Virus record (IMG/VR): IMGVR_UViG_3300032289_001431 | Coordinates: 1-64,000 of that record | Source: a virus | Strand: one strand, 5' to 3' | DNA length: 64,000 nt | Part shown: piece after piece, positions 1 through 64,000 of the stretch | Layout: each line of letters opens with the position of its first letter | How positions within the stretch are numbered: position 1 is the stretch's first letter | Notes under the pieces: generated by a model | The model's database searches: none | What the model saw: the letters and a program-made list of their open reading frames with translations, nothing else | Told to the model about the DNA's origin: nothing | Made by a program: the position numbers and the translations under genes

Positions 1-3
1 CGT

Positions 4-537
4 ATGAATTTTCAAGAAAAACTTAAACATCAAACAAAAGACCTGCATGATTCTTCAGAAAATCATTCTTTTCATGTATCTTTACTAAAAGGTGAACTTC
101 CCGATCAAAAATATTTTTTATATCTACAAAATCTTTTACCAATTTTCATGTATATTGAACAAAGATTGAATTTATCGGGAGAACTTATTAGATCATTCTT
201 GATGAATAATGATCTTATGCAATATGCTAAAGATGGTTGTGTTTTTACAATCAACGATTTACATTATTTTGAATGGATGAATGAATTAGGTCAAAAATCA
301 GATTTAATGCTTCTTCCTGTTGTATATGTCGAATGGTTAAAAGACGTATATGGTGGTCAAATGCTTTCTAAACACATAAAATACAATTCTTCTTTAAAAT
401 ATAACAATACAAAGGAAACAATTACAAAAATTAGATCTATGCTTGTTATTTCACCTGAAGATGAAGATCAATTTATTTTTGAAGTAAATAAAGTTTACGA
501 AAATCATAATAAAATTTTAGATAAAATCATGGGATGA
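4..537 (+). CDS. ho1: Heme oxygenase (biliverdin-forming)
   Basis: Predicted to open heme to biliverdin IXalpha, CO and iron, giving the substrate for the bilin reductase encoded next. The N-terminus carries the proximal-helix pattern LKHQTKDLHDSSEN, with H15 in the position of the heme-ligating histidine. The distal-helix motif is YVEWLKDVYGGQM (about 108-120), aligning with YxxYLGDxSGGQ of known heme oxygenases; D114, G117 and G118 are kept and the first glycine is K113. At 177 residues it is shorter than the usual 210-240. The ATG at base 4 gives a normal N-terminus, but upstream sequence is not available. Its stop overlaps the next start as ATGA, so the two are translationally coupled. 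Confidence 0.88.
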   Translation: MNFQEKLKHQTKDLHDSSENHSFHVSLLKGELPDQKYFLYLQNLLPIFMYIEQRLNLSGELIRSFLMNNDLMQYAKDGCVFTINDLHYFEWMNELGQKSDLMLLPVVYVEWLKDVYGGQMLSKHIKYNSSLKYNNTKETITKIRSMLVISPEDEDQFIFEVNKVYENHNKILDKIMG

Positions 538-1202
538 TTAAAGAATTATATAATTCGCACAAAGAAATAGCCGATAAATATTTTCAAAAAATTAAATATC
601 GCAGTGAGATAGAAAATAACGAAGATATTATTTGGGAAAATAATTTTTATTTTAACCCATCAATTCGTTATGGTCATTTAGAATACTTTAAAAGTATTAA
701 TGGCAAAATAGAAGTACTACATTGCACATTTTTTCCATCTTATTTTAAAAATATACCCATATACGGCTTCGATGTAATCGCATTGAACAATATAGTAACT
801 GGTGTATTTTGTGATTTTACTAAATGTCCTTATAACAATTTAATTTTACCTGTTAGATTAAAAGAATTAAAAGTAAAATATATCGAAAATGAAAGAAAGT
901 TACCCGAATGGGCTAATTTCTTTTCGGAAAATTTTATATGTATAAGCCCTAAAAATTTAGATCAAAAAGTTTTAATAAAAGAATTTACTGGTTTATTTAT
1001 GAAATATGTTAATTTTGTAGAAAATCAAAATTTAAATGGTTGCTATTTGGAACCTAATGATGTTAAAAAATCAATAGCCATTCAAAATGATTATTCTTTT
1101 AATCAAAGAAAAAATGATAAAACTTCAAAAGCACTATCAGCTTATATCGGTGCAGCCAAAGCCAGAGAATTTATCGATACAATTCTTTTTCCTGTATATT
1201 AA
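534..1202 (+). CDS. pcyX: Ferredoxin-dependent bilin reductase, PcyA/PcyX lineage
   Basis: Predicted to reduce biliverdin to a phycobilin with electrons from ferredoxin. The family core is plain: GHLEYFKS (47-54), IEVLHCTFFP (59-68) and IPIYGFDVIA (74-83). E50, H63 and D80 align with Glu76, His88 and Asp105 of cyanobacterial PcyA; the H63-D80 spacing equals that of PcyA and E50-H63 is one longer. PebS of cyanophages lacks this full set, so this is the PcyA lineage. Non-cyanophage viral members of that lineage (PcyX) are known to make phycoerythrobilin; whether this one makes phycoerythrobilin or phycocyanobilin cannot be read from sequence. It has 222 residues, normal for the family. It overlaps the heme oxygenase by 4 bases and meets the endolysin tail to tail. 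Confidence 0.87.
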   Translation: MIKELYNSHKEIADKYFQKIKYRSEIENNEDIIWENNFYFNPSIRYGHLEYFKSINGKIEVLHCTFFPSYFKNIPIYGFDVIALNNIVTGVFCDFTKCPYNNLILPVRLKELKVKYIENERKLPEWANFFSENFICISPKNLDQKVLIKEFTGLFMKYVNFVENQNLNGCYLEPNDVKKSIAIQNDYSFNQRKNDKTSKALSAYIGAAKAREFIDTILFPVY

Positions 1203-1672
1203 AGATTGGCTGCTTGAAAATGCATCCAATCATAGTTTTTAACTCTTCCTAGACTAACCCAACCTTCATCTTCTACAATATTCCAAAATGCATCATATTC
1301 TTTTTTAGCAAAAACTGCTTTATCTCTTCCCCATTTAAGTCTATTTCTGTCAGGATCTAGATCAACAGCAGCACCCCAAGAATGAATGGACCAAGCAGAA
1401 CCGCCACGCATTTTTCTAACATTAACACAACCCCCAAAACTGTTGAGTTTTAATTTTTGTATATCTTTTAAACTATATGTTTTTAATGTTTGTTCAAAAA
1501 TGGCATGTAAAGACTCTGCACATTTTTTATTACAAGATATTTTTTTAACTTTAGCTTTTTCATCCCACGCCAAATACATTTCATAAGGGAGTTGTATTTG
1601 TGTCATGTTTTCTCCAACTGAACCATAAAAAGCGGTCATTGAAGTGAAATTTTGTTTAGGCCAATTATTCAT
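1199..1672 (-). CDS. Endolysin, M15 zinc peptidase (VanY/L-alanyl-D-glutamate peptidase type)
   Basis: Predicted peptidoglycan peptidase that degrades the cell wall at lysis. The M15 signature is present: SIHSWGAAVDLD with Zn ligands H97 and D104, and DWMH with D148 as probable catalytic residue and H151 as third ligand. This is the same HxxxxxxD...DxxH layout as the T5 endolysin. There is no signal peptide, so export would need the holin encoded just upstream, which it overlaps by 8 bases. A strong GGAGG Shine-Dalgarno lies 9 bases before the ATG, within the holin gene. The 3' end overlaps the bilin reductase gene by 4 bases. Confidence 0.85.
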   Translation of the reverse strand: MNNWPKQNFTSMTAFYGSVGENMTQIQLPYEMYLAWDEKAKVKKISCNKKCAESLHAIFEQTLKTYSLKDIQKLKLNSFGGCVNVRKMRGGSAWSIHSWGAAVDLDPDRNRLKWGRDKAVFAKKEYDAFWNIVEDEGWVSLGRVKNYDWMHFQAANL

Positions 1673-2135
1673 GTGGTTGTTCCTCCACCCATTTTAATGG
1701 AGCATAAGATGGATCATCTTTATACTTTTCAGCATATATTTCTATTATGGTTTGCTGAACTTCTTCTTTCGCATATTTAATTTCACTGTTTAAATTAACA
1801 TTGGATGAACTATTATATTTAAAATCAATAGCTGCTTGTAATCCAAGATATGCTGAAATAATGATTGCAAATATTTTTATCGTTTCAACGAATATTGTTA
1901 CAAATGGTGTTGTAATAATAGGTACTGTTGCAGTTAAAAATAAAATAAAAACACTAACACTATAAAACCCAAGTAACATCAATATAGAAGTAAAAACAAT
2001 AAAAAACTTTTTACTTCTTAAAAAGTTGATTGATTTCATTTCCTCCACATATTCAGGTGGAGTATTTGGTGGTGCTTTATCATGTGTTAGCATTGCTGCT
2101 AACGATTGTCCTATTGTTGTTATTTTGTCCCACAT
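1665..2135 (-). CDS. Membrane protein, holin candidate
   Basis: It has 156 residues with two strongly hydrophobic segments (about 44-69 and 76-102), a polar N-terminus of about 40 residues and a charged C-terminus rich in Glu, Lys and Asp. There is no cleavable signal. I do not recognise the family. Position directly upstream of, and overlapping, the endolysin, together with size and topology, make a holin the natural guess. An AGAAGGA Shine-Dalgarno lies 12 bases before the ATG, and a late-promoter octamer sits inside an inverted repeat just upstream (2152-2170), so timing may be controlled at both transcription and translation. Confidence 0.55.
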   Translation of the reverse strand: MWDKITTIGQSLAAMLTHDKAPPNTPPEYVEEMKSINFLRSKKFFIVFTSILMLLGFYSVSVFILFLTATVPIITTPFVTIFVETIKIFAIIISAYLGLQAAIDFKYNSSSNVNLNSEIKYAKEEVQQTIIEIYAEKYKDDPSYAPLKWVEEQPHE

Positions 2136-2151
2136 TACTTTTGAATGTCCT

Positions 2152-2170
2152 TCTGATAATACTTATCAGA
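2152..2170 (-). promoter_or_regulatory. Inverted repeat holding a late-promoter octamer, upstream of the holin candidate
   Basis: Perfect 8-base arms with a 3-base loop (TCTGATAA-TAC-TTATCAGA on the + strand). On the - strand it contains GATAAGTA (2167-2160), a close match to the T4 late core TATAAATA. The AGAAGGA ribosome site (2154-2148) overlaps the 3' arm, so read-through RNA could partly mask it. Confidence 0.5.
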
Positions 2171-2699
2171 AAAACATCCAAACGGTCCCAAAAGCCAATA
2201 CAGCACCCGCAATAGGTAATGCAAGTGCGTATGCTGCGTAAACGGGAGGGACCAATCTCATGCACCACATGCCTAACATTGCGCCAAAAAGACCAGCCAC
2301 AACAGCTGCTACGTTTTTAAGACGATGATATCTTTTAATTGTCTTGGTATATTTGTCCATCCATTGAAATGCTTGATCTTGTTGTTCTATCCCCCATGCT
2401 TTTAAAGAATCTGCATTTTTTTGAACTTTTTGTGTGTTCAATTCGGCTTCTTTAACTTTACTATTAGCTGAATTTAATTTAGTTTTTAACTCAGCATTAG
2501 TTGTTTTTGCAGCGGTAAGCTCATTATTAAGTTCTTTGATAACAGCTTTTGCTTCCTGTAGAGAGTTATTTTTTGATGACAAAATTGGTTTTGTAGCCAA
2601 AACAGGTGTTGGACTTGGTTTTGCTTTTGGTTTCCAAAATTGTCCAAAACTTGTTGTGCTAATTGTCAGTAAAAATAATAATGGTAATAAATTTTTCAT
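2166..2699 (-). CDS. Secreted coiled-coil membrane protein in the lysis block
   Basis: It has 177 residues: an N-terminal signal sequence (about 1-19, ending STTSFGQ), a Pro/Lys-rich linker (22-34), a long predicted coiled coil (about 45-105, rich in Ala, Lys, Glu and Asn) and two C-terminal hydrophobic segments (about 128-149 and 153-176). Family not recognised. Lying between a spanin-like lipoprotein and a holin candidate, it may be an inner-membrane spanin partner or an antiholin, although the C-terminal membrane pair is not the classic i-spanin layout. The start overlaps the upstream stop as ATGA. Confidence 0.6.
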   Translation of the reverse strand: MKNLLPLLFLLTISTTSFGQFWKPKAKPSPTPVLATKPILSSKNNSLQEAKAVIKELNNELTAAKTTNAELKTKLNSANSKVKEAELNTQKVQKNADSLKAWGIEQQDQAFQWMDKYTKTIKRYHRLKNVAAVVAGLFGAMLGMWCMRLVPPVYAAYALALPIAGAVLAFGTVWMFF

Positions 2700-2989
2700 T
2701 TTATGGGTTTAATAACATTTTTAGTTGTTAAATTTTGTTGTTCTTTTTCAATTTGATCCAAAAGAACATCAAGTCTTTCAGCGAGTGTTAAAGCTTTATC
2801 TATATTTGCTGCAACTTTTGTGTTAGCTTGTCCTGCTTGTTCAAGATCGATTTTAGTATCATTTAATGATTGAATAACTTTTTCTGTTGATACGCTAGGT
2901 GGTGTTTGTTTTTTCTTTTCAATGGCGGCACAGCCAGCTATTAACAAAGATCCAATTATAATAAAAAATATTGTACTATTCATTTTCAT
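2696..2989 (-). CDS. Small lipoprotein, outer-membrane spanin candidate
   Basis: A short hydrophobic signal ends in the lipobox LIAGC, so the mature protein should be lipid-anchored at that cysteine. The remaining 75 or so residues are polar and predicted helical (IDLEQAGQANTKVAANIDKA region), as in outer-membrane spanins. Three in-frame ATGs are possible, at 3001, 2989 and 2983. The one at 2989 has GGGG a few bases upstream. The one at 2983 lies 5 bases after a GATAAATA octamer, the spacing seen at other late starts here. It overlaps or abuts the phosphoesterase upstream. Confidence 0.6.
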   Translation of the reverse strand: MKMNSTIFFIIIGSLLIAGCAAIEKKKQTPPSVSTEKVIQSLNDTKIDLEQAGQANTKVAANIDKALTLAERLDVLLDQIEKEQQNLTTKNVIKPIK

Positions 2990-2991
2990 AT

Positions 2992-3765
2992 TTATCCCCA
3001 TTTGTTATTAATATTCTTATATGGATCATAGAAATTGTCAAATTCTGTTTCTACGATACTAAAATTACCATCAACATCAATTTCTAATATTTCTGATAAT
3101 CCACAATCAATACATACATTAGTACCATTGTTATCTTCCAAAATATCAATATTGTTCACTGGCGTATGCCCGTAAACTTGTGTAATGTTTCGTATTGGGT
3201 TTGCTTCCATATTGTGATCATTCCAAGTAATACCACCAACTGGATTAGTACCACCCCTACAATACCCCGCACCACCGATAACATCTGATTGTTCTCTGTT
3301 ATAAAAATTTGTTTCGGTTTTTTTTATAGTTTCAAAAATAGTTTCATTGGTTAAGCCGTTAATAGGATGTTCAAAAAATTCTTTTGCAATACCCGCATGA
3401 GTAAAATGAATTCCACTTTCAAAATGATAAAGTTTCATTTTAATCCAATCATCTGAGTTTAAAATTTTTTTTACACTTTCATCTTTTATAGGCTCATATC
3501 CAGAACACATATAAAGTTTTTTACCATTAACTTCACAGAATGGTGAATAATGAAGATCGTGATTACCATACAAATGAATTCTGTTTGGTTTATGTAAAGA
3601 TTCTTTTAACCACATAGCAGTAGCGGCGGCTATATCGGGAGTATCGTAAAAATCATCAAAATAATCACCAACAAAAATTATTTTGTGTGATTTTTCATAG
3701 CGAGACGCTAATTCTTCAGCAGCTTTAATGTGATTATGCACATCACCTATGACCATTGTGTTCAT
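2992..3765 (-). CDS. Calcineurin-like metallophosphoesterase
   Basis: Predicted two-metal phosphoesterase. Motifs appear in order: GDVHNH (7-12), VGDYFDD (32-38), YGNHD near residue 66, THAG and a late GHTPV. This is the bacteriophage serine/threonine phosphatase-like branch, close in size (257 residues) to lambda phosphatase relatives; substrate unknown. It is first in a leftward operon running into the lysis genes, with a well-formed sigma70-like promoter ending 6 bases before the ATG and no Shine-Dalgarno. Confidence 0.8.
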   Translation of the reverse strand: MNTMVIGDVHNHIKAAEELASRYEKSHKIIFVGDYFDDFYDTPDIAAATAMWLKESLHKPNRIHLYGNHDLHYSPFCEVNGKKLYMCSGYEPIKDESVKKILNSDDWIKMKLYHFESGIHFTHAGIAKEFFEHPINGLTNETIFETIKKTETNFYNREQSDVIGGAGYCRGGTNPVGGITWNDHNMEANPIRNITQVYGHTPVNNIDILEDNNGTNVCIDCGLSEILEIDVDGNFSIVETEFDNFYDPYKNINNKWG

Positions 3766-3771
3766 GTGTCA

Positions 3772-3800
3772 ATTATAACAACAAAAATTAAATTTTTCAA
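3772..3800 (-). promoter_or_regulatory. Sigma70-like promoter of the phosphoesterase/lysis operon
   Basis: On the - strand, TTGAAA (3800-3795), a 17-base spacer and a perfect TATAAT (3777-3772). Only 6 bases separate the -10 box from the ATG at 3765, so the expected start of transcription is at or next to the start codon. Confidence 0.65.
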
Positions 3801-3912
3801 TGAATATATTATATGTAGGTTTAATTCAATTATAAATTTAATATAAAAAGGTATTATTTTAATTTTATTGTATTAAAAATATTATAATATCTTATAAAAA
3901 CCGCACATTGAT

Positions 3913-3941
3913 ATTATACCGATGTAGTATTGTTTTGTCAA
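3913..3941 (-). promoter_or_regulatory. Consensus sigma70 promoter in the 3766-3946 gap
   Basis: On the - strand, TTGACA (3941-3936), 17 bases, TATAAT (3918-3913): a perfect match in both hexamers. No long gene begins there. It would make a leader of about 140 bases before the phosphoesterase, holding an 8-codon frame (MCGFYKIL, 3908-3882) that starts 4 bases after the -10 box. The rest of the gap is A/T-rich and shows nothing else I can name. Confidence 0.65.
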
Positions 3942-3946
3942 GAGAG

Positions 3947-4429
3947 CTATTTCATTTTTTTTAAATTTTTAAGTAAAAAATCTTCATCTTCTCCTGTAGG
4001 TAAAATACATGGAATGTTATTAAATCGTCCTTTTATATTTTGAAACAAATTTAATTCTTCTGGTACTTCTTTAAAATTGAGTAATTTACATTTTAATATA
4101 TTTTTGCTTTTTTTAATAAATTTATTAGGATTTTTAAAATAATTTGACCAAAGATTTAATTCTTTTTTAGGTTTAAAATAACATAAAAATTTTGAATTTG
4201 TTTTATTTTTAAAAAAATCTATACTTAATACGGTATCATCTGCACAAGATTCAACGTATTCTTTAATAGTTATATTTTTTTCGGAAACAAAATTATCTTT
4301 TACCATTTTCCATTCAAAGCAGTAATCAACATAATCTGCCGCTAACTCTTCGATATAATCGAATACATCAAAAATAAAAATGTTTTCTTTTAAATAGTAT
4401 ATAAAATACTGTTTATGCTTTCTCTTCAC
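3947..4429 (-). CDS. Hypothetical protein
   Basis: It has 160 residues, rich in Lys, Asn, Phe and Tyr, with no recognised domain, signal or membrane segment. The N-terminal half is acidic and aromatic (YIEELAADYVDYCFEW) and the C-terminus is basic (LLKNLKKMK). It overlaps the upstream zinc-motif gene by 17 bases and is the last gene of the leftward run that begins at 5626. Confidence 0.6.
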   Translation of the reverse strand: MKRKHKQYFIYYLKENIFIFDVFDYIEELAADYVDYCFEWKMVKDNFVSEKNITIKEYVESCADDTVLSIDFFKNKTNSKFLCYFKPKKELNLWSNYFKNPNKFIKKSKNILKCKLLNFKEVPEELNLFQNIKGRFNNIPCILPTGEDEDFLLKNLKKMK

Positions 4430-4955
4430 TAGCTGAAATTATAGCATCTATTAAAATTTCTTCAACCAATTCTTGTGGAAATGACAAATTTGCATGTTTT
4501 AAAGTATTGTTAATTTGTTTGTATTGCTCAACAAGTCTTTCTTTTACTTCAAATGCTTTAATATTATGTTCTTTTGACAAATTAGCGTATGTTGGTTTAC
4601 ATTGAAGGTTCAAAGCCTCAAGTAGAGGTTGACTTGCACTACTAACAATATCACGCAAACGTCTGTAAAAACGACTAAGAGGTGTTAAATGACCATTAAA
4701 AGAATCTCTACTAATATTTTCATAAAGATAATTTAAAATTACTGATTTTTCAACTTGTTCTTTGACGTTGGCAAGATATTCTGGCCCTCTAATATGATTT
4801 TTACCAAAAGGATTAAATAAACACCCACCGCCTAGTACTTTTGAGCCACAATAAATACATTTATTTGGTTCTCCAAAATGAACATGAACGTTTTGTGGAG
4901 AAAAAATGCATGGTTTACCGTATGTGGTAGAATTGCAATAAATACAGTGGCTCAT
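4413..4955 (-). CDS. Protein with duplicated Cys-rich zinc motifs
   Basis: The N-terminus holds two tandem copies of one motif: CIYCNSTTYGKPCIFSP followed by HVHFG, then CIYCGSKVLGGGCLFNP followed by KNHIRG. Each has CxxC, a further Cys and downstream His, suggesting two small zinc sites within residues 1-60. The remaining 120 residues look alpha-helical. No known function. It lies between a GIY-YIG nuclease and a hypothetical gene and starts 4 bases after the nuclease stop. Confidence 0.65.
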   Translation of the reverse strand: MSHCIYCNSTTYGKPCIFSPQNVHVHFGEPNKCIYCGSKVLGGGCLFNPFGKNHIRGPEYLANVKEQVEKSVILNYLYENISRDSFNGHLTPLSRFYRRLRDIVSSASQPLLEALNLQCKPTYANLSKEHNIKAFEVKERLVEQYKQINNTLKHANLSFPQELVEEILIDAIISASEEKA

Positions 4956-4958
4956 AAT

Positions 4959-5399
4959 CTATATAATTACCTTATTATTGTTAAATTTCTTTAGTTCTTC
5001 TTTAGGTGCTTTACCTATTCTCATGTTTAAAATGCCATTATAGTAATCTTCTCTAAATAAAACATCCTTTTCCATTTGTTCTTTAGCTTCAAAATACGCT
5101 AAAGCCCATTTAGAATCACATACTTTTAATATTTTAAATTCAAATTTATCTTTTCCGTATTTTTGAATGTCTTTTATAAGTTCATTTGATGAACTTGTAT
5201 ATGTTTTCCAATCCGATTCTTTAAAATCAATTCTATTTCTGGTTTTACCTTTTAAAGGTTTACGTTTAACACGAGATGAACATTGTTTTTTACCGATATA
5301 TTTTTTATTAGATATTGTATTTGTTATTTCATATATAAATCCAAAAGATTTATCGGTAATACTAACACCTTCTTTTAAAATCCAATGTCCAGTATCCAT
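4959..5399 (-). CDS. GIY-YIG nuclease-like protein
   Basis: The signature FIYEITNTISNKKYIGKK (residues 21-38) is the GIY-YIG core, followed by basic residues and ESDWKTYTSSS, a stretch I recall from similar proteins in marine T4-like phages. At 146 residues it is a stand-alone nuclease without an obvious DNA-recognition domain. It could be a homing-type or repair endonuclease. The ATG shares its A with the upstream TAA stop, so translation is coupled to the small gene before it. Confidence 0.75.
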   Translation of the reverse strand: MDTGHWILKEGVSITDKSFGFIYEITNTISNKKYIGKKQCSSRVKRKPLKGKTRNRIDFKESDWKTYTSSSNELIKDIQKYGKDKFEFKILKVCDSKWALAYFEAKEQMEKDVLFREDYYNGILNMRIGKAPKEELKKFNNNKVII

Positions 5400-5626
5400 T
5401 AACGTTTAATTATAACGGTTTCTGGTAATTTTCTTTTTGCAACTGGAAAAAATCTTTTCTTTTTTTTAGTTTTTTTAGTACCACCAGCAATAGCCATTGT
5501 TGTTTTTATATCATCAGTTGTTACAATATTATTATTAGGATCTGCCGTTGCGTTTCCAAATACGGCACCTGCGCTATTATCTTCTGATAATAATTGATTA
5601 ACTAACACTTGAAATTTATTAAACAT
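5399..5626 (-). CDS. Small basic protein with a capsid-targeting-like leader
   Basis: It has 75 residues. The leader MFNKFQVLVNQLLSE ends in L-S-E, the pattern cut by the T4 prohead protease ((L/I)-x-E). A low-complexity Ala/Asn/Thr stretch follows, then a very basic C-terminus (KKTKKKKRFF...). This resembles a T4 internal head protein: targeted by the leader, cleaved, DNA-binding. It is divergent from uvsY, with a TATAAGTA octamer 15 bases upstream. Confidence 0.55.
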   Translation of the reverse strand: MFNKFQVLVNQLLSEDNSAGAVFGNATADPNNNIVTTDDIKTTMAIAGGTKKTKKKKRFFPVAKRKLPETVIIKR

Positions 5627-5641
5627 ATGTTATATTACAAG

Positions 5642-5653
5642 TACTTATAAATA
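5642..5653. promoter_or_regulatory. Overlapping divergent late-type promoters
   Basis: TATAAATA reads rightward at 5646-5653, ending 4 bases before the uvsY ATG. TATAAGTA reads leftward at 5649-5642, 15 bases before the 5626 start. The two octamers overlap on opposite strands. Confidence 0.6.
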
Positions 5654-5657
5654 ATTT

Positions 5658-6056
5658 ATGGAATTGTTTAATAAATATTTCGAAGAAATCAAAGAAGATA
5701 CAAAAATTGACCAAATCAATATTCTTGATAGGCAATTAATGCTCCCTGCTGTTAAACATAAATGGGTTTCTCGGCTAATGGAACAAAAAAGACATAAACT
5801 TGGTTTAGAAAGAAAAAAGAAAGAACTAAAAGAACAAGTTTTAGCAAAATTATCGGTTGATAACATACCAACTGGTATTCCAAAAGTTTCTATAAAACAA
5901 AAAGTAGAATCTTCAGATATAATTAAAAAAATTGACGAAGAATTAAAAGATATAGATATTATAATCGAATATCTTGAAAAAGTTGAAAAAATATTCAGTT
6001 CAACAACTTACGATATAAGCAATGCTACCAAATTAATGGTAATGGAAACAACATGA
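5658..6056 (+). CDS. uvsY: UvsY recombination mediator
   Basis: Predicted to load the UvsX recombinase onto gp32-coated single-stranded DNA. It has 132 residues against 137 in T4, all-helical and highly charged, with the family layout: acidic helix first, WVSRLMEQKRHKLGLERKKK basic helix, long C-terminal helices. Direct linkage to uvsW, overlapping as ATGA, repeats the T4 order. No Shine-Dalgarno; a perfect TATAAATA lies 4 bases upstream of the ATG. Confidence 0.8.
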   Translation: MELFNKYFEEIKEDTKIDQINILDRQLMLPAVKHKWVSRLMEQKRHKLGLERKKKELKEQVLAKLSVDNIPTGIPKVSIKQKVESSDIIKKIDEELKDIDIIIEYLEKVEKIFSSTTYDISNATKLMVMETT

Positions 6057-7471
6057 TTAATTTAAATTTATTAAATGATAAACAAGGCGAAATTAAAACC
6101 GATTCTGGTGTTTTAAATTTTATTAGAAATAAATTTTCTATCGCAAATCCAGCGTATGGGAGAGGTAATAAATTCACACCAGCTAGATTATATGCAATTA
6201 CACCATCAGGTAGATTTGATCTTGGGTTGCTTGAAAATATAACAGCATATTTAGATTCTGAACAATTATCATATGAAATAGATTTTAATTTAAAAAACAA
6301 ATTTAAAAATGGATTTGACGATCCAATTATTAAAAAATATTGTATGGTTTATCGTGATCATCAAGACAAATCTATCAAAAAAGCTATAAAAAAAGGTAGA
6401 GGTGTGATTATTATTCCAACTGCTGGTGGTAAAACTCTTATAATGGCTGGTGTTATTGAAAGCTTAAGGTTGAATATGAACAAACCTGATGCTTTAGCGT
6501 TAGTTGTTGTGCCGTCATTACAATTAGTTACACAAACAGCACAAGATTTTGAAGATTATGGAGTGGAAAAAGTTACAAAATGGTCGGGTAACAATATACC
6601 AACACCAGATGCAACTACAATTGTAGCTGGAACTCAAATATTATTAAGCGATAAAACTGATTTATCGATTTTAGATAAAGTTGATATTCTTCTTATAGAC
6701 GAAACCCATGGTTTACGTAAAGGTAATGAAATTAATAAAATATTTCAACTTATAAATACTGATTATAAATTTGGATTTACGGGAACTATGCCATCGTCTT
6801 TAATAGACCAGTGGAATATTATTGGTAAAATCGGACCAGTAATATATGAGGAAAAAACACAAGATCTTAGAGAAAAAAATTACGTTTCTAATTTTAAAAT
6901 AATGGTTCTTGATATAGAACATAGTAATATACCAAATTTTACAAAAAATGTAACAAAACCAGCAGAAGCATATAATAATGAAATAGAATATTTAATAAAT
7001 AATGACAGAAGAAACAACATAATAGCTAAACTTGCATCTAAATTAGATAATAATACCATTATTATGGTCGATAGAATAGATCATGGGATAAATATTGAAA
7101 TTGCATTAAAAGAAATATGTGAAGATAAACGTCCAATTTATTTTATAAGAGGATCAACCGAAATCGAAGAACGAGAAAAAATTAGAAAATTAATGGAAGA
7201 ACGAAATGATATAATTGCAGTTGCCGTTTCAAAAATATTTAGCACAGGTATTAATATTCCAAATTTACATAATATTATTTTTGCTTCGGCGGGAAAAGCT
7301 AAAATTAAAATTATGCAATCAATAGGACGGGCATTACGTTTACACCCAACAAAATCAATGGCTATTATTTTTGATATTGCTGACAATACAAAATATGGAA
7401 AAACTCACGCAAAAGAACGGATAAAACTTTATGAAACAGAAAAATACATATATAGCACAACGAAAATATAA
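6053..7471 (+). CDS. uvsW: UvsW DNA/RNA helicase
   Basis: Superfamily 2 helicase predicted to remodel recombination intermediates and unwind R-loops. Motifs: PTAGGKT (122-128, Walker A), LLIDETHG (DExH box), GFTGTMP (motif III), then a second RecA-like domain with STGINIPNL and a motif VI region QSIGRALRL. It has 472 residues against 503 in T4. It follows uvsY and overlaps the gp55-like gene by 41 bases. Confidence 0.88.
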   Translation: MINLNLLNDKQGEIKTDSGVLNFIRNKFSIANPAYGRGNKFTPARLYAITPSGRFDLGLLENITAYLDSEQLSYEIDFNLKNKFKNGFDDPIIKKYCMVYRDHQDKSIKKAIKKGRGVIIIPTAGGKTLIMAGVIESLRLNMNKPDALALVVVPSLQLVTQTAQDFEDYGVEKVTKWSGNNIPTPDATTIVAGTQILLSDKTDLSILDKVDILLIDETHGLRKGNEINKIFQLINTDYKFGFTGTMPSSLIDQWNIIGKIGPVIYEEKTQDLREKNYVSNFKIMVLDIEHSNIPNFTKNVTKPAEAYNNEIEYLINNDRRNNIIAKLASKLDNNTIIMVDRIDHGINIEIALKEICEDKRPIYFIRGSTEIEEREKIRKLMEERNDIIAVAVSKIFSTGINIPNLHNIIFASAGKAKIKIMQSIGRALRLHPTKSMAIIFDIADNTKYGKTHAKERIKLYETEKYIYSTTKI

Positions 7472-8144
7472 CAAAAGAAAAAAACTTCTTGATAACAACA
7501 TAGAACCCGTTTTTGATGATGAGGATGATGATTTGTCGTTTAATAATTTTGATGATCGATATGAACCAATTACAGATGATGACGATGATATTAATCATGA
7601 TGATGATGATCATGATGATGATGATGATGATGATAATGATGTTACCGAAGACATTGAAAAAGATAAAAATGTAACATCAGAAGAAGATAAACCTAAAAAA
7701 AGAGGCAGAAAAACAACGGGTGACAAAGCAAAATTTTATGTTCAACCTGCTGAATTTGATCAAGAAATTATGAATTATTATGACACTGGTAAAATGTCTG
7801 ATAATTTAGCTTTAATGGTAAGTAAAATATCACATAAATTAAGTTATGCTCCAAATTTTATTAATTACAGTTACAGAGAAGAGATGGTTGGGGATGGTGT
7901 CATACGTATGATGAAAGCTTTAATTGCCAAAAAATATAATAGAGATAAAGGAACTAATCCATTTTCATATTTTACTCGAATTGCTTTCAATGCTTTTAGA
8001 AATAGAATTAAAAAAGAAAAACATGTACATGAAACACATGAAAAATACTCAAGAGAACTTATGTTTATGTCAGAATGTTCTGGAAATTTACATAAAAACA
8101 ATAATATTAGCATCATGAAAGAAAGAATGCGAGATTATGATTGA
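7431..8144 (+). CDS. 55: Late sigma factor, gp55-like, with Asp-rich N-terminal extension
   Basis: Predicted sigma factor that directs host RNA polymerase to late promoters. The C-terminal 140 residues match gp55: YAPNFINYSYREEMVGDGVI, then NPFSYFTRIAFNAFRNRIKKE and a Lys/Glu-rich end, as in T4 gp55 (SGYTQSWKQEMIADGI and [21 protein letters not shown]). It has 237 residues against 185 in T4; the extra is residues 1-95, with a basic start, a Glu/Asp stretch (28-70, many consecutive Asp encoded by GAT repeats) and a KKRGRK patch. The ATG lies inside uvsW, and no other plausible Met occurs before the conserved part. Confidence 0.82.
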   Translation: MKQKNTYIAQRKYNKRKKLLDNNIEPVFDDEDDDLSFNNFDDRYEPITDDDDDINHDDDDHDDDDDDDNDVTEDIEKDKNVTSEEDKPKKRGRKTTGDKAKFYVQPAEFDQEIMNYYDTGKMSDNLALMVSKISHKLSYAPNFINYSYREEMVGDGVIRMMKALIAKKYNRDKGTNPFSYFTRIAFNAFRNRIKKEKHVHETHEKYSRELMFMSECSGNLHKNNNISIMKERMRDYD

Positions 8145-8168
8145 TAAATGTAAATTATATGATACATT
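8141..8168 (+). promoter_or_regulatory. Sigma70-like promoter before gp47
   Basis: TTGATA, 16-base spacer, TACATT; 6 bases then separate the -10 box from the ATG at 8175. Moderate match, but the same -10 to ATG distance is seen at other starts in this window. Confidence 0.4.
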
Positions 8169-8174
8169 AGATTA

Positions 8175-9215
8175 ATGCCAGAGTCTTGTAACATAATAGC
8201 AAGTCAAAAAATAGGTTGTTTTTCAGATATTCATCTTGGCATAGGACAAGATAGTTCTATTTTTCATAAAATTTCTTTAGATTTTGCTAAATGGGCTTCA
8301 AATTTATATCAGGAAAACAATATTACCGAAATTATTATCCCCGGTGATATATTTCACAATAGAAGTCAAATTTCAGTTGAAACTTTAACAGTTGCTAAAC
8401 AATTTTTTGAGTATTTTAAAGATTTTAACATTTATATTTCAACAGGAAATCACGATTGTTTTAAAAAAGATTCTAGTGATATCAATTCAATTACGCTACT
8501 GGACGGTTGGAATAATATTAAAATAATTGATAATCAACTTTTAATTCTTAAAACTAACTATAATAAAACAATAGGACTTGTTCCATGGGGATATGATATT
8601 ACAAAAGTTCCTCATTGTGATATAATATTTGGTCATTTTGAAATATCTTCTTTTTATATGAACACATATAAAGTGTGTGAACACGGACATTCATATAAAA
8701 ATATGTTTGATATTGGTGATTGTATAATTTCGGGTCATTTCCACAAAAAAGATAACAGAAATTATGAAAATAATAAATCAATTACATACTTAGGAAGTCC
8801 ATATCAACACAATTTTGGCGATATACATGATATCAGAGGAATTTATATTTTTGACATATTAAACAATACTTTTCAATTTATAGAAAATGATATTTCACCC
8901 AAACATTATAAATTATCTATAAAAAAAGATATAGATGAGAATATAGTTAAAAACAATTTTGTTAGTATTGTTATCGATAATGATATTGAAGAAGATGAAA
9001 TAAATTCATACGCAGCTAAAGTAGCATCATTTAGCCCTAAAACATTAAGAATAGATTATGATGCCGAAAAAACAAGCATAGAAACACGCCAAGATGCGGA
9101 ACTTGATAGTTCTAATTTACTCAAAAGCATTGATGAATACATTGAAACATTGGATATAGAAAATAAAAAAGAAGTTGTAGAATATATAAAAGAGATGTAT
9201 AATTCTTTAATATGA
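8175..9215 (+). CDS. 47: gp47, SbcD/Mre11-like nuclease subunit
   Basis: Predicted nuclease subunit of the gp46/47 complex that resects DNA ends for recombination-dependent replication. Mre11 phosphodiesterase motifs are in order: FSDIHLG, PGDIFH, TGNHD, FGHFE and SGHFH. It has 346 residues, like T4 gp47 (339). The last 4 bases overlap the first gene of a glycosylation island, which separates it from its partner gp46 at 16546. Confidence 0.9.
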   Translation: MPESCNIIASQKIGCFSDIHLGIGQDSSIFHKISLDFAKWASNLYQENNITEIIIPGDIFHNRSQISVETLTVAKQFFEYFKDFNIYISTGNHDCFKKDSSDINSITLLDGWNNIKIIDNQLLILKTNYNKTIGLVPWGYDITKVPHCDIIFGHFEISSFYMNTYKVCEHGHSYKNMFDIGDCIISGHFHKKDNRNYENNKSITYLGSPYQHNFGDIHDIRGIYIFDILNNTFQFIENDISPKHYKLSIKKDIDENIVKNNFVSIVIDNDIEEDEINSYAAKVASFSPKTLRIDYDAEKTSIETRQDAELDSSNLLKSIDEYIETLDIENKKEVVEYIKEMYNSLI

Positions 9216-9961
9216 AAGATATAGGAATAGCAATTATAGACGTTTATAGTCAAAATGACCTTGATTTATGTTATAAATCAATTCCAAATGAAATTGAAAA
9301 CATAATCGTAATCTCAAATACTAGTAATAAACTCCCTGATTGTGATAAAAAACAATTTAGCTCGACTATACCATTTGCAACTTTAAGAAATTGGGCAATT
9401 AATTATTTTAGAATAAAAGGTTTAAAACATTATTTTTTAATTAATTCAAATCACAGTTTAACCGATTCTGAAATTTTTAGCAAAATAATAAAAAACGCAG
9501 AAGTGTTTGGAACTTGGTGTTTTCTCGGACCAGAAAAAACAACTCTTTCAATTGAAGATGATGAACATAATATTACATTAAATCTTAGTAATAAAATTAA
9601 CAGTGATTTTATATATTTGTTTAATGGTATAGTTTCAAATATAGGATTTTTTGATGAAAGATTTTTTAATACAAAAGATCTTGATGTTTTAGATTATATC
9701 AAAAGAATGATAGATAAAAAAGTATTTCCACCCGTTGGTTATATTCCAATTATAAAAGAAGGTTTAGTTAAATCGGAATCAAACATAACAAAACCAAATT
9801 ATAAAGAAATAGATAATGCAGATCAAAGTGTTAATATGGCATATGCTTATTTCTTAAGCAAATATCAATACATACCCACTCAAAATGATCCAAAACCAGT
9901 ATCCAACGAGGAATTAATGGCATCTTTAGAAAATATACAGAAAAATTATGCAAAAAAATAA
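9212..9961 (+). CDS. Glycosyltransferase-like protein (divergent GT-A)
   Basis: It has 249 residues. It starts with IGIAIIDVYSQNDLDLCYKSI, similar in layout to the GT2-type proteins encoded next, and has TLRNWAINYF where GT2 proteins carry their donor-site helix. A clear DxD is not visible (INSNHSLTD sits in its place), so it may be inactive or use another metal site. The C-terminus SNEELMASLENIQ resembles the tails of the next three proteins. First gene of the island, overlapping gp47 by 4 bases. Confidence 0.6.
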   Translation: MKDIGIAIIDVYSQNDLDLCYKSIPNEIENIIVISNTSNKLPDCDKKQFSSTIPFATLRNWAINYFRIKGLKHYFLINSNHSLTDSEIFSKIIKNAEVFGTWCFLGPEKTTLSIEDDEHNITLNLSNKINSDFIYLFNGIVSNIGFFDERFFNTKDLDVLDYIKRMIDKKVFPPVGYIPIIKEGLVKSESNITKPNYKEIDNADQSVNMAYAYFLSKYQYIPTQNDPKPVSNEELMASLENIQKNYAKK

Positions 9962-10769
9962 AATAGGACTTGGTTTAATAACATGTGATAGACCAGATTT
10001 TTTCAAAAAATGCTACTCTTCGATAAAAACTATCAATGATAAATGTTTTGTAGTTGTTGATGATGGTAATACGTCTATAAAAGATTTAATAGATTCGGAA
10101 GAAAATTCCATACGTTACATTAAAACCAATGGAAAAGAGGGTGTAGCTGTTGCTAAAAATAAAGCATTGCGATATTTGATGGATTGTGAATGTGAACACA
10201 TTTTTTTAATGGAAGATGACATTATTATAAAAGATAATAATGTTTTTAATGCATATATTAAAGCTTCAAATGAAACGGGAATTAAACATTTTAATTTTGG
10301 TTTACATGGTAATCATAATTTGGATCATCTTGGTCGCCCCGTTATACAAACAACTATAAATTATCCAAATAAAATAAGAATAAGTCTATTTTCTAACGTA
10401 TTAGGTGCTTTTAGTTATTATCATTATGATGTTATTGATAAATGTGGATACATGGATGAATATTTTTACAATGCACTTGAGCACGTAGATCATACATACC
10501 AAATAATAAAAGCAGGATATCATCCTCCGTTTAGATGGTTTGCTGACATTGAAAATTCAACGCTTTACATACAAGATATTGTTAAAAATCATGATCAAAG
10601 TAAAATAAGATCACAAGATGATTATATGAAAAATTTTGTCAGAGCATTAGATTATTTTTTAAGTAAAAATAAATTTTCTGTTGTTCAGGGTTATGGAAGA
10701 CCCGAAACAATAGCATCCGAAAAAGAAGTAATTGAAAGTTTAAAAAAGATTTATAATGAACACAAATAA
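9948..10769 (+). CDS. Family 2-type glycosyltransferase
   Basis: GT-A fold enzyme predicted to move a sugar from a nucleotide donor. KIGLGLITCDRPDFFKKCYSSI begins the Rossmann-like domain (given here as two parts: KIGLGLITCDRP, then FFKKCYSSI), VVVDDGN is the first acidic motif and IFLMEDDIII the DxD equivalent. A second half with HVDHTYQIIKAGY resembles the acceptor or catalytic region. The ending SEKEVIESLKKIY matches the tails of its neighbours. Overlaps both flanking genes by 14 bases. Confidence 0.75.
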   Translation: MQKNKIGLGLITCDRPDFFKKCYSSIKTINDKCFVVVDDGNTSIKDLIDSEENSIRYIKTNGKEGVAVAKNKALRYLMDCECEHIFLMEDDIIIKDNNVFNAYIKASNETGIKHFNFGLHGNHNLDHLGRPVIQTTINYPNKIRISLFSNVLGAFSYYHYDVIDKCGYMDEYFYNALEHVDHTYQIIKAGYHPPFRWFADIENSTLYIQDIVKNHDQSKIRSQDDYMKNFVRALDYFLSKNKFSVVQGYGRPETIASEKEVIESLKKIYNEHK

Positions 10770-11532
10770 AATTGGCGTTGGTATAACAACTTATAATTCA
10801 GAAAAATATTTTAAAGCTTTATATGAATCGCTTCCGCTTTCAAATATTGAAGAATTAGTTGTTGTTAATGGTGGAAATCAATATGAGGGAAAATACGCTT
10901 GTCATTGGATACAACATAATCAAAATTATTATCCAGCCGTATGTCGAAATGATGCCATTAATTTTCTTCTAAATAGAGAATGCGAACATATTTTCATCAT
11001 AGAAGATGATATGATTATTAAAAATTCTAATATATTTAAAAAGTATATAGAAACTTCAAAAATATCAGGAATTAAATATTTTTCATATGTTAGTATGTCT
11101 TGGGATTCGGGTTCACCTTATAAAAGAACACCAAAATTGTCTGTAAATTATTCAAAAGATATTGGTGTATCTTTTTATAAAAACATGTGTAATGAATTTA
11201 CATATCACCATCATTCTTGTTTTCTTAAAAATGGATTATATGATACTCAATTTAGAGATCCTTTTGATATTGATATGGCTTATAGAGAATCTCAACAAGA
11301 TTATTCTTCTTTGTTTTGGTGGTTTGCTGATATTAAAAATTCAGATGAATATATAGAAAACAATCCAGACGCAACAAGTCGATTACAAACCGAACGTCCA
11401 GATGGTTCAAGACAAGAAACAATTAATAACCAATGGAAACTTTTTTTTAAAAAACACGGATTAACTGTAAATCAAATACCCGAACCAACAGAAAAAGAAC
11501 TTTTAAACAAACTAAAAACAATAAAGCCGTGA
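10756..11532 (+). CDS. Family 2-type glycosyltransferase, paralogue of the preceding one
   Basis: It shares the start KIGVGITTYNSEKYFKALY, the acidic motif HIFIIEDDMII and FWWFADIKNSDEYI with the previous protein (FRWFADIENSTLYI there), so the two arose by duplication. It lacks a clear DDG motif (VVNGGNQY instead). The C-terminal tail is PTEKELLNKLKTI. 258 residues. The stop overlaps the next start as GTGA. Confidence 0.75.
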   Translation: MNTNKIGVGITTYNSEKYFKALYESLPLSNIEELVVVNGGNQYEGKYACHWIQHNQNYYPAVCRNDAINFLLNRECEHIFIIEDDMIIKNSNIFKKYIETSKISGIKYFSYVSMSWDSGSPYKRTPKLSVNYSKDIGVSFYKNMCNEFTYHHHSCFLKNGLYDTQFRDPFDIDMAYRESQQDYSSLFWWFADIKNSDEYIENNPDATSRLQTERPDGSRQETINNQWKLFFKKHGLTVNQIPEPTEKELLNKLKTIKP

Positions 11533-12302
11533 AAATATCAATCGGAATTAATATTTTTCAATCTTATAAACGTCAAAATCAATGTATTGAAGTTTTAAAC
11601 GCATTAACTCGTAAATACAATGAGATAAATTTATACAATATAACATATATAGATCAAACAAATAAAACTTGTGGGTTTAAACATCTTCCTTTTTTAAAAA
11701 GAAAATGCAAAGATATTATTCAAAATTCTACTTCTGAAAAACCAATAGCTAAAGATTTTTTTGATATATTAGCCGATACTAGTTGTGATTATTTTATCTT
11801 TTTAAACAGCGACATTTTATTAGCAGAAAAAACAATAAAACTCATTTTAAAAGGTGAATATGAAACTTATTTTTTTTCAAGACATGATTGTTATCCAATA
11901 GAAAATATTAACAATATTGTACCATTTAGAATAGAAATAGCAGGGTTTGATGCTTGGGCCGTTAAAAAAACATGGTGGTTAGAAAATAAACAAAATTTTA
12001 ACGATTATGTATATGCTGAACATTTATGGGATGTTGCGTTTTCATTAGAAATGTACAATAAAAGTAAATCTTTTATAGGAAATAAAGATGTTTATCTTTG
12101 TCATGAAAAACATGATTTAAAATGGAACGAATTTTCACCAGAAGCTTTACATAATACAAAATTATGGGAAAAATCACCATATTCTAAAAATTGGAAAAAA
12201 TTTATATACGAGAATCTTGTAAAAAGACAACCATATGGTATGTTTTTAAACCCACTTCTTAATGAAGAAGAATTAGAAAAAAAATTACTTAAAGTGATAT
12301 GA
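11529..12302 (+). CDS. Glycosyltransferase-like protein, GTG start
   Basis: It has 257 residues and a GT-A-like layout: MKISIGINIFQSYKRQNQC start, DYFIFLNSDILLAEKTI (acidic NSD in the donor site), then AEHLWDVAFSLEMY. It begins with GTG, overlapping the preceding TGA. The C-terminus NEEELEKKLLKVI again resembles the tails of the three proteins before it. Acceptor unknown. Confidence 0.65.
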   Translation: MKISIGINIFQSYKRQNQCIEVLNALTRKYNEINLYNITYIDQTNKTCGFKHLPFLKRKCKDIIQNSTSEKPIAKDFFDILADTSCDYFIFLNSDILLAEKTIKLILKGEYETYFFSRHDCYPIENINNIVPFRIEIAGFDAWAVKKTWWLENKQNFNDYVYAEHLWDVAFSLEMYNKSKSFIGNKDVYLCHEKHDLKWNEFSPEALHNTKLWEKSPYSKNWKKFIYENLVKRQPYGMFLNPLLNEEELEKKLLKVI

Positions 12303-12946
12303 AAATAAAACATTACACGTTTTTTAGTGATAGTCATAAAATATTTTTAAAATATTTTTTAAATTCTTTTCCATTTGATTCTTCAATAGATTTAATAATA
12401 AGATATATTCCACAAGAATGTAAATCGGCAGAATATGAATCAGAAGGATTCGACAAATCAATGAAAAAAAAAGTTGAATTTATAAACAATGCTTTTGATG
12501 AATTAAAAAATAATGATATTTTCATTTTTACCGATCCTGATGTAATTTTTATTAAACCATACAAAGATTTATTTTTAACAGAAATGGGAAATTCTGATAT
12601 AATATTTCAATCAGACGTTGGAACGGCATGTATGGGAATATTTTGTTGTAAAGTATCAGATAAAACAAAATTTTTCTTTAAAGATTTATATGATAAACTA
12701 GATAATTTTAAACACGATCAAGATGCGGCAAATGTATTATTAAGAATAAAAAATTATAATTTAAACATTAAATTGTTTTCACATAAAATTTTTAATTACG
12801 GATTTAATGGTGTTCGATATGAAGGCGAAGATAAAATTAACATTCCAAACGATATTGTATTATTACATGCTAATTTTGCAGTAGGCGTTGAAAAAAAAAT
12901 CAAGTTAATAAAATTAACATTAGATCAATTTAAAAAAAATATATGA
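12299..12946 (+). CDS. Nucleotide-diphospho-sugar transferase-like protein
   Basis: It has 215 residues with a DxD-type metal motif in IFTDPDVIFIKP (D79-P-D81) and HDQDAAN further on, the pair seen in nucleotide-diphospho-sugar transferases of the PF03407 type. It lacks the shared tail of the previous four proteins. The stop overlaps the next start as ATGA-type coupling. Confidence 0.65.
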   Translation: MKIKHYTFFSDSHKIFLKYFLNSFPFDSSIDLIIRYIPQECKSAEYESEGFDKSMKKKVEFINNAFDELKNNDIFIFTDPDVIFIKPYKDLFLTEMGNSDIIFQSDVGTACMGIFCCKVSDKTKFFFKDLYDKLDNFKHDQDAANVLLRIKNYNLNIKLFSHKIFNYGFNGVRYEGEDKINIPNDIVLLHANFAVGVEKKIKLIKLTLDQFKKNI

Positions 12947-13611
12947 TTATTGGTAATGGTCTTATTGCTAACAGTTTAAAAGAAATAGATAACAATAATT
13001 TTATTTTTTTTGGAAGTGGTGTTTCAAACTCACTATCAACAGATACAAAGGAATTTACAAGAGAAAAAAATTTATTATTACAAACAATAAAAGAAAATAA
13101 TTTTAAAAAAATTATATACTTTAGCACATGTGATGTTTATGATTCATCAAAACAAAATTCTTTATATTTAAAACACAAATTAAACATGGAAGAAACAATT
13201 AAACTTAATTGTAAAGATTGGATTATATTTAGAGTTTCACAAATCATCGGACATGGTGGGAATAAAAACAATCTTCTTTATAAATTATGTTCAAATGTTT
13301 TTTCTGAATATAGCTTTGTATTATATTCAAATTATGAAAGAAATTTAATTGATATTAATGTTTTTAAAAAAATTATTTTAATGTATTTAGTCGCATCTAA
13401 TAAAGTTATTAACATTGCTAATCCTTTAAACATAAAAGTAAGCGAATTAATTAAATTAATTGAAGAAATAACAGGTAAAAAAGCAACATATGAAATTAAT
13501 ACCGATAAAAATACGTTTGACATACCATTAGACGAATCTTATCCTTATTACATTTTTAATTCAAATTATTATAGAGATACAATAAATTCTTTTTTAAAAA
13601 AATTTAATTAA
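12943..13611 (+). CDS. NAD-dependent epimerase/dehydratase-like (short SDR)
   Basis: Rossmann nucleotide-binding start MIIGNGLIANSL, active-site Ser/Thr in YFSTCDVYD (S61, T62) and YLKHK giving Tyr75 and Lys79 of the YxxxK pair. At 222 residues it is shorter than usual extended SDRs (about 300), with a compact front. Probably makes or modifies the nucleotide sugar used by this island. Confidence 0.7.
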   Translation: MIIGNGLIANSLKEIDNNNFIFFGSGVSNSLSTDTKEFTREKNLLLQTIKENNFKKIIYFSTCDVYDSSKQNSLYLKHKLNMEETIKLNCKDWIIFRVSQIIGHGGNKNNLLYKLCSNVFSEYSFVLYSNYERNLIDINVFKKIILMYLVASNKVINIANPLNIKVSELIKLIEEITGKKATYEINTDKNTFDIPLDESYPYYIFNSNYYRDTINSFLKKFN

Positions 13612-13631
13612 AAACAATTTTAAACATAAAA

Positions 13632-14513
13632 ATGATTAATGAAAAATATCACAACGAAAGTTTAGTAAATCCACCATATCCACCATATCACGAAGGATAT
13701 GATTTGGAATCTTATTTCATAAATTATTATTTAAACAATAAAAATAAAATAGATTCTACTGGGTGGAATTTTCTACCAATCAAATGGACTCATATATACA
13801 ATCAAAGACCAGATTTATCTAACAGTTTACAACAAGTTTTAAATAACCTTGATTTGAATAAAAAATATTTTACAGTTTCGCAACATGATGATGCACCTGC
13901 ACACAAATTACCACCACAAACAATAAATTTTTCAGCGGGTGGCAATCAACCTGATACCATTCCAATACCTCTTATATCTTCTCCTATAAAAAATATTAAA
14001 AATACACAAAAAAATATATTTTGTAGTTTTGTAGGAAGCGTTAATCAAAACATGCCGGGAAATGCTGCTATTGGACATCAAATAAGGATGCAAATGCTTC
14101 ATACATTGGTTGATAATAAAGATTATGTGTTAAAACCCAAACATTGGTCACCAGAAATAAACGAAAACAGACAGGATTTGTTTTTAGATATTACAAGTAG
14201 AAGCAAATTTACTTTATGTCCAAGAGGATATGGCGCATCTAGCTTTAGGATGTATGAAGCAATGCAATTAAATTCAGTACCAGTATACATTTACAATAAA
14301 ACACCGCATATACCATTTAAAGATGATATAAATTGGGAAGATATATCGGTTTTAATAGAAGCAAATGATATTCCACATATAGATTCTATATTAAAGTCAA
14401 TCAGTGATGAAAAATACAACAAAATAATTGACAATATTAAGAACTTTTATCCCAAATACTTTACATTAGAAGCCACTTGTGTTAATATAGTCAAGATTAT
14501 AAAAAATAAATGA
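13632..14513 (+). CDS. Exostosin-family (GT47-type) glycosyltransferase
   Basis: Residues about 190-222 carry the exostosin pattern KFTLCPRGYGASSFRMYEAM followed by NSVPVYI, a GT-B-type donor site. The N-terminal half, with PPYPPYHEGYDLE, is of unknown role. 293 residues. It is the only island gene with a clear gap upstream (20 bases), and its last bases overlap the next ATG. Confidence 0.72.
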   Translation: MINEKYHNESLVNPPYPPYHEGYDLESYFINYYLNNKNKIDSTGWNFLPIKWTHIYNQRPDLSNSLQQVLNNLDLNKKYFTVSQHDDAPAHKLPPQTINFSAGGNQPDTIPIPLISSPIKNIKNTQKNIFCSFVGSVNQNMPGNAAIGHQIRMQMLHTLVDNKDYVLKPKHWSPEINENRQDLFLDITSRSKFTLCPRGYGASSFRMYEAMQLNSVPVYIYNKTPHIPFKDDINWEDISVLIEANDIPHIDSILKSISDEKYNKIIDNIKNFYPKYFTLEATCVNIVKIIKNK

Positions 14514-15073
14514 AAACTATTTTAGATATAGGGTGTAATAATTTAGATGGTTTTAAATTGTTAAAGACACAGGAAACAATTAACGATGAAGATGTTAAAA
14601 TATTCGTAGAAGCTAATCCAGAATGTTGGATAGACTTGGAAAGAGATATTAAAAGCATAGAAAATTCATTTTTAATCAAAAAAGCAGTAGATACTGAAGT
14701 AAAAACAACAACTCTAATAACTAGAAACGATAAAATTAAAGATATTGGAGCGACAATAATGGGTGAAAAATTCTTAACTGATAGTTTGGGACGCTTTAAT
14801 ATTAAAATAGACAAATATAATCATTATAATATTGAAACGACTACAATTATTGATATTATTAATGATTTTAAAATCAATACCGAAGAGTGTATTTTAAAAT
14901 TTGACGCAGAGGGTGTTGAATATGCGGTATTAAAACAAATTTTAGAAAATAATATAATCTTTAAAAAGATATATTGTGAATTTCATGTTCACAATCAACA
15001 AGATGAAAATAAAAGGCAAAATATAATCAATAGTTTTAAAGAAAAAAACCAAGAAATCGTAGAATGGCACTAA
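14510..15073 (+). CDS. FkbM-type methyltransferase
   Basis: SAM-binding start ILDIGCNNLDGFKLL, acidic residue in FVEANPEC and the FkbM hallmark LKFDAEGVEYAVLK, which fits O-methylation of sugars or lipids. 187 residues. A second FkbM-type gene lies at 15924. Overlaps the next gene by 10 bases. Confidence 0.75.
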   Translation: MKTILDIGCNNLDGFKLLKTQETINDEDVKIFVEANPECWIDLERDIKSIENSFLIKKAVDTEVKTTTLITRNDKIKDIGATIMGEKFLTDSLGRFNIKIDKYNHYNIETTTIIDIINDFKINTEECILKFDAEGVEYAVLKQILENNIIFKKIYCEFHVHNQQDENKRQNIINSFKEKNQEIVEWH

Positions 15074-15927
15074 AAAACATTTTTACCAATTCTGAGTATT
15101 TAAAATCAGTTGGAGCAAATCAATCATTTGGTAATCATTTATGCCATTTAATGTTTTGTCATAATTTCAGCAAAAAAAGAAATTATAAATTAAACATTTG
15201 CACAGATACTAATTTGAGTAGTATATTTGAATTAGATGAATATAAAAGCACATGGAATAATAATATAGTAAATTATTTTTCAGAATCATTTGTTCATGAT
15301 ATAGAAGAACTTAAAAAAATAGATCGTTTAAATTTAAATAAATCTTTAAATTTATTAAATGACGAAACATTAGATATACCGGATAATATTTCTGTAACTG
15401 GATGGTTTTATAATACACCATTATATTCTAAATCTTTTTTTAATGATATAAAAATAAAAAAAGACATAATTGATTTTTTAAATCAAAACTTTAGTAGAGT
15501 TTTTGAAAAAAATTCTATATCAATACATTATAGAGGAACCGACTTCAATGGTCATTTGGGATATGATTTAAGATTACCTTTTGAATATTATGAAAAATGC
15601 ATTCATCACATGATAAAAAATCATAAAAATATAAAAAACATTTATGTTTTTACTGATGATAGTTTTGAATGTTTAAAATTAATAGATATTATTAAAAATA
15701 TTGATAGTTCGTTTAATATAGAACTTATTCAAAATGAATATTACATAGATTGGGCTTGTTTACATTTTTCAAAAAACATAATATCATCAAACTCATCATT
15801 CTGTTCAACAGCATGTATTTATGATAAAGAAATTTGCTACCAACCCAATAAATATCAATTAAGAAACACGCCAATTGATGGTGTTTATCCTAGCGAACCA
15901 TTTTTTAAAAATTCTTATATATTATGA
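15064..15927 (+). CDS. Fucosyltransferase-like (GT11/GT23 superfamily) protein
   Basis: Residues 155-160, HYRGTD, match the HxRR/GD-type GDP-sugar motif of the fucosyltransferase superfamily. IYVFTDDSFECLK and ISSNSSFCSTACIY follow, as in GT11 enzymes. The N-terminal SFGNHLCHLMFCHNFSKK resembles the GN-x-L-FQYA-type start of that family. 287 residues. Overlaps the next gene by 4 bases. Confidence 0.65.
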   Translation: MALKNIFTNSEYLKSVGANQSFGNHLCHLMFCHNFSKKRNYKLNICTDTNLSSIFELDEYKSTWNNNIVNYFSESFVHDIEELKKIDRLNLNKSLNLLNDETLDIPDNISVTGWFYNTPLYSKSFFNDIKIKKDIIDFLNQNFSRVFEKNSISIHYRGTDFNGHLGYDLRLPFEYYEKCIHHMIKNHKNIKNIYVFTDDSFECLKLIDIIKNIDSSFNIELIQNEYYIDWACLHFSKNIISSNSSFCSTACIYDKEICYQPNKYQLRNTPIDGVYPSEPFFKNSYIL

Positions 15928-16496
15928 AAATATTACAAATAGGCTGTCATACTGGAAATGATCATGTTTATCATTTTATAACTGAAAATTCTAATAATAT
16001 AGAAAAATTATATTTAATAGATGCTAATATATATTCTTTAAATGAATGTAAAAATAACTATGCAAACGTTGATAATGTTAATTTTTTAAATTATGCAATT
16101 ACACCTACAGATGTTGAATATATTGATATTGTATTACCCGCTAACGAATTAACATCAAGTCATGTATCAGTATTTGAATCACATTTACACCAACACAATC
16201 ATAACAATCTTATAAAACAAAAAGTAAAAGCAGTTAATATAAATAAATTATTTGAAGAATTGAACTTATCTGTAATTGATAGATTTTATATAGACACTGA
16301 AGGCTTAGATGTTCAAATAATCAATTCAATAGATTTTTCTAAAATTGATATTAAAATATTGATGTTTGAATTTATTCATTCGGATGGAACTCTTTCTTGG
16401 GGTGGCATAAATTTACATAATTGTTTAATGAAATTATTAAACTTAGGATATTCCATCATAAAAGAAGAATATAATATTATTGCCACAAAACAATAA
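15924..16496 (+). CDS. FkbM-type methyltransferase (second copy)
   Basis: It has 190 residues with ILQIGCHTGNDHVYHFI as SAM-binding loop, YLIDANIYSLNEC, and FYIDTEGLDVQII as the FkbM acidic motif. Same family as the gene at 14510 but clearly diverged. Last gene of the glycan island; gp46 follows after 49 bases. Confidence 0.75.
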   Translation: MKILQIGCHTGNDHVYHFITENSNNIEKLYLIDANIYSLNECKNNYANVDNVNFLNYAITPTDVEYIDIVLPANELTSSHVSVFESHLHQHNHNNLIKQKVKAVNINKLFEELNLSVIDRFYIDTEGLDVQIINSIDFSKIDIKILMFEFIHSDGTLSWGGINLHNCLMKLLNLGYSIIKEEYNIIATKQ

Positions 16497-16511
16497 ATTT
16501 AAATAAAACAT

Positions 16512-16539
16512 TTGATTATTCTGGATATTGATTTAATAT
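16512..16539 (+). promoter_or_regulatory. Weak sigma70-like promoter before gp46
   Basis: TTGATT, 16 bases, TAATAT, then 6 bases to the GTG at 16546. Weak on its own; listed because the -10 to start distance repeats that of better promoters here. Confidence 0.3.
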
Positions 16540-16545
16540 ATCAGG

Positions 16546-18339
16546 GTGAAGAATGTAATCTTTAACTCTATAAAGATAAAAAATTTCCTTTCCATTGGAA
16601 ACAATCCAATTAAAATTGATTTTGCCAAAGGTATTACTGTAATCACAGGAGAAAATAAAGATAAGGGTGGTAAAAATGGAATTGGTAAAAGTACAATAGC
16701 AGATGCAATTTTTTGGTGTTTATTTGGAAACACAATTAGAGAATTAAAAAAAGATAAGATACAACATAACAAAAATAAAGAAGAATGTCAGGCTATTTTA
16801 GAATTTACTGTAAAAGATTCTTTAACAACCAAATATAAAATAACAAGAACTTTAGATCCAACAAAAATAGAAATTTTATGTAATGATCAGGATATTACAT
16901 TATCAACTTTACCTAAAAACGATGAATTTATCAAAACTCTTATAGGTGCTAACGAAGAAGTGTTTAACAATGCAGTTATTATGTCTGCAAATAACACCAT
17001 TCCGTTTATGGCGCAAAAAAAGACAGAAAAAAGAAAATTTATTGAAGGAATACTTCAATTAAACATTTTTAGTGAAATTTTATTAAAAACTAGAAGTGAT
17101 TACAATGATACAAAAAAAGAAAATGATATTATTAGTAATATTTTTATTAATCTTCAAAGAGATTTAAATACATTTGAAATTCAATTAGCAAACGAAGATA
17201 AAAAGAAACAAGAAAAAATTGATAATTGGAATTACAATATTAAATCAAATGAAAAGACAATTAAAGAATGTAAAGATAAAAAATTTCCATCCGTGGATGA
17301 GTGTAATAACGATATTAAAAAATTAGAAGAACAAATTTTTCTTTTAAAGGAAGGAATCAAAACTTTTTCTAAAAACAAAACAGATACTATATTAAAAAGT
17401 TCAAACATATCTGCTGAAATCAATCAACTTAAAAAAGAAAAACAAAAAATAAAAGATAAAGGTAATACATGCCCAACTTGCAATAGAGAATATTGCAAAG
17501 ACGATATTGAATCTGTTAATAAAAGATTAACAGATATTGAAAATGATATTATAAAATTTTCTAATGAAGAATCGACCGTTAATGAACAAAAAAATTCTTG
17601 GGCAAACAAAATAGAAAAAATAGAAGATGGTATTGATAAGATTAACAAAAAAATTAAAAATTTAATTCAAATTAAATTAGACATTAAAGATAATGATCAT
17701 AAAATTTCTAAATGTGAACATGACATTAAAAATTTCAAACAATTTATTGTTGAAATTAATAAAGAAAAATCATCAACTAAAGTAAACATAGATAATGTAA
17801 AAAAAGAAATACAAATTAATGAAGAAAAGCTTAAAAACATTAAAAAAGACATGGCAATACTTGATACCGTCAAGTTTATTATGTCTGAGGATGGAGTCAA
17901 AAAATACATTGTAAAAAAAATCATCAATATTCTTAATACAAGACTTAACTATTATTTACAGACGCTTGATGCGCCCTGTAAATGTGTGTTTGATGAAACG
18001 TTTGAAGAAACAATTTATAATGAACAAAATAAAGAATGTTCATATTTTAATTTTAGTGGTGGAGAACGTAAAAGAATTGATACCGCTATACTTTTTACAT
18101 TTCAAGACGTATTGAGGTGTCATTCTGGTATATCTTTTTCTTTGAATATATATGATGAACTTTTTGATTGCGCTTTAGACGCAAAAGGAACAGATAAAAT
18201 TCTTGAAATACTTAAAGATAAGGTTGCAAAATATGACGAATCAATTTATATTGTATCTCACAAATCATCTGAAATCACAAATTGCGATAACATAATTTTA
18301 TTAGAAAAATTTAATGGTGTTACAACAATAGTTAGTTGA
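16546..18339 (+). CDS. 46: gp46, SbcC/Rad50-like ATPase subunit
   Basis: ATPase partner of gp47 in DNA end processing. Walker A KGGKNGIGKST (about 40-50), a long coiled coil split by a zinc hook CPTC (about 309-312), the ABC signature FSGGERKR (about 503-510) and Walker B NIYDELFD (about 534-541). 597 residues against 560 in T4. The GTG start gives MKNVIFNSIKIKNFLSIG, matching MKNFKLNRVKYKNIMSVG of T4 gp46. Confidence 0.9.
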   Translation: MKNVIFNSIKIKNFLSIGNNPIKIDFAKGITVITGENKDKGGKNGIGKSTIADAIFWCLFGNTIRELKKDKIQHNKNKEECQAILEFTVKDSLTTKYKITRTLDPTKIEILCNDQDITLSTLPKNDEFIKTLIGANEEVFNNAVIMSANNTIPFMAQKKTEKRKFIEGILQLNIFSEILLKTRSDYNDTKKENDIISNIFINLQRDLNTFEIQLANEDKKKQEKIDNWNYNIKSNEKTIKECKDKKFPSVDECNNDIKKLEEQIFLLKEGIKTFSKNKTDTILKSSNISAEINQLKKEKQKIKDKGNTCPTCNREYCKDDIESVNKRLTDIENDIIKFSNEESTVNEQKNSWANKIEKIEDGIDKINKKIKNLIQIKLDIKDNDHKISKCEHDIKNFKQFIVEINKEKSSTKVNIDNVKKEIQINEEKLKNIKKDMAILDTVKFIMSEDGVKKYIVKKIINILNTRLNYYLQTLDAPCKCVFDETFEETIYNEQNKECSYFNFSGGERKRIDTAILFTFQDVLRCHSGISFSLNIYDELFDCALDAKGTDKILEILKDKVAKYDESIYIVSHKSSEITNCDNIILLEKFNGVTTIVS

Positions 18340-18355
18340 TTAATACACCATGACT

Positions 18356-18363
18356 TATAAATT
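18356..18363 (+). promoter_or_regulatory. Late-type promoter octamer
   Basis: TATAAATT, one mismatch to TATAAATA, 5 bases before the ATG at 18369. No Shine-Dalgarno between. Confidence 0.45.
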
Positions 18364-18368
18364 TAAAT

Positions 18369-19664
18369 ATGGCATTAAAAATAAAAGAAAATAATGGTAA
18401 TAACGTTGTATTTCAATACAATCCAGTTAGAACTAATATACCAAACCCACCAGCAGCAATGCCAATAGGTATGCCCACCTACAGTTATGCTGGTATGCAC
18501 CCCGTAAAATTACCAGATCCACCTAAATTGGAAATGCCAGAAGCAAATTTACCACGAGCCATCAATTACTATGCCGATTATGGTGGTTGTGGGTTTTGGA
18601 GAATGGTTTGGCCTGAGTTTCTTATGAATGCTTACACTAAAGCATGTATGTCAGGTCTTACTCAAATGATTTTAGATTTAAGATTTTATGGTGGCATTAA
18701 AGCTATAAGAATGCAACGTCAAGCGACACCCATTCAAAGAGATTTTATTAAAGAATTAAAAAAAGCGCAGAGTCATTTTAAATATAGATTAATTTATGAA
18801 GTCGATGATATCGTCTTCAAAGATGATATTCCTGATTACAATCGTTGTAAAGATGCTTTTGTTGATCAAAATATCACCGATAGTATTTTAGAGATCATGC
18901 AAACAATGGATGAGATGACTGTTACTTGTAAATACATGAAAGAATATTATCAAGATAAAACAGGTAATAAAAACATAACAGTTATTCCAAATTATCCTCC
19001 TAAATTCTGGTTAGATCGTTTTTATGAGAAAGAAAGAATTGAAAGATTGTACGACGAAAACAAAAAACGTCCTAGAATATTGTATTCTGGATCAGGAACA
19101 CATGTTGATGTGTTAAATCGCACTGGATTGAATGATGATTTTAAACACGTTACCGATGCAATTATAAAAGCACGTAAAAAATTTAAATTTGTATGGAAAG
19201 GTTGTTTCCCATTGGTACTAAAACCATATATTGATAACGGCGATATGGAATATATCGATTGGTCACCCCTTCATGATTATCCAAAAGGTCTTTATGATAC
19301 AAATTGTAACGTATCTTTTGCACCATTGATTGATAATGTTTTTAATAAATCAAAATCTAATATTAAAATGATAGAAGCTGGTGGTTTAGGTATGCCGGGA
19401 GTATATCAAGACCTTTGTACATACGAAGAAGCTGAATTTAAATTCAAAACTGGTGATGATTTAATTCAACAGCTTGAGTATATAACATCTGATCATAGCC
19501 GATATATGAGATTATCAGAAAAAGCCAGAAAATTCACTGAAGGATTGTGGTTAGAAGACCATTTAGACGAATATGAAGCAATGTATTTTACCGAATGGGG
19601 TTCAAAAGAAAGAAAAAAAATGGCTCCAAAACTTATATTAAACAATCCAGATCAAGATTCTTGA
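18369..19664 (+). CDS. GT-B glycosyltransferase-like protein
   Basis: It has 431 residues. A Pro-rich N-terminus (about 20-60) precedes a GT4-like body: LIYEVDDIVFKDDIP, VTVIPNYPP (INVIPNYPP in this protein reads ITVIPNYPP), RPRILYSGSGTHVD and a C-terminal donor-site region NIKMIEAGGLGMPGV. A glycan transferase is likely, acting on virion, DNA or host surface. It stands apart from the island, between gp46 and the polymerase, behind its own late-type octamer. Confidence 0.7.
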   Translation: MALKIKENNGNNVVFQYNPVRTNIPNPPAAMPIGMPTYSYAGMHPVKLPDPPKLEMPEANLPRAINYYADYGGCGFWRMVWPEFLMNAYTKACMSGLTQMILDLRFYGGIKAIRMQRQATPIQRDFIKELKKAQSHFKYRLIYEVDDIVFKDDIPDYNRCKDAFVDQNITDSILEIMQTMDEMTVTCKYMKEYYQDKTGNKNITVIPNYPPKFWLDRFYEKERIERLYDENKKRPRILYSGSGTHVDVLNRTGLNDDFKHVTDAIIKARKKFKFVWKGCFPLVLKPYIDNGDMEYIDWSPLHDYPKGLYDTNCNVSFAPLIDNVFNKSKSNIKMIEAGGLGMPGVYQDLCTYEEAEFKFKTGDDLIQQLEYITSDHSRYMRLSEKARKFTEGLWLEDHLDEYEAMYFTEWGSKERKKMAPKLILNNPDQDS

Positions 19665-19694
19665 CCATTTGTAAATTTATGCCATAATAAGTAT

Positions 19695-22265
19695 ATGGCG
19701 TATAGAAACGTTTATTATGATTCCCGAAATGGTGCTATGCACCTGTGGACTTGGGATGATGATGGTAACAGAATTACTCGTGTTACTAGTTATGAGCCAT
19801 ATTTATACATTGAATCTGAGCACGGTACAGATGCTACATCTGTTTTTAAAACTCCCCTTAAAAAGTTAATATTTAAAAATCAAAAAGCTAGAAAATCTTA
19901 CGTTGAAACGACACCAATTACGAGATTATTTTACAATCTTGAAATTCAACAGCAATTTTTACTTGAAACTTTTAAAGATGATATTGATAAGCCGGGATTT
20001 GGAACACAACCACTCAAAATTTTTTATCTTGATATTGAAACTTATGCAACTGATCACTTTGCATCACCAGAAATAGCTAGTGATCCTGTAAACCTTATAA
20101 CGGTTTATGATTCTTTATCAAAACAGTATTATACTTGGGGTTGTAAAAATTATTCCACATTAGAAGAAGACGTAACTTATATTAAATGTAAAGATGAAAG
20201 AGATTTGTTAAAGAGTTTTGTTAATTTTTGGAGAAACGACCCACCTGATATTGTTACCGGATGGAACGTTCATGGGTATGATATACCATACATCATGAAT
20301 AGATTGTCGAAAATATTTGAAGATGATTATAAAGAAAAATTATCACCAGTTAACAAGCTTTGGTTACAAGAAAAAGCATCTATTAACAAATTAGGTAGAG
20401 AACTTGACAGATGGCACGTTGCGGGTGTCAGTATTATCGATTATATGGATCTCTATGAAACTCTTTGTGGTGGAAAAAGAGAGTCAATGTCTTTAAATTA
20501 TATATCAGAATATGAATTAGGTGAGTCTAAAATAGCTATTGGTAGCACATCATTATCAACTCTTGCTGATACTGATTGGTTTAAGTTTACAGATTACAAT
20601 ATTCAAGACGTACGCTTGCTGGTAATGCTTGAAAACAAGTTAAAATACTTGCAACTCATTAGAAATCTTGCATATCGTGGATTTATTCCATTTCAAAAAT
20701 CAATGGGTAAAGTTTCAATGATTACTGGTGCTGTTGCACATCAAGCATTATCACAAAACATGATAATTCCTACATTTAACGTGGATAATGTGAAACAAGA
20801 TTTTGCTGGTGGTTTTGTTTATGAACCAGTAAAAGGTTTATATGATGATGTTGTGACGTATGATGCTAATAGTTTGTATCCAAATACAATTATTACTTTA
20901 AATATATCAACTGAAACCAAAATAGGCAAAATTATTGCTCGAAGTAAAGATGGTATTACTTTAAAATTAACTAATAATAAAATTGTAGATCTTACTAATG
21001 AAAAATTTGAAGAAATAGTTAAATCTGAGAAACTTTGCATAACAAAAGCTGATGTTTTGTATACACAAAGATTTAAAGGAGTCGTACCTACCCTTATTGA
21101 TAAATTATACTCTGAAAGAGTAAAGGCAAAAGATAAAACATTACAAGCTAAACTCAAATTAAAAAAAGCAAAAACACCAGAAGATAAACAAAAGTACCAA
21201 GAAGAGGTTAATGATAACGATACATTGTCAAATGTGTATAAAGTATTTTTAAACTCAATATATGGTGTATTTTCTAACATATTTTCACCTCTATTTGACA
21301 TTGATCATGCGGAAAGTGTAACGTTATCGGGTCAAGCGGTTGTTAAAAAGGGTCCAGAAATTATATATGAGTATGCCAAACGATCTGGGTTTTCTGGTAA
21401 GTTGGAAGATATTTTAATTTATCAAGATACTGACAGTGAATTCTTTTCATTTAAAGAAATATTACAAAATAAAAACACTTCTCTACTAAAAGACGGAGAA
21501 ATCACCAAAGAAGCATACGATATTATCGATGAATATGGTAAAGTTTTAAATAATGGAATTAACGAATGGGCTAAATTAGAATTTAAATCAATCGACCCTC
21601 GTTATGTTTTTAAACGAGAAAAAATATGTGACGTTGCGTTACTTCAAGCTAAAAAATTCTACATTCTTCACATTTTAGACAAAGATGGCGTTAAAACCGA
21701 AGAGTTTGAATACAAAGGGATTGAAGTTGCCAAAGCAACTTTATCAAAAGAAGTTAAAGAATTGATTAAAAATGTTATAGAATCAGCAATTATTGCTAAA
21801 AATAGAAAAATAGCGATTCATTTGTTTCAAGAGGGATATGAAAAATTTTGTAATATGTCTACAATTGAAATTGCTACGAGAAAAAAGATTAATAATTATG
21901 AAAAATACAGCAATATGATTGATGGTAATGGTGGTTTTGGTAAAGGAACTCCCGGTCATGCTAAAAGTTGTATTAATTTTAATGATGCTCTTAAAAAATT
22001 AAAAATTGATGATAAATATCCAGCAATTGCTAATGGAACTAAGATTAAATTTTTTTATTGCAAGAAAAACATATATGCATATGAGACAATGGGTTTTATA
22101 GATGAATATCCAAAGGAGTTACTTGCAGTGATTAAGCCTGATTATCGTTTTATGTTTGAAAAAAACGTAGTTCCGCTATTAACAAGGATATTTAACGTTA
22201 TTGGTTGGCCTACTCCCGCAATTGGGTGCGAAGAGGCTACAGATTTAACAGAATTATTTTCATGA
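19695..22265 (+). CDS. 43: DNA polymerase gp43 (family B)
   Basis: Replicative polymerase with proofreading. Exo I FYLDIETYA (about 110-118), Exo II-type NVHGYDIPYI, Exo III YNIQDVRLL; polymerase motif A YDANSLYP (about 389), motif B KVFLNSIYG (about 516) and motif C YQDTDSEFF (about 576). 856 residues against 898 in T4. The acidic-hydrophobic C-terminus LTELFS fits a clamp-binding tail. AATAAGTA lies 1 base before the ATG. The stop overlaps thyX as ATGA. Confidence 0.95.
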   Translation: MAYRNVYYDSRNGAMHLWTWDDDGNRITRVTSYEPYLYIESEHGTDATSVFKTPLKKLIFKNQKARKSYVETTPITRLFYNLEIQQQFLLETFKDDIDKPGFGTQPLKIFYLDIETYATDHFASPEIASDPVNLITVYDSLSKQYYTWGCKNYSTLEEDVTYIKCKDERDLLKSFVNFWRNDPPDIVTGWNVHGYDIPYIMNRLSKIFEDDYKEKLSPVNKLWLQEKASINKLGRELDRWHVAGVSIIDYMDLYETLCGGKRESMSLNYISEYELGESKIAIGSTSLSTLADTDWFKFTDYNIQDVRLLVMLENKLKYLQLIRNLAYRGFIPFQKSMGKVSMITGAVAHQALSQNMIIPTFNVDNVKQDFAGGFVYEPVKGLYDDVVTYDANSLYPNTIITLNISTETKIGKIIARSKDGITLKLTNNKIVDLTNEKFEEIVKSEKLCITKADVLYTQRFKGVVPTLIDKLYSERVKAKDKTLQAKLKLKKAKTPEDKQKYQEEVNDNDTLSNVYKVFLNSIYGVFSNIFSPLFDIDHAESVTLSGQAVVKKGPEIIYEYAKRSGFSGKLEDILIYQDTDSEFFSFKEILQNKNTSLLKDGEITKEAYDIIDEYGKVLNNGINEWAKLEFKSIDPRYVFKREKICDVALLQAKKFYILHILDKDGVKTEEFEYKGIEVAKATLSKEVKELIKNVIESAIIAKNRKIAIHLFQEGYEKFCNMSTIEIATRKKINNYEKYSNMIDGNGGFGKGTPGHAKSCINFNDALKKLKIDDKYPAIANGTKIKFFYCKKNIYAYETMGFIDEYPKELLAVIKPDYRFMFEKNVVPLLTRIFNVIGWPTPAIGCEEATDLTELFS

Positions 22266-22909
22266 AAACTAAATTAATATCATTAACAACGCCTCAAATT
22301 GAATCTACAATATCCACACCAGAAGATTTAATTATTTATTGTGCAAGAGTTTCAAATCCTAGTAATCAATTAAACAAAGAATCTTCTCCAAAATTAATAA
22401 ATTATTTAATTAAACATAAACATTGGAGTCCATTTGAAATGGCATCTATGTGTATAGAAATTCAAACATCAAGAGCTATCGCAGCGCAAATATTAAGGCA
22501 TCGTAGCTTTTCTTTTCAAGAATTTAGTCAAAGATATTCTGAAGTAACAAAACTAGAACCAATTGAATTTAGAAAGCAAGGAAAGACAAATCGACAAGTG
22601 GGAGATGAGGAAGTTCAACTTACATCATTCCAAGCAAGTATCGTTGACAATGCAGAGAAAGCTTGTCTTGCCGCTTATGAACATCTTATTGATTCTGGTA
22701 TCGCAAAAGAATGTGCAAGAATGATTCTTCCATTGAGCACACAAACAACAATGTATATGTCAGGTTCCATTCGATCTTGGATTCATTATTTAGAAATTAG
22801 AACCAAAGAAGACACACAAAAAGAACATAGAGAAATAGCAAATGGTATTAAATCAATTTTTATAGAAAAATTTCCACAAATTTCTTACGCATTAGGATGG
22901 AAATTGTGA
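22262..22909 (+). CDS. thyX: Flavin-dependent thymidylate synthase
   Basis: Makes dTMP from dUMP using FAD and methylenetetrahydrofolate. The ThyX motif RHRSFSFQEFSQRY (about 79-92) is intact, as is SPFEMASMCIEIQTSRAIAAQ upstream (given in two parts: SPFEMASM, SRAIAAQ). The ATG at 22262 overlaps the polymerase stop; the frame stays open upstream but only with a TTG start inside gp43. 215 residues. Differs from T4, which uses ThyA. Confidence 0.92.
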   Translation: MKTKLISLTTPQIESTISTPEDLIIYCARVSNPSNQLNKESSPKLINYLIKHKHWSPFEMASMCIEIQTSRAIAAQILRHRSFSFQEFSQRYSEVTKLEPIEFRKQGKTNRQVGDEEVQLTSFQASIVDNAEKACLAAYEHLIDSGIAKECARMILPLSTQTTMYMSGSIRSWIHYLEIRTKEDTQKEHREIANGIKSIFIEKFPQISYALGWKL

Positions 22910-23230
22910 TTTTACAAAATCTTTAAAAGATAATCTTTCATTATCTTTTGATCTTTTGATATAAGCTTTTAATTTTGTCATTTCTGATGAAAATTCTTCA
23001 GGTGACATAATATCATTTGTTTTTATTTCATGTTCTTTTTTAATATCTTCTAATTTTTTTTGTACATTTTCTTTTGCTTCTTGTTCAGATATATAACCAG
23101 AAAATTTATAAGTTTTATAATAATTTTTACCTTTAGATGGGTCAGCTATTTGAATAATAAGATCATAATCATCAGATATATGAGGATTACTTTTTTGTAT
23201 TTTATAAAAATATTTAGAAAAATTTAACAT
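22892..23230 (-). CDS. Hypothetical protein, convergent with thyX
   Basis: It has 112 residues, charged, with a helical Lys/Glu-rich middle (AKENVQKKLEDIKKEHE). The start MLNFSKYFYKIQ is aromatic and basic. No domain recognised. Its 3' end overlaps thyX by 18 bases on the opposite strand. GGTAAATA lies 6 bases before the ATG, so late expression is likely. Confidence 0.6.
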   Translation of the reverse strand: MLNFSKYFYKIQKSNPHISDDYDLIIQIADPSKGKNYYKTYKFSGYISEQEAKENVQKKLEDIKKEHEIKTNDIMSPEEFSSEMTKLKAYIKRSKDNERLSFKDFVKSQFPS

Positions 23231-23286
23231 TTTTAATATTTACCCATTGACTATTATACATAATATGTTAAATTTATATAACAATT

Positions 23287-23688
23287 ATGAGTAATACAAC
23301 AACAACAACAGAAAACAAATTAATCGTAATCCTAGACACTATTGGTAGGACAATTCTTGGTCAAGAAGCTCCTTCTACAAAAGGAAACTTGAACATTAAA
23401 AATCCTGTCATTCTTCATATTGTCCCTGCTGACAATACCGGAAAGATGTCAGTTCAACTCCTTCCTCTCTTTTTCAGAGAGTTCTTGGGAGATAAGTCCG
23501 CAGATGTCGTATTTACATACGACTCTTCGAGAATAACAACAACAGATATCGACGCATTAGATTTCCGTTTACAGACACAATATGCACAAATGTTCAACCC
23601 ACAAAACGCATTTGTCACAGCAGATGTGGCTGCTGCTCAACCAGCACCAGAACCCACTGAAAGAGTAGTTAATTTATTTGACGAATAA
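23287..23688 (+). CDS. Conserved T4-like phage protein of unknown function
   Basis: It has 133 residues; LIVILDTIGRTILGQE and LLPLFFREFL are patterns I recall from hypothetical proteins upstream of uvsX in marine T4-like phages. The C-terminus VVNLFDE is short, acidic and hydrophobic, like sliding-clamp-binding tails, but this is only suggestive. Codon use looks less A/T-biased than neighbours (many C-ending codons), hinting at high expression. Ends 29 bases before a strong terminator. Confidence 0.65.
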   Translation: MSNTTTTTENKLIVILDTIGRTILGQEAPSTKGNLNIKNPVILHIVPADNTGKMSVQLLPLFFREFLGDKSADVVFTYDSSRITTTDIDALDFRLQTQYAQMFNPQNAFVTADVAAAQPAPEPTERVVNLFDE

Positions 23689-23716
23689 CAAATTTTTCAG
23701 TATTCATCAAAAAAAA

Positions 23717-23747
23717 CCTCAGATTGTCTTTGACAGTCTGAGGTTTT
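23717..23747 (+). terminator. Rho-independent terminator after the 23287 gene
   Basis: Stem CCTCAGATTGTC / GACAGTCTGAGG (one G-T pair) with loop TTT, followed by TTTTC; an A-run upstream makes it usable on both strands. The TTGACA of the downstream uvsX promoter candidate lies inside the 3' half of the hairpin. Confidence 0.85.
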
Positions 23748-23757
23748 CTGTTAATAT
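23730..23757 (+). promoter_or_regulatory. Sigma70-like promoter of uvsX overlapping the terminator
   Basis: TTGACA (23730-23735), 16 bases, TAATAT (23752-23757), then 7 bases to the uvsX ATG at 23765. The -35 box is part of the terminator stem. Confidence 0.45.
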
Positions 23758-23764
23758 ATTGTAT

Positions 23765-24865
23765 ATGGCTAAGAAAAAAATTGAAGAAAATATAGAAACT
23801 AATACCGGAAATATCATGGATGCATTTAATGTTCTAGATGATCTTAATCCAGAGGCAGCATTTCTTGATGAAAACAGTTTATCTAACGTTAAAGAATGGA
23901 TTGATACTGGATCATTGGCATTAAACGCAATCATATCAGGTTCTATCTACGGGGGAATTCCAATGGGTCGCCTTACGGGTTTTATTGGACCAGAATCTTG
24001 TGGAAAAACACTGATGGCTAATAAAATTATGGCAAATGCTCAAAAAAAAGGAATGCACGTTGCATATTTTGACACCGAAGGCGCATTAGACGAAGATACA
24101 GCAAAAAGACTTGGATGTGACACCTCAAAAATCAAACATGTCCCATCACAATTGACTGAACAATGCAGAAATCAAGTTGTAAAGTTTCTACAAACTGTCA
24201 TCGAAAAAAATCTGCAAGGCAAAGTTCTTATTGTCATCGATTCTCTTGGTAATTTGATTACAACCCAAGAACAAAAGAAGATCGATGAGGGTTCTGATAC
24301 TCCTGATATGGGAAATCGTGCAAAAGCTTTGAAAAGCATGTTAAGAGCAATCACGCAAGTAGCATCAAAGGCTAATTGTCCTGTTGTTTTTACCAATCAT
24401 ATCTATGATGATCCATCACAACTTCATCCTTCTGCTTTAAAGAAACAAGCTGGTGGTTCTGGACCTCTTTATATGGCATCTGTGATTGTTCAGATGGCAA
24501 AGAAGGCTGAAAGATCAAGTGATAGTAAGAATAAGGATTCTAATGACACGGTTACACCTCTATCAAAGGACATTAATGGACTTACATTGAGAGCATTTAC
24601 GACTAAAAATCGTTTTGTGCCACCATTCCTTGAGACTGAGATGTATTTAAACTTTAGAACAGGTCTTAATAAGTATTCGGGCTTGTTAGAGATGTGTGAG
24701 GGTTATGGTATTCTTGAAAAACAAGGACATAGACATGCTTTCAATGGTGAAATTTTAGGTTTCTTTAAAGATTGGAAAACAGATGAAGTCGTTTGGGGAA
24801 AAATTCTCCCTGCACTTGAAGAAAAACTTAAAGTGGAACTTACATTTAAAAACGAAGTCCAATGA
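23765..24865 (+). CDS. uvsX: UvsX RecA-like recombinase
   Basis: Strand-exchange ATPase of phage recombination. Walker A GPESCGKT (about 75-82), FDTEGAL, Walker B VLIVIDSLG and TNHIYDDP as in RecA/UvsX. 366 residues against 391 in T4. The ATG at 23765 begins MAKKKIEENIE; the frame is open further upstream but only through the terminator, so that extension is rejected. No Shine-Dalgarno. Confidence 0.93.
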   Translation: MAKKKIEENIETNTGNIMDAFNVLDDLNPEAAFLDENSLSNVKEWIDTGSLALNAIISGSIYGGIPMGRLTGFIGPESCGKTLMANKIMANAQKKGMHVAYFDTEGALDEDTAKRLGCDTSKIKHVPSQLTEQCRNQVVKFLQTVIEKNLQGKVLIVIDSLGNLITTQEQKKIDEGSDTPDMGNRAKALKSMLRAITQVASKANCPVVFTNHIYDDPSQLHPSALKKQAGGSGPLYMASVIVQMAKKAERSSDSKNKDSNDTVTPLSKDINGLTLRAFTTKNRFVPPFLETEMYLNFRTGLNKYSGLLEMCEGYGILEKQGHRHAFNGEILGFFKDWKTDEVVWGKILPALEEKLKVELTFKNEVQ

Positions 24866-24878
24866 TGAAAGTTATAAA

Positions 24879-24907
24879 TTGCTTTTTGTGTAAATGCAAT
24901 TTATAAT
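24879..24907 (+). promoter_or_regulatory. Sigma70-like promoter of gene 41
   Basis: TTGCTT, 17 bases, perfect TATAAT, then only 6 bases (GTCTTT) to the ATG at 24914. Confidence 0.5.
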
Positions 24908-24913
24908 GTCTTT

Positions 24914-26308
24914 ATGTCAGAAAAGAATCTATCGTTAGATCTGGATTATTTTGAAAAAATAGTCATGTACAATGCTTTGTTTGATCAAAGTTATCTTGAA
25001 ACTATTATTGATTTCATTAATCCCATTTTTTTTAAAGATAAAAATATTAATATTGTTTTTACAATTCTTAAATCGTTTTATATTGAAAATAGACACGTTC
25101 CAAACGTCACAGAATTAAAAGCACATCTTGTTACACAAGAACAAAGGGATGCTTTGAAGCAAACTGTTATGTCTTTTAACGGTATTGATAAAAACTACAA
25201 TAAAGATTTGCTTATAAAAAACACTGAACGATTTTTAAGGGAAAAATCAGTTCTTACGACTGTATTAGAAACATCATTAGATGTTAATTCTGGTCATATT
25301 GATAATGCAAAGATACTTAAGAAGTTTGAAAAGGCATGTAGTATATCTTTAATTGATAATATTGGAATGGATTATCTTGAAGATATCGATAAACACTGCT
25401 CTGATCTTAATAAATCATTTAATACCATTTCAAGTGGTTGGAAATGGCTTGATAATCATATTGGAGGTGGATTTATGTCAGAGGGTAGAGCACTTTATGT
25501 GTTTTTTGGACAAACTAATGTTGGTAAATCTATTTTTCTTGGTAATATTGCAACAAATATTCTTAGTCAGAATAAAACAGTTGTTTTAATTTCACTGGAA
25601 ATGCCTGAACAGGTTTATGCAAAAAGAATATCCGCACAGTTATCTAAAATACCGTTTGATGATTTAAAACTTCAAGTAGATCCACTTAAAAAGCATCTTA
25701 ATGAATATAAAATTAAAAATAGTAAATCTAAATTAATTGTAAAAGAATTTGCACCACAATCTTTAAGTGTTCTTCATTTAAAGACGTATGTAAACAAATT
25801 AATACAAAAGGGAATCAAACCAGACGCTATTATTGTTGATTATATTAATCTTTTGATGCCAGCATCTGCTGGATTAAGTTCATATGAGTCTATTAAAAAA
25901 ATCACTGAAGGTTTAAGGGCTTTAACATATGAGTTTAACTGTCCTATAATATCTGCGACACAAGCAAACCGAGCCGCTATTAATACACCACAGCCCGATA
26001 TGGGAAAAACTAGCGAATCTATGGGTTTAGCGCACACTGTCGATGCTATGATGTCAATTTGGACAGAAGAAGGTGATTCTGATCTTGGTATTATTCACAT
26101 GGGGATAGAAAAAAACCGTTTTGGCCCTAGAGAAGTATATACACATCTTAATATCGATTATCCAACTCTTGCATTGAGTGAACCCGATCAATCTGTTCAA
26201 CAATATAGCGTTAAAAGTACATCACCAAATATGAATATGAATTTAGATGATGAAATTGGTTCTAGTATATCGGATACTTTAAATTTAATTGATAAATTAA
26301 GCAATTAA
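24914..26308 (+). CDS. 41: gp41 replicative DNA helicase (DnaB-like)
   Basis: Hexameric 5'-3' helicase of the replisome. RecA-like domain after an N-terminal helical part: Walker A FGQTNVGKS (about 198-206), VVLISLEMPEQVYAKR (DnaB motif 1a), Walker B AIIVDYINLL, ISATQANR and a final EKNRFGPRE arginine-finger region. 464 residues, close to T4 (475). Confidence 0.93.
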   Translation: MSEKNLSLDLDYFEKIVMYNALFDQSYLETIIDFINPIFFKDKNINIVFTILKSFYIENRHVPNVTELKAHLVTQEQRDALKQTVMSFNGIDKNYNKDLLIKNTERFLREKSVLTTVLETSLDVNSGHIDNAKILKKFEKACSISLIDNIGMDYLEDIDKHCSDLNKSFNTISSGWKWLDNHIGGGFMSEGRALYVFFGQTNVGKSIFLGNIATNILSQNKTVVLISLEMPEQVYAKRISAQLSKIPFDDLKLQVDPLKKHLNEYKIKNSKSKLIVKEFAPQSLSVLHLKTYVNKLIQKGIKPDAIIVDYINLLMPASAGLSSYESIKKITEGLRALTYEFNCPIISATQANRAAINTPQPDMGKTSESMGLAHTVDAMMSIWTEEGDSDLGIIHMGIEKNRFGPREVYTHLNIDYPTLALSEPDQSVQQYSVKSTSPNMNMNLDDEIGSSISDTLNLIDKLSN

Positions 26309-26316
26309 TCTAAATA
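26309..26316 (+). promoter_or_regulatory. Late-type promoter octamer
   Basis: TCTAAATA, 7 of 8 to TATAAATA, 9 bases before the ATG at 26326. Confidence 0.35.
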
Positions 26317-26325
26317 AACAACGTA

Positions 26326-27219
26326 ATGGATATAAAAAAAACATATCAAATTTTTACTCATAAAGATTTAGATGGGGCGGTCAGTCTTTTGACTTTTTTA
26401 TGGTCTAAACCTGAAGCTCAAGTTACATATAGAGAAATTACAAACGTACAAATTGATATAATTAAAGACTATATACAAAAAACTTGCAATCCACCTGAAA
26501 TTATAATCATGGATCTTTCCTTAAGAGAAGAAATGTTACCCGAACTTGATTATGAATATATAACATTTATAGATCACCATGTTAGAAGTTCAAAATATAT
26601 TCCCTTGTTTAAACAAGCAAAAATACTTCATGGTGATTATACATCAAATTCTATTTTTGTAAGAAAATTATTTAAAAACATAGCACCAGAGTTTACAGAT
26701 GCACAAAAAAAATTATTATTATTAGCTGATGATCATGATAGTGGTAATAATAATTTTCAAGATTCATATGATTTAAATATTTTGTTTTGGACGCAATTTA
26801 AAAACGAATTTTGTTATTTTTGTAATTATTATAAAGATGGTTTTAGAGAATTTACTCCAAAACAAAAAGAAATTATCAAACATGCTAAAGATGATGCCAA
26901 AATAAAATTAACTCAAACTAATTGTTATGCTGGTGAACTAATAATCGAAGGAACCCCACAAAAAATAATAGCAGCAACTACTGAAAATTTTAATAATATC
27001 GTAATGGATTCATTAATGAGCATACATAAACCAGATATATTGTTCTATATCAATACAAAAACGGAAAAAGTAAGTATGAGGCAAAGAAAAAGCGATAAAA
27101 ATATTGATTTAGCTGCATTTGCAGACAAATATTGCAACGGAAATGGTCATAGGTACGCTGCTGGTGGAAAAATAACACCATTATTCATGGAAATGACCAA
27201 AAAACTTAAAGCATTATGA
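26326..27219 (+). CDS. DHH-family phosphoesterase
   Basis: Predicted Mn-dependent nuclease or nucleotide phosphodiesterase. THKDLDGAVS is the DxDG-type first motif, IMDLSLRE and FIDHHV follow (DHH box), and GNGHRYAAGGKI near the C-terminus is the DHHA1 substrate-binding motif. 297 residues, closer to small oligonucleotide-degrading (NrnA-like) proteins than to RecJ. It sits between gp41 and gp32, so a role in replication or nucleotide recycling is plausible. Confidence 0.8.
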   Translation: MDIKKTYQIFTHKDLDGAVSLLTFLWSKPEAQVTYREITNVQIDIIKDYIQKTCNPPEIIIMDLSLREEMLPELDYEYITFIDHHVRSSKYIPLFKQAKILHGDYTSNSIFVRKLFKNIAPEFTDAQKKLLLLADDHDSGNNNFQDSYDLNILFWTQFKNEFCYFCNYYKDGFREFTPKQKEIIKHAKDDAKIKLTQTNCYAGELIIEGTPQKIIAATTENFNNIVMDSLMSIHKPDILFYINTKTEKVSMRQRKSDKNIDLAAFADKYCNGNGHRYAAGGKITPLFMEMTKKLKAL

Positions 27220-27509
27220 TTATAACATCCTCTCAGCAACTAGAATCACTCACAAATCCAGCAAATGCTTTAAATATTGAAGAATTTGAAGAGATAACTT
27301 TAAAATTTGGAGCATTTGTCTGTATATGCAAGGGTAAAAAAATGAATTATCTTAATTTTTTAAAATTTTTAGTTGACGATAAGAAGACACAGAAGATATA
27401 CTTTGCATTATTGGGTGAATACAACCTTCAAGGTATCATAAGAGCATATTTAAGCTCAACGCCAAACGTTTATAAAAAAATATTTCGATCAAAGTTAAAC
27501 AAAAAATGA
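27216..27509 (+). CDS. Hypothetical protein
   Basis: It has 97 residues with no recognised domain. Mixed hydrophobic/charged composition with a basic C-terminus (YKKIFRSKLNKK). Coupled at both ends by 4-base overlaps, between the DHH protein and the possible helicase loader, so it is probably translated with the replisome genes. Confidence 0.6.
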   Translation: MIITSSQQLESLTNPANALNIEEFEEITLKFGAFVCICKGKKMNYLNFLKFLVDDKKTQKIYFALLGEYNLQGIIRAYLSSTPNVYKKIFRSKLNKK

Positions 27510-28174
27510 ATAATTTTACTGATTTAAACAAAAAAGTATATAATTGTTATCTTAAAAATTATAGAAGGGGTGAACCATACAAACAACGTAAAGATTTTTC
27601 AAATATAAACCCAAACACCGCAACATCTATTATAAAAATATCAAATTTTTTAAAGAAATTCCCACACATTAAGTGCGATGATTTCTTTGAGGCTCCTGTT
27701 TTTTTATATCCTAATGATAAATATCCACCTTTAAACTCATTTACAACAAGAGCAGCATTAAAAAACTATGCTATGTATCAAAAACAAAAGGAAGATCGTA
27801 GTCCTGACAAGCAACATGATGAGATTAAAGAGAGTTTACGGTTTATTGGTATGTATTGTATTGATAAAAAAATTAATTTGGATGCGTATCTTTATAAAAA
27901 ATCAGGATACATCTATGCGTGGTTAGATCATTATAGGGAACATAGAGTAAATCCATATTGTTTGTTTGAGTTGGGCGATGTTTTTTCCATATTAAACACC
28001 ATTCCAAAAGATGAACTTTATTTGTTTGCGACAAATTTATACGAAGCATTGGTATCATACAAAAACAAATACGATAAATGCTTAAAAACAAAAGAATTTA
28101 TAAGAGATGGTGTTAAAAAAGTTAAGTTTTTTGTGGAAAAAGAGTTGACGAATACGCCAAATGTGATAATATAA
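27506..28174 (+). CDS. Possible gp59-like helicase loader
   Basis: It has 222 residues, basic and probably all-helical, placed directly upstream of gp32 and downstream of gp41. Size and place match T4 gp59 (217 residues, next to 32). ESLRFIGMYCIDKKI and YIYAWLDHYREHRVNPY are patterns I recall from conserved T4-like marine phage proteins, but I cannot align it with T4 gp59 by eye, so the call rests on position. Confidence 0.4.
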   Translation: MNNFTDLNKKVYNCYLKNYRRGEPYKQRKDFSNINPNTATSIIKISNFLKKFPHIKCDDFFEAPVFLYPNDKYPPLNSFTTRAALKNYAMYQKQKEDRSPDKQHDEIKESLRFIGMYCIDKKINLDAYLYKKSGYIYAWLDHYREHRVNPYCLFELGDVFSILNTIPKDELYLFATNLYEALVSYKNKYDKCLKTKEFIRDGVKKVKFFVEKELTNTPNVII

Positions 28175-28177
28175 ATA
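28145..28177 (+). promoter_or_regulatory. Composite promoter of gene 32
   Basis: TTGACG (28145-28150), 16 bases, TAATAT (28167-28172) overlaps a perfect late octamer TATAAATA (28170-28177), which ends 4 bases before the gene 32 ATG. Both early and late polymerase could start here. Confidence 0.5.
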
Positions 28178-28181
28178 GATT

Positions 28182-29045
28182 ATGAGTACTAAATACAACG
28201 CAAGCCTGTTCGATACCCTAAAGGAATCCTTCAGCAATAAAAATAACACCGAATCAGTCTTTAAAGACTTCTTGAAATTTGAATCTGGTAAGACATATGT
28301 GGTTCGTCTCGTACCAAACGTGGAAGACATAAGCAACAGTTGGTACAAATACGCACAACATATCTTTGAAAGCTGTGTTCATGGTAAAAAAATTTCAGTG
28401 TTATGTCCTAACACTTACAAAGAGAAGTGTCCGATTTGTGAGTACCGTTCCAAGATTTGGGCTACTAAAAATGAAACATTGATTAATCAGGTTAAACCTC
28501 TTAAAAAGTCGGAGAAGTGGCTTTACAATGCATATGTAATCACCGATCCTTCCAATCCCACAAATCAAGGTCAGGTTAAATATCTTAATGCTGGAGCGCA
28601 ACTTGAAAAAATTATCGAAGCTGCTCGTTTTGGTGATGATAAAGATGAATTTGGCTCACGAATTTTTGATCTATCATCAAATGGATGTAATCTTAAAATT
28701 AAGGTTGAGACTAATGAGGGTGGTTATCCATCATATGTAACTTCTAAATTTGTTTCACCTTCCGAAATTGAAGGTTTAGATACAGATTCTGCAATTGATT
28801 CTGTTTATGGTTCTTTCAAATCGTATGACAATATTTTCAAACCAAAAACTTATAACGAGATTAAAGATCTTCTTGATGTTCACTTCTTAGGTAAAGACAC
28901 GGCTGCACCTGCGGTTGTTGAGGAAGATGAAGATGAGTTTAAAGTTGATGATATAAGTGCTTCAACTGAAACAGAAGTTGAAACCAAATCAGATTCTCTT
29001 TCTGATCAGGAGAAAAGGATGAAAGAGATTTTGGAAAGCCTCTAA
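28182..29045 (+). CDS. 32: gp32 single-stranded DNA-binding protein
   Basis: Coats ssDNA in replication, recombination and repair. DFLKFESGKTYVVRLVPN (OB-fold entry), a Cys cluster C..CPNTYKEKCPIC that fits the gp32 zinc site, and KYLNAGAQLEKII. The C-terminus is acidic (EEDEDEFKVDD and following), as needed for partner proteins. 287 residues against 301 in T4. Codon use is less A/T-biased at its start, as for other highly expressed genes here. Confidence 0.92.
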   Translation: MSTKYNASLFDTLKESFSNKNNTESVFKDFLKFESGKTYVVRLVPNVEDISNSWYKYAQHIFESCVHGKKISVLCPNTYKEKCPICEYRSKIWATKNETLINQVKPLKKSEKWLYNAYVITDPSNPTNQGQVKYLNAGAQLEKIIEAARFGDDKDEFGSRIFDLSSNGCNLKIKVETNEGGYPSYVTSKFVSPSEIEGLDTDSAIDSVYGSFKSYDNIFKPKTYNEIKDLLDVHFLGKDTAAPAVVEEDEDEFKVDDISASTETEVETKSDSLSDQEKRMKEILESL

Positions 29046-29048
29046 AAT

Positions 29049-29585
29049 ATGAATCAGGCGGAAGCGTTAGAAGCTGCTAAACTAGCTGCAATGGTGGGTG
29101 GTCAAATGAAAATGGTTGATCAATTTACCACCCACCGCACTAGTAATCCTGCAAATAAAATCGATATAAATAGTTTTGTAGCTAAAGTTAAAAATCCTAA
29201 TGTTAGGATCAAACCTGCGAGTTATTTAACAGACACACCCGCAGGATATGCACCACCGCCGCCTGAAGAATATGTGCAATCACAAGTTCCTGATATACAA
29301 CCATCTTTTATTCCAACTGCTGCTTCATTTGCAACAGAATCAACACAATTACCACAAGCGGTATCTACAATACTTCCGTCTGTTACTAGTCCAAATATTC
29401 AAACTTTACGAACAGAAACAAAAACATCATCTATAATCGATGGTTTTAAAGAAGATAAAAATGTAACTCTTTTAACTCGTAGTGATGTAGATAGTATCAG
29501 AAATTCATTAAAAAACATTGACAAATCATTACAGGGTATGCTAAAGTATATGCAAGAAAGTAGCAAACCTAAAGTTGATGAATGA
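29049..29585 (+). CDS. Hypothetical protein, Pro/Thr/Ser-rich
   Basis: It has 178 residues: an Ala-rich helical start (EALEAAKLAAMVGG), a disordered-looking middle with PPPPEEY and many Pro, Ser, Thr and Gln, and a helical end (DVDSIRNSLKNIDKSLQGML). Family not recognised. It lies between gp32 and the clamp-like gene, overlapping the latter by 11 bases. Confidence 0.55.
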   Translation: MNQAEALEAAKLAAMVGGQMKMVDQFTTHRTSNPANKIDINSFVAKVKNPNVRIKPASYLTDTPAGYAPPPPEEYVQSQVPDIQPSFIPTAASFATESTQLPQAVSTILPSVTSPNIQTLRTETKTSSIIDGFKEDKNVTLLTRSDVDSIRNSLKNIDKSLQGMLKYMQESSKPKVDE

Positions 29586-30333
29586 ATTTTTAATACCAAT
29601 TCCAAAAAGTTCTTTGGAAAAATTGTTAAAGCCTGTAAACAGGCTTGCCGATTCTTGCGTTTTACGTAATGATACCGAATCTATATACACTCTTTGTAGT
29701 TCAATTGATAGTAGTGTTATACTTTACGCTAATACCAAACTTCCAGTAACTATAGATAAAATAAAACTTAATATTATCAATATTAAAAAATTTTTAACTG
29801 GATTAGATTGTTTGGGTGATGACGGTGAATTTAAAATTATTAAAAATGATAACAATATTGTTTGCAAATCAACTAATACAGTATCGGGCGAAAACAATCA
29901 TTTTAAATATCATTTAGTTGAAGATAACATTATCAAAGAATCCAGTGTTAATATTGAAAAAATTGCAAGTTTAAAGTATGATACTGTGTTTGATATTTCA
30001 CTTGCAAAAATTAAGCAAATCATGTCAGCGTATTCTTTTGTTAACGATGTTAATAAAATATATTTTTATACTAAAGATGATACTGTAATAGCGGAAATTG
30101 ATGATAAATCGCTTCAAAATATCGATAATGTATCTTTGGTGGCTTCTCCTTCATTTACAGGAGAACCTTTACTAACGCCAATGTCGGTTAAAATAGAAGT
30201 ATTTAAATTACTGGCTAGTAGTAAAACTTCTATTAAAGTTAAAATTAATAATGAGTTTAAAGTGTTTGTTTTTGAAACACAAGAAGATGAAAATACACAG
30301 TTAAAATATATTATATCCGCACTTGTTAAATAA
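29575..30333 (+). CDS. 45: Sliding clamp, gp45-like
   Basis: Predicted processivity clamp of the polymerase, also needed for late transcription. It has 252 residues with the two-domain beta-rich layout and about the right length (T4 228). ILYANTKLP, LNIINIKKFLTGLDCL and ISLAKIKQIMSAYSFV correspond in position to clamp helices and strands (T4: YDLNGFLGILSLV, EDLQQLLRVSRGL). Similarity is structural rather than strong. Starts MMNEF; either Met is possible. Confidence 0.6.
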   Translation: MMNEFLIPIPKSSLEKLLKPVNRLADSCVLRNDTESIYTLCSSIDSSVILYANTKLPVTIDKIKLNIINIKKFLTGLDCLGDDGEFKIIKNDNNIVCKSTNTVSGENNHFKYHLVEDNIIKESSVNIEKIASLKYDTVFDISLAKIKQIMSAYSFVNDVNKIYFYTKDDTVIAEIDDKSLQNIDNVSLVASPSFTGEPLLTPMSVKIEVFKLLASSKTSIKVKINNEFKVFVFETQEDENTQLKYIISALVK

Positions 30334-30355
30334 TTAATAAGTGATAAGATATAAT

Positions 30356-30679
30356 ATGTCGAAAAATAAATTAACAACTGTTGGATATTTTATCAAACGC
30401 CTTCGTGATAGTGGATATGTAACTGATAAAGTTTTTACAGATTATTCTGAACATGATCCTAGAGCTTGGACTGTTGTGGTAGATCCTAAAGTATCATCTG
30501 TGTTTATAACATGTTTTAACAATCATAATTCTTTTGGCGAAGAATATTTTGAAATGCATGATGGGGCGCAATTTATACCAGATAGATTTAAATTAAAAAC
30601 AAGTTCTATTGAAACAGTTGTCGAATATCTTGTTAAATTTGGAATAAATAATAAAGCACCTAAATACAATGACAAATAA
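30356..30679 (+). CDS. Conserved T4-like phage protein of unknown function
   Basis: It has 107 residues. FIKRLRDSGYVTDKVF, DPRAWTVVVDP and YFEMHDGAQFIPDRFK are a pattern I recall from cyanophage and other marine T4-like hypothetical proteins next to replication genes. The ATG at 30356 is preferred over an upstream in-frame GTG. Overlaps the next gene by 11 bases. Confidence 0.65.
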   Translation: MSKNKLTTVGYFIKRLRDSGYVTDKVFTDYSEHDPRAWTVVVDPKVSSVFITCFNNHNSFGEEYFEMHDGAQFIPDRFKLKTSSIETVVEYLVKFGINNKAPKYNDK

Positions 30680-31058
30680 AAGAAAAAAAACTAATACCCC
30701 CTCATTGTCTTCAGAAAATACCAGTGTAAAGTCAAAAAAAAAAGGTATGACAGATGAACAAGTAAAAGAATTAAATGATAAAGTTTTTTTAGCTGTTAAT
30801 AATTTAGAACTTCAAAAAAGTTTGGATAGATGGTTAAGAGAAAATTCACAAAATAACACAATTGTCAGAAGAGATTTGACAATGTTAAAAAATATGGTTT
30901 CTGAATATTTGGACTCTTTTGTTTTGTTTGGATATAATATGGAAGGAGAAAGAGTTATAATTCAAAAGTTTGAAACCTCAAAAGATAGAGATGCTGTTAT
31001 GGAATTTCTCAAAACTATATTTTTAAAACAACAACACGAAAATTTTTTAGATGAATAA
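30669..31058 (+). CDS. Hypothetical protein; gp33-type coactivator is one possibility
   Basis: It has 129 residues: a basic disordered N-terminus (KRKKTN...KSKKKG), a helical body and an acidic-hydrophobic end ENFLDE. Size, position after the clamp-like gene and such a tail would fit the late-transcription coactivator gp33, which binds the clamp with its C-terminus. There is no alignable core, so the function is open. Confidence 0.5.
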   Translation: MTNKRKKTNTPSLSSENTSVKSKKKGMTDEQVKELNDKVFLAVNNLELQKSLDRWLRENSQNNTIVRRDLTMLKNMVSEYLDSFVLFGYNMEGERVIIQKFETSKDRDAVMEFLKTIFLKQQHENFLDE

Positions 31059-32091
31059 CATTGATCCTAGTTTAATAGACCCTTTTTGTATTCAAGCTGG
31101 ATTAGACCCGACTCTATTTCCAGTAGGCTCTGCCCAACATTTAGATCTTAATTTTAACATAATACCTTTTTTATGTAATTTATTAAATGCAGTAAATGAT
31201 GATAACGTTAGTGGAATATTAGTCGCACCGCCTTCATCGTTTGATATTACCCCATTTACTGATTTTACTGGGCTAACTGGTGTCGGTGATCCAAGAGTTT
31301 CTTTAGGAGAAGTAATGATTCAAACTGGTATAAATTTTATACCAAAAATGATAGCACAAACAGAGGTTAGACAAAACGGGGGAACTCAAATTATAGATAA
31401 TTATATTTGTAATTCCGATGGTGTGACGATTAAAAAATCAGAAACACTTCCAGCATTATTATCTTTGGATTTAACTGGTCAAAACCCTTATCAATATGGT
31501 GCAATCACAATACCGCCTTTAAGTACAACTTATGAAGAACTATTAACTCCCTTTGCACCACAAGATGTTACAAATTTTGTATATGATTATATAAATTCAG
31601 CCAGAGAATCACACGCTGGTTATTTTGTTAACTTTATAAAAAAATATTTTTCAGATTATAAAGCGGAAGTAAACATATACAAAACATCAGGAACGATGCT
31701 TGTTCTTTTAACAAAAGGAACAACAATTGTGTATTTAAAATATTATGCTGATATTGCAAATAAAGTTGCAGTATTGTTAAATTTAGATGATATGAAATAT
31801 ATCATAGGGAATAAATCACCAACAAACGGTGCAATATCTTTAGCAATGGCATCCGAAATTCCAAATTATAAAAATATATATTTAAGTGAAACTTTATCAA
31901 AAGAACATTATGATTTGTTAATGGACAAATATAAAACTACACCCGAATTGGAATATACATATATATTCTCAAATTCAGCACTAGCAATTAAATATTTTTC
32001 TGATACGTATGGATCAATGTTGACACCCACAGTAAGTACCGTTCCAGTTGTTTATACTTCAGTAACAACAATTGGTGGTATTGTTGTTTAA
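31051..32091 (+). CDS. Hypothetical protein, 346 residues
   Basis: No recognised domain. Pro/Asp-rich start (NNIDPSLIDPFCIQAGLDPTL), no signal peptide and a Val/Thr/Ile-rich end (VVYTSVTTIGGIVV) that looks like beta strands, with more hydrophobic residues than the replication proteins around it. It overlaps the gene before it by 8 bases and the baseplate gene on the other strand by 4, so it may be a virion protein rather than a replication factor. Confidence 0.55.
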   Translation: MNNIDPSLIDPFCIQAGLDPTLFPVGSAQHLDLNFNIIPFLCNLLNAVNDDNVSGILVAPPSSFDITPFTDFTGLTGVGDPRVSLGEVMIQTGINFIPKMIAQTEVRQNGGTQIIDNYICNSDGVTIKKSETLPALLSLDLTGQNPYQYGAITIPPLSTTYEELLTPFAPQDVTNFVYDYINSARESHAGYFVNFIKKYFSDYKAEVNIYKTSGTMLVLLTKGTTIVYLKYYADIANKVAVLLNLDDMKYIIGNKSPTNGAISLAMASEIPNYKNIYLSETLSKEHYDLLMDKYKTTPELEYTYIFSNSALAIKYFSDTYGSMLTPTVSTVPVVYTSVTTIGGIVV

Positions 32092-34184
32092 TCACATCCA
32101 AGATTGAAATTTGGTGGTGGTATTAAATTACCATCTGGATCAAATACACCATCAGCAGTAACAAAGTTTCCATTATACGCATCTCCATCATTCGGCCCTA
32201 GCCCATATTGCGAATTTCTTCTAGATATTGCTGCTTCATTTCCATTATTACCAAAAGGGTTAATACAAGGTATACATAAATCACCAATACTTCTATGTCC
32301 GGGTTTAGAACCCATACCAGTTGGTTTTGCTGGTGTTGGTACGTGACTAGGTTGAGGTCTAGTTGCTCTAGCTGTTTTTGCATTTGCAACTTGATGTCCA
32401 TGATAACTTGTATAATCATGGGCGTGTTCATCACCAGCATTACCGTGATTATGTGGGAAAGTAAATATTGGTAAAGTTTGACCGGGAACTACGAAAGTAT
32501 TTGTAAACGTAACAGGCGCAGGACCATCTTTAGTCATTGCAAACGCAATACCGTTAACCATCAGCGGACTACCAGCAGGAACACCGGGAGGTGCAAAATA
32601 AGTCATAGCATACCCAGTGGGCAAACCAGTATTATCAACGGGAACTTGTAACATTGCTCTATCATATGCTTCCATAGCCAATGTAAACATTGGAGTAGTT
32701 CCGTTAAAAATATTTTTTGATAATGTGTTAAATAAATCTCTTCCTGCTGTTTTTACCACATAATCCTTTGTATTAGCTAATGTTGCTTTTAATGCACCTG
32801 TTGGATTATTCCAATTAGCACCCAAATGAACCGAATTTGAACTGTTAGAAGGTCCAGTAGATACACGTTCGCCGGGGGCTGTAATGTGAGTGCAATGTAA
32901 ACCACCATCCAATGATAAAGAACCTTTTATAGCAGTATCACCGCTAACATGCAAAGCACCAGCAACCATAACATTATTCGCTTCCATTCTTATTCCAGTA
33001 TCACCAGAACGATCATTACCATCTATTACAATATTTTTTCCTTTGATTGTAGTAAGATTTTTAGACATTAATGTTAATTCACCTTCAGTTGCTGCTATCG
33101 TAGTAACCGCACCGTTAAATTGAGCCTTACCTGTTGTGTGAACATCAATACCGGGAGATCCAACAGCCAATGTAAATTTTTGAGCAACTCCTAAAAATAA
33201 ACTACCGGGGTTTATTAAAGGATCAGTATGTATAACTTGTTTACAATTACCTTTAGTGTGAGGAAAAAGTCCTTTTCCTTCTTCACTATTTAAAAATCCA
33301 AAAGGAGTGGTCATGTTTTCACCTTCAGCGGTTGTTGGTGCTTTGTTCATCGATTTTGGATGACCTACATGTATAGCAACATCAGACATAAATGGACCCA
33401 TAGCATGAGTTCCACCACTACCTAAATCTTTTTGATGTTTTTCTAATGTTTTTTGTTTACTTTCTAAATCTTTAGCAGCGGTTTCGTTTGCTTTTTGTAT
33501 TGCTTCTTTTTTAGAATAAACCATTCCATTTTTACAACCGGGACTACCACAACCTTTTCCTTGATTTAAAGATGACACCTTTTCACTTGAAAGAAACGGT
33601 GTAATTAACATATTTAAATATTTTTGAATTACTTCTAATGGGTAAGGTAAATTTGGTATTGTAAATCTTATAATTTGAAATGCTTTATCAATTAAACATT
33701 GATCTTTATCTGTTAATATTTTACTAGAACACGTTGGACATGGAACCTGTGATCCTTTTTCTTTTTTAATTGTATCGACTTTTTTCTTATCAATATCATG
33801 TGTAGTATCTTGTAAACTTTTAGCAGCCGTTACTTGCTTTGATGTTGCTTCCCCAACTTGTTTTGTTTCATTACCATGTACATAACTATGTTTATCCCCT
33901 TGAGCTACCGTTTGAGAATCGCCCCTTATTGAAGTAAAAAGATTTTGACCAGCACCAATATACAAATCAGCATTTGATTTTATTGTTAAACCTCCACCTA
34001 TAAGTTGAACTAAACTTTTATATTTGTCTTGTAATAAAACATAAGACATATCATCTTGAATAGATGAACCAGTAGCAGTGTTAATAAAAATATTACTTTT
34101 TATTTCCAAGCCACCAGCTTCAGCAACTAATGAACTGGTTTGTTTTGAACCGGATAAACTATCTAATGTTGTTGATGCTGCCAT
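32088..34184 (-). CDS. Large baseplate/spike-associated virion protein
   Basis: It has 698 residues. The middle (about 330-440) has beta-helix-like repeats (GKAQFNGAVTTIAATEGELT, IVIDGNDRSGDTGIRMEANN), as in phage spikes. Two Cys clusters, CPTCSSK and CGSPGCKNG, may bind zinc. Near the C-terminus a His-rich stretch (HNHGNAGDEHAHDYTSYHGH) could hold metal, as spike tips do. Position right after gp5 supports a central-spike or hub role. AATAAATA lies 4 bases before the ATG. Confidence 0.6.
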   Translation of the reverse strand: MAASTTLDSLSGSKQTSSLVAEAGGLEIKSNIFINTATGSSIQDDMSYVLLQDKYKSLVQLIGGGLTIKSNADLYIGAGQNLFTSIRGDSQTVAQGDKHSYVHGNETKQVGEATSKQVTAAKSLQDTTHDIDKKKVDTIKKEKGSQVPCPTCSSKILTDKDQCLIDKAFQIIRFTIPNLPYPLEVIQKYLNMLITPFLSSEKVSSLNQGKGCGSPGCKNGMVYSKKEAIQKANETAAKDLESKQKTLEKHQKDLGSGGTHAMGPFMSDVAIHVGHPKSMNKAPTTAEGENMTTPFGFLNSEEGKGLFPHTKGNCKQVIHTDPLINPGSLFLGVAQKFTLAVGSPGIDVHTTGKAQFNGAVTTIAATEGELTLMSKNLTTIKGKNIVIDGNDRSGDTGIRMEANNVMVAGALHVSGDTAIKGSLSLDGGLHCTHITAPGERVSTGPSNSSNSVHLGANWNNPTGALKATLANTKDYVVKTAGRDLFNTLSKNIFNGTTPMFTLAMEAYDRAMLQVPVDNTGLPTGYAMTYFAPPGVPAGSPLMVNGIAFAMTKDGPAPVTFTNTFVVPGQTLPIFTFPHNHGNAGDEHAHDYTSYHGHQVANAKTARATRPQPSHVPTPAKPTGMGSKPGHRSIGDLCIPCINPFGNNGNEAAISRRNSQYGLGPNDGDAYNGNFVTADGVFDPDGNLIPPPNFNLGCD

Positions 34185-34209
34185 ATTTTATTTATTAATT
34201 TTATTGAAA

Positions 34210-35838
34210 TTATCCATGTGCTCCTATGTTAGATGGTTCATATACTTGACCCATATAAATTGGTCTTTGTGAACTACCCCCTTCAAACGTCACCCATACT
34301 TTTGAACCAACGGCTGGCGTTGAAAAAACACCAACAGGTGCTCCATATCTTGACATGTTAACACTACCATAAGCGTTCATACCTTGATTTGTTGTCCTTT
34401 GAACCAAAGCACCAGAACTCGCTGCTGTTAATGGAGCACCTTCACCTCTCATTCTCGCCATGGTTGTACCCGCAAATGATCCTCGTTTTGTAACTGTATT
34501 ATCAAGACCATCAATTGAATTATTTCTAGTTATTTGAATTTCCGCCATTGATATTGCGGTATTAGCGGCAAGCTCTGGTCTTGATTGTAAATCATTAACG
34601 CCCATTCCACTATATCCAGCATACACCGATGTATCAAGAACACTAGTTGACCATGCACCCCAAGAACCACCCGGATCATTTACAGTATCAGCACCGGATG
34701 CTGCAACCTTACCACCTTGTTCCGCTAATGCCAATCTCCACATAAAATCCGCCCATTGATTTGGATCTTTAGTGTTTGATACTCCATATTTTGCTGCTTC
34801 TGATGGATTTAAATTTGCTGATAGTAAAGGTGAACATTTCATTCTTTCAACAGCATAACTTTTAAATGATGCTTCATCCATTACACCATTATTAGAAGCA
34901 ATTGTCATTCCTTTGGAATCCATTTCACGGTTTTGAGCTACTGATAATGCTTTAGCTTCAGAAAGACTCATCGGAGAACCGCTTGAATTTCCAGCACACG
35001 CACTACCGGAACCAATTGGATCTTCATTTCCATTAAATGTTCCTTCTTTATTATTAACACCATCATCAGAAACTCCTCTATTATCACCATTTACAGCTTG
35101 AAGCGATTGAGCGGAATTATCATTACCATAGTTTGTGTTTACAGTTCCCGGATTTAAATGTAGTAAACTCATTACACCTTCTGGTGTATTAATTCTAACA
35201 ACAGTTCCACCGCCACCAGAATCTTCAAACGTTCCAACATAAGTTGCGCCGTTTTGTAATTGAATAGATGATCCAGTTGGGGTTCTAAAATCAATACCTT
35301 TGTGTGGACTTTTTCTAAAACTTTCAGTAGCACCATAAGCGGAAGAAACACCAAAACTACTTGGTGATTTTCCGTCTATTAAAAGATATTTATTTGCATC
35401 ATTTGCTGAAATAGGACGTTTATCACCCCATCTAACATCCAAATGTGGACCCGTTGACCTACCACTATTTCCAGTTTTTGCTAAAACGCCGGGAGTTACA
35501 CCAGCATTTGAACCAGAACCAAGAGCACGATCTGTCGGTATTGTAGTTGCTTGTTGAGTATCCGTTGCAACGGGAGCACCCGTACCACCACCCCAGACAG
35601 GAGTAGATGGCCTTGCCCACGGTAAAACCCCCAACACTCTATCTAAAACATCAGGTGAAAACGGATCAGAAGATGCAGTTTTAAATGATATATCATCAAG
35701 TTTATCGTTCCATCCTTTAAAAAGTGGACCAGTTTTACCGGGAACTATTAATTTAACTCTACCTAAACCATCGGGATCTTGTGCATCTAAAACCAACCCA
35801 ACGTATGTTCCATAAAGTAAATGACTATCACGAGACAT
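34210..35838 (-). CDS. 5: gp5-like baseplate hub with M23-type peptidase region
   Basis: Cell-puncturing hub protein. Residues 1-75 are the gp5 OB-fold (HLLYGTYVGLVLDAQDPDGL, GRVKLIVPG). A peptidase-like part follows: SGRSTGPHLDVRWG (125-138), then HKGIDFRTPTG (179-189) and LLHLNPG (225-231). These are M23 endopeptidase motifs, but in swapped order and with HLD in place of HLH. A third region (about 355-460, LALAEQGG...GGSWGAWS) may be a second lytic domain. The C-terminus VWVTFEGGSSQRPIYMGQV returns to an OB-like fold. T4 gp5 has lysozyme instead. Confidence 0.72.
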   Translation of the reverse strand: MSRDSHLLYGTYVGLVLDAQDPDGLGRVKLIVPGKTGPLFKGWNDKLDDISFKTASSDPFSPDVLDRVLGVLPWARPSTPVWGGGTGAPVATDTQQATTIPTDRALGSGSNAGVTPGVLAKTGNSGRSTGPHLDVRWGDKRPISANDANKYLLIDGKSPSSFGVSSAYGATESFRKSPHKGIDFRTPTGSSIQLQNGATYVGTFEDSGGGGTVVRINTPEGVMSLLHLNPGTVNTNYGNDNSAQSLQAVNGDNRGVSDDGVNNKEGTFNGNEDPIGSGSACAGNSSGSPMSLSEAKALSVAQNREMDSKGMTIASNNGVMDEASFKSYAVERMKCSPLLSANLNPSEAAKYGVSNTKDPNQWADFMWRLALAEQGGKVAASGADTVNDPGGSWGAWSTSVLDTSVYAGYSGMGVNDLQSRPELAANTAISMAEIQITRNNSIDGLDNTVTKRGSFAGTTMARMRGEGAPLTAASSGALVQRTTNQGMNAYGSVNMSRYGAPVGVFSTPAVGSKVWVTFEGGSSQRPIYMGQVYEPSNIGAHG

Positions 35839-35844
35839 AATATA

Positions 35845-37485
35845 TTAAGCGACATTAACTCCAATTTTTGACGAGTCAGTGGGATGTCCATAAATATCTT
35901 CAGTGCCATCTTTAAACGTACTAGCACCGAGTTTTGAAGCTGATTCTGGGTTTGTCGAATTAGTATCCCCTAATGCATTGATAATAGGATTAAAAATTGA
36001 AAAATTTGGACCCATTATATTTTGAATTTCTGATACAACTTTATTTTGAGTTGCTTTTGCTGCTAACCCATATCCATAATTTGCCAACATAGAACTTAAA
36101 AAATTATTTGGATTATTTGCTAATGAGTTTACTTGGTTTATAATTTGATTTACTTGTGGTGGCAAATACTGTGATACAAACCCGAAAGGATTACTTGCAA
36201 AACTACCAGCAGTGCCAACCCAATCACTACCAGCACCAAATGCACTATTAACATAACCTTCCAATGTACCCGTAAGATTACTTGTTATGTTAGACATATT
36301 CATTAATGATGTGAAAAACGGAATATCACTAGCAATAGAACGCAATATAGCCATCAATATACATAACAAATCAACCGGAATTATACTTTCTAAAAAATCC
36401 ATTACAAGTTGTTGTAATTTAGACAATAACCCATTTATATAAGCATAAAATTTTTGAACATATTCCATAATACCATTATAAATGTCATTTATAAGAGTCG
36501 AAAATGCTGCTATTACACCATTAATACCCGCCACTAAACCCTGTATCGCACCAAAAGCTTTTTTAGGTAATGCTAAATAAGCAGATGTTCTTACTTTATT
36601 ACAAAAAGCATCCAATTCAGCAACTGCGTTTGGATGTATTTTGTTTATCAAAGCTGTTACTAAATTTGGATGTTCAGTTTGAGGTCCAGTTATTGGACTT
36701 GTATTCATATTATTAGCATTAGCTTGAGTAACACCTAATTTACCAATATCATCAAATGATTTTTTTTGATATGCAGGTGTTTTCTTTAACGCTTCTTGTA
36801 ATTTTGGCTGTTTAGCCATTTTGATAAAATCGTTTAAAAACCCTTGATCTATAACATATTTGTCTTGACCATAAACACCAGATTGTAAAATTTTATTATC
36901 AAAACCATAAACTAACATGTTTAATAAAAGATAATATTTATTTGTATTTAAATTGGAAAATTGATGTTTTATTCTGGCTAATTCACCGCCAAAAAGATAA
37001 GGATATAATGATAAATTAGTTTGTTTTTCTAATTCTTGAATTTCTTTGTGTGTAATTGTATGTGATTTACTACCACCTTGATTTATTTCTTTAGTTTTAT
37101 CTTTTTTCTGAGATGGTGTTTTTTTCTGTTCAGCCGATTGTTTAGACAATCTTGCATTTGGATTATCTGAATTTGCATTTGGGTTAGGATCAACTGAATT
37201 TGCAATATAAACTGGTGCGTCTTTTAAAGACGGATCGATTATACTAGCAGTAGTCCCAGTGAAAATAGCATCATCTGGCATTGATTCTATAAAACCATTC
37301 GATATATCACCAGTAGTCCCAGTTAAAACAAAATCACCGCTTGACGCACCAATACCGCTTATTATATTTGGCTCGTTTGGATTAAAAACCTGTTGAACAC
37401 TTGCCGTGGTGGGTTCTTTTGAAACGGGTGCAGACGTTTCTATTGTTTCAGATACCCCAAAAATTGGATTTATTTCAATGGACAT
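35845..37485 (-). CDS. Unknown virion-associated protein, 546 residues
   Basis: Disordered Ser/Thr/Asn/Pro-rich N-terminus (1-140, with ISGIGASSGDFVLTGTTGDI-like repeats around TGTTGDIS and TGTTASII), a helical middle, a long hydrophobic stretch (about 300-400, FGAIQGLVAGINGVIAAF and IIPVDLLCILMAILRSI) and a Gly/Asn-rich end. No family recognised. Encoded between the baseplate hub genes and a kinase; the hydrophobic part suggests a tail or injected protein. Confidence 0.5.
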   Translation of the reverse strand: MSIEINPIFGVSETIETSAPVSKEPTTASVQQVFNPNEPNIISGIGASSGDFVLTGTTGDISNGFIESMPDDAIFTGTTASIIDPSLKDAPVYIANSVDPNPNANSDNPNARLSKQSAEQKKTPSQKKDKTKEINQGGSKSHTITHKEIQELEKQTNLSLYPYLFGGELARIKHQFSNLNTNKYYLLLNMLVYGFDNKILQSGVYGQDKYVIDQGFLNDFIKMAKQPKLQEALKKTPAYQKKSFDDIGKLGVTQANANNMNTSPITGPQTEHPNLVTALINKIHPNAVAELDAFCNKVRTSAYLALPKKAFGAIQGLVAGINGVIAAFSTLINDIYNGIMEYVQKFYAYINGLLSKLQQLVMDFLESIIPVDLLCILMAILRSIASDIPFFTSLMNMSNITSNLTGTLEGYVNSAFGAGSDWVGTAGSFASNPFGFVSQYLPPQVNQIINQVNSLANNPNNFLSSMLANYGYGLAAKATQNKVVSEIQNIMGPNFSIFNPIINALGDTNSTNPESASKLGASTFKDGTEDIYGHPTDSSKIGVNVA

Positions 37486-37513
37486 ATTTTAATAATAGTA
37501 TATAGTTATATTT

Positions 37514-38125
37514 ATGCATAATATCAGTTTTTCATACCCCCCAATAGGCATTGCAGGAGCAGCAAGAGCAGGAAAAGACACCCTCTGTAGAGGTATAATT
37601 CGACAATTAAAAGAATATAAAATAGATGCTATTCGCAAATCTATCGCTGGTGATGCGGTTAAGACAGATTTAAAAGATTTTATATCAAAAAAGTTTAATC
37701 TTGACGCTTTTACTGAAAATTCTGATGATAAAGAATTTATGCGACCATTATTAGTCGAATATGGTAAGATGCAGAGAAGTAAAACCAAAGGTAGATATTT
37801 TATTAATGCGTTTACAATTATACCAAATTTTGTTAATATATTACCCGATATTCGTTATATAGAATATGAACAAGATGAAGTATATTGGCTTAAAAATGAA
37901 GTAAAAGGTCTTTTAATCTTTATTAAAAGAAAAGGAATACAAGATGCTAATGATACTGAGAGAGTTAATAATAAAATTATCAGTAGTATGGCTGATTATA
38001 TTTTAGAGTGGGATACTTTAAAAGAAAAAAACCCAGAAGATGTTTTGCAAATTGATTATTATGCCAAATGGATAGTTGATCAATATTATATACCAATGAT
38101 ATATTCAGCTACCACTTGCCAATAG
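37514..38125 (+). CDS. Deoxynucleoside monophosphate kinase-like protein
   Basis: Predicted to phosphorylate dNMPs for phage DNA synthesis (T4 gene 1 role). P-loop GIAGAARAGKDT (12-23) and a lid/substrate region with RPLLVEYGKMQRSK, as in phage dNMP kinases. 203 residues. It is a lone + strand gene among leftward tail genes; its 3' end overlaps the convergent gene by 17 bases. Confidence 0.68.
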   Translation: MHNISFSYPPIGIAGAARAGKDTLCRGIIRQLKEYKIDAIRKSIAGDAVKTDLKDFISKKFNLDAFTENSDDKEFMRPLLVEYGKMQRSKTKGRYFINAFTIIPNFVNILPDIRYIEYEQDEVYWLKNEVKGLLIFIKRKGIQDANDTERVNNKIISSMADYILEWDTLKEKNPEDVLQIDYYAKWIVDQYYIPMIYSATTCQ

Positions 38126-38420
38126 GACAACTGGATGCTTTAACATAGGCTTTAACTGCCATATAACATCCACATTTTAAACATCTTTCTTGTGCTTTGT
38201 TAAAAAATTCACAAGAATTGCATATATTTTTTCTTTTATTTGCTTCTTGACTATCAACATTAATAGGATTGCCAGCAGCTACACTTTTTACGGTTTTAAA
38301 TATATCTTGTCCTAAATTTTTTGCCATTTGTGGTATACTTGGCATACTAGGTTTATTAGAAGATGCTAAATCTTTAATTCTATTTTTTTGAATAGCTTGT
38401 TTTATTACGTTTTTATCCAT
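38109..38420 (-). CDS. Small Cys-rich (zinc-binding) conserved phage protein
   Basis: The C-terminal 40 residues hold six cysteines: CNSCEFFNKAQERCLKCGCY, then CPIGKW at the end, a pattern I recall from a conserved T4-like cyanophage hypothetical family. The N-terminal half is basic and low complexity. The ATG at 38420 lies 2 bases after the upstream stop; the frame is open further but only inside that gene. 103 residues. Confidence 0.6.
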   Translation of the reverse strand: MDKNVIKQAIQKNRIKDLASSNKPSMPSIPQMAKNLGQDIFKTVKSVAAGNPINVDSQEANKRKNICNSCEFFNKAQERCLKCGCYMAVKAYVKASSCPIGKW

Positions 38421-38421
38421 A

Positions 38422-40071
38422 TTAATAATTACTATCTTCTTCAGGCCATAATTCAGAATAACTATCAACTTTATTAGCTACGATTTCGTTTATATATGTT
38501 TCTTGTGTAAACAAATGAGTCACATGTGTAATTAACCATTGTCCTAAAAATCTATCGTCAAACGGATTTACATCACCAGACGCAGTACGATCAATAAATA
38601 TAAATTTTCCGGGAGTTCTTATTGTTAATCCTAAAGTTTGAAAAGAAATAGATTGATTTAAAAATATAGCATCTAAAATCATTTGATGTAAAGGAGCATC
38701 ATGTAAAGAATAAGGTCCGGTTATAGAAAATTCATTTTTAGTCATTTGTCCGGTTGTTTTTGTTTTATTTAAACTTATTAATATTTGTGGTTTTTGATTA
38801 CCATTGGATTTTTTAAAATTATATAAACCAAGTTTAGCCAATTCTTTTAATTTCTCAATTACTTTTTTTGCAGTATTATTTTTCTTTTTTAAATTAAAAA
38901 ACCCAGTATGTTCATCAAAATAACATAATGGAGAATTTAATATTCTAGCATCGTCTAAAGATACCATAGGAGAATAATTATATTTTGTTATTTTTGAAGC
39001 AACTATAGATGTAAAATTTTTAGTTTGTGTTCCAATTGAAGCATCGGCTCTTGGTATATACGGTGTGCTATTACTGGTATTTCCCGTTGTTTCGGATGAA
39101 TCGGGAGCTAAACCATCTTCCAAAATTAATCTTTCCACTTGTTCATCTGTAGATTTTTTAAAATACTCTGACAGTGAAATTAAATGCCATCCTTTATCTT
39201 CACTATTTCTACCATAATCAAGTAATACCGGAAAATCATCTGAAGATTTACAATGTGATAATATATAAAACATATCATCCAAAGCCGTAGAATTTGCACT
39301 CGGATGAAATGAAACTTTATTGTTAGAATCACCAACATCCCATTGTTGCGTTTTATCAAAATCAATACTAGGCTTATCGATACTTCCATTTTGATCAAAT
39401 CCAATTTTTATTTTTTCCATCGTATCACCATTAGTTGAAACTAAAGTTAATAAATCCTTTAAAGCATCATTGGGATTTATAGCAGCTTGTGAGTCTTTTA
39501 AAAATCTTGCTTGCGTTCCTAATCTTTTAGCCGACATGGTTGCAGATGACCATTCTAAATTTTTTTCTTTTAAAATTTGACATCTTTCGTCAATTAACAT
39601 ATACATCTTTTTCTTGATTTGAACATTTGGTGTTGGTAAATCTTGCATATCATAAACTACAAAATCATAGTCTAATTCCCAATATTTTTTTTCAAATTTA
39701 GCCGAACTACCAGCACTTTTAATGGTTCCGTCTAAATTCATGTCAACGGGATATATTTTAATATGTATTCTATTTCTACCATCAGTTCTGTCTATATAAG
39801 GAGCTTTAACATCTGTATTGTTTGGATCTGATGTTATTTTTTGAGCACCTCTTGCAAAAATTTCAAAATCAGAATTAAAAACTATTTCAGCTTTAGTAAT
39901 CCAAGTAGATAAACCTTCATGAATTTTAAGAGAATCAACAAAGAAAAAAGGAACATTTAATGGTTTTTGACCTTCAATTTGATTATACAATGATATTTCA
40001 ATATAATAATATTGATCTCTTACTTGATGATAAGTTCCTTTTTGATCTGTGTTGTTCATAGTATCAGCCAT
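38422..40071 (-). CDS. Baseplate hub protein, gp27-like
   Basis: About 550 residues. N-terminal beta-rich part (FFFVDSLKIHEGLSTWITKA) and a C-terminal part LGLTIRTPGKFIFIDR... DDRFLGQWLITHVTHLF... YINEIVANKVDS, the pattern of T4-like hub proteins in which two tube-like domains form the ring below the tube. The ATG at 40071 sits just after the upstream TAG and is preferred over the one at 40080. Confidence 0.6.
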   Translation of the reverse strand: MADTMNNTDQKGTYHQVRDQYYYIEISLYNQIEGQKPLNVPFFFVDSLKIHEGLSTWITKAEIVFNSDFEIFARGAQKITSDPNNTDVKAPYIDRTDGRNRIHIKIYPVDMNLDGTIKSAGSSAKFEKKYWELDYDFVVYDMQDLPTPNVQIKKKMYMLIDERCQILKEKNLEWSSATMSAKRLGTQARFLKDSQAAINPNDALKDLLTLVSTNGDTMEKIKIGFDQNGSIDKPSIDFDKTQQWDVGDSNNKVSFHPSANSTALDDMFYILSHCKSSDDFPVLLDYGRNSEDKGWHLISLSEYFKKSTDEQVERLILEDGLAPDSSETTGNTSNSTPYIPRADASIGTQTKNFTSIVASKITKYNYSPMVSLDDARILNSPLCYFDEHTGFFNLKKKNNTAKKVIEKLKELAKLGLYNFKKSNGNQKPQILISLNKTKTTGQMTKNEFSITGPYSLHDAPLHQMILDAIFLNQSISFQTLGLTIRTPGKFIFIDRTASGDVNPFDDRFLGQWLITHVTHLFTQETYINEIVANKVDSYSELWPEEDSNY

Positions 40072-40073
40072 AA

Positions 40074-40664
40074 CTAACAAGATGCTTGATTGACATCTTT
40101 TAATAATTCAACTTCTAACTGATTAAAAACAAAAGTAACATTTGAATTAATTTCAGATGGATCTTGATTATTAAAATTTATTTCACTTAAACTGATTGGA
40201 AATGCGTTAGAATAAGAAAAAGAAATAATTTTATTATTATATTCATCAATGCCATAAATTTTAAAATTCGAAGTATAATTAGACATTGGATTAATTAATT
40301 TTTCTCCATTATCAACAATGTTATGTGCAGTTGTTTTAGATGTTTTATAATTATTTAACAAATTAAGCCAATTCCAAATAGCCCAATAGTTTTTATATCC
40401 ATTATCAATTAAAAATTTTATTTGCAACGGGTCATATGCTGGTCTTGAAAAAGATGAAGTTTTATAAAATTGTCCACCAAAAGGAACATCCACCGCAGGT
40501 ACATTGATAGCAGGTACAGGTGAGCCTATTATTGATAATTGTAAAGGGTCAATTTTAAAATTATCACTAATAATTCTATCATAATTCTTTTTCAGAGCTA
40601 ATGGAATATCCAAAACTAAAATGAATTTATCACTACGTGATCTATTTAACGGTGTTTGTAACAT
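40074..40664 (-). CDS. Tail-tube-fold baseplate protein
   Basis: It has 196 residues. RSDKFILVLDIP, YDPLQIKFLIDNGYKNYWAIWN WLN-type pattern (in two parts: YDPLQIKFLIDNGYKNYW, AIWNWLN) and ISFSYSNAFPISLSEINF are typical of gp19-fold proteins of T4-like phages. Likely a tube-initiation or hub-adjacent ring (gp54/gp48 role). Followed immediately by the gp27-like gene. Confidence 0.6.
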   Translation of the reverse strand: MLQTPLNRSRSDKFILVLDIPLALKKNYDRIISDNFKIDPLQLSIIGSPVPAINVPAVDVPFGGQFYKTSSFSRPAYDPLQIKFLIDNGYKNYWAIWNWLNLLNNYKTSKTTAHNIVDNGEKLINPMSNYTSNFKIYGIDEYNNKIISFSYSNAFPISLSEINFNNQDPSEINSNVTFVFNQLEVELLKDVNQASC

Positions 40665-40673
40665 AATATTTTA

Positions 40674-42563
40674 TTAAATTAGAATTGCTGGTCGCCATTC
40701 TTCTCCATTATATAATTTATCCTTATTATCTTTATTGTCTTTATCGATTGTTTCTACCATTGGTGGTTCAGGACCAACATTTCCCCAGTTTGAAAGCCAA
40801 CGTTGAAGCTGTAATGACTCTTGTTCAATTGTTATCGGTGCTTTCATGTCAAATTTACCCACAAAACTAACATTATTGTTAATAATATTATTAGTTTTTT
40901 TAAAATTTGAAACTTGACCGTAAAAAATTGGACTTTTTTTAATTAAATCGCTATTATCAACAAGAGGTTTAATTTTTAAAGGTCTACCTTGATCGTCAGT
41001 TTCAATAATATTGAAATATTTTGGTGCTATAGACGGATCTAAAATAAATAAACCCCATATTAAAGATAAAACTCTATCATCCAAATCTTCATCTTTTCTT
41101 TTACTAAATGTAAAATTAGGATGTCTAACAAAATTAGTAAGTTCCAATAAAGTATCCATGTCATATAACGCTAAAGCTTTCAAACTATTAGCCCAATATC
41201 TAAAATTCGTAACGCCCCTATAGCGAGTATTGGTGTGATTGTGAATACCAAATCTTCCTTCTTTGTTGTAATGTTTACTCATACCGTCAAACTGATATGT
41301 AACAACTGATTCATAATTGTGCGTGTGACACAATACGTCTAATACTTGTTGACCATTATTGTTGTTTTCAACAAGAATGGGTGGTCTACCCCAATCGTTA
41401 AGAATGCCCATTAATCTTGTTCCAAAATGAAAAGGACTCATTTGATTTGTTGAATAAATTGCAACTTGTTTTATATTTGTAAGATCTGAAAAATCTAAAA
41501 TTTGTGCAACTGTATTGCTTCTTCCTATACCTTCACTGACATCAACGCCAATAGCATAAAAACTTTCGGGGTTTGGTTCATTAAAAACTTTATAATCACC
41601 ATTATCCATAACAAGTATGGGGTCTTTGCATTGTTCTTTTAATTTTTCTAATAATTCAGGATCAATTGCGGTTTTACCTTTGTCGTGAAATACATTTCCA
41701 AACTCTTGATCAAAATCTTCTTTTGATCCAATAGCATCTATAGCATCAAGTTTCCAAGCTTCGTCTCTACCGGGAACTTCCCACCAATCAACTCGTTCTA
41801 AATGCCATTCGCTATTTGATTCTTGTGCTTGTTTATAAAGATCATAAAATTTATTATCTACACCATTAGGCGTACTAATAATCACAAGTTGTGATTTCTT
41901 AGAAGATGAAATAATAGGAATAGCCGATTTCCACAATTCTTTCATTAAATCATTAGGACAGTGTGCCATTTCATCTATAATAAGAAGATTACTTGAACTA
42001 CCACGAGGTCCAGCACTTGATGTTGAACAAACCGTAATAGCCGAATCGTTTTCTAATTGAAAACCATCTTTTCTCCACGATTTAACGGATGGTTTCATCC
42101 AAATTGGAAGCTGTTCAAATGCCATTTTAATACGAGCAAAAATTTCTTTTGCGGTATCTTCTTTATTTGCAACAATAGTGATCCTCTTATCGTTCTGAAA
42201 ACATACCATCCACAGCGCATAAATGGTGATTGTAGTTGTTTTTCCACTTTGACGGCTAGATAAGACAACATTAAATCTATTAGTAGAAAATGCTTTCAAA
42301 AGACGTTTTTGATACTTTCTAAGTTCTATTTTTTGTTTTCCATCATCAAGAGTTGTGATGAAAAAATAATTTTCAGCGAAATGTAATATTTTTTTATTAC
42401 ATGTTTTAATCTCCTCAATCATTTGAGGAGTCCATTTCATTTGAGCGTTACCTCTTAATAGATTTTCATTGCCTTTAAAGAAATTACCATCTACTAATAT
42501 GTCTTCTGTTGAAATATTAGATAAATCCAATTCATTATTTTCATCTTTTTTCTTCCTTGGCAT
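40674..42563 (-). CDS. 17: Terminase large subunit gp17
   Basis: DNA-packaging motor ATPase and nuclease. Walker A LSSRQSGKTT (101-110), Walker B LLIIDEMAH (193-201), the coupling motif IISTPNG, then the RNase H-like nuclease with YAIGVDVSEG and later DDRVLSLIWG. 629 residues against 610 in T4. It lies among tail genes and opposite to the replication genes. CATAAGTA lies 12 bases before the ATG. Confidence 0.95.
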   Translation of the reverse strand: MPRKKKDENNELDLSNISTEDILVDGNFFKGNENLLRGNAQMKWTPQMIEEIKTCNKKILHFAENYFFITTLDDGKQKIELRKYQKRLLKAFSTNRFNVVLSSRQSGKTTTITIYALWMVCFQNDKRITIVANKEDTAKEIFARIKMAFEQLPIWMKPSVKSWRKDGFQLENDSAITVCSTSSAGPRGSSSNLLIIDEMAHCPNDLMKELWKSAIPIISSSKKSQLVIISTPNGVDNKFYDLYKQAQESNSEWHLERVDWWEVPGRDEAWKLDAIDAIGSKEDFDQEFGNVFHDKGKTAIDPELLEKLKEQCKDPILVMDNGDYKVFNEPNPESFYAIGVDVSEGIGRSNTVAQILDFSDLTNIKQVAIYSTNQMSPFHFGTRLMGILNDWGRPPILVENNNNGQQVLDVLCHTHNYESVVTYQFDGMSKHYNKEGRFGIHNHTNTRYRGVTNFRYWANSLKALALYDMDTLLELTNFVRHPNFTFSKRKDEDLDDRVLSLIWGLFILDPSIAPKYFNIIETDDQGRPLKIKPLVDNSDLIKKSPIFYGQVSNFKKTNNIINNNVSFVGKFDMKAPITIEQESLQLQRWLSNWGNVGPEPPMVETIDKDNKDNKDKLYNGEEWRPAILI

Positions 42564-42569
42564 CTTATT

Positions 42570-42583
42570 AATAAATACTTATG
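42570..42583. promoter_or_regulatory. Overlapping divergent late-type promoters
   Basis: CATAAGTA reads leftward (42583-42576), 12 bases before the gene 17 ATG. AATAAATA reads rightward (42570-42577), 3 bases before the first and 12 before the second ATG of the gene at 42581. Confidence 0.5.
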
Positions 42584-42979
42584 AGAAAAATGAATAAATC
42601 GACTCTTAAAACGGATAAAAATAATCTATTATTAGGTAAAAAAGATTTAATCTTAAATTATCAAAGTAAATGGTTGATTTATAAATTAAATCTTTTTGAT
42701 AAAAAGGGATTATGGTTAAAATTTCAAAATAAATTAAACGAATTGCATGAAAAAAACATGTTAAAAACAATAACAGACGATGATTTATTAGATTTTTCTT
42801 TAAAAAATTCACATATTGAATTTGAATTACATGCATTTGAAGATATAATGCAAAAACATAATTTATTTAAGATTAATGAAATTATATATTCATATTCAGA
42901 TGGTAAAAAAACCAAAAACACTAAAAATATAGCTTATGTTAGGTTTTATTTTGAGTTAGAAGAATTTTTTAACTATTAA
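42581..42979 (+). CDS. Hypothetical protein between gp17 and gp53
   Basis: It has 132 residues, very basic at the N-terminus (RKMNKSTLKTDKNN) and acidic and aromatic at the end. No domain recognised. A single + strand gene between leftward structural genes; its stop overlaps gene 53 by 11 bases. Start may be 42581 or the ATG at 42590. Confidence 0.55.
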   Translation: MRKMNKSTLKTDKNNLLLGKKDLILNYQSKWLIYKLNLFDKKGLWLKFQNKLNELHEKNMLKTITDDDLLDFSLKNSHIEFELHAFEDIMQKHNLFKINEIIYSYSDGKKTKNTKNIAYVRFYFELEEFFNY

Positions 42980-43325
42980 TTTGAGCATTTAATGCTGATA
43001 TAACAGGCCAGACAAATTCCTTTTTCAATAATTTAATTTTAGTTCCCTGTTCCGGTATCAATGTGGGATTTTGAATGTTATTATATTCACATATTAACCA
43101 CCATAAATTCATTGTACCGTAATATCTGTATGATATTAAAACCCAAGTGTCATTTAATTTAACATAATAATCATCTTCTGCTGAACTATCATTAGCAGGT
43201 AAAATATTTATCGATCTTAAAAAATTATAAAAGCGAGTTCCGTTATCATCTTCGTATATATTCAAGAAATTTTCATATCTGTAAATAGATAATTTAGGCA
43301 AATCTGTAAAGTCTGATTGTTTCAT
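42969..43325 (-). CDS. 53: Baseplate wedge protein gp53-like (LysM-like)
   Basis: It has 118 residues. YYVKLNDTWVLISYRYYGTM, NLWWLICEYNNIQNP and LIPEQGTKIKLL follow the LysM-like pattern found in gp53 of T4-like phages, where gp53 joins wedges in the baseplate. Shorter than T4 gp53 (196). The ATG at 43325, 4 bases after the upstream stop, is preferred over 43349. Confidence 0.68.
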   Translation of the reverse strand: MKQSDFTDLPKLSIYRYENFLNIYEDDNGTRFYNFLRSINILPANDSSAEDDYYVKLNDTWVLISYRYYGTMNLWWLICEYNNIQNPTLIPEQGTKIKLLKKEFVWPVISALNAQINS

Positions 43326-43329
43326 ATTA

Positions 43330-44439
43330 TTATGGGTTTCCTGTTGCACGATTTACTATGTCTCCTAGAAAATCACCTGTTGCGTTAGCAGCATTAGTAA
43401 GTGTTTCTGCAATTGCACCACCATCAGTAACTGAAATTTTAGAACCCCCCATTGTACCAGCAAATACATTTGAACTTTGTGATAACAGATCGGTAAAAGT
43501 TATTGATACTCTATATGCTTCAGGCATAATAATATTATTTGCACCATATCCATACCAATCACTCATAGCTCTTGTCGTACCAATGCTTTCTATTTTTAAC
43601 TCACTAACTACTGCTGCTGGCATATAAACACCGCCAATGGCATAAGCGTCAACTTCATAAATTTTCGGTGGTATAAATGTCATTAACGATGTTCTTGTTT
43701 TTAAATTTTGAAAGGTAAAAAGTTGAACAAAACTAAAATGTCTAAATGCTGATTTTAAATCTAATGTATTATATAAAGGAAACGATAATGTTATAGATTG
43801 CTGTGAAGTTGACTTATATTCTTTTGTATCTTCAAATCCAAATCCCGGAGTTAAAGCACCCATTACAGCACCACCCACAGCACCAATTAAAGCAGAACCT
43901 GCATTGTTATTTTGACTAGATCCGCTAGATTGAGCACCAAAACTTTTAGCTAGAGACGAAAGACCCTGTGCATCATCCCAAGTATTACTAATTGTTCTCA
44001 ATGGTTGTCCGCTGTTTATTAACCAAGGAAAATTATATTTAAAACCCGTGGGTTTAGCGGAATATAATTTTAAAAATGTATCTAAATTTTTTGCATTACT
44101 AGCACCAACAACAGATCCAGCAGTACTTAAAACTGCACCAGTTTGTGTTAATAAATTTGATAATTGCGTTGCCCATGTTCCAAATTGAAGTTCTTTTTCT
44201 ACACAGAACACAGAAGGAACTTCGTCTTTATTTCCCGTGTTAGACCAATACATGTCTTTTGATACATCCACAAGACCACTTCCGGTTTTTTCTAATACCG
44301 TGTATGGTGAACTATGAACTCCCAAGAAACTCATTTCTTTGTCTGTAGCTTTAAAATACTGTGCTGAACCACCAGAACTTCCACCAAAACTACCGTTTAC
44401 ACCACTAGCCCCATCTTGTGTTATAGCATCATTTGACAT
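43330..44439 (-). CDS. 48: Baseplate tube-cap protein, gp48-like
   Basis: It has 369 residues against 364 in T4 gp48. Gly/Ser-rich start, QSITLSFPLYNTLD, FVQLFTFQNLKTR, YMPAAVVSELKIES and YRVSITFTDLLSQSSNVF: a tube-fold protein that starts polymerisation of the tail tube. Directly downstream of the likely tape-measure gene, as in T4 (29-48-54). TATAAGTA lies 6 bases before the ATG. Confidence 0.62.
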   Translation of the reverse strand: MSNDAITQDGASGVNGSFGGSSGGSAQYFKATDKEMSFLGVHSSPYTVLEKTGSGLVDVSKDMYWSNTGNKDEVPSVFCVEKELQFGTWATQLSNLLTQTGAVLSTAGSVVGASNAKNLDTFLKLYSAKPTGFKYNFPWLINSGQPLRTISNTWDDAQGLSSLAKSFGAQSSGSSQNNNAGSALIGAVGGAVMGALTPGFGFEDTKEYKSTSQQSITLSFPLYNTLDLKSAFRHFSFVQLFTFQNLKTRTSLMTFIPPKIYEVDAYAIGGVYMPAAVVSELKIESIGTTRAMSDWYGYGANNIIMPEAYRVSITFTDLLSQSSNVFAGTMGGSKISVTDGGAIAETLTNAANATGDFLGDIVNRATGNP

Positions 44440-44445
44440 ATAAAA

Positions 44446-44453
44446 TACTTATA
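44446..44453 (-). promoter_or_regulatory. Late-type promoter octamer of the gp48-like gene
   Basis: TATAAGTA on the - strand, 6 bases before the ATG at 44439. No Shine-Dalgarno between. Confidence 0.5.
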
Positions 44454-44460
44454 AAATACG

Positions 44461-46635
44461 TTAAATATAACCCCAATTCCTATTGTTTGAATTATTGGTA
44501 TATGTCATTCTAGTTTCAAAGTTAACATCTCTTACTGGTTTAAGAAGATAATCTTTAATTCCCGTATTAGAACTTGGTGATTGTTGTGTTTGATTTATAA
44601 CAGTAGTGCTTTGTGTGTTATTTTGTTTTTCAGAGTTTTTCTGTAATGTAGCTGTTAAATTATCCAAACTAGTTATTATTTTTTTGTTATCTTGACTAAG
44701 TGCAACGTTTTGAGCGACTACTTGATTTGAATTTTCTTCCGGTTTTGGTTCGTATTTTACGGATGGTGCTGGCATTACTGGTCCTACTGGTGTAATGACG
44801 GGTGTAATTTTTGGTTCTTTTTCTTTATTAGGCATCAATGCTTTTGAATATCTTTCATCTAAAACTTTACGTTCTTCTGGTGAAGCTTGTTGATATTTTG
44901 GTGAACTTCTCCATATTTCTTGTGGTGTTCTGTTATCTTCGGGACCCATAGCCTGACCGTCATTATAAGTCTTCATCAAATCTATTGTTTGTTCGCCTAA
45001 TTTGTGAGTATCTATTTTCTCCGCTACCCAATCAACAGCTTCTCCTATTTTACCAACCCAACCCAATGTTGGTATTTTACCAACCCAACCAAGTAGTGTT
45101 CCAAAAAAGCTTACAAGTTCAGATATTAAACTACCTAAACCACCAAAAAATCCAGCAATAACAGCTGTAGCTTTTTGTATCGGACCCAAAGCATCATCGT
45201 TTATAACCGAAAAAAATGTTTTAATCCCTGTTACAAAACCATCAATTAATTGTATAACTGGTATGGATATAAATCTAGCCAACCATTTTAAAGGCGCAAT
45301 AAACATCTCTAATACTTTTCCAAGAGGACTAAAAAATTCAAAAAAACCTTGAATTGGTCCTTTAATTTTTGTTAATTGTTCTCCAAGATTTTTTACAAAT
45401 TTGCTTACATTTGATAATGGACCTTCTTCTTTAAACATATTACTAATATTAGTAAACCAACCTGAAACACGAGTTCTAAGATCTGTTATTGTTTGCCATG
45501 ATGTTTTTAAAGCATTAGACATCCTAGCGTACATTCCTTCGGTTTTTACTAAAGATTCACCATAAGCATTTTGTGCTGTTGTTAATTTTGCAAAATTCTT
45601 TTCAAACCCCAGTTTTTCAAAAAAACTATTTTTAAATTTTGAAATTTCATCTAAAACACCGTTTTTAAATTTTGTAATACCTTCTGTTGTCGCTTTAATC
45701 GTTTCGTCTATCCATTTATTAATTCCAAGTTTTTCTCCAATTTTAACAAACGGATCTATTAAAAATCTTTTAAGAGCTACACCAACTTGTTCAAGTTGTT
45801 TTCCAATTTTAGTAAAAATTTCACCAATAGTTATCACCATCCCTTTAACACTTTGATAAATTTTATATAATTTTTCGCCCATCCATACTATATCGGCTAA
45901 TGCTAAAAGTAATATACTTGCGAGCCAACCGCTACCGCCGCCTTTAAAAGAATCTTTAATGTTTTTAATAATACTTGCAATTCCTTTATCCATGTTTTCG
46001 GTAAACGAACTTAATGATTTATAGATAGGATCTAAAAGTGTTCTTAATATTTTTATACCTTCAGGATGGAAACTTACCCTTAATATTTGCTCTCCTATGT
46101 TTTTTTGCTCACCCGTATCATTTTGTTTGTTGATTTTACCAAAAAGATTATTAATATTATTTGGTAAATTTTTAAAAACTTCAGATAATTTAAAAAACAT
46201 ATCATCCTTTTTTCCATTCTCTTCGGTTTTTTCGTTTATTTTAATCTTTTTAACCCCATCGGGTAATAAATCCAAAATAGGAGATTTTTTTAATTTTTCA
46301 ACATTCGTTTTTTCGTTTTTATAATTTTCGTCTTCAAGTTTTTGAAGTTTTTCTTCTCTTTCTTTTATTTCTTTATCTCTTTTTAATTTTTTTTCATAGT
46401 CAGCTATTTCTTTATCTTCTATATCTTTGATAAAACGTTCTCTAGCTTCACGGAGTTTTCTAGAACGTTGTTCAATCTCAGTTTCACCCTTTAAAGCCGC
46501 TTTTTTGAGTTCTATTAAAGCTAAATTTTGTTTATTAACATAATCTTGTTCTCTTTTATATTTTTCTGCCATCGCTTGAATAGCCGCAAGATCAGCCTCG
46601 TTAGGCTGTGTACCCGTAAACGTATTAAATGACAT
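44461..46635 (-). CDS. Probable tail tape-measure protein (gp29 role)
   Basis: It has 724 residues. N-terminal coiled coil (about 15-115, Lys/Glu-rich), then alternating amphipathic and hydrophobic stretches (WLASILLLALADIVWMGEKL; GFFGGLGSLISELVSFFGTLLG region) and a disordered Pro/Asn/Gln-rich end. This is a tape-measure layout, and the gene precedes the gp48-like one. Identity to gp29 is not visible by eye. Its start lies in a hairpin with a late octamer. Confidence 0.6.
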   Translation of the reverse strand: MSFNTFTGTQPNEADLAAIQAMAEKYKREQDYVNKQNLALIELKKAALKGETEIEQRSRKLREARERFIKDIEDKEIADYEKKLKRDKEIKEREEKLQKLEDENYKNEKTNVEKLKKSPILDLLPDGVKKIKINEKTEENGKKDDMFFKLSEVFKNLPNNINNLFGKINKQNDTGEQKNIGEQILRVSFHPEGIKILRTLLDPIYKSLSSFTENMDKGIASIIKNIKDSFKGGGSGWLASILLLALADIVWMGEKLYKIYQSVKGMVITIGEIFTKIGKQLEQVGVALKRFLIDPFVKIGEKLGINKWIDETIKATTEGITKFKNGVLDEISKFKNSFFEKLGFEKNFAKLTTAQNAYGESLVKTEGMYARMSNALKTSWQTITDLRTRVSGWFTNISNMFKEEGPLSNVSKFVKNLGEQLTKIKGPIQGFFEFFSPLGKVLEMFIAPLKWLARFISIPVIQLIDGFVTGIKTFFSVINDDALGPIQKATAVIAGFFGGLGSLISELVSFFGTLLGWVGKIPTLGWVGKIGEAVDWVAEKIDTHKLGEQTIDLMKTYNDGQAMGPEDNRTPQEIWRSSPKYQQASPEERKVLDERYSKALMPNKEKEPKITPVITPVGPVMPAPSVKYEPKPEENSNQVVAQNVALSQDNKKIITSLDNLTATLQKNSEKQNNTQSTTVINQTQQSPSSNTGIKDYLLKPVRDVNFETRMTYTNNSNNRNWGYI

Positions 46636-46660
46636 ATATACTACTTATTGTAGTATATAT
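46634..46660 (-). promoter_or_regulatory. Start-codon hairpin with embedded late octamer, tape-measure gene
   Basis: Arms ATATATACTAC / GTAGTATATAT (11 bases each) with loop AATAA. The AT of the ATG (46635-46634) is the end of the 3' arm. AATAAGTA (46649-46642) spans the loop and the 3' arm, so RNA started there would lack the 5' arm, while read-through RNA could hide the start. Confidence 0.55.
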
Positions 46661-46664
46661 ATTT

Positions 46665-47483
46665 TCAGTTTAAAAACAACACACTGTCCACACTGATGGT
46701 TTTTACATATTCATCATGTTTAACCGTTAAAACTTCATCCAATTTAGACTTCCACTCAGTAATAGTTTCTAATACCTTTTGAACAAGAACACTTGGAAGT
46801 TTTTCTATGATTTTTATTCTCTGTTCAAATTTAAGATCGGTTAAAATTACCTCTTCTTCATTTATCCAAATTTTGTTGATATATTTTGAAAGTTCGCCCA
46901 AAAAAGCATTAGTAATTAAAATTTTAACATCTTCGTTTGATTTAATGTCTTCGGTTTTTTTATTACCTTTAAATTGATTATCATATTCTACTTCAGTTTT
47001 AATTGTGGGTGGCATAATTTCAGCTTTTAAAACAAATGAACTATTATGTGATTCTAAAACTATGGTTTCGGGTGATTTATAGGATTTAAATTTATTTAAA
47101 ATATCTTTAACATCATATTTATTGGAAATGTTTTTTGCATCATCAAAAATTACATTAATTGATTCTGATATTTGTCCTTTTAAAGCTATTGCAATAGAAG
47201 TTTTATCTGATAGTGTTAAACTGTCAATTAAAGCATCATCACCATTAACTATATTAGTTTTTAAAATATTATAAAACGCAGTTATAAAACTTGTATTATA
47301 TATGGAAGTATCCATAGCAGCATTAAGTAGTTCTTTTTGTTGTTTTGCGTTTAAACCTTTAAATGTTAAATATTCTCGTTTAGATGGTATCCAAACTTCA
47401 ATTTTAAATGCATCGGATGCTTTATCTAACGCACTTAAAGCACTATTAAAATCTAAAAGATTATTTTCTACGTTTTCTTCCAT
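46665..47483 (-). CDS. gp26/gp51-like baseplate hub assembly protein
   Basis: It has 272 residues. FKIEVWIPSKREYLTFKGLN followed by KQQKELLNAAMD resembles the start of the gp26 family (T4: short beta strands, then VGEEKKILVA). Charged, helical remainder. A second relative lies just upstream at 47499. Placed before the tape measure, it may chaperone hub or tail assembly. TCTAAATA lies 7 bases before the ATG. Confidence 0.5.
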   Translation of the reverse strand: MEENVENNLLDFNSALSALDKASDAFKIEVWIPSKREYLTFKGLNAKQQKELLNAAMDTSIYNTSFITAFYNILKTNIVNGDDALIDSLTLSDKTSIAIALKGQISESINVIFDDAKNISNKYDVKDILNKFKSYKSPETIVLESHNSSFVLKAEIMPPTIKTEVEYDNQFKGNKKTEDIKSNEDVKILITNAFLGELSKYINKIWINEEEVILTDLKFEQRIKIIEKLPSVLVQKVLETITEWKSKLDEVLTVKHDEYVKTISVDSVLFLN

Positions 47484-47498
47484 AATATATTATTTAGA

Positions 47499-48479
47499 TT
47501 ATTCTTGATTAAATTCAAGAGCCAGTTTTTTGACAGCATCGCTAAACCCACTACCATTATTTGGGTTTTCTAATCCGTCAGATTCTGACTTATCTCTTTT
47601 TTTATTGGCATCTTCAATAATAGTCATATATATTTTTCTTTCCATGTGTGAAATTCCCATTACATATTGAGGTGATATGTTATATGAGGCCAAAAAATAT
47701 ATATCTTGAAATATAGATCTTATATCATACGAAAATAATAATTTTACATGTTCTATAAAACTTAAATTATAAAAATTAAATTTATAATCATCAAAAACAG
47801 AAACGTCAAACAAATTTGATTCAAATAATACTTTGCAAGAGTTTACAATTTTATCTTGTATTTTATCTTTTAATTTTAATGGTATCTTATCAAATAGTTT
47901 TATTTTTTGTTGTTTACTTAATACATTATGTAATATTTTATTATTATCAATTTTTATATATTCTATAAATTCACACAACGAATCATTAAAAAAATAATAT
48001 TGATTTTTTGTGGATATATCAGTGGTATTAAATGTTGAAATAGAATTTAAAACAGGCCAATTTAATTTTACTTCAATATTTTGTTCCGATAAAAATGAAT
48101 TATTTTCATCTTCAAAAAAATTAGAATTTTTATATAAATTAATTAAATATTTTTTTAAATCTATTTGTATTTTTGTTTTAACTTTAGATTCTTCTTCCGT
48201 TTTTAATATAAAATCAATTTTAGACCCAACACTGACGGTTCTTAATTTTGTTAAAAACAATACATATTCGATTATATTGATATTTTTAAAAATATCTTTA
48301 TTTTCCACACAATTTAAAATAACGTTCAATGCATATTCGCTATATTCAAATAACGAATTTTTATCAGGGGCAAAACTCATATTAGCTTTTGCCAATGCCA
48401 ATTGTTCTTCTGTGTTTAGTTCTCTAAACTTTATTTTAGTTTTAGTGTAAGGCAAATCTACACTATAGTTATAATACAT
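47499..48479 (-). CDS. gp26/gp51-like baseplate hub assembly protein (second copy)
   Basis: It has 326 residues. VDLPYTKTKIKFRELNTEEQLALAKANM matches the gp26-type start in layout (shown in parts: TKIKFRELNTEEQLALAKA), and LTKLRTVSVGSKIDFIL matches the region that reads LRSQSVNNIVDFGY in T4 gp26. C-terminal tail Lys/Asp/Ser-rich. Tandem with 46665; likely ancient duplicates with separate roles. Confidence 0.55.
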   Translation of the reverse strand: MYYNYSVDLPYTKTKIKFRELNTEEQLALAKANMSFAPDKNSLFEYSEYALNVILNCVENKDIFKNINIIEYVLFLTKLRTVSVGSKIDFILKTEEESKVKTKIQIDLKKYLINLYKNSNFFEDENNSFLSEQNIEVKLNWPVLNSISTFNTTDISTKNQYYFFNDSLCEFIEYIKIDNNKILHNVLSKQQKIKLFDKIPLKLKDKIQDKIVNSCKVLFESNLFDVSVFDDYKFNFYNLSFIEHVKLLFSYDIRSIFQDIYFLASYNISPQYVMGISHMERKIYMTIIEDANKKRDKSESDGLENPNNGSGFSDAVKKLALEFNQE

Positions 48480-48487
48480 ATATAAAT

Positions 48488-49186
48488 TTATCTTAATCCT
48501 ATAAAAGATCCACTAGAACCATCTAAAATAGAATATCTATCATAAATAAATTTAACATCACTGTATCTCAATCCTTCTTCAGTGTAAGAATAAGTTTCAC
48601 CTGCTATGTTTATTGGAGCCGCATTATAAAATCTATATATTTTCCTTATTCCCATTTGTTTATCAGCACCAGTTTTTGCATACATTGTAACATCTATAGT
48701 TGATGCTTTTACTCTTTTATTACTATTTGCGTTTCTAGCTACCAAACCATTATAACTAACCATTATAATCCAAGGTCTTATTATAAAATCTAAAAACGAT
48801 GCATTCGTCTCAAGCATAGTTATATTTAAAGTTTCATATTTGCCTCTAGTGTTCGAGGTGGCTGGTGGTAAAAAACCAGCATAATCTAAACCTATGTTGC
48901 CAGCGTCTACAGATTCTCCGGGAAGTTGTACTTGTCTTGCAAAAACACAACCCATCATGTTTTCAGATGAACGTTGTAATCCACCATCTAATAAAGTAGT
49001 TATTACTGAATTATTAAGTTTCCATTCGGTTGGTTCTCTTTGTTTAATAACATTTTGTATATTATTAAATAAACTATTAACGTTATCAAAATTAATAGTC
49101 ACCATCCATTGACTAGCTAACGCAATCGCTGTAGGCCATTCGCCTAAAAGCTGTAAATAATACTCGTAAGGACTACCTTGTGGCAT
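48488..49186 (-). CDS. Tail-tube-fold structural protein
   Basis: It has 232 residues. WMVTINFDNVNSLF, MMGCVFARQVQLPGES, YETLNITMLETNASFLDFII and ITMY-type strands give the gp19 fold seen in tube, tube-cap and terminator proteins. A gp54-like or tube-terminator role is possible. Its start codon lies in a 14-base inverted repeat (49175-49208) carrying a late octamer. Confidence 0.58.
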   Translation of the reverse strand: MPQGSPYEYYLQLLGEWPTAIALASQWMVTINFDNVNSLFNNIQNVIKQREPTEWKLNNSVITTLLDGGLQRSSENMMGCVFARQVQLPGESVDAGNIGLDYAGFLPPATSNTRGKYETLNITMLETNASFLDFIIRPWIIMVSYNGLVARNANSNKRVKASTIDVTMYAKTGADKQMGIRKIYRFYNAAPINIAGETYSYTEEGLRYSDVKFIYDRYSILDGSSGSFIGLR

Positions 49187-49208
49187 AATAATATTTATGC
49201 CACAAGGT
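49175..49208 (-). promoter_or_regulatory. Start-codon hairpin with embedded late promoter, 48488 gene
   Basis: Perfect 14-base arms ACCTTGTGGCATAA / TTATGCCACAAGGT with loop ATATTA on the - strand. The ATG (49186-49184) is in the 3' arm. CATAAATATTATT (49199-49187) matches the T4 late consensus TATAAATACTATT at 11 of 13 positions and spans the end of the 5' arm and the loop. Confidence 0.7.
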
Positions 49209-49217
49209 CAAATAATA

Positions 49218-49757
49218 TTAAGTTAATCTCCAATATTGATAAGCGATAGTAGCTTGTTGTTCAAGAACTTCACCAGCGGATGTAAGATTAACCGTTAAAT
49301 CGCCAACAGCTTGACAATATGCACCATACAATGTGTAAATTCTGAGAGGAGTACCAGCTTTATCTAAAAGGGCTAATACGATTTGACCTTGAACACCTTT
49401 ATTTGGTATGCTGTACGCACCTGTGCTAGTACGATCATCAAAAACATATTTCGTCCAATCTTCAAATTTAGCACGAACCGAAAGATTAGAAGGAACTCTA
49501 AATGTAATTTGCCATCCAGCACTATTTGGATAATTTGCAGTTCCGGGAACGTTGAATGAAAGTCCCATGAAAGGAACCGGAACGTTTGTGATCGCTCTAC
49601 CCGGTATAGTTGTTGATGTTACATAAAGTAACTCTTGTTGTGAAAAGTTTGTACCTCCAAGAGCAAGAACTCTGAAAAGATTTTGACGAGCAAAATCGTT
49701 AACAATAGCTGTGTCGTAGAAGTTTTCTATACCTTGTGTGTCGAATAATCCTGCCAT
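49218..49757 (-). CDS. 19: Tail tube protein gp19
   Basis: Major tail tube subunit. It has 179 residues (T4 163) with the gp19 pattern ARQNLFRVLAL, STTIPGRAITNVPVPFMG, WQITFRVPSNLSVRAKFEDW and a beta-rich end LTSAGEVLEQQATIAYQYW. It follows the sheath gene, as in T4. GATAAATA lies 11 bases before the ATG; codons are less A/T-biased, fitting high expression. Confidence 0.88.
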   Translation of the reverse strand: MAGLFDTQGIENFYDTAIVNDFARQNLFRVLALGGTNFSQQELLYVTSTTIPGRAITNVPVPFMGLSFNVPGTANYPNSAGWQITFRVPSNLSVRAKFEDWTKYVFDDRTSTGAYSIPNKGVQGQIVLALLDKAGTPLRIYTLYGAYCQAVGDLTVNLTSAGEVLEQQATIAYQYWRLT

Positions 49758-49768
49758 AATTGTATTAA

Positions 49769-49776
49769 TATTTATC
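49769..49776 (-). promoter_or_regulatory. Late-type promoter octamer of gene 19
   Basis: GATAAATA, within GATAAATATTAAT (10 of 13 to the T4 late consensus), 11 bases before the ATG at 49757. Confidence 0.55.
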
Positions 49777-49809
49777 CCTGTGAGTATGCATTAATTTATA
49801 TTTTTTAAA

Positions 49810-52329
49810 TTATGCTTGTCCTCCAGAAATTAATTCTGTAAAATTAACACCAGTTCTTGTTGCTATAAAGTCAGCTAAAATAAATTCAGCGGCTCTTACA
49901 GGTTGAATGTAAATTGAAATTTTCAATTCATTATTATCAATAACGTCAGGTGTATTGTTTGTTGTGTCGCAAACTAAAAGATAATCATAACAACCTTCAT
50001 TAAGTCTGGCTTGATCGAAGATTGGCGTTAATGCACCTTTCAAACGATTTCTGGTTGCAAAACTATTTGGTTCAAACACATAGTATTTTAAAAGTCTTTG
50101 TGTTTCTTTTTCTAATGTTAAGAATAATTTACGAACATTAATTCTATCAAAAGCTGAAGGCTTACGATACATTGTTTTTTGACCATAGATTACAAAACCA
50201 TCTTGATTAAAGAATGCAATTGGGTTTACATTTATTTTATAAAGTAAATCTCTTTGTTTTTGTGTTGGATTTACACCAATATCTAAAACATTTACCAACG
50301 ATCCTCTGGTGAATCCAGCAGGTGCTATCCAAGGATATGCTTGTTGTGCAGTTTTTGCCATTACAGCAGCAGCATAACCAGAAGAAGGAATCCATACTGG
50401 TGTGCTCGTAAACACATCATTGAATTGAATCCAGTTGCCATATGTCGCAACATAACTGCTTTGAATGCTATTGTAAATATTGTTCAAAGGCCAGTATATT
50501 TGATTTGAAAAGTTATAATCTTTTCTAGAACTCATTTTACGATTGCTTCCTCTTACGAAGATTTGTCTAAGTGGATCAGATATGAAAACGTGATCTTTTC
50601 TTGCGTCTGCAAATGCGACAAATTGTGATGTAATTGCACTATAAGCATCATAAGTCACACCAGTAGGAACCGTGTTAACTTGGGTATTTGATATACCACT
50701 CGTATAATCAATATCATATGGTGTATATGTCTCATCATAAGTATAAGTTCCATCGCTTATAATAGATGGGTCTAAAGATTTAGCCTTTGCGCCAGCCCAA
50801 ATTGTCGATAATCCAGCATCAGCAATAATATCAATATTTGTTGTATCATCGTTCGAAAGAATTGTTAAAAGTCTTGCAAGTTTTCTATCAACTTGTCCCA
50901 ATTCTTGGGTATTGTTTAAACCCGTAACGTTCAAATAAACACCAGTTGAGTGAGCATTTCTTGCTTCTTCTTTAAGTCTTACTGTTTTGGTTGGTAATCC
51001 ATTCGAATTTACCCAATCAGTGGCTGATGATATATAAGGATTCGTAATAACTTTTAAGTTAGGAGATTTATTATTAACTACATTATCCAAGAAGAATGAA
51101 ACTGGAGTTCCGCCATATATATTATTTTGTGTTCTGTTTGCATTAAGCGAACCAGTGTATACTTCAGATACACCATAATCTAAGATAATAGTATCTTGAC
51201 CATATTGTGTTGATCTGAGATTGAATAACATTACTACTAAACTATCATCAAATGAATTTGATGAAAAATCATATCCAGCTGGATAATTTTCAATTATCTT
51301 TGAAATGCTATCTCTACCAAAAGCTGTTGCGGCTTGAGTTAAAGAGAAGTTAAGTCTTGATGTTGGGATTTGAACAAAAGTTTGTAAATCATCATTATTA
51401 CCATGTACAGATTTAATACCTCTAATAGCATTGAATGTAGTTGTTGGGTTATGATTTGAATTGTCATTAACTGCTACGTAATATCCTTCATAAAGATTAT
51501 TAATAGCGGTTTTTGATGTATTTATAATAATCAAACCAGCATTACCGATATCATTAGCATCGTTAATAGGTTGATTTGGAACTGGATTCCAGTTAATATT
51601 ATTTGTAACAATATCATTATATTGATCATCAGATAAAAGAACCGATACGGGTGTACCTAATTGATAAGAAGTACTTGTAGCATAAGCACCATTACCACCC
51701 GAATAACCAACAACTCCAATTTCTATATTATTTATATTAGCAGGTGTAACAGGAGTACCACCTATTAATTCAACATTTGGCAGTTGGATATAACCACGAC
51801 CAGCATCGTCAATGACAATTTCTGTTATAACGCCACTCTCATTTATTACAGCATGTGCTTTAGCTGGAAATTCAGGTTCAATACCGTTTTCACCACCACC
51901 TTGAATAGAAACGTCAGGTGCTACTACGTAACCTGCACCATAATCATCTAATTCTATTTTTGTAAGACCCGTAATAGCAGGATTAAGTGTTGTTGTAGTT
52001 TCGATTGAATATGCTAATGCGCTATATGAATTTGCATATCCTTCACCAGCACCAGAACCATATGGCATTCTGGAAACTAAAAGATTTGCAGGAGATTGAT
52101 TTAAAATTTGTTTAGCACTATAATATAAATATCTTTCTGCTGCATTTGTGGGTGTTCCGTAAATGCTTTCAAATTCAGAAATACTTCCAATGTTCACTAA
52201 ATCTTCGGTTGGACCTTGTGGTGAAAATCCAGTTATAAGTATATCAGTAGCTCCAAGTGGTCTAGTTGTAAGACTAAGATCAACTTCATTAATTTGAACT
52301 CCCGGTGATGTTATGGTTAAAGTAGACAT
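49810..52329 (-). CDS. 18: Contractile tail sheath protein gp18
   Basis: It has 839 residues (T4 659). The N-terminus SPGVQINEVDLSLTTRPLG and the C-terminal domain RINVRKLFLTLEKETQRLLKYYVFEPN, RNRLKGALTPIFDQAR and VRAAEFILADFIATRTG are unmistakable sheath motifs. The extra length is in the middle (about 100-330), probably surface domains. First of the leftward tail genes. Confidence 0.95.
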   Translation of the reverse strand: MSTLTITSPGVQINEVDLSLTTRPLGATDILITGFSPQGPTEDLVNIGSISEFESIYGTPTNAAERYLYYSAKQILNQSPANLLVSRMPYGSGAGEGYANSYSALAYSIETTTTLNPAITGLTKIELDDYGAGYVVAPDVSIQGGGENGIEPEFPAKAHAVINESGVITEIVIDDAGRGYIQLPNVELIGGTPVTPANINNIEIGVVGYSGGNGAYATSTSYQLGTPVSVLLSDDQYNDIVTNNINWNPVPNQPINDANDIGNAGLIIINTSKTAINNLYEGYYVAVNDNSNHNPTTTFNAIRGIKSVHGNNDDLQTFVQIPTSRLNFSLTQAATAFGRDSISKIIENYPAGYDFSSNSFDDSLVVMLFNLRSTQYGQDTIILDYGVSEVYTGSLNANRTQNNIYGGTPVSFFLDNVVNNKSPNLKVITNPYISSATDWVNSNGLPTKTVRLKEEARNAHSTGVYLNVTGLNNTQELGQVDRKLARLLTILSNDDTTNIDIIADAGLSTIWAGAKAKSLDPSIISDGTYTYDETYTPYDIDYTSGISNTQVNTVPTGVTYDAYSAITSQFVAFADARKDHVFISDPLRQIFVRGSNRKMSSRKDYNFSNQIYWPLNNIYNSIQSSYVATYGNWIQFNDVFTSTPVWIPSSGYAAAVMAKTAQQAYPWIAPAGFTRGSLVNVLDIGVNPTQKQRDLLYKINVNPIAFFNQDGFVIYGQKTMYRKPSAFDRINVRKLFLTLEKETQRLLKYYVFEPNSFATRNRLKGALTPIFDQARLNEGCYDYLLVCDTTNNTPDVIDNNELKISIYIQPVRAAEFILADFIATRTGVNFTELISGGQA

Positions 52330-52341
52330 ATTTTCTAATAC

Positions 52342-52349
52342 TATTTACC
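52342..52349 (-). promoter_or_regulatory. Late-type promoter octamer of gene 18
   Basis: GGTAAATA within GGTAAATAGTATT (10 of 13 to the T4 late consensus), 12 bases before the ATG at 52329. Confidence 0.55.
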
Positions 52350-52394
52350 TTTATTTTTTACCATTTTTAAGTTTTTTATTTTATGATCATCTAG

Positions 52395-52402
52395 AATAAG
52401 TA
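52395..52402 (+). promoter_or_regulatory. Late-type promoter octamer
   Basis: AATAAGTA, 5 bases before the ATG at 52408. The same AATAAGTAATAAT string nearly recurs before the next gene (52689-52701). Confidence 0.45.
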
Positions 52403-52407
52403 ATAAT

Positions 52408-52683
52408 ATGAACAAATATGATATATTAGTATCTAACTTATTGAATGAAGCCAATTGTACAAAAGTAACAGGAAAAACATCTTCCACATCAAAAGGTAAG
52501 AAATGGATGAAGTGTGTTAAAAACCCTAAAGGCGGATATAAAAGAATTCATTGGGGTCAAAAGGGAGTAAGAGTTACAGGTAAATCTGGAAATACAAAAC
52601 GTAAAAAATCTTTCAGAGCAAGACATAAATGTTCTTCAGCAAAACCCGGAACACCAAGATATCAAGCTTGTAAAGATTGGTAA
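52408..52683 (+). CDS. Very basic small protein with capsid-targeting-like leader
   Basis: It has 91 residues. The leader MNKYDILVSNLLNE ends in L-N-E, a T4 prohead-protease-type cleavage site. The rest is strongly basic (KRIHWGQKGVRV, KRKKSFRARHKC) with Cys residues and the end GTPRYQACKDW, a motif I recall from hypothetical proteins of marine phages. Likely an internal head protein that binds packaged DNA. Confidence 0.6.
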   Translation: MNKYDILVSNLLNEANCTKVTGKTSSTSKGKKWMKCVKNPKGGYKRIHWGQKGVRVTGKSGNTKRKKSFRARHKCSSAKPGTPRYQACKDW

Positions 52684-52688
52684 ACCAC

Positions 52689-52696
52689 GATAAGTA
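52689..52696 (+). promoter_or_regulatory. Late-type promoter octamer
   Basis: GATAAGTA, 8 bases before the ATG at 52705. Confidence 0.45.
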
Positions 52697-52704
52697 ATAA
52701 TGTA

Positions 52705-53127
52705 ATGAATAAATTTGATAACATTTTAAAAGATTATTTAAAAGAAGAAAACACTGCTACTAAAGTGTTTACATCACCACAGTTTCAAGATGTTATAGGA
52801 AGAACTTTAAAACAAGCAGGACCACTCGGTGATAGCGTTAAAGCATTGGGTGCAACTTTATTGGGCGATCCACACGTTCAAGACTTTAATAGATTACTAG
52901 ATCCTAAAAATACCGATTTTAAAACTGTAGATGATTTTTTAAAAAAATATCCAGATTTAACAACAAGATTTACCGAATTAGGATTATATACTGTTCCAAA
53001 AAAACCAGAAGTTAGTACTAATAATGATGACAATAATAACACAAACACCAATCAAAATGTAAAAAAACCAAATGAAACACAATCTACATCGACATTACAA
53101 GGTGTAGATTCTATGCAAGGGGTTTGA
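52705..53127 (+). CDS. Hypothetical protein with capsid-targeting-like leader
   Basis: It has 140 residues. The leader MNKFDNILKDYLKE ends in L-K-E before ENTATK. A helical middle (ALGATLLGDPHVQDFNRLLD) and a disordered Asn/Thr-rich C-terminus with poly-Asn follow. Same leader type as the gene before it, and tandem with it, so probably another head-internal protein. Confidence 0.55.
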   Translation: MNKFDNILKDYLKEENTATKVFTSPQFQDVIGRTLKQAGPLGDSVKALGATLLGDPHVQDFNRLLDPKNTDFKTVDDFLKKYPDLTTRFTELGLYTVPKKPEVSTNNDDNNNTNTNQNVKKPNETQSTSTLQGVDSMQGV

Positions 53128-53136
53128 TTGTGATTT

Positions 53137-53988
53137 ATGAGTAAAAAGAAACGTCCTATTAAAAATACAAATAAATTACAATCAAAAAAAATTCGTAATG
53201 TAAATTCATTAGATGATGGTGGAAAACAAAATGATAATTCGCCTTATGTTTTTCAAAGAGATAAAATTTCTTTTGATTTAACAATTAAAAATTTACCTTG
53301 GTCTGAAAAACAAAAAGAAATTATATCAAAATTTTTAGATAAAAATACAAAAGTTCTCTTCCTTAAAGGACCAGCAGGTACAAGTAAAACAACACTTGCA
53401 ATGTATTGTGGATTAACTCTACTTAATATGAAAAGAGTTTCTGATATGGTTCTTGTAAGGTCAGCGGTTGAATCGTCTGATTCTAAATTAGGATTTTTAC
53501 CGGGAACTCTTGATGAAAAAATTGCAGTATATCTTACGCCTTTTCATGATAAATTTGAAGAATTGCTTTGTTATGCTCAATTAGACAAACTTCAAAAAGA
53601 TAATCGTTTAACTATATGTCCAATAAATTTTGCAAGAGGATTACATTTTTCTGCAAAATTTGTATGTGCGGATGAAGTTCAAAATTTTTCTAAAAAGGAA
53701 ATTCACACGTTAATGAGTCGTATTGGTGAATTTTCAAAAGTGTTTTTATGCGGAGATCCAGATCAATCGGATCTCCCATATGGAAAATCAGGGTTTACTA
53801 AAGTTTTTGATTTGTTTAATACAGATGAAGCAAAAGCACAGGGTATTTTTTGTATGGAATTAACAGAAGATGATATTGTTCGTTCTGAACTCTGTAGATT
53901 CATTACACACAAATTTAAAGAATTATATGTTTCAGAACAACCTAAACATGATAATAAAGATAATTGGAAACCATCAGAAGGTAAGTAA
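53137..53988 (+). CDS. phoH: PhoH-like P-loop ATPase
   Basis: It has 283 residues. Basic N-terminus, then the PhoH domain: LPWSEKQKEIISKF, Walker A LKGPAGTSKTT (about 72-82), DMVLVRSAVE, Walker B VCADEVQNFSKKE (about 176-188) and FLCGDPDQSDLP. Common in marine phages of many hosts, including non-photosynthetic ones; the biological role is not settled. Confidence 0.9.
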   Translation: MSKKKRPIKNTNKLQSKKIRNVNSLDDGGKQNDNSPYVFQRDKISFDLTIKNLPWSEKQKEIISKFLDKNTKVLFLKGPAGTSKTTLAMYCGLTLLNMKRVSDMVLVRSAVESSDSKLGFLPGTLDEKIAVYLTPFHDKFEELLCYAQLDKLQKDNRLTICPINFARGLHFSAKFVCADEVQNFSKKEIHTLMSRIGEFSKVFLCGDPDQSDLPYGKSGFTKVFDLFNTDEAKAQGIFCMELTEDDIVRSELCRFITHKFKELYVSEQPKHDNKDNWKPSEGK

Positions 53989-53991
53989 GTA
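53984..53991 (+). promoter_or_regulatory. Late-type promoter octamer
   Basis: AGTAAGTA, 6 bases before the ATG at 53998. Confidence 0.35.
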
Positions 53992-53997
53992 TATATT

Positions 53998-54180
53998 ATG
54001 AATAATACTCCGCAATATCAAACATTAGAAAATCGTCCAATTGCTTGTAATTTTTGTGGTGCCACGGTACAAGGAAGAATAACTGAAAAGAAAAATCCTA
54101 AAACACAAGAAGTAGTTAAAGAATGTCGTTGGACATGCAGCCGTTGTAATAATTTATCTAAAATTGGAAACGTAAAATAA
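53998..54180 (+). CDS. Small zinc-ribbon protein
   Basis: It has 60 residues with CNFC and CSRC pairs about 30 apart (CNFCGATVQGRI ... WTCSRCNN), a classic zinc ribbon. It could bind nucleic acid or polymerase. Ends directly at the next ATG. Confidence 0.65.
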   Translation: MNNTPQYQTLENRPIACNFCGATVQGRITEKKNPKTQEVVKECRWTCSRCNNLSKIGNVK

Positions 54181-54690
54181 ATGGATTTTACAAAGCTAGT
54201 TGAAGAAATCTACAACGGTGGGGGTGGTAACTATCCTGCGTATAATTCACCAGCAAGAAAAGATTTTGCACCCATGTCTGGGTCTAAAACCGGAAGCTAT
54301 GACTATCCTTATCAAAATAGTGGAACAGCTGGTGATTTAACAACGCCAGATCCCGATAGTATTGTAAATTTCCCATGGCCTTTGCAAACCGTAACTACCG
54401 ATTTTGCAGATAGTTTTGTGTTATTGATGACAGGTATCAGTAAAATGTCACAATGTATAAAACAAAACCCATCATTACAAAAAACAACTAAACATGATTT
54501 AATTGAATTGTTTAAAAAATCAAAACAAGCATTAGCTATAATAAAAGAAGTTGGATTGTCTTTGGAAAAACTTAACATGTCAGGTCCACAACCTAGTCAA
54601 AATCCTATACCAAACACTCCAGATCAAAGAATTAACCCATCAAGTATTCCAAATATTAATACAACAGTTGTTATAAAATTACCAACATAA
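54181..54690 (+). CDS. Hypothetical protein, possible head-internal protein
   Basis: It has 169 residues. The start MDFTKLVEEIYNGGGG contains L-V-E and resembles, more loosely, the leaders of the 52408 and 52705 genes. Gly/Tyr/Ser-rich 15-55, then a helical part (FADSFVLLMTGISKM) and a Pro/Asn-rich end. Family not recognised. Confidence 0.55.
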   Translation: MDFTKLVEEIYNGGGGNYPAYNSPARKDFAPMSGSKTGSYDYPYQNSGTAGDLTTPDPDSIVNFPWPLQTVTTDFADSFVLLMTGISKMSQCIKQNPSLQKTTKHDLIELFKKSKQALAIIKEVGLSLEKLNMSGPQPSQNPIPNTPDQRINPSSIPNINTTVVIKLPT

Positions 54691-54696
54691 AATATA

Positions 54697-54725
54697 TTGA
54701 CATGTTATTTTTGTTATGTTATATT
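54697..54725 (+). promoter_or_regulatory. Strong sigma70-like promoter
   Basis: TTGACA, 17 bases, TATATT, then 7 bases to the ATG at 54733. Near-consensus host-type promoter, likely early. The expected transcription start falls on the start codon. Confidence 0.65.
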
Positions 54726-54732
54726 CTTATAA

Positions 54733-55155
54733 ATGGAAAAGAATAATTTAAAAAATATTATTAAATCCACTTCGATAGTAATAATAATATCAGCTATCGG
54801 TGCTTTAGGATTATATTTATTTAATATAAATTTTTGGGCATCGTTTTTATTATTGTTTGTATTGCAATACGTTGTTTTTTCTTTTGTAAGCAGCACTATA
54901 AATAATTTTTATATACAAAAAACAAGACAAAAAGAACTTGATACTCTTGAACCATTATCAACATTTTTAGAATGTGCATATTGCAAAAATGTCAATCTGA
55001 TGACATTTTTACCAGATCAAACTGAACGAATAGAGTTTGAATGTGTAAAATGTAATAAAAAAAACCTAGTGAATATTTCTTTTAACGTTGCAAGATTAAC
55101 AGAATCTGTTAATATTCCTGATATAGCTAGAATACCTTTAATTGATGAAAAATAA
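54733..55155 (+). CDS. Membrane protein with zinc-ribbon domain
   Basis: It has 140 residues. Two hydrophobic segments (about 13-33 and 36-56) are followed by a soluble domain with CAYC and CVKC pairs (a zinc ribbon, about 78-105). Behind a strong early-type promoter, it may act on the host membrane or exclude other phages, but there is no family to support this. Confidence 0.6.
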   Translation: MEKNNLKNIIKSTSIVIIISAIGALGLYLFNINFWASFLLLFVLQYVVFSFVSSTINNFYIQKTRQKELDTLEPLSTFLECAYCKNVNLMTFLPDQTERIEFECVKCNKKNLVNISFNVARLTESVNIPDIARIPLIDEK

Positions 55156-55441
55156 TAATAAAAATTGGAAAGTAATTCACGAAGAATCATCCAGATGGGC
55201 TAGATGGATTTCTCTTTATGAAGCAGTTAATTGTATTGCCGACAAAGCGGAAGAAAAAAAAATACCATTTTCTAAAATAGATTTGCCACCTTTGGCTATA
55301 ATGAAATATATAAATTCAACAGAAAATTTAATACTTAGAAAACTTTTAAAAAATGAATATAATATAGATATTTGTTTTGATGGTGATGATGAACAAACAA
55401 TGTATAATTCTACATTACCAAAATTTAATGAAGATTTTTAA
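55145..55441 (+). CDS. Hypothetical protein
   Basis: It has 98 residues from the ATG at 55145 (inside the previous gene, 11-base overlap). WKVIHEESSRWARWISLYEA is aromatic and basic, the end is acidic. No domain recognised. Its stop overlaps gene 14 on the other strand by 4 bases. Confidence 0.5.
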   Translation: MKNNNKNWKVIHEESSRWARWISLYEAVNCIADKAEEKKIPFSKIDLPPLAIMKYINSTENLILRKLLKNEYNIDICFDGDDEQTMYNSTLPKFNEDF

Positions 55442-56067
55442 TATTCACCGTAAATACTTGTATTACTACATGGATTTTCTTGTGGGTAATTAAAGTTAGA
55501 ATCCGCAAGTTGTTCTAATTTATCGTTGTCGTTATTTGGAGTATTACCAATACCAGATCCGGGAGATCCATTTTCGAAACTGTATTCGTAGCGTCTCGCT
55601 TTGAAAAACCATACATAGTGACCACCTAAAGCGTTTAATTGAAATTCATCTATAACTTCCGTTAATTCATAAACAGTTGCGCCTCTTTTTGGATAATTGA
55701 TACGATCACTGCCAAATTCTTTCAACATCATTAAATCACCAGCTTTTGGTTCAGAAGAAAGACCATAAATTTTTGTAAAATGTTTTGGATGTATAACACC
55801 ACTCATATCACTATCAGCTATAATTCCAAATTTAGAAAGAAGATATGAATCATTAGTGACATTCAACAATACAATCATGTCTTTGCCTTGCCCAAAACCA
55901 GCATCCGGTTGTTCACCATATAGAACATTAATACCCGATAAATTGGTTTGATTGTTGTAATATAAAACATCTTGACCATAAATGTTAATTTGTTCATACC
56001 ACCATCCATCAAAATTGGATCTTTCGTTAGCGTTATAACCTTTGTTTAAAAATCTTAGCTGTTCCAT
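55438..56067 (-). CDS. 14: Neck protein gp14
   Basis: Head-completion or neck protein that joins head and tail. It has 209 residues (T4 256) with the gp14 pattern YGQDVLYYN, SKFGIIADSDMSGVIHPKHF, PKAGDLMML, YELTEVIDEFQLNALGGHYVWFFKARRYEYS. It has one of the best Shine-Dalgarno sites in the window (AAAGGAGG, 5-6 bases before the ATG) and overlaps the gene before it by 35 bases. Confidence 0.8.
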   Translation of the reverse strand: MEQLRFLNKGYNANERSNFDGWWYEQINIYGQDVLYYNNQTNLSGINVLYGEQPDAGFGQGKDMIVLLNVTNDSYLLSKFGIIADSDMSGVIHPKHFTKIYGLSSEPKAGDLMMLKEFGSDRINYPKRGATVYELTEVIDEFQLNALGGHYVWFFKARRYEYSFENGSPGSGIGNTPNNDNDKLEQLADSNFNYPQENPCSNTSIYGEY

Positions 56068-56479
56068 GTTTTCCTCCTTTGTGTGTATATACTAAACAAT
56101 AAACAGATTTTACCAAAGAATTGTTTGGTTTTATCATTTGTAAACTAACACCAGTTTGTTTTATTGCTTTTAATGGTTCTTCGTGAGTAGGACAGATTTT
56201 AAATTTTGACATTATTTCATTGGCTTCCAATTCACCCAAACCGACATTTTTTTTCGTTTTCATACAAAGATCTATTTTAGGGTGAAGTGTTTTTTTAGGT
56301 TGTGATTGCGATTTAGCAACAAGATTATATTTTTGTCTATCATCCATGTTAATCACTCTACGTAAACGTTTGTGATGTTCGTTACCAGTATTGATACCAG
56401 ATTTTAAATGTTTTTTCTCGCCACCACTTAATTCTGGGCCATTTAAAAATTCTTTTAAAAAATATTCTTTGAATTTCAC
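56033..56479 (-). CDS. Hypothetical protein with T4 internal-protein-like leader, GTG start
   Basis: The GTG at 56479 gives MKFKEYFLKEFLNGPE, whose MKFKEYFLKE closely parallels MKTYQEFIAE, the capsid-targeting start of T4 internal proteins, with L-K-E as predicted cleavage site. The remainder is basic (EKKHLKSGINTGNEHHKRLRR) with a helical end. The frame is open up to 56506, but that ATG lies in the terminator. TGTAAGTA (56492-56485) lies 5 bases upstream. About 148 residues. Confidence 0.6.
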   Translation of the reverse strand: MKFKEYFLKEFLNGPELSGGEKKHLKSGINTGNEHHKRLRRVINMDDRQKYNLVAKSQSQPKKTLHPKIDLCMKTKKNVGLGELEANEIMSKFKICPTHEEPLKAIKQTGVSLQMIKPNNSLVKSVYCLVYTHKGGKHGTAKIFKQRL

Positions 56480-56484
56480 AACTA

Positions 56485-56492
56485 TACTTACA
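56485..56492 (-). promoter_or_regulatory. Late-type promoter octamer after the terminator
   Basis: TGTAAGTA on the - strand, 5 bases before the GTG at 56479, immediately following the terminator U-run. Confidence 0.4.
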
Positions 56493-56494
56493 AT

Positions 56495-56517
56495 AAAAAA
56501 CCCCACAGAAAGTGGGG
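56495..56517 (-). terminator. Rho-independent terminator after the acidic head protein gene
   Basis: Stem CCCCAC / GTGGGG (56517-56501) with loop TTTCT on the - strand, followed by six T. It ends the 56547 transcript; the reverse strand also has TTTC, so it may work weakly in both directions. Confidence 0.85.
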
Positions 56518-56546
56518 TTTCTTATTATACCAATTGGTAGAAGTTA

Positions 56547-57407
56547 TTAGTCTTGATCGAAGTGGGATTTACCAACTTTATCAACAGATCCAACGAGTTG
56601 CTTTTTGCTTTGTAATTTAGATATAGCACCTGATGTTGAGTGTGCTGTTAATTTACCAGAAAAACCCTTACCAGTGGATGGTGTTACGGCTTTCTTTTTT
56701 GTTACGGGAACTGCACCTTGAACTGTCATTTTTTTCTTTCCAATAAGTGTTTTTCCTTTTTCGGTGCTGAGTTCCGACATATCAGTGGCTTCACCGAAAG
56801 GCATTGCTCCGCTTTGTGACTCTTCTTCTTCACCTTCTTCTGAATCACCAAATGCGTTTTCATCTTCTTCACCTTCGGATTCTTCACCCTCATATTCTTC
56901 TTCGCTTTCACCACCAAGAATATCACCAAGAACAGAATAAAGTGCTTCAGCTACTTCACGATCAAGCGTAAATGATACTTGATCTTCACTCTCTTCGCTT
57001 TCTTCACCTTCAGTTTCACCGAATTCATCGGATTCTTCACTTTCAGATGGTTCAAATGTGCTATCTTCTGGATTTTCAGTATCTGTTGAAAAATCCATAA
57101 TACCTTCTTCTGAGATTATTTTATTAAAAAGTGTATCAAAAGGATTTACCGAATCATTAAGTTTTTTAGGAGTTCCATCGTTTTGTTTACTAGCTGTTAA
57201 ATGTCCTTCAGCTTCTTTTGGATTTTCAACATCTTCAGTTCCTTCGGAATCTTCCGGTCCTGTGTTTTTTTGGAATGTTGTTGCGTTTTTATCATCATGT
57301 CCAAAACTTTGCCCAATTTTGAGGTCAGTTTTGACTGTGCCTGATGATTGTAATTCGGCAACTGATTCGTTGACGATTTTTAAGTATGCGTTTGCTAATG
57401 GGTCCAT
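56547..57407 (-). CDS. Acidic Ser/Glu-rich protein, prohead scaffold candidate
   Basis: It has 286 residues. Leader-like start MDPLANAYLKIVNE, a disordered region, an internal leader-like copy NPFDTLFNKIISE (about 88-100, I-S-E), then an extremely acidic Ser/Glu region (about 115-200) and a basic Lys/Ser/Gly-rich C-terminus. Acidity, leaders and a place near gp14 suit a head-core or scaffold protein cut during maturation. No homologue recognised. AGTAAATA lies 12 bases before the ATG. Confidence 0.55.
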   Translation of the reverse strand: MDPLANAYLKIVNESVAELQSSGTVKTDLKIGQSFGHDDKNATTFQKNTGPEDSEGTEDVENPKEAEGHLTASKQNDGTPKKLNDSVNPFDTLFNKIISEEGIMDFSTDTENPEDSTFEPSESEESDEFGETEGEESEESEDQVSFTLDREVAEALYSVLGDILGGESEEEYEGEESEGEEDENAFGDSEEGEEEESQSGAMPFGEATDMSELSTEKGKTLIGKKKMTVQGAVPVTKKKAVTPSTGKGFSGKLTAHSTSGAISKLQSKKQLVGSVDKVGKSHFDQD

Positions 57408-57419
57408 ATGTTGTAATAA

Positions 57420-57427
57420 TATTTACT
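57420..57427 (-). promoter_or_regulatory. Late-type promoter octamer
   Basis: AGTAAATA within AGTAAATATTATT (10 of 13 to the T4 late consensus), 12 bases before the ATG at 57407. Confidence 0.5.
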
Positions 57428-57461
57428 CTTGTGTTATTCCATTTCTATACTTTTTTTTATT

Positions 57462-58319
57462 TTACTTTATATTGTTTAAAATGATCTGAGCTTCTTTTTT
57501 TAAATTAAGAGCAGGTATTAGTTTATAATTGTCTAATCCAGCAACCCACACAACGTGTGATTCTTCTATTTCAAATGGAGAATTTTTTTCAAATAATAAA
57601 CGATATAACCAAAGTTGTAAACTATATTTGATTAATTCACAATTTTGCAAATGAGTAAATGGTTCATTTAAAGTATCACCTCTTGGGTTTTCTAATTTAA
57701 TTTCTTTATTTGTTTTATAATCAAATATTGATAGTTTTTTTGTTTTTTTATTATATGATAAATTATCAAGCGTTCCACATAAACCAGTTTCAACATCACC
57801 GATTACAAATTCAGATTTTATTAAAACGTGATCTTGTTTCCACCATTCATAAAAATTTAAAAAATTATTGATAAGATGTGCCATTTCATTGTAATATAAA
57901 TCAATATCTTTTTGCTCAAATATATTTTTACTTTTTGCAAGAAAATTAATAAACGCTTCTTTATCTAAAGTAATTTTCCTTCGTTCCAAGAAATTTTCCA
58001 CAAATAAATGAAATTCTGATCCCTTATGGCAAGAATAGTCTCTTTTATAATCCCATTCTTTAAGAACCTCATTTATAGTTTGGCCGTTTTTCTTAGCAAC
58101 AAAACCAGCTACTTTTTCAGTTTCAAATGGCTTTTCATATTTTTTAATTGCACCTGATACCGATATTTTTGCAGGTTGATTGTTAATTGTATATTTATGG
58201 TTTTTTGCAAAAAATTTAATGTTTGCAAAACATTCATCTAAACATACTAAAGAATCAAAATTAAGCTTTTCCAAATCCAATAATTCGATCTGATTCTCCT
58301 TTTTTGTTTTTGTTTCCAT
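57462..58319 (-). CDS. PD-(D/E)XK nuclease, RecB/Cas4-like
   Basis: It has 285 residues. The nuclease core has HKGSEFHLF (98-106, the conserved G/H helix), E170, GLCGTLDNL with D185, FDYKTNK with D200 and K202, and KYSLQLWLYRLLFE as the QxxxY-type helix. Probably a DNA exonuclease. The start overlaps the AAA ATPase gene by 59 bases, so the two are likely made and may work together. Confidence 0.78.
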   Translation of the reverse strand: METKTKKENQIELLDLEKLNFDSLVCLDECFANIKFFAKNHKYTINNQPAKISVSGAIKKYEKPFETEKVAGFVAKKNGQTINEVLKEWDYKRDYSCHKGSEFHLFVENFLERRKITLDKEAFINFLAKSKNIFEQKDIDLYYNEMAHLINNFLNFYEWWKQDHVLIKSEFVIGDVETGLCGTLDNLSYNKKTKKLSIFDYKTNKEIKLENPRGDTLNEPFTHLQNCELIKYSLQLWLYRLLFEKNSPFEIEESHVVWVAGLDNYKLIPALNLKKEAQIILNNIK

Positions 58320-59484
58320 GTAAATCTACTTCTTTTTCTAAATTATAAATATCACTTATTGATAGTGGTTCAGTAATTTTCTCATCAATAAATTTTTTTG
58401 GATATTTTAAACTCTTTGCGAGTTTTTTTGCATCTTCAACAGACAATGCATTAAATTCATACTCAGCTTGAAGCCTACCTTTTCTTTTAAGTGCATCATC
58501 AATATCCTGTTTAGGACAGTTATAAGTCACTATAACTGATGTCTTTAATATATCACTAAGAATTCCATCGGACAGGTTTAATAATGAGGATACAGCAGAA
58601 GAATCCATACCATCACCATGTCTCTTGAGAATTGCCTTTTCGGCATCTTCGAGAATGATAACCGAGTTGGGTTTTTGGATTAATGTGTGTAAACAGTTTG
58701 GATCAGATGTAAAATTCTCAATCATCGTTGTGGGAATATAAATAAAATCCCTTTTAATTCTACTGGCTAGGTATTTGATGTATGTAGTTTTTCCAGTTCC
58801 GGGCATACCATGAAACATGAATAAACCATTTGGTTTTTCAATTAATCTATCTTGAATAGTTTTATCAACATCTAAGAACTTTTTACCATAATTCAATTCT
58901 AAATTTAAATCTTCAGGAAGATTAACTGATATTGGTTCAAATGTATATTCTCCATATTGATTCTTAATAAACAAATGAACTTTTGTTTTATGATCATCAG
59001 GAATAATAAATTGATCAAAATTAGATATATCAACTTTTTCTAAATCTGATGGGTATATTATCTGTATAGTATACGTTTTCTTCTCTGGAATTTTTTTACT
59101 TCCATCAGGATTGATACCCATTTCTCTTAAATCAAAACTTACGGGTGGAAATTCATCATCATTTGATTCACTTTTAGTTGCAATCTTTAAAAAATAATTT
59201 TTATATTTGAACCAAAAGAAACCATTTTTATAATTTTTATAATTTTTTTGAATTTGTTTTGCATCACTAGTTATAGATGAATTTAAAAATGTAGAATTTT
59301 CAAACAAAAATGATAAAACATTTTCATTAAAAGTATCATCTAAATATAAATATGAAGGGCAATATCCGTAAGTCATTGTAATGTAATTTCTTATAGGGAA
59401 ATCGTTTGTTGTCTCTATTTTAAAATGAGTTAATTCTTTGTCTAAAGATTCAACTTTGTTTTTGGTTATTGGAAACATATTCAT
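58261..59484 (-). CDS. AAA ATPase with unique N-terminal domain
   Basis: It has 407 residues. Walker A FHGMPGTGKTT (224-234), Walker B SVIILEDAE (about 274-282), sensor IVTYNC and an arginine-finger stretch KRKGRLQAEYEF, resembling BCS1-like AAA proteins. The first 200 residues are unrelated to anything I recognise. Either ATG (59484 or 59478) could start; AAGG is better spaced for the second. Partner nuclease at 57462. Confidence 0.75.
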   Translation of the reverse strand: MNMFPITKNKVESLDKELTHFKIETTNDFPIRNYITMTYGYCPSYLYLDDTFNENVLSFLFENSTFLNSSITSDAKQIQKNYKNYKNGFFWFKYKNYFLKIATKSESNDDEFPPVSFDLREMGINPDGSKKIPEKKTYTIQIIYPSDLEKVDISNFDQFIIPDDHKTKVHLFIKNQYGEYTFEPISVNLPEDLNLELNYGKKFLDVDKTIQDRLIEKPNGLFMFHGMPGTGKTTYIKYLASRIKRDFIYIPTTMIENFTSDPNCLHTLIQKPNSVIILEDAEKAILKRHGDGMDSSAVSSLLNLSDGILSDILKTSVIVTYNCPKQDIDDALKRKGRLQAEYEFNALSVEDAKKLAKSLKYPKKFIDEKITEPLSISDIYNLEKEVDLHGNKNKKGESDRIIGFGKA

Positions 59485-59558
59485 ATACCTTAATTGAAAT
59501 TATACAAAAAGCAATAAAATATTGACATTTTGCCGAAAATATTGAATGATATTTAAAC

Positions 59559-59566
59559 TATAAGTA
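59559..59566 (+). promoter_or_regulatory. Late-type promoter octamer
   Basis: TATAAGTA within TATAAGTATTACT, 5 bases before the ATG at 59572. Confidence 0.5.
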
Positions 59567-59571
59567 TTACT

Positions 59572-59946
59572 ATGAAAAAGTTGGGAAAAATAAAAATTCA
59601 AAACCTTTACAACAGATGTTTAAATCTAGTTAGAAGAAAACCGCCAGAATTTTTTTTGTTTAAAAAAATGAGAGGTTTTGCAGGTTCTTGTAATTGGACT
59701 GATATAGAACTTGACCCACGCTCGGATTTTATTTCCACGGCATATCATGAATGTATTCATTATGTTGAACCAGATTGGAGCGAAACGCAAGTTTTATATG
59801 CAGAATCTCGCATGAGAAATGTTTTAAATTATTTAGATCAAGCTAAATTTTTAAAACATATTAGTATAAAATTATATGAATCTGAAAGACAAAGACATTT
59901 TTTAGAAAAACCAAAACGTAAACTTAAAAAAAAAAATAAAAAATAA
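59572..59946 (+). CDS. Small zincin-like (HExxH) protein
   Basis: It has 124 residues with AYHECIHYVEPDWSE: H59, E60 and H63 form HExxH, and E71 or E78 (VLYAES) could be the third ligand. Very basic ends. It may be a minimal metallopeptidase, or a structural relic of one. No recognised family; it is upstream of the ribonucleotide reductase genes. Confidence 0.55.
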   Translation: MKKLGKIKIQNLYNRCLNLVRRKPPEFFLFKKMRGFAGSCNWTDIELDPRSDFISTAYHECIHYVEPDWSETQVLYAESRMRNVLNYLDQAKFLKHISIKLYESERQRHFLEKPKRKLKKKNKK

Positions 59947-59983
59947 AAGTGTTGTATTAAACGTAGTTTACTGATACATTTGC

Positions 59984-59991
59984 AATAAGTA
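59984..59991 (+). promoter_or_regulatory. Late-type promoter octamer before nrdB
   Basis: AATAAGTA, 11 bases before the ATG at 60003. A weak sigma70-like pair (TTGTAT, 17 bases, TACATT at 59952-59980) overlaps the area. Confidence 0.35.
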
Positions 59992-60002
59992 TTGTACAAT
60001 TT

Positions 60003-60974
60003 ATGATATTCGAAGAACAAATCAGCCGTAAACCTAACAAATATCCTTGGACAGATGAATTTATTGAGGCAATGCATAATGGATTCTGGACAGACAAAGA
60101 ATTCAACTTTAAATCTGACATTCAGCAATTTAAAGTAAATCTCACCGATCAAGAGAAAGAAATTATTGTTCGCACACTTTCCGCTATCGGTCAGATTGAA
60201 ATCGCAGTCAAAACATTTTGGGCAAAATTGGGAGAAAATCTTCCACACCCATCACTTTCCGATCTTGGATACGTAATGGCAAATGTAGAAGTTATTCACA
60301 ATAATGCATACGAAAGACTTATTTCAGTTCTCGGTCTTGAAGATATTTTTGAGAAAAATCTCAAATTAGATTGGATTGAAGGTAGAGTAAAATATCTTAG
60401 AAAATATACACATAGATATTATAAAGATTCCAAGAAACAATATTTGTATGCTCTTATTTTATTTACATTATTCGTAGAAAACGTTTCTTTGTTTTCTCAG
60501 TTTTATGTAATCAATTGGTTTGCTCGTTTTAAGAATGTTCTTAAAGACACAGATCAACAAGTAAAATATACTCGTAACGAAGAGAATATTCATGCTCTTG
60601 TTGGAATTAAGCTTATCAACACAATCCGCAAAGAATATCCAGAACTTTTCGACGAAGAGTTAGAAGAAAAAATTGCAAAAGAAGCTGTTCAAGCATTTGA
60701 ATCAGAATCACAAATTGTTGATTGGATGATTAATGGTATTCAAGAAGATGGATTATCTGCTGATATTCTCAAAGAATTCATTAAGAATCGAATCAATGAT
60801 TCTCTCAAACAAATTAAATTTAAAAAAGTTTTTACTATAGATAAAGAACTAATCGGTAAAACTAAATGGTTCGAAGAAGAATTGATTGGAAATAATATGA
60901 CTGATTTTTTCCATTCTCGTCCGGTTGAGTATTCTAAGAAGGGTCAATCTTTTTCTGAAGAAGATTTATTTTGA
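60003..60974 (+). CDS. nrdB: Ribonucleotide reductase class I beta subunit
   Basis: Carries the radical used to reduce ribonucleotides. Metal ligands are visible: E66, E96 and H99 (EVIHNNAY), an E in FVENVSLF, and E/H in RNEENIHAL. Y103 sits where the tyrosyl radical is in E. coli NrdB (EXXHxxxY). The C-terminus SFSEEDLF is the tail that docks on NrdA. 323 residues, somewhat short of the usual 340-390. Confidence 0.93.
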   Translation: MIFEEQISRKPNKYPWTDEFIEAMHNGFWTDKEFNFKSDIQQFKVNLTDQEKEIIVRTLSAIGQIEIAVKTFWAKLGENLPHPSLSDLGYVMANVEVIHNNAYERLISVLGLEDIFEKNLKLDWIEGRVKYLRKYTHRYYKDSKKQYLYALILFTLFVENVSLFSQFYVINWFARFKNVLKDTDQQVKYTRNEENIHALVGIKLINTIRKEYPELFDEELEEKIAKEAVQAFESESQIVDWMINGIQEDGLSADILKEFIKNRINDSLKQIKFKKVFTIDKELIGKTKWFEEELIGNNMTDFFHSRPVEYSKKGQSFSEEDLF

Positions 60975-60999
60975 TTGCTATTGGTCGTTAATTTGGTAA

Positions 61000-61007
61000 G
61001 ATAAATA
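61000..61007 (+). promoter_or_regulatory. Late-type promoter octamer before nrdA
   Basis: GATAAATA, 8 bases before the ATG at 61016. No Shine-Dalgarno between. Confidence 0.4.
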
Positions 61008-61015
61008 CGTTATTT

Positions 61016-62680
61016 ATGTATACCAACCAGCAACAATCAGATATCTATTGGCTTAACAAAGATTCCAGAAAATTTCTTCAAAGAGGTTATCTCTTAGATG
61101 ATGAAACTCCAGAACAAAGAATTAGAGATATTGCTATTGCAGCAGAAAAAATATTGAACGAAGCGGGGTTTGCTGCAAAGTTTGAAGATTATATGCATAG
61201 AGGATTTTATTCTCTCGCATCTCCCATTTGGTCAAATTTTGGTCGCAAAAGAGGTCTTCCTATTTCTTGTTTTGGTTCTCACATTCCTGACACAATGGCG
61301 GGAATTTTGGGCAAAGTTGCAGAAATAGGTATAATGACAAAAAATGGTGGTGGAACATCTGCTTACTTTGGTGATCTTAGATCAAGAGGGACAGAGATAT
61401 CTTCCGGTGGTGAATCAACTGGTTCAATTCACTTTATGGAACTCTACAACAAACTCATGAGTGTTGTTTCACAGGGTAATGTAAGACGAGGATCATTTGC
61501 CGCTTATCTTCCGATTGATCATGGTGATATTGAAGAGTTTTTAAAAATCCGTGGAGAAGGAAACGAAATTCAAGATATATCATTTGGTGTCACAGTTTCT
61601 GATGCATGGATGAAATCAATGATTGATGGTGATAAAGAAAAAAGAAAAATTTGGGGATTAGTTTTAAAGAAAAGGTTTGAATCCGGTTATCCTTATATTT
61701 TCTTTACGGATAATGTAAACAAACAAGCACCAAAAGTTTACAAAGATAAAAAATTAAAAATTAAACAATCCAATCTTTGCACAGAAATCATGCTTCCTAA
61801 TAGTGAAGATGAATCATTTGTATGTGATTTATCTTCCATGAATTTAGATAGGTGGGAAGAATGGAAAGATACTGATGCAGTAGAAACAATGATTTGGTTT
61901 TTAGATTCTGTTATGACAGAATTTATTAACAAGACCGAAGGAATGAAGTTTATGGAAGCACCAAGAAATTTTGCTATGAGACATCGTGCATTGGGTCTTG
62001 GGGTTCTTGGTTGGCATTCTCTTTTGCAATCTAAAATGATTGCATTTGAGTCTATGGAAGCAAAACTTCTCAATACAACAATTTGGAAAACCATTCGTGA
62101 AAGATCCGATAAAGCATCAGAGCAACTTGCAAAGATATATGGAGAGTCTGAGTTGTTAAAAGGTTATGGCAGAAGGAATACAACAACTCTTGCTATCGCA
62201 CCAACAACATCTTCTTCATTTATTCTTGGTCAAGTTTCGCCAAGCATTGAACCTAATAATAGTAACTATTATGTTAAAGATCTTGCCAAGGGAAAATTCT
62301 CATATAAGAATCCATATCTCAAAAAACTCTTGAAAGAAAAAGGTAAGAGTGATGATGACACTTGGATGGATATTCTTAAACACAGTGGATCCGTTCAACA
62401 TTTAGATTTTCTTACACAAGAAGAAAAGGATGTATTTAAAACGTTTGAAGAGACATCTCAAAGAGAGATTATCATTCAAGCCGCTGCTCGTCAAAAATAC
62501 ATTGATCAAGGACAGAGCTTAAACATGCTTATTCCCTCTGGTACGCCACCAAAGGATGTAAATGAACTTGTTATTTTTGCATGGGAGCAAGGTATTAAGT
62601 CTCTCTATTATCAGAGATCAACAAATCCCGCAAAAGAACTTGCTCGTTCAATTATGACTTGTAAATCTTGCGAAGCATGA
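61016..62680 (+). CDS. nrdA: Ribonucleotide reductase class I alpha subunit, minimal form
   Basis: Catalytic subunit. C85 (ISCFGS), N253-C255-E257 (NLCTE), C270 (FVCDLSSMNL), Y531-Y532 (SLYYQR) and the C-terminal C549/C552 pair (TCKSCEA) match C225, N437/C439/E441, C462, Y730/Y731 and C754/C759 of E. coli. At 554 residues it lacks the N-terminal ATP cone (no allosteric off-switch) and is shorter between C85 and C255 (170 against 214). Confidence 0.93.
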   Translation: MYTNQQQSDIYWLNKDSRKFLQRGYLLDDETPEQRIRDIAIAAEKILNEAGFAAKFEDYMHRGFYSLASPIWSNFGRKRGLPISCFGSHIPDTMAGILGKVAEIGIMTKNGGGTSAYFGDLRSRGTEISSGGESTGSIHFMELYNKLMSVVSQGNVRRGSFAAYLPIDHGDIEEFLKIRGEGNEIQDISFGVTVSDAWMKSMIDGDKEKRKIWGLVLKKRFESGYPYIFFTDNVNKQAPKVYKDKKLKIKQSNLCTEIMLPNSEDESFVCDLSSMNLDRWEEWKDTDAVETMIWFLDSVMTEFINKTEGMKFMEAPRNFAMRHRALGLGVLGWHSLLQSKMIAFESMEAKLLNTTIWKTIRERSDKASEQLAKIYGESELLKGYGRRNTTTLAIAPTTSSSFILGQVSPSIEPNNSNYYVKDLAKGKFSYKNPYLKKLLKEKGKSDDDTWMDILKHSGSVQHLDFLTQEEKDVFKTFEETSQREIIIQAAARQKYIDQGQSLNMLIPSGTPPKDVNELVIFAWEQGIKSLYYQRSTNPAKELARSIMTCKSCEA

Positions 62681-62691
62681 TATTTTATAGT

Positions 62692-63069
62692 ATGAAAAAA
62701 TTATTATTACTAACAATAGTATTACTAACAGCATGTCAAACAACTCCAACAAATCCAGAATTTTGGATGGAAAGAGAAATTAACGCATGTCTTCCAACCG
62801 CTATCACATTCCGTGAGAGCCTAAAAAAATATAATGTATGGGCTGAAGTTTTTACATATCGTTGGTACAATGCAGAGGAAAAAAAAGGTCACGGTCATGC
62901 AATGGTTGCCTATCTTTATCCAAAAGGTAAAAATCAATTGTGGACATACGATACTTTAGGTTCATATAGAACAAGAGCTTTTACAAACAATGTTTATCAA
63001 ATAGCCCAACAAGCGCATTCTGTTAGAGGTGATACTAATAAAATATTTTTAGCTGAATTTATAAAATGA
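62692..63069 (+). CDS. Lipoprotein with papain-like catalytic pattern
   Basis: It has 125 residues from the ATG at 62692. Signal MKKLLLLTIVLLTAC ends in a lipobox with C15. The mature part has ACLPTA (C33), GHGHAMVAYLYP (H69) and LWTYDTLGS (D87), the Cys-His-Asp order of papain/transglutaminase-like folds. It could be a secreted cysteine peptidase or amidase, or an inactive surface protein. Its stop overlaps the next gene by 4 bases. Confidence 0.6.
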   Translation: MKKLLLLTIVLLTACQTTPTNPEFWMEREINACLPTAITFRESLKKYNVWAEVFTYRWYNAEEKKGHGHAMVAYLYPKGKNQLWTYDTLGSYRTRAFTNNVYQIAQQAHSVRGDTNKIFLAEFIK

Positions 63070-63965
63070 AAATATTAATACTCGGAAAAGGATATATCGG
63101 AAATTATCTGGCAAAGGCCAATCAAAAGCACAACATTGTTCATATTAGTAAATCTGATTTAAACTATGAAGATCCTGATACCTTTGTAAAATTTTTGCAC
63201 AGAGAAACAAATTATCCAAAAGCATATTTCGATTGGATTATAAATTGTTCTGGTTATACTGGTAGACCTAATGTTGAAGCATGTGAAACCAACAAAGAAA
63301 ATTGTTATCATTATAACGTAACAGTACCTTTATATATCACTAAAGTCGCTAACCGTCTTAGAATTCCAATTATTCACATTGGATCTGGTTGCATTTATGA
63401 TGGTTATTTACAACAATATACCGAAGATGATCTTCCAAATTTCGGAGCAGATAGTAATTTTAGTTCTTTTTATTCCAAAACTAAAGATGCTTTTGAAAAG
63501 TTAAGTGAACATTTAGAAAGATATATTTTTAGAATTCGTATACCTTTTAATGGCGTTTCTGAATCTAAAAATTATCTTTGGAAATTATTAAAATATAATA
63601 ATTTAATTACTCAACAAAATTCTATTACAAACGTTGATGATCTTGTAAGTTTTGTTTACAAGTTCATTGAAAAAAATAGACCTTTGGGAATTTATAATGT
63701 TACGAATAAAGGTAGTATTGAAGCAAAAGAAGTTGTTGAAATTTTAAAGTCTTATGGATTAGAAAACCCAAAGTGGAATTTTGTTTCTATTCCTGATGCC
63801 AAATTTAAAGTTGGTAGAAGTAACTGTATATTAGATACAAGTAAAATAGAAAGCATGGGATTAGGACTTCCTGATGTTAAAGAAAGTATAGAAAAAGCGG
63901 TTAAAGAATATACTTTGGCTGAACCTATAGATTATAGATTGGGTGGTTATGAATCATTTAAATAG
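63066..63965 (+). CDS. RmlD-like NAD(P)-dependent sugar reductase/epimerase
   Basis: It has 299 residues. Rossmann start ILILGKGYIGNYLA, INCSGYTG, IHIGSGCIYDG with active-site Ser, FYSKTKDAFE giving Tyr-x-x-x-Lys, and a C-terminal substrate part. Closest in layout to dTDP-4-dehydrorhamnose reductase. Probably supplies a nucleotide sugar for the glycan genes at 9212-16496. Confidence 0.78.
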   Translation: MKILILGKGYIGNYLAKANQKHNIVHISKSDLNYEDPDTFVKFLHRETNYPKAYFDWIINCSGYTGRPNVEACETNKENCYHYNVTVPLYITKVANRLRIPIIHIGSGCIYDGYLQQYTEDDLPNFGADSNFSSFYSKTKDAFEKLSEHLERYIFRIRIPFNGVSESKNYLWKLLKYNNLITQQNSITNVDDLVSFVYKFIEKNRPLGIYNVTNKGSIEAKEVVEILKSYGLENPKWNFVSIPDAKFKVGRSNCILDTSKIESMGLGLPDVKESIEKAVKEYTLAEPIDYRLGGYESFK

Positions 63966-64000
63966 AACAACCGTATTAATTTTAAATCGCAATTGGCAAG
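63949..64000 (+). CDS. Partial gene, HNH-endonuclease-like N-terminus
   Basis: An ATG at 63949, inside the end of the preceding gene, opens a frame that runs off the window: MNHLNRTTVLILNRNWQ. The pattern VLxLNRNWQ is typical of the start of small phage HNH endonucleases (VLVLNRNYQP). Too short to be sure. Confidence 0.4.
   Translation, partial: MNHLNRTTVLILNRNWQ

Follow-up and report, generated by a model that had tools for sequence, protein, structure and literature searches.

Why does a T4-like phage with no visible photosynthesis genes encode a pathway from heme to a phycobilin, which bilin would the pathway make, and what would the infected host gain or lose by it? The stretch of DNA analyzed here (the window, 64,000 nucleotides) comes from a 72,531-base linear virus contig and opens with the two genes in question:

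4..537, + strand: hemO, heme oxygenase, 177 aa (Pfam Heme_oxygenase PF01126, E 7.7e-13; fold; motif comparison)
534..1202, + strand: FDBR (ferredoxin-dependent bilin reductase), PcyA type, 222 aa (Fe_bilin_red PF05996, E 1.2e-21; fold; residues; tree)
534..537, + strand: ATGA stop/start overlap of hemO and FDBR (sequence)
1199..1672, - strand: D-Ala-D-Ala carboxypeptidase-like endolysin (PF13539, E 7.5e-6), convergent, its end overlapping the reductase stop; right flank of the cassette

The first-pass annotation had described a heme oxygenase and a bilin reductase joined by ATGA, and both Pfam matches as well as the overlap at 534-537 were confirmed; the overlap suggests translational coupling of the two genes. 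AlphaFold models of both proteins were built on phage homologues (pLDDT 93.8 for FDBR and 96.7 for HemO). Among solved structures, the FDBR model was best matched by PcyA (2g18, E 2.5e-13), with PcyX (5owg) at 1.8e-7 and PebS at ~3e-6 to 5e-6, while the HemO model matched the heme oxygenases HmuO and HO-1 (best 4gpc/1iw1, E ~2e-6). The dN/dS values against relatives were 0.18-0.35 for hemO and 0.21 for pcyA, which indicates purifying selection on both; the two genes are therefore intact and under constraint. In a scan across viral contigs, at least 581 from IMG/VR proved to encode FDBR relatives, and hemO accompanies FDBR in 82 of 87 FDBR loci. The families, folds, and active-site residues thus support the annotated heme-to-phycobilin pathway, as predicted from sequence and models.

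Taken as a whole, the locus is probably an accessory two-gene heme-to-bilin operon with PcyA chemistry in a T4-like phage. Transcription would start, from a sigma70-type promoter, at or a few bases from the hemO start codon, and HemO would open host heme to give biliverdin, iron, and CO. The ATGA-coupled reductase would then reduce biliverdin by four electrons, drawing on host ferredoxin, and the product would most likely be the blue pigment phycocyanobilin, as with PcyA, and not phycoerythrobilin, as with PcyX.

The T4-like character of the phage, also proposed earlier, was borne out by a T4-type DNA polymerase, gp55-like late sigma factor, UvsX, UvsW, gp46, terminase, tail sheath, tail tube, and NrdAB on the contig. 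With hemO and FDBR adjacent on a contig that carries phage structural genes, the pair belongs to the phage hemO-FDBR cassettes. The genes used below are:

6053..7471, + strand: UvsW-like helicase (phrog_16, E 1.2e-72), lineage marker for the empty-site comparison
7431..8144, + strand: gp55-like late sigma factor (phrog_234, E 4e-27), marking the phage as T4-like
19695..22265, + strand: T4-type family B DNA polymerase (phrog_262, E 4e-176)
40674..42563, - strand: terminase large subunit (gp17; phrog_5989, E 1e-58), 71% identical in G008
49810..52329, - strand: tail sheath (gp18; phrog_23, E 1e-65)

Because the nearest named phages reached only 37% identity in terminase and ~32% in polymerase, the window phage is, judged by its proteins, a distant T4-like lineage, with no cultured phage close to it in the searched collection. 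Contig L004, which overlaps the window with 100% identity, adds 9.5 kb upstream of base 1. The syntenic relative G008 (225,756 bases; terminase 71% and reductase 57% identical to the window phage) was used for much of the lineage's gene content. Glycosyltransferases, FkbM methyltransferases, and an epimerase-like gene occupy one block of the window (9212-16496). An adenylosuccinate synthetase (PurA/PurZ family, phrog_1211) at L002:10201-11199 (genome 70201-71199) is probably PurA-like because it keeps the WGDEGKGK motif.

The cassette is an optional module. Among 80 loci located through the neighboring UvsW helicase, 6 carried the reductase, and another 15 lacked it while having genes from both flanks. 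Of these 15, five (L145, L147, L150, L151, and L155) were closely syntenic cassette-free loci; in L155, ~1 kb of DNA without the cassette separates the endolysin from the left-flank gene. The same site is therefore empty in related phages, and the cassette is accessory. No close relative was found on plasmids. With these empty-site relatives, the 226-kb syntenic relative, and the reductase branch and Glu/Asp comparison described below, it becomes practical to assign a host and to compare phages with and without the cassette.

No Photo_RC, phycobilisome, GAF, or Fer2 (2Fe-2S ferredoxin) domain was detected in the 72,531-base record, and neither the overlapping contig L004 nor G008 had genes for a photosystem, phycobiliprotein, GAF, or 2Fe-2S ferredoxin protein. 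The reported absence of photosynthesis genes thus extends past the window, and psbA-type genes did not turn up in these contigs. Pfam scans of most other ORFs of at least 100 aa in the record gave ordinary phage functions only. A search for AmoC, run without a positive control, gave nothing convincing in the window phage and its relatives. None of the 44 FDBR-phage contigs had a GAF or phycobilisome protein over the cut-off, and none of the FDBR-phage contigs scanned had a Photo_RC match over the cut-off or a Fer2 ferredoxin; many of these contigs are fragments, in which absence is no proof for whole genomes, and the 226-kb relative points the same way. The single sub-threshold GAF match, in L131, runs across stop codons. 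Since the phage shows neither an acceptor protein nor a ferredoxin, both would be the host's.

The role that we tentatively propose is heme breakdown for iron or for heme disposal, the reductase clearing biliverdin so that the product does not hold the oxygenase. Glu-type and Asp-type reductases (defined below) both occur in the same cassette among related phages; therefore, the exact bilin may matter less than the breakdown of heme. The conservation of the reductase nevertheless suggests that its product may matter and argues against iron release as the whole point, because heme oxygenase alone would do for that. This conservation, together with the constant pairing of the reductase with heme oxygenase in non-cyanophages, is consistent with a second, rather doubtful possibility, that phage phycocyanobilin loads a phytochrome-like or other bilin-binding protein of the host and alters its light sensing during infection. 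The acceptor would then have to be a host protein, given the 44 contigs without GAF or phycobiliprotein genes, and many bacteriophytochromes take biliverdin directly, which also counts against this possibility. In its favor, a phage PcyA provided a working Cph1 chromophore in Escherichia coli (PMC11480375). The fuller version, in which a T4-like lineage with many leaderless sigma70-type promoters makes phycocyanobilin in a nonphotosynthetic host and thereby, while infecting it, drives one of its photoreceptors or bilin-binding proteins, is unlikely in our view. The literature, too, treats the purpose of bilins that phages make in hosts other than cyanobacteria as an open question (PMC11480375).

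Which bilin is made depends on the class of the reductase. Residues E50, H63, and D80 align with PcyA E76/H88/D105, so the PcyA triad is complete and the PcyA-type residues are kept, as annotated. PcyX (PDB 5owg) and the FDBR of phage Mosig have Asp at the place of PcyA E76 (PcyX Asp55), where the window enzyme has Glu50. At the triad, the 88 FDBRs compared divided into 46 D-H-D and 42 E-H-D enzymes, and the D-type FDBRs formed a single clade (support 89.6/93). The window FDBR fell in its own clade of six (support 99.9/100), apart from PcyX and from cyanobacterial and cyanophage PcyA. The six HemO partners likewise formed a clade (support 100); therefore, the pair travelled together. In the phylogeny with PcyX, PcyA, and PebS that had been asked for, the enzyme was neither inside the cyanobacterial/cyanophage PcyA clade nor grouped with PcyX EBK42635 and Mosig. 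It was also separate from PebS and has the Glu/His pair of PcyA, which agrees with the earlier distinction from cyanophage PebS; very long outgroup branches make the placement of its clade against the PebS root unreliable. Pre-PcyA enzymes are defined by the absence of Glu76 and His88, and the gain of Glu76 has been proposed as the mark of PcyA origin (PMC10151467); the window FDBR has both residues.

The link to PcyX implied in the first-pass annotation was not upheld: with Glu50 in place of PcyX Asp55 and a different clade, the window reductase is, on residues and tree, not PcyX. Phycocyanobilin would be its likeliest product, a better guess because a freshwater phage FDBR without PcyX Asp55 gave phycocyanobilin in vitro (PMC11480375). 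That result, the missing Asp55, and the position outside the PcyX clade all speak against a PcyX-like phycoerythrobilin synthase despite Glu50, which we regard as improbable, even though FDBR products are not strictly bound to phylogeny (PMC13193486) and the clade branches deeply. The lineage adds a deep Glu-type reductase branch and a natural Glu/Asp comparison across the 88 enzymes.

Several observations concern the Asp-type cassettes and the wider search. At L088:4765-6633, on a 164-kb phage contig, hemO is followed by two tandem FDBR genes, one Asp-type (PcyX) and one Glu-type. Many PcyX-type loci (e.g., L084:5047-5352, L081:984-1442, L080:2612-4513) have ClpS, Hsp20, and DnaK genes immediately upstream of hemO-FDBR, and CsgG-like and curli-like genes recur downstream of such loci. 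PcyX-type cassettes were also present in metagenome-assembled genomes labelled Halobacteroidaceae, Neomarinimicrobiota, and Rickettsiales (L015, L016, and L017); these are probably phage contigs binned with cellular genomes. A search of 385 genomes from the class to which G011 belongs turned up no triad-bearing PcyA, and the PcyX-type match in G011 is probably phage.

HemO keeps the proximal His15, Asp114 (the D140 equivalent), and GG, in agreement with an HO-1-type fold. Its Glu110 and Lys113 (numbering from the ATG at 4, approximate) stand at the places of HO-1 Arg136 and Gly139, and all four members of the close phage clade have this Glu/Lys. HemO thus lacks the distal Gly139/Arg136 of HO-1, a pair that is not universal among heme oxygenases. 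As substitutions at HO-1 Gly139 disturb that enzyme, Lys at this place could alter HemO activity. D140A turns HO-1 into a peroxidase, and Gly139 mutants have been examined for this change too (PMC5623701). Together with the conserved Glu/Lys, this would fit a peroxidase or heme-binding protein whose partner reductase uses host biliverdin; we give this little chance, since the proximal His, the Asp140 equivalent, and GG are all present, the protein has the heme oxygenase fold and is under purifying selection, and hemO is closely linked to a biliverdin reductase gene. In 23 other phage HemOs (L045-L072, L115), all beside Glu-type reductases, the D140 residue is replaced by Ile, Leu, Trp, Phe, or Pro, whereas Gly-Asp is kept in all partners of D-type FDBRs; this pattern is an association among related sequences and not a test.

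The hemO promoter lies just upstream of the window (L004 9433-9470) and reads TTGACA, 16 nt, TAACAT, 10 nt, ATG. TTGACA 34-38 nt before the hemO ATG and a TATAAT-like -10 box were found in the window phage (L004), L005, G008, and L141, so the promoter is conserved across four phages. The signal is not confined to hemO, and examples in the window are:

23730..23764, + strand: leaderless-type promoter (TTGACA ... TAATAT directly before ATG 23765, UvsX-like gene)
54697..54732, + strand: second leaderless-type promoter (ATG at 54733)

In the window phage, TTGAC occurred 10 times at 33-41 nt before starts versus 10 times at all other positions from 20 to 130 (binomial p 1e-6); the corresponding counts in G008 were 31 versus 32 (p 1e-17). 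Genome-wide, the -10 consensus was TATAAT, mostly 6-7 nt before ATG; therefore, transcripts would start on the start codon or close to it. No enrichment was seen for the classical T4 late promoter TATAAATA. Such leaderless-type sigma70 promoters (TTGACA, 16-17 nt, TATAAT-like, ~6 nt, ATG) precede many genes of the window phage and G008 (L026-L037), a pattern that T4-like phages do not usually show and that weakens toward the more distant members of the lineage. Shine-Dalgarno motifs in the window phage were at chance (5% observed, 5% shuffled), as against 27% versus 12% in cyanophages, 35% versus 16% in Mosig, and 59% versus 16% in marine PcyX phages.

The lack of Shine-Dalgarno signals and the leaderless-type promoters do not fit a Pelagibacter-type host. 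Leaderless genes are most frequent in Actinobacteria and Deinococcus-Thermus; of 117 alphaproteobacterial genomes, only 2 were found to have them (PMC3160421). The alphaproteobacterial host suggested earlier has thus become less likely, though only that, by a promoter and translation profile unlike those of Mosig and the marine PcyX phages. A Bacteroidota host, at first favored from the missing Shine-Dalgarno signals and one Bacteroidota-like signal peptide, was dropped in view of the TTGACA and TATAAT-like boxes and of TAnnTTTG, which was not clearly enriched. A separate group of Glu-type cassette phages (L048-L072) has neither Shine-Dalgarno signal nor TTGACA promoters; its host could be Bacteroidota because its upstream base profile resembles that of a Cellulophaga phage. 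That the bilin feeds the phycobilisomes of a cyanobacterial host, as proposed for cyanophages, is scarcely credible: the best named matches of the DNA polymerase are indeed cyanophages, but at only ~31% identity, psbA, psbD, phycobilisome, and ferredoxin genes were not found, the reductase lies outside the cyanophage PcyA clade, and the Shine-Dalgarno and promoter profile is unlike that of cyanophages.

The system is of a known kind. Wegner et al. 2024 (PMC11480375) reported hemO-pcyX/pcyA cassettes from non-cyanophages and tested them; since that work already covers the same cassette without photosynthesis genes, enzymology included, the novelty assumed at first does not stand. New here are the distinct branch with PcyA-type residues, the altered distal site of HemO, the shared leaderless-type promoter, and the status of the pair as an optional module. 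The closest counterpart by description, the freshwater phage CB_2 with vHemO and vPcyA (PMC11480375), likewise carries hemO and an FDBR without PcyX Asp55 in a large phage without photosynthesis genes, and a non-cyanobacterial host has been proposed for it, as for the window phage; it differs in also carrying alaS, which was not found in the window's record or its eight viral relatives. The cultured Pelagibacter phage Mosig EXVC030M (MT647606) shares the hemO-FDBR order, the overlapping ends, and the T4-like type, but its reductase is of the PcyX type (Asp), its FDBR and HemO are 26% and 23% identical to the window proteins, and its genome uses Shine-Dalgarno signals. Cyanobacterial (Synechocystis, Nostoc) and cyanophage PcyA have Glu76/His88/Asp105 and the fold in common with the window FDBR, yet they are 22-31% identical to it and form a separate clade, and the two cyanophage copies examined had no adjacent hemO. 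Cyanophage PebS (P-SSM2) shares the FDBR fold but not the Glu/His pair, with ~13% identity in the fold comparison. Finally, HmuO and HO-1 share the fold, proximal His, distal Asp, and GG with the window HemO, which is a shorter protein, 17-19% identical to them, with Glu/Lys at the Arg136/Gly139 places.
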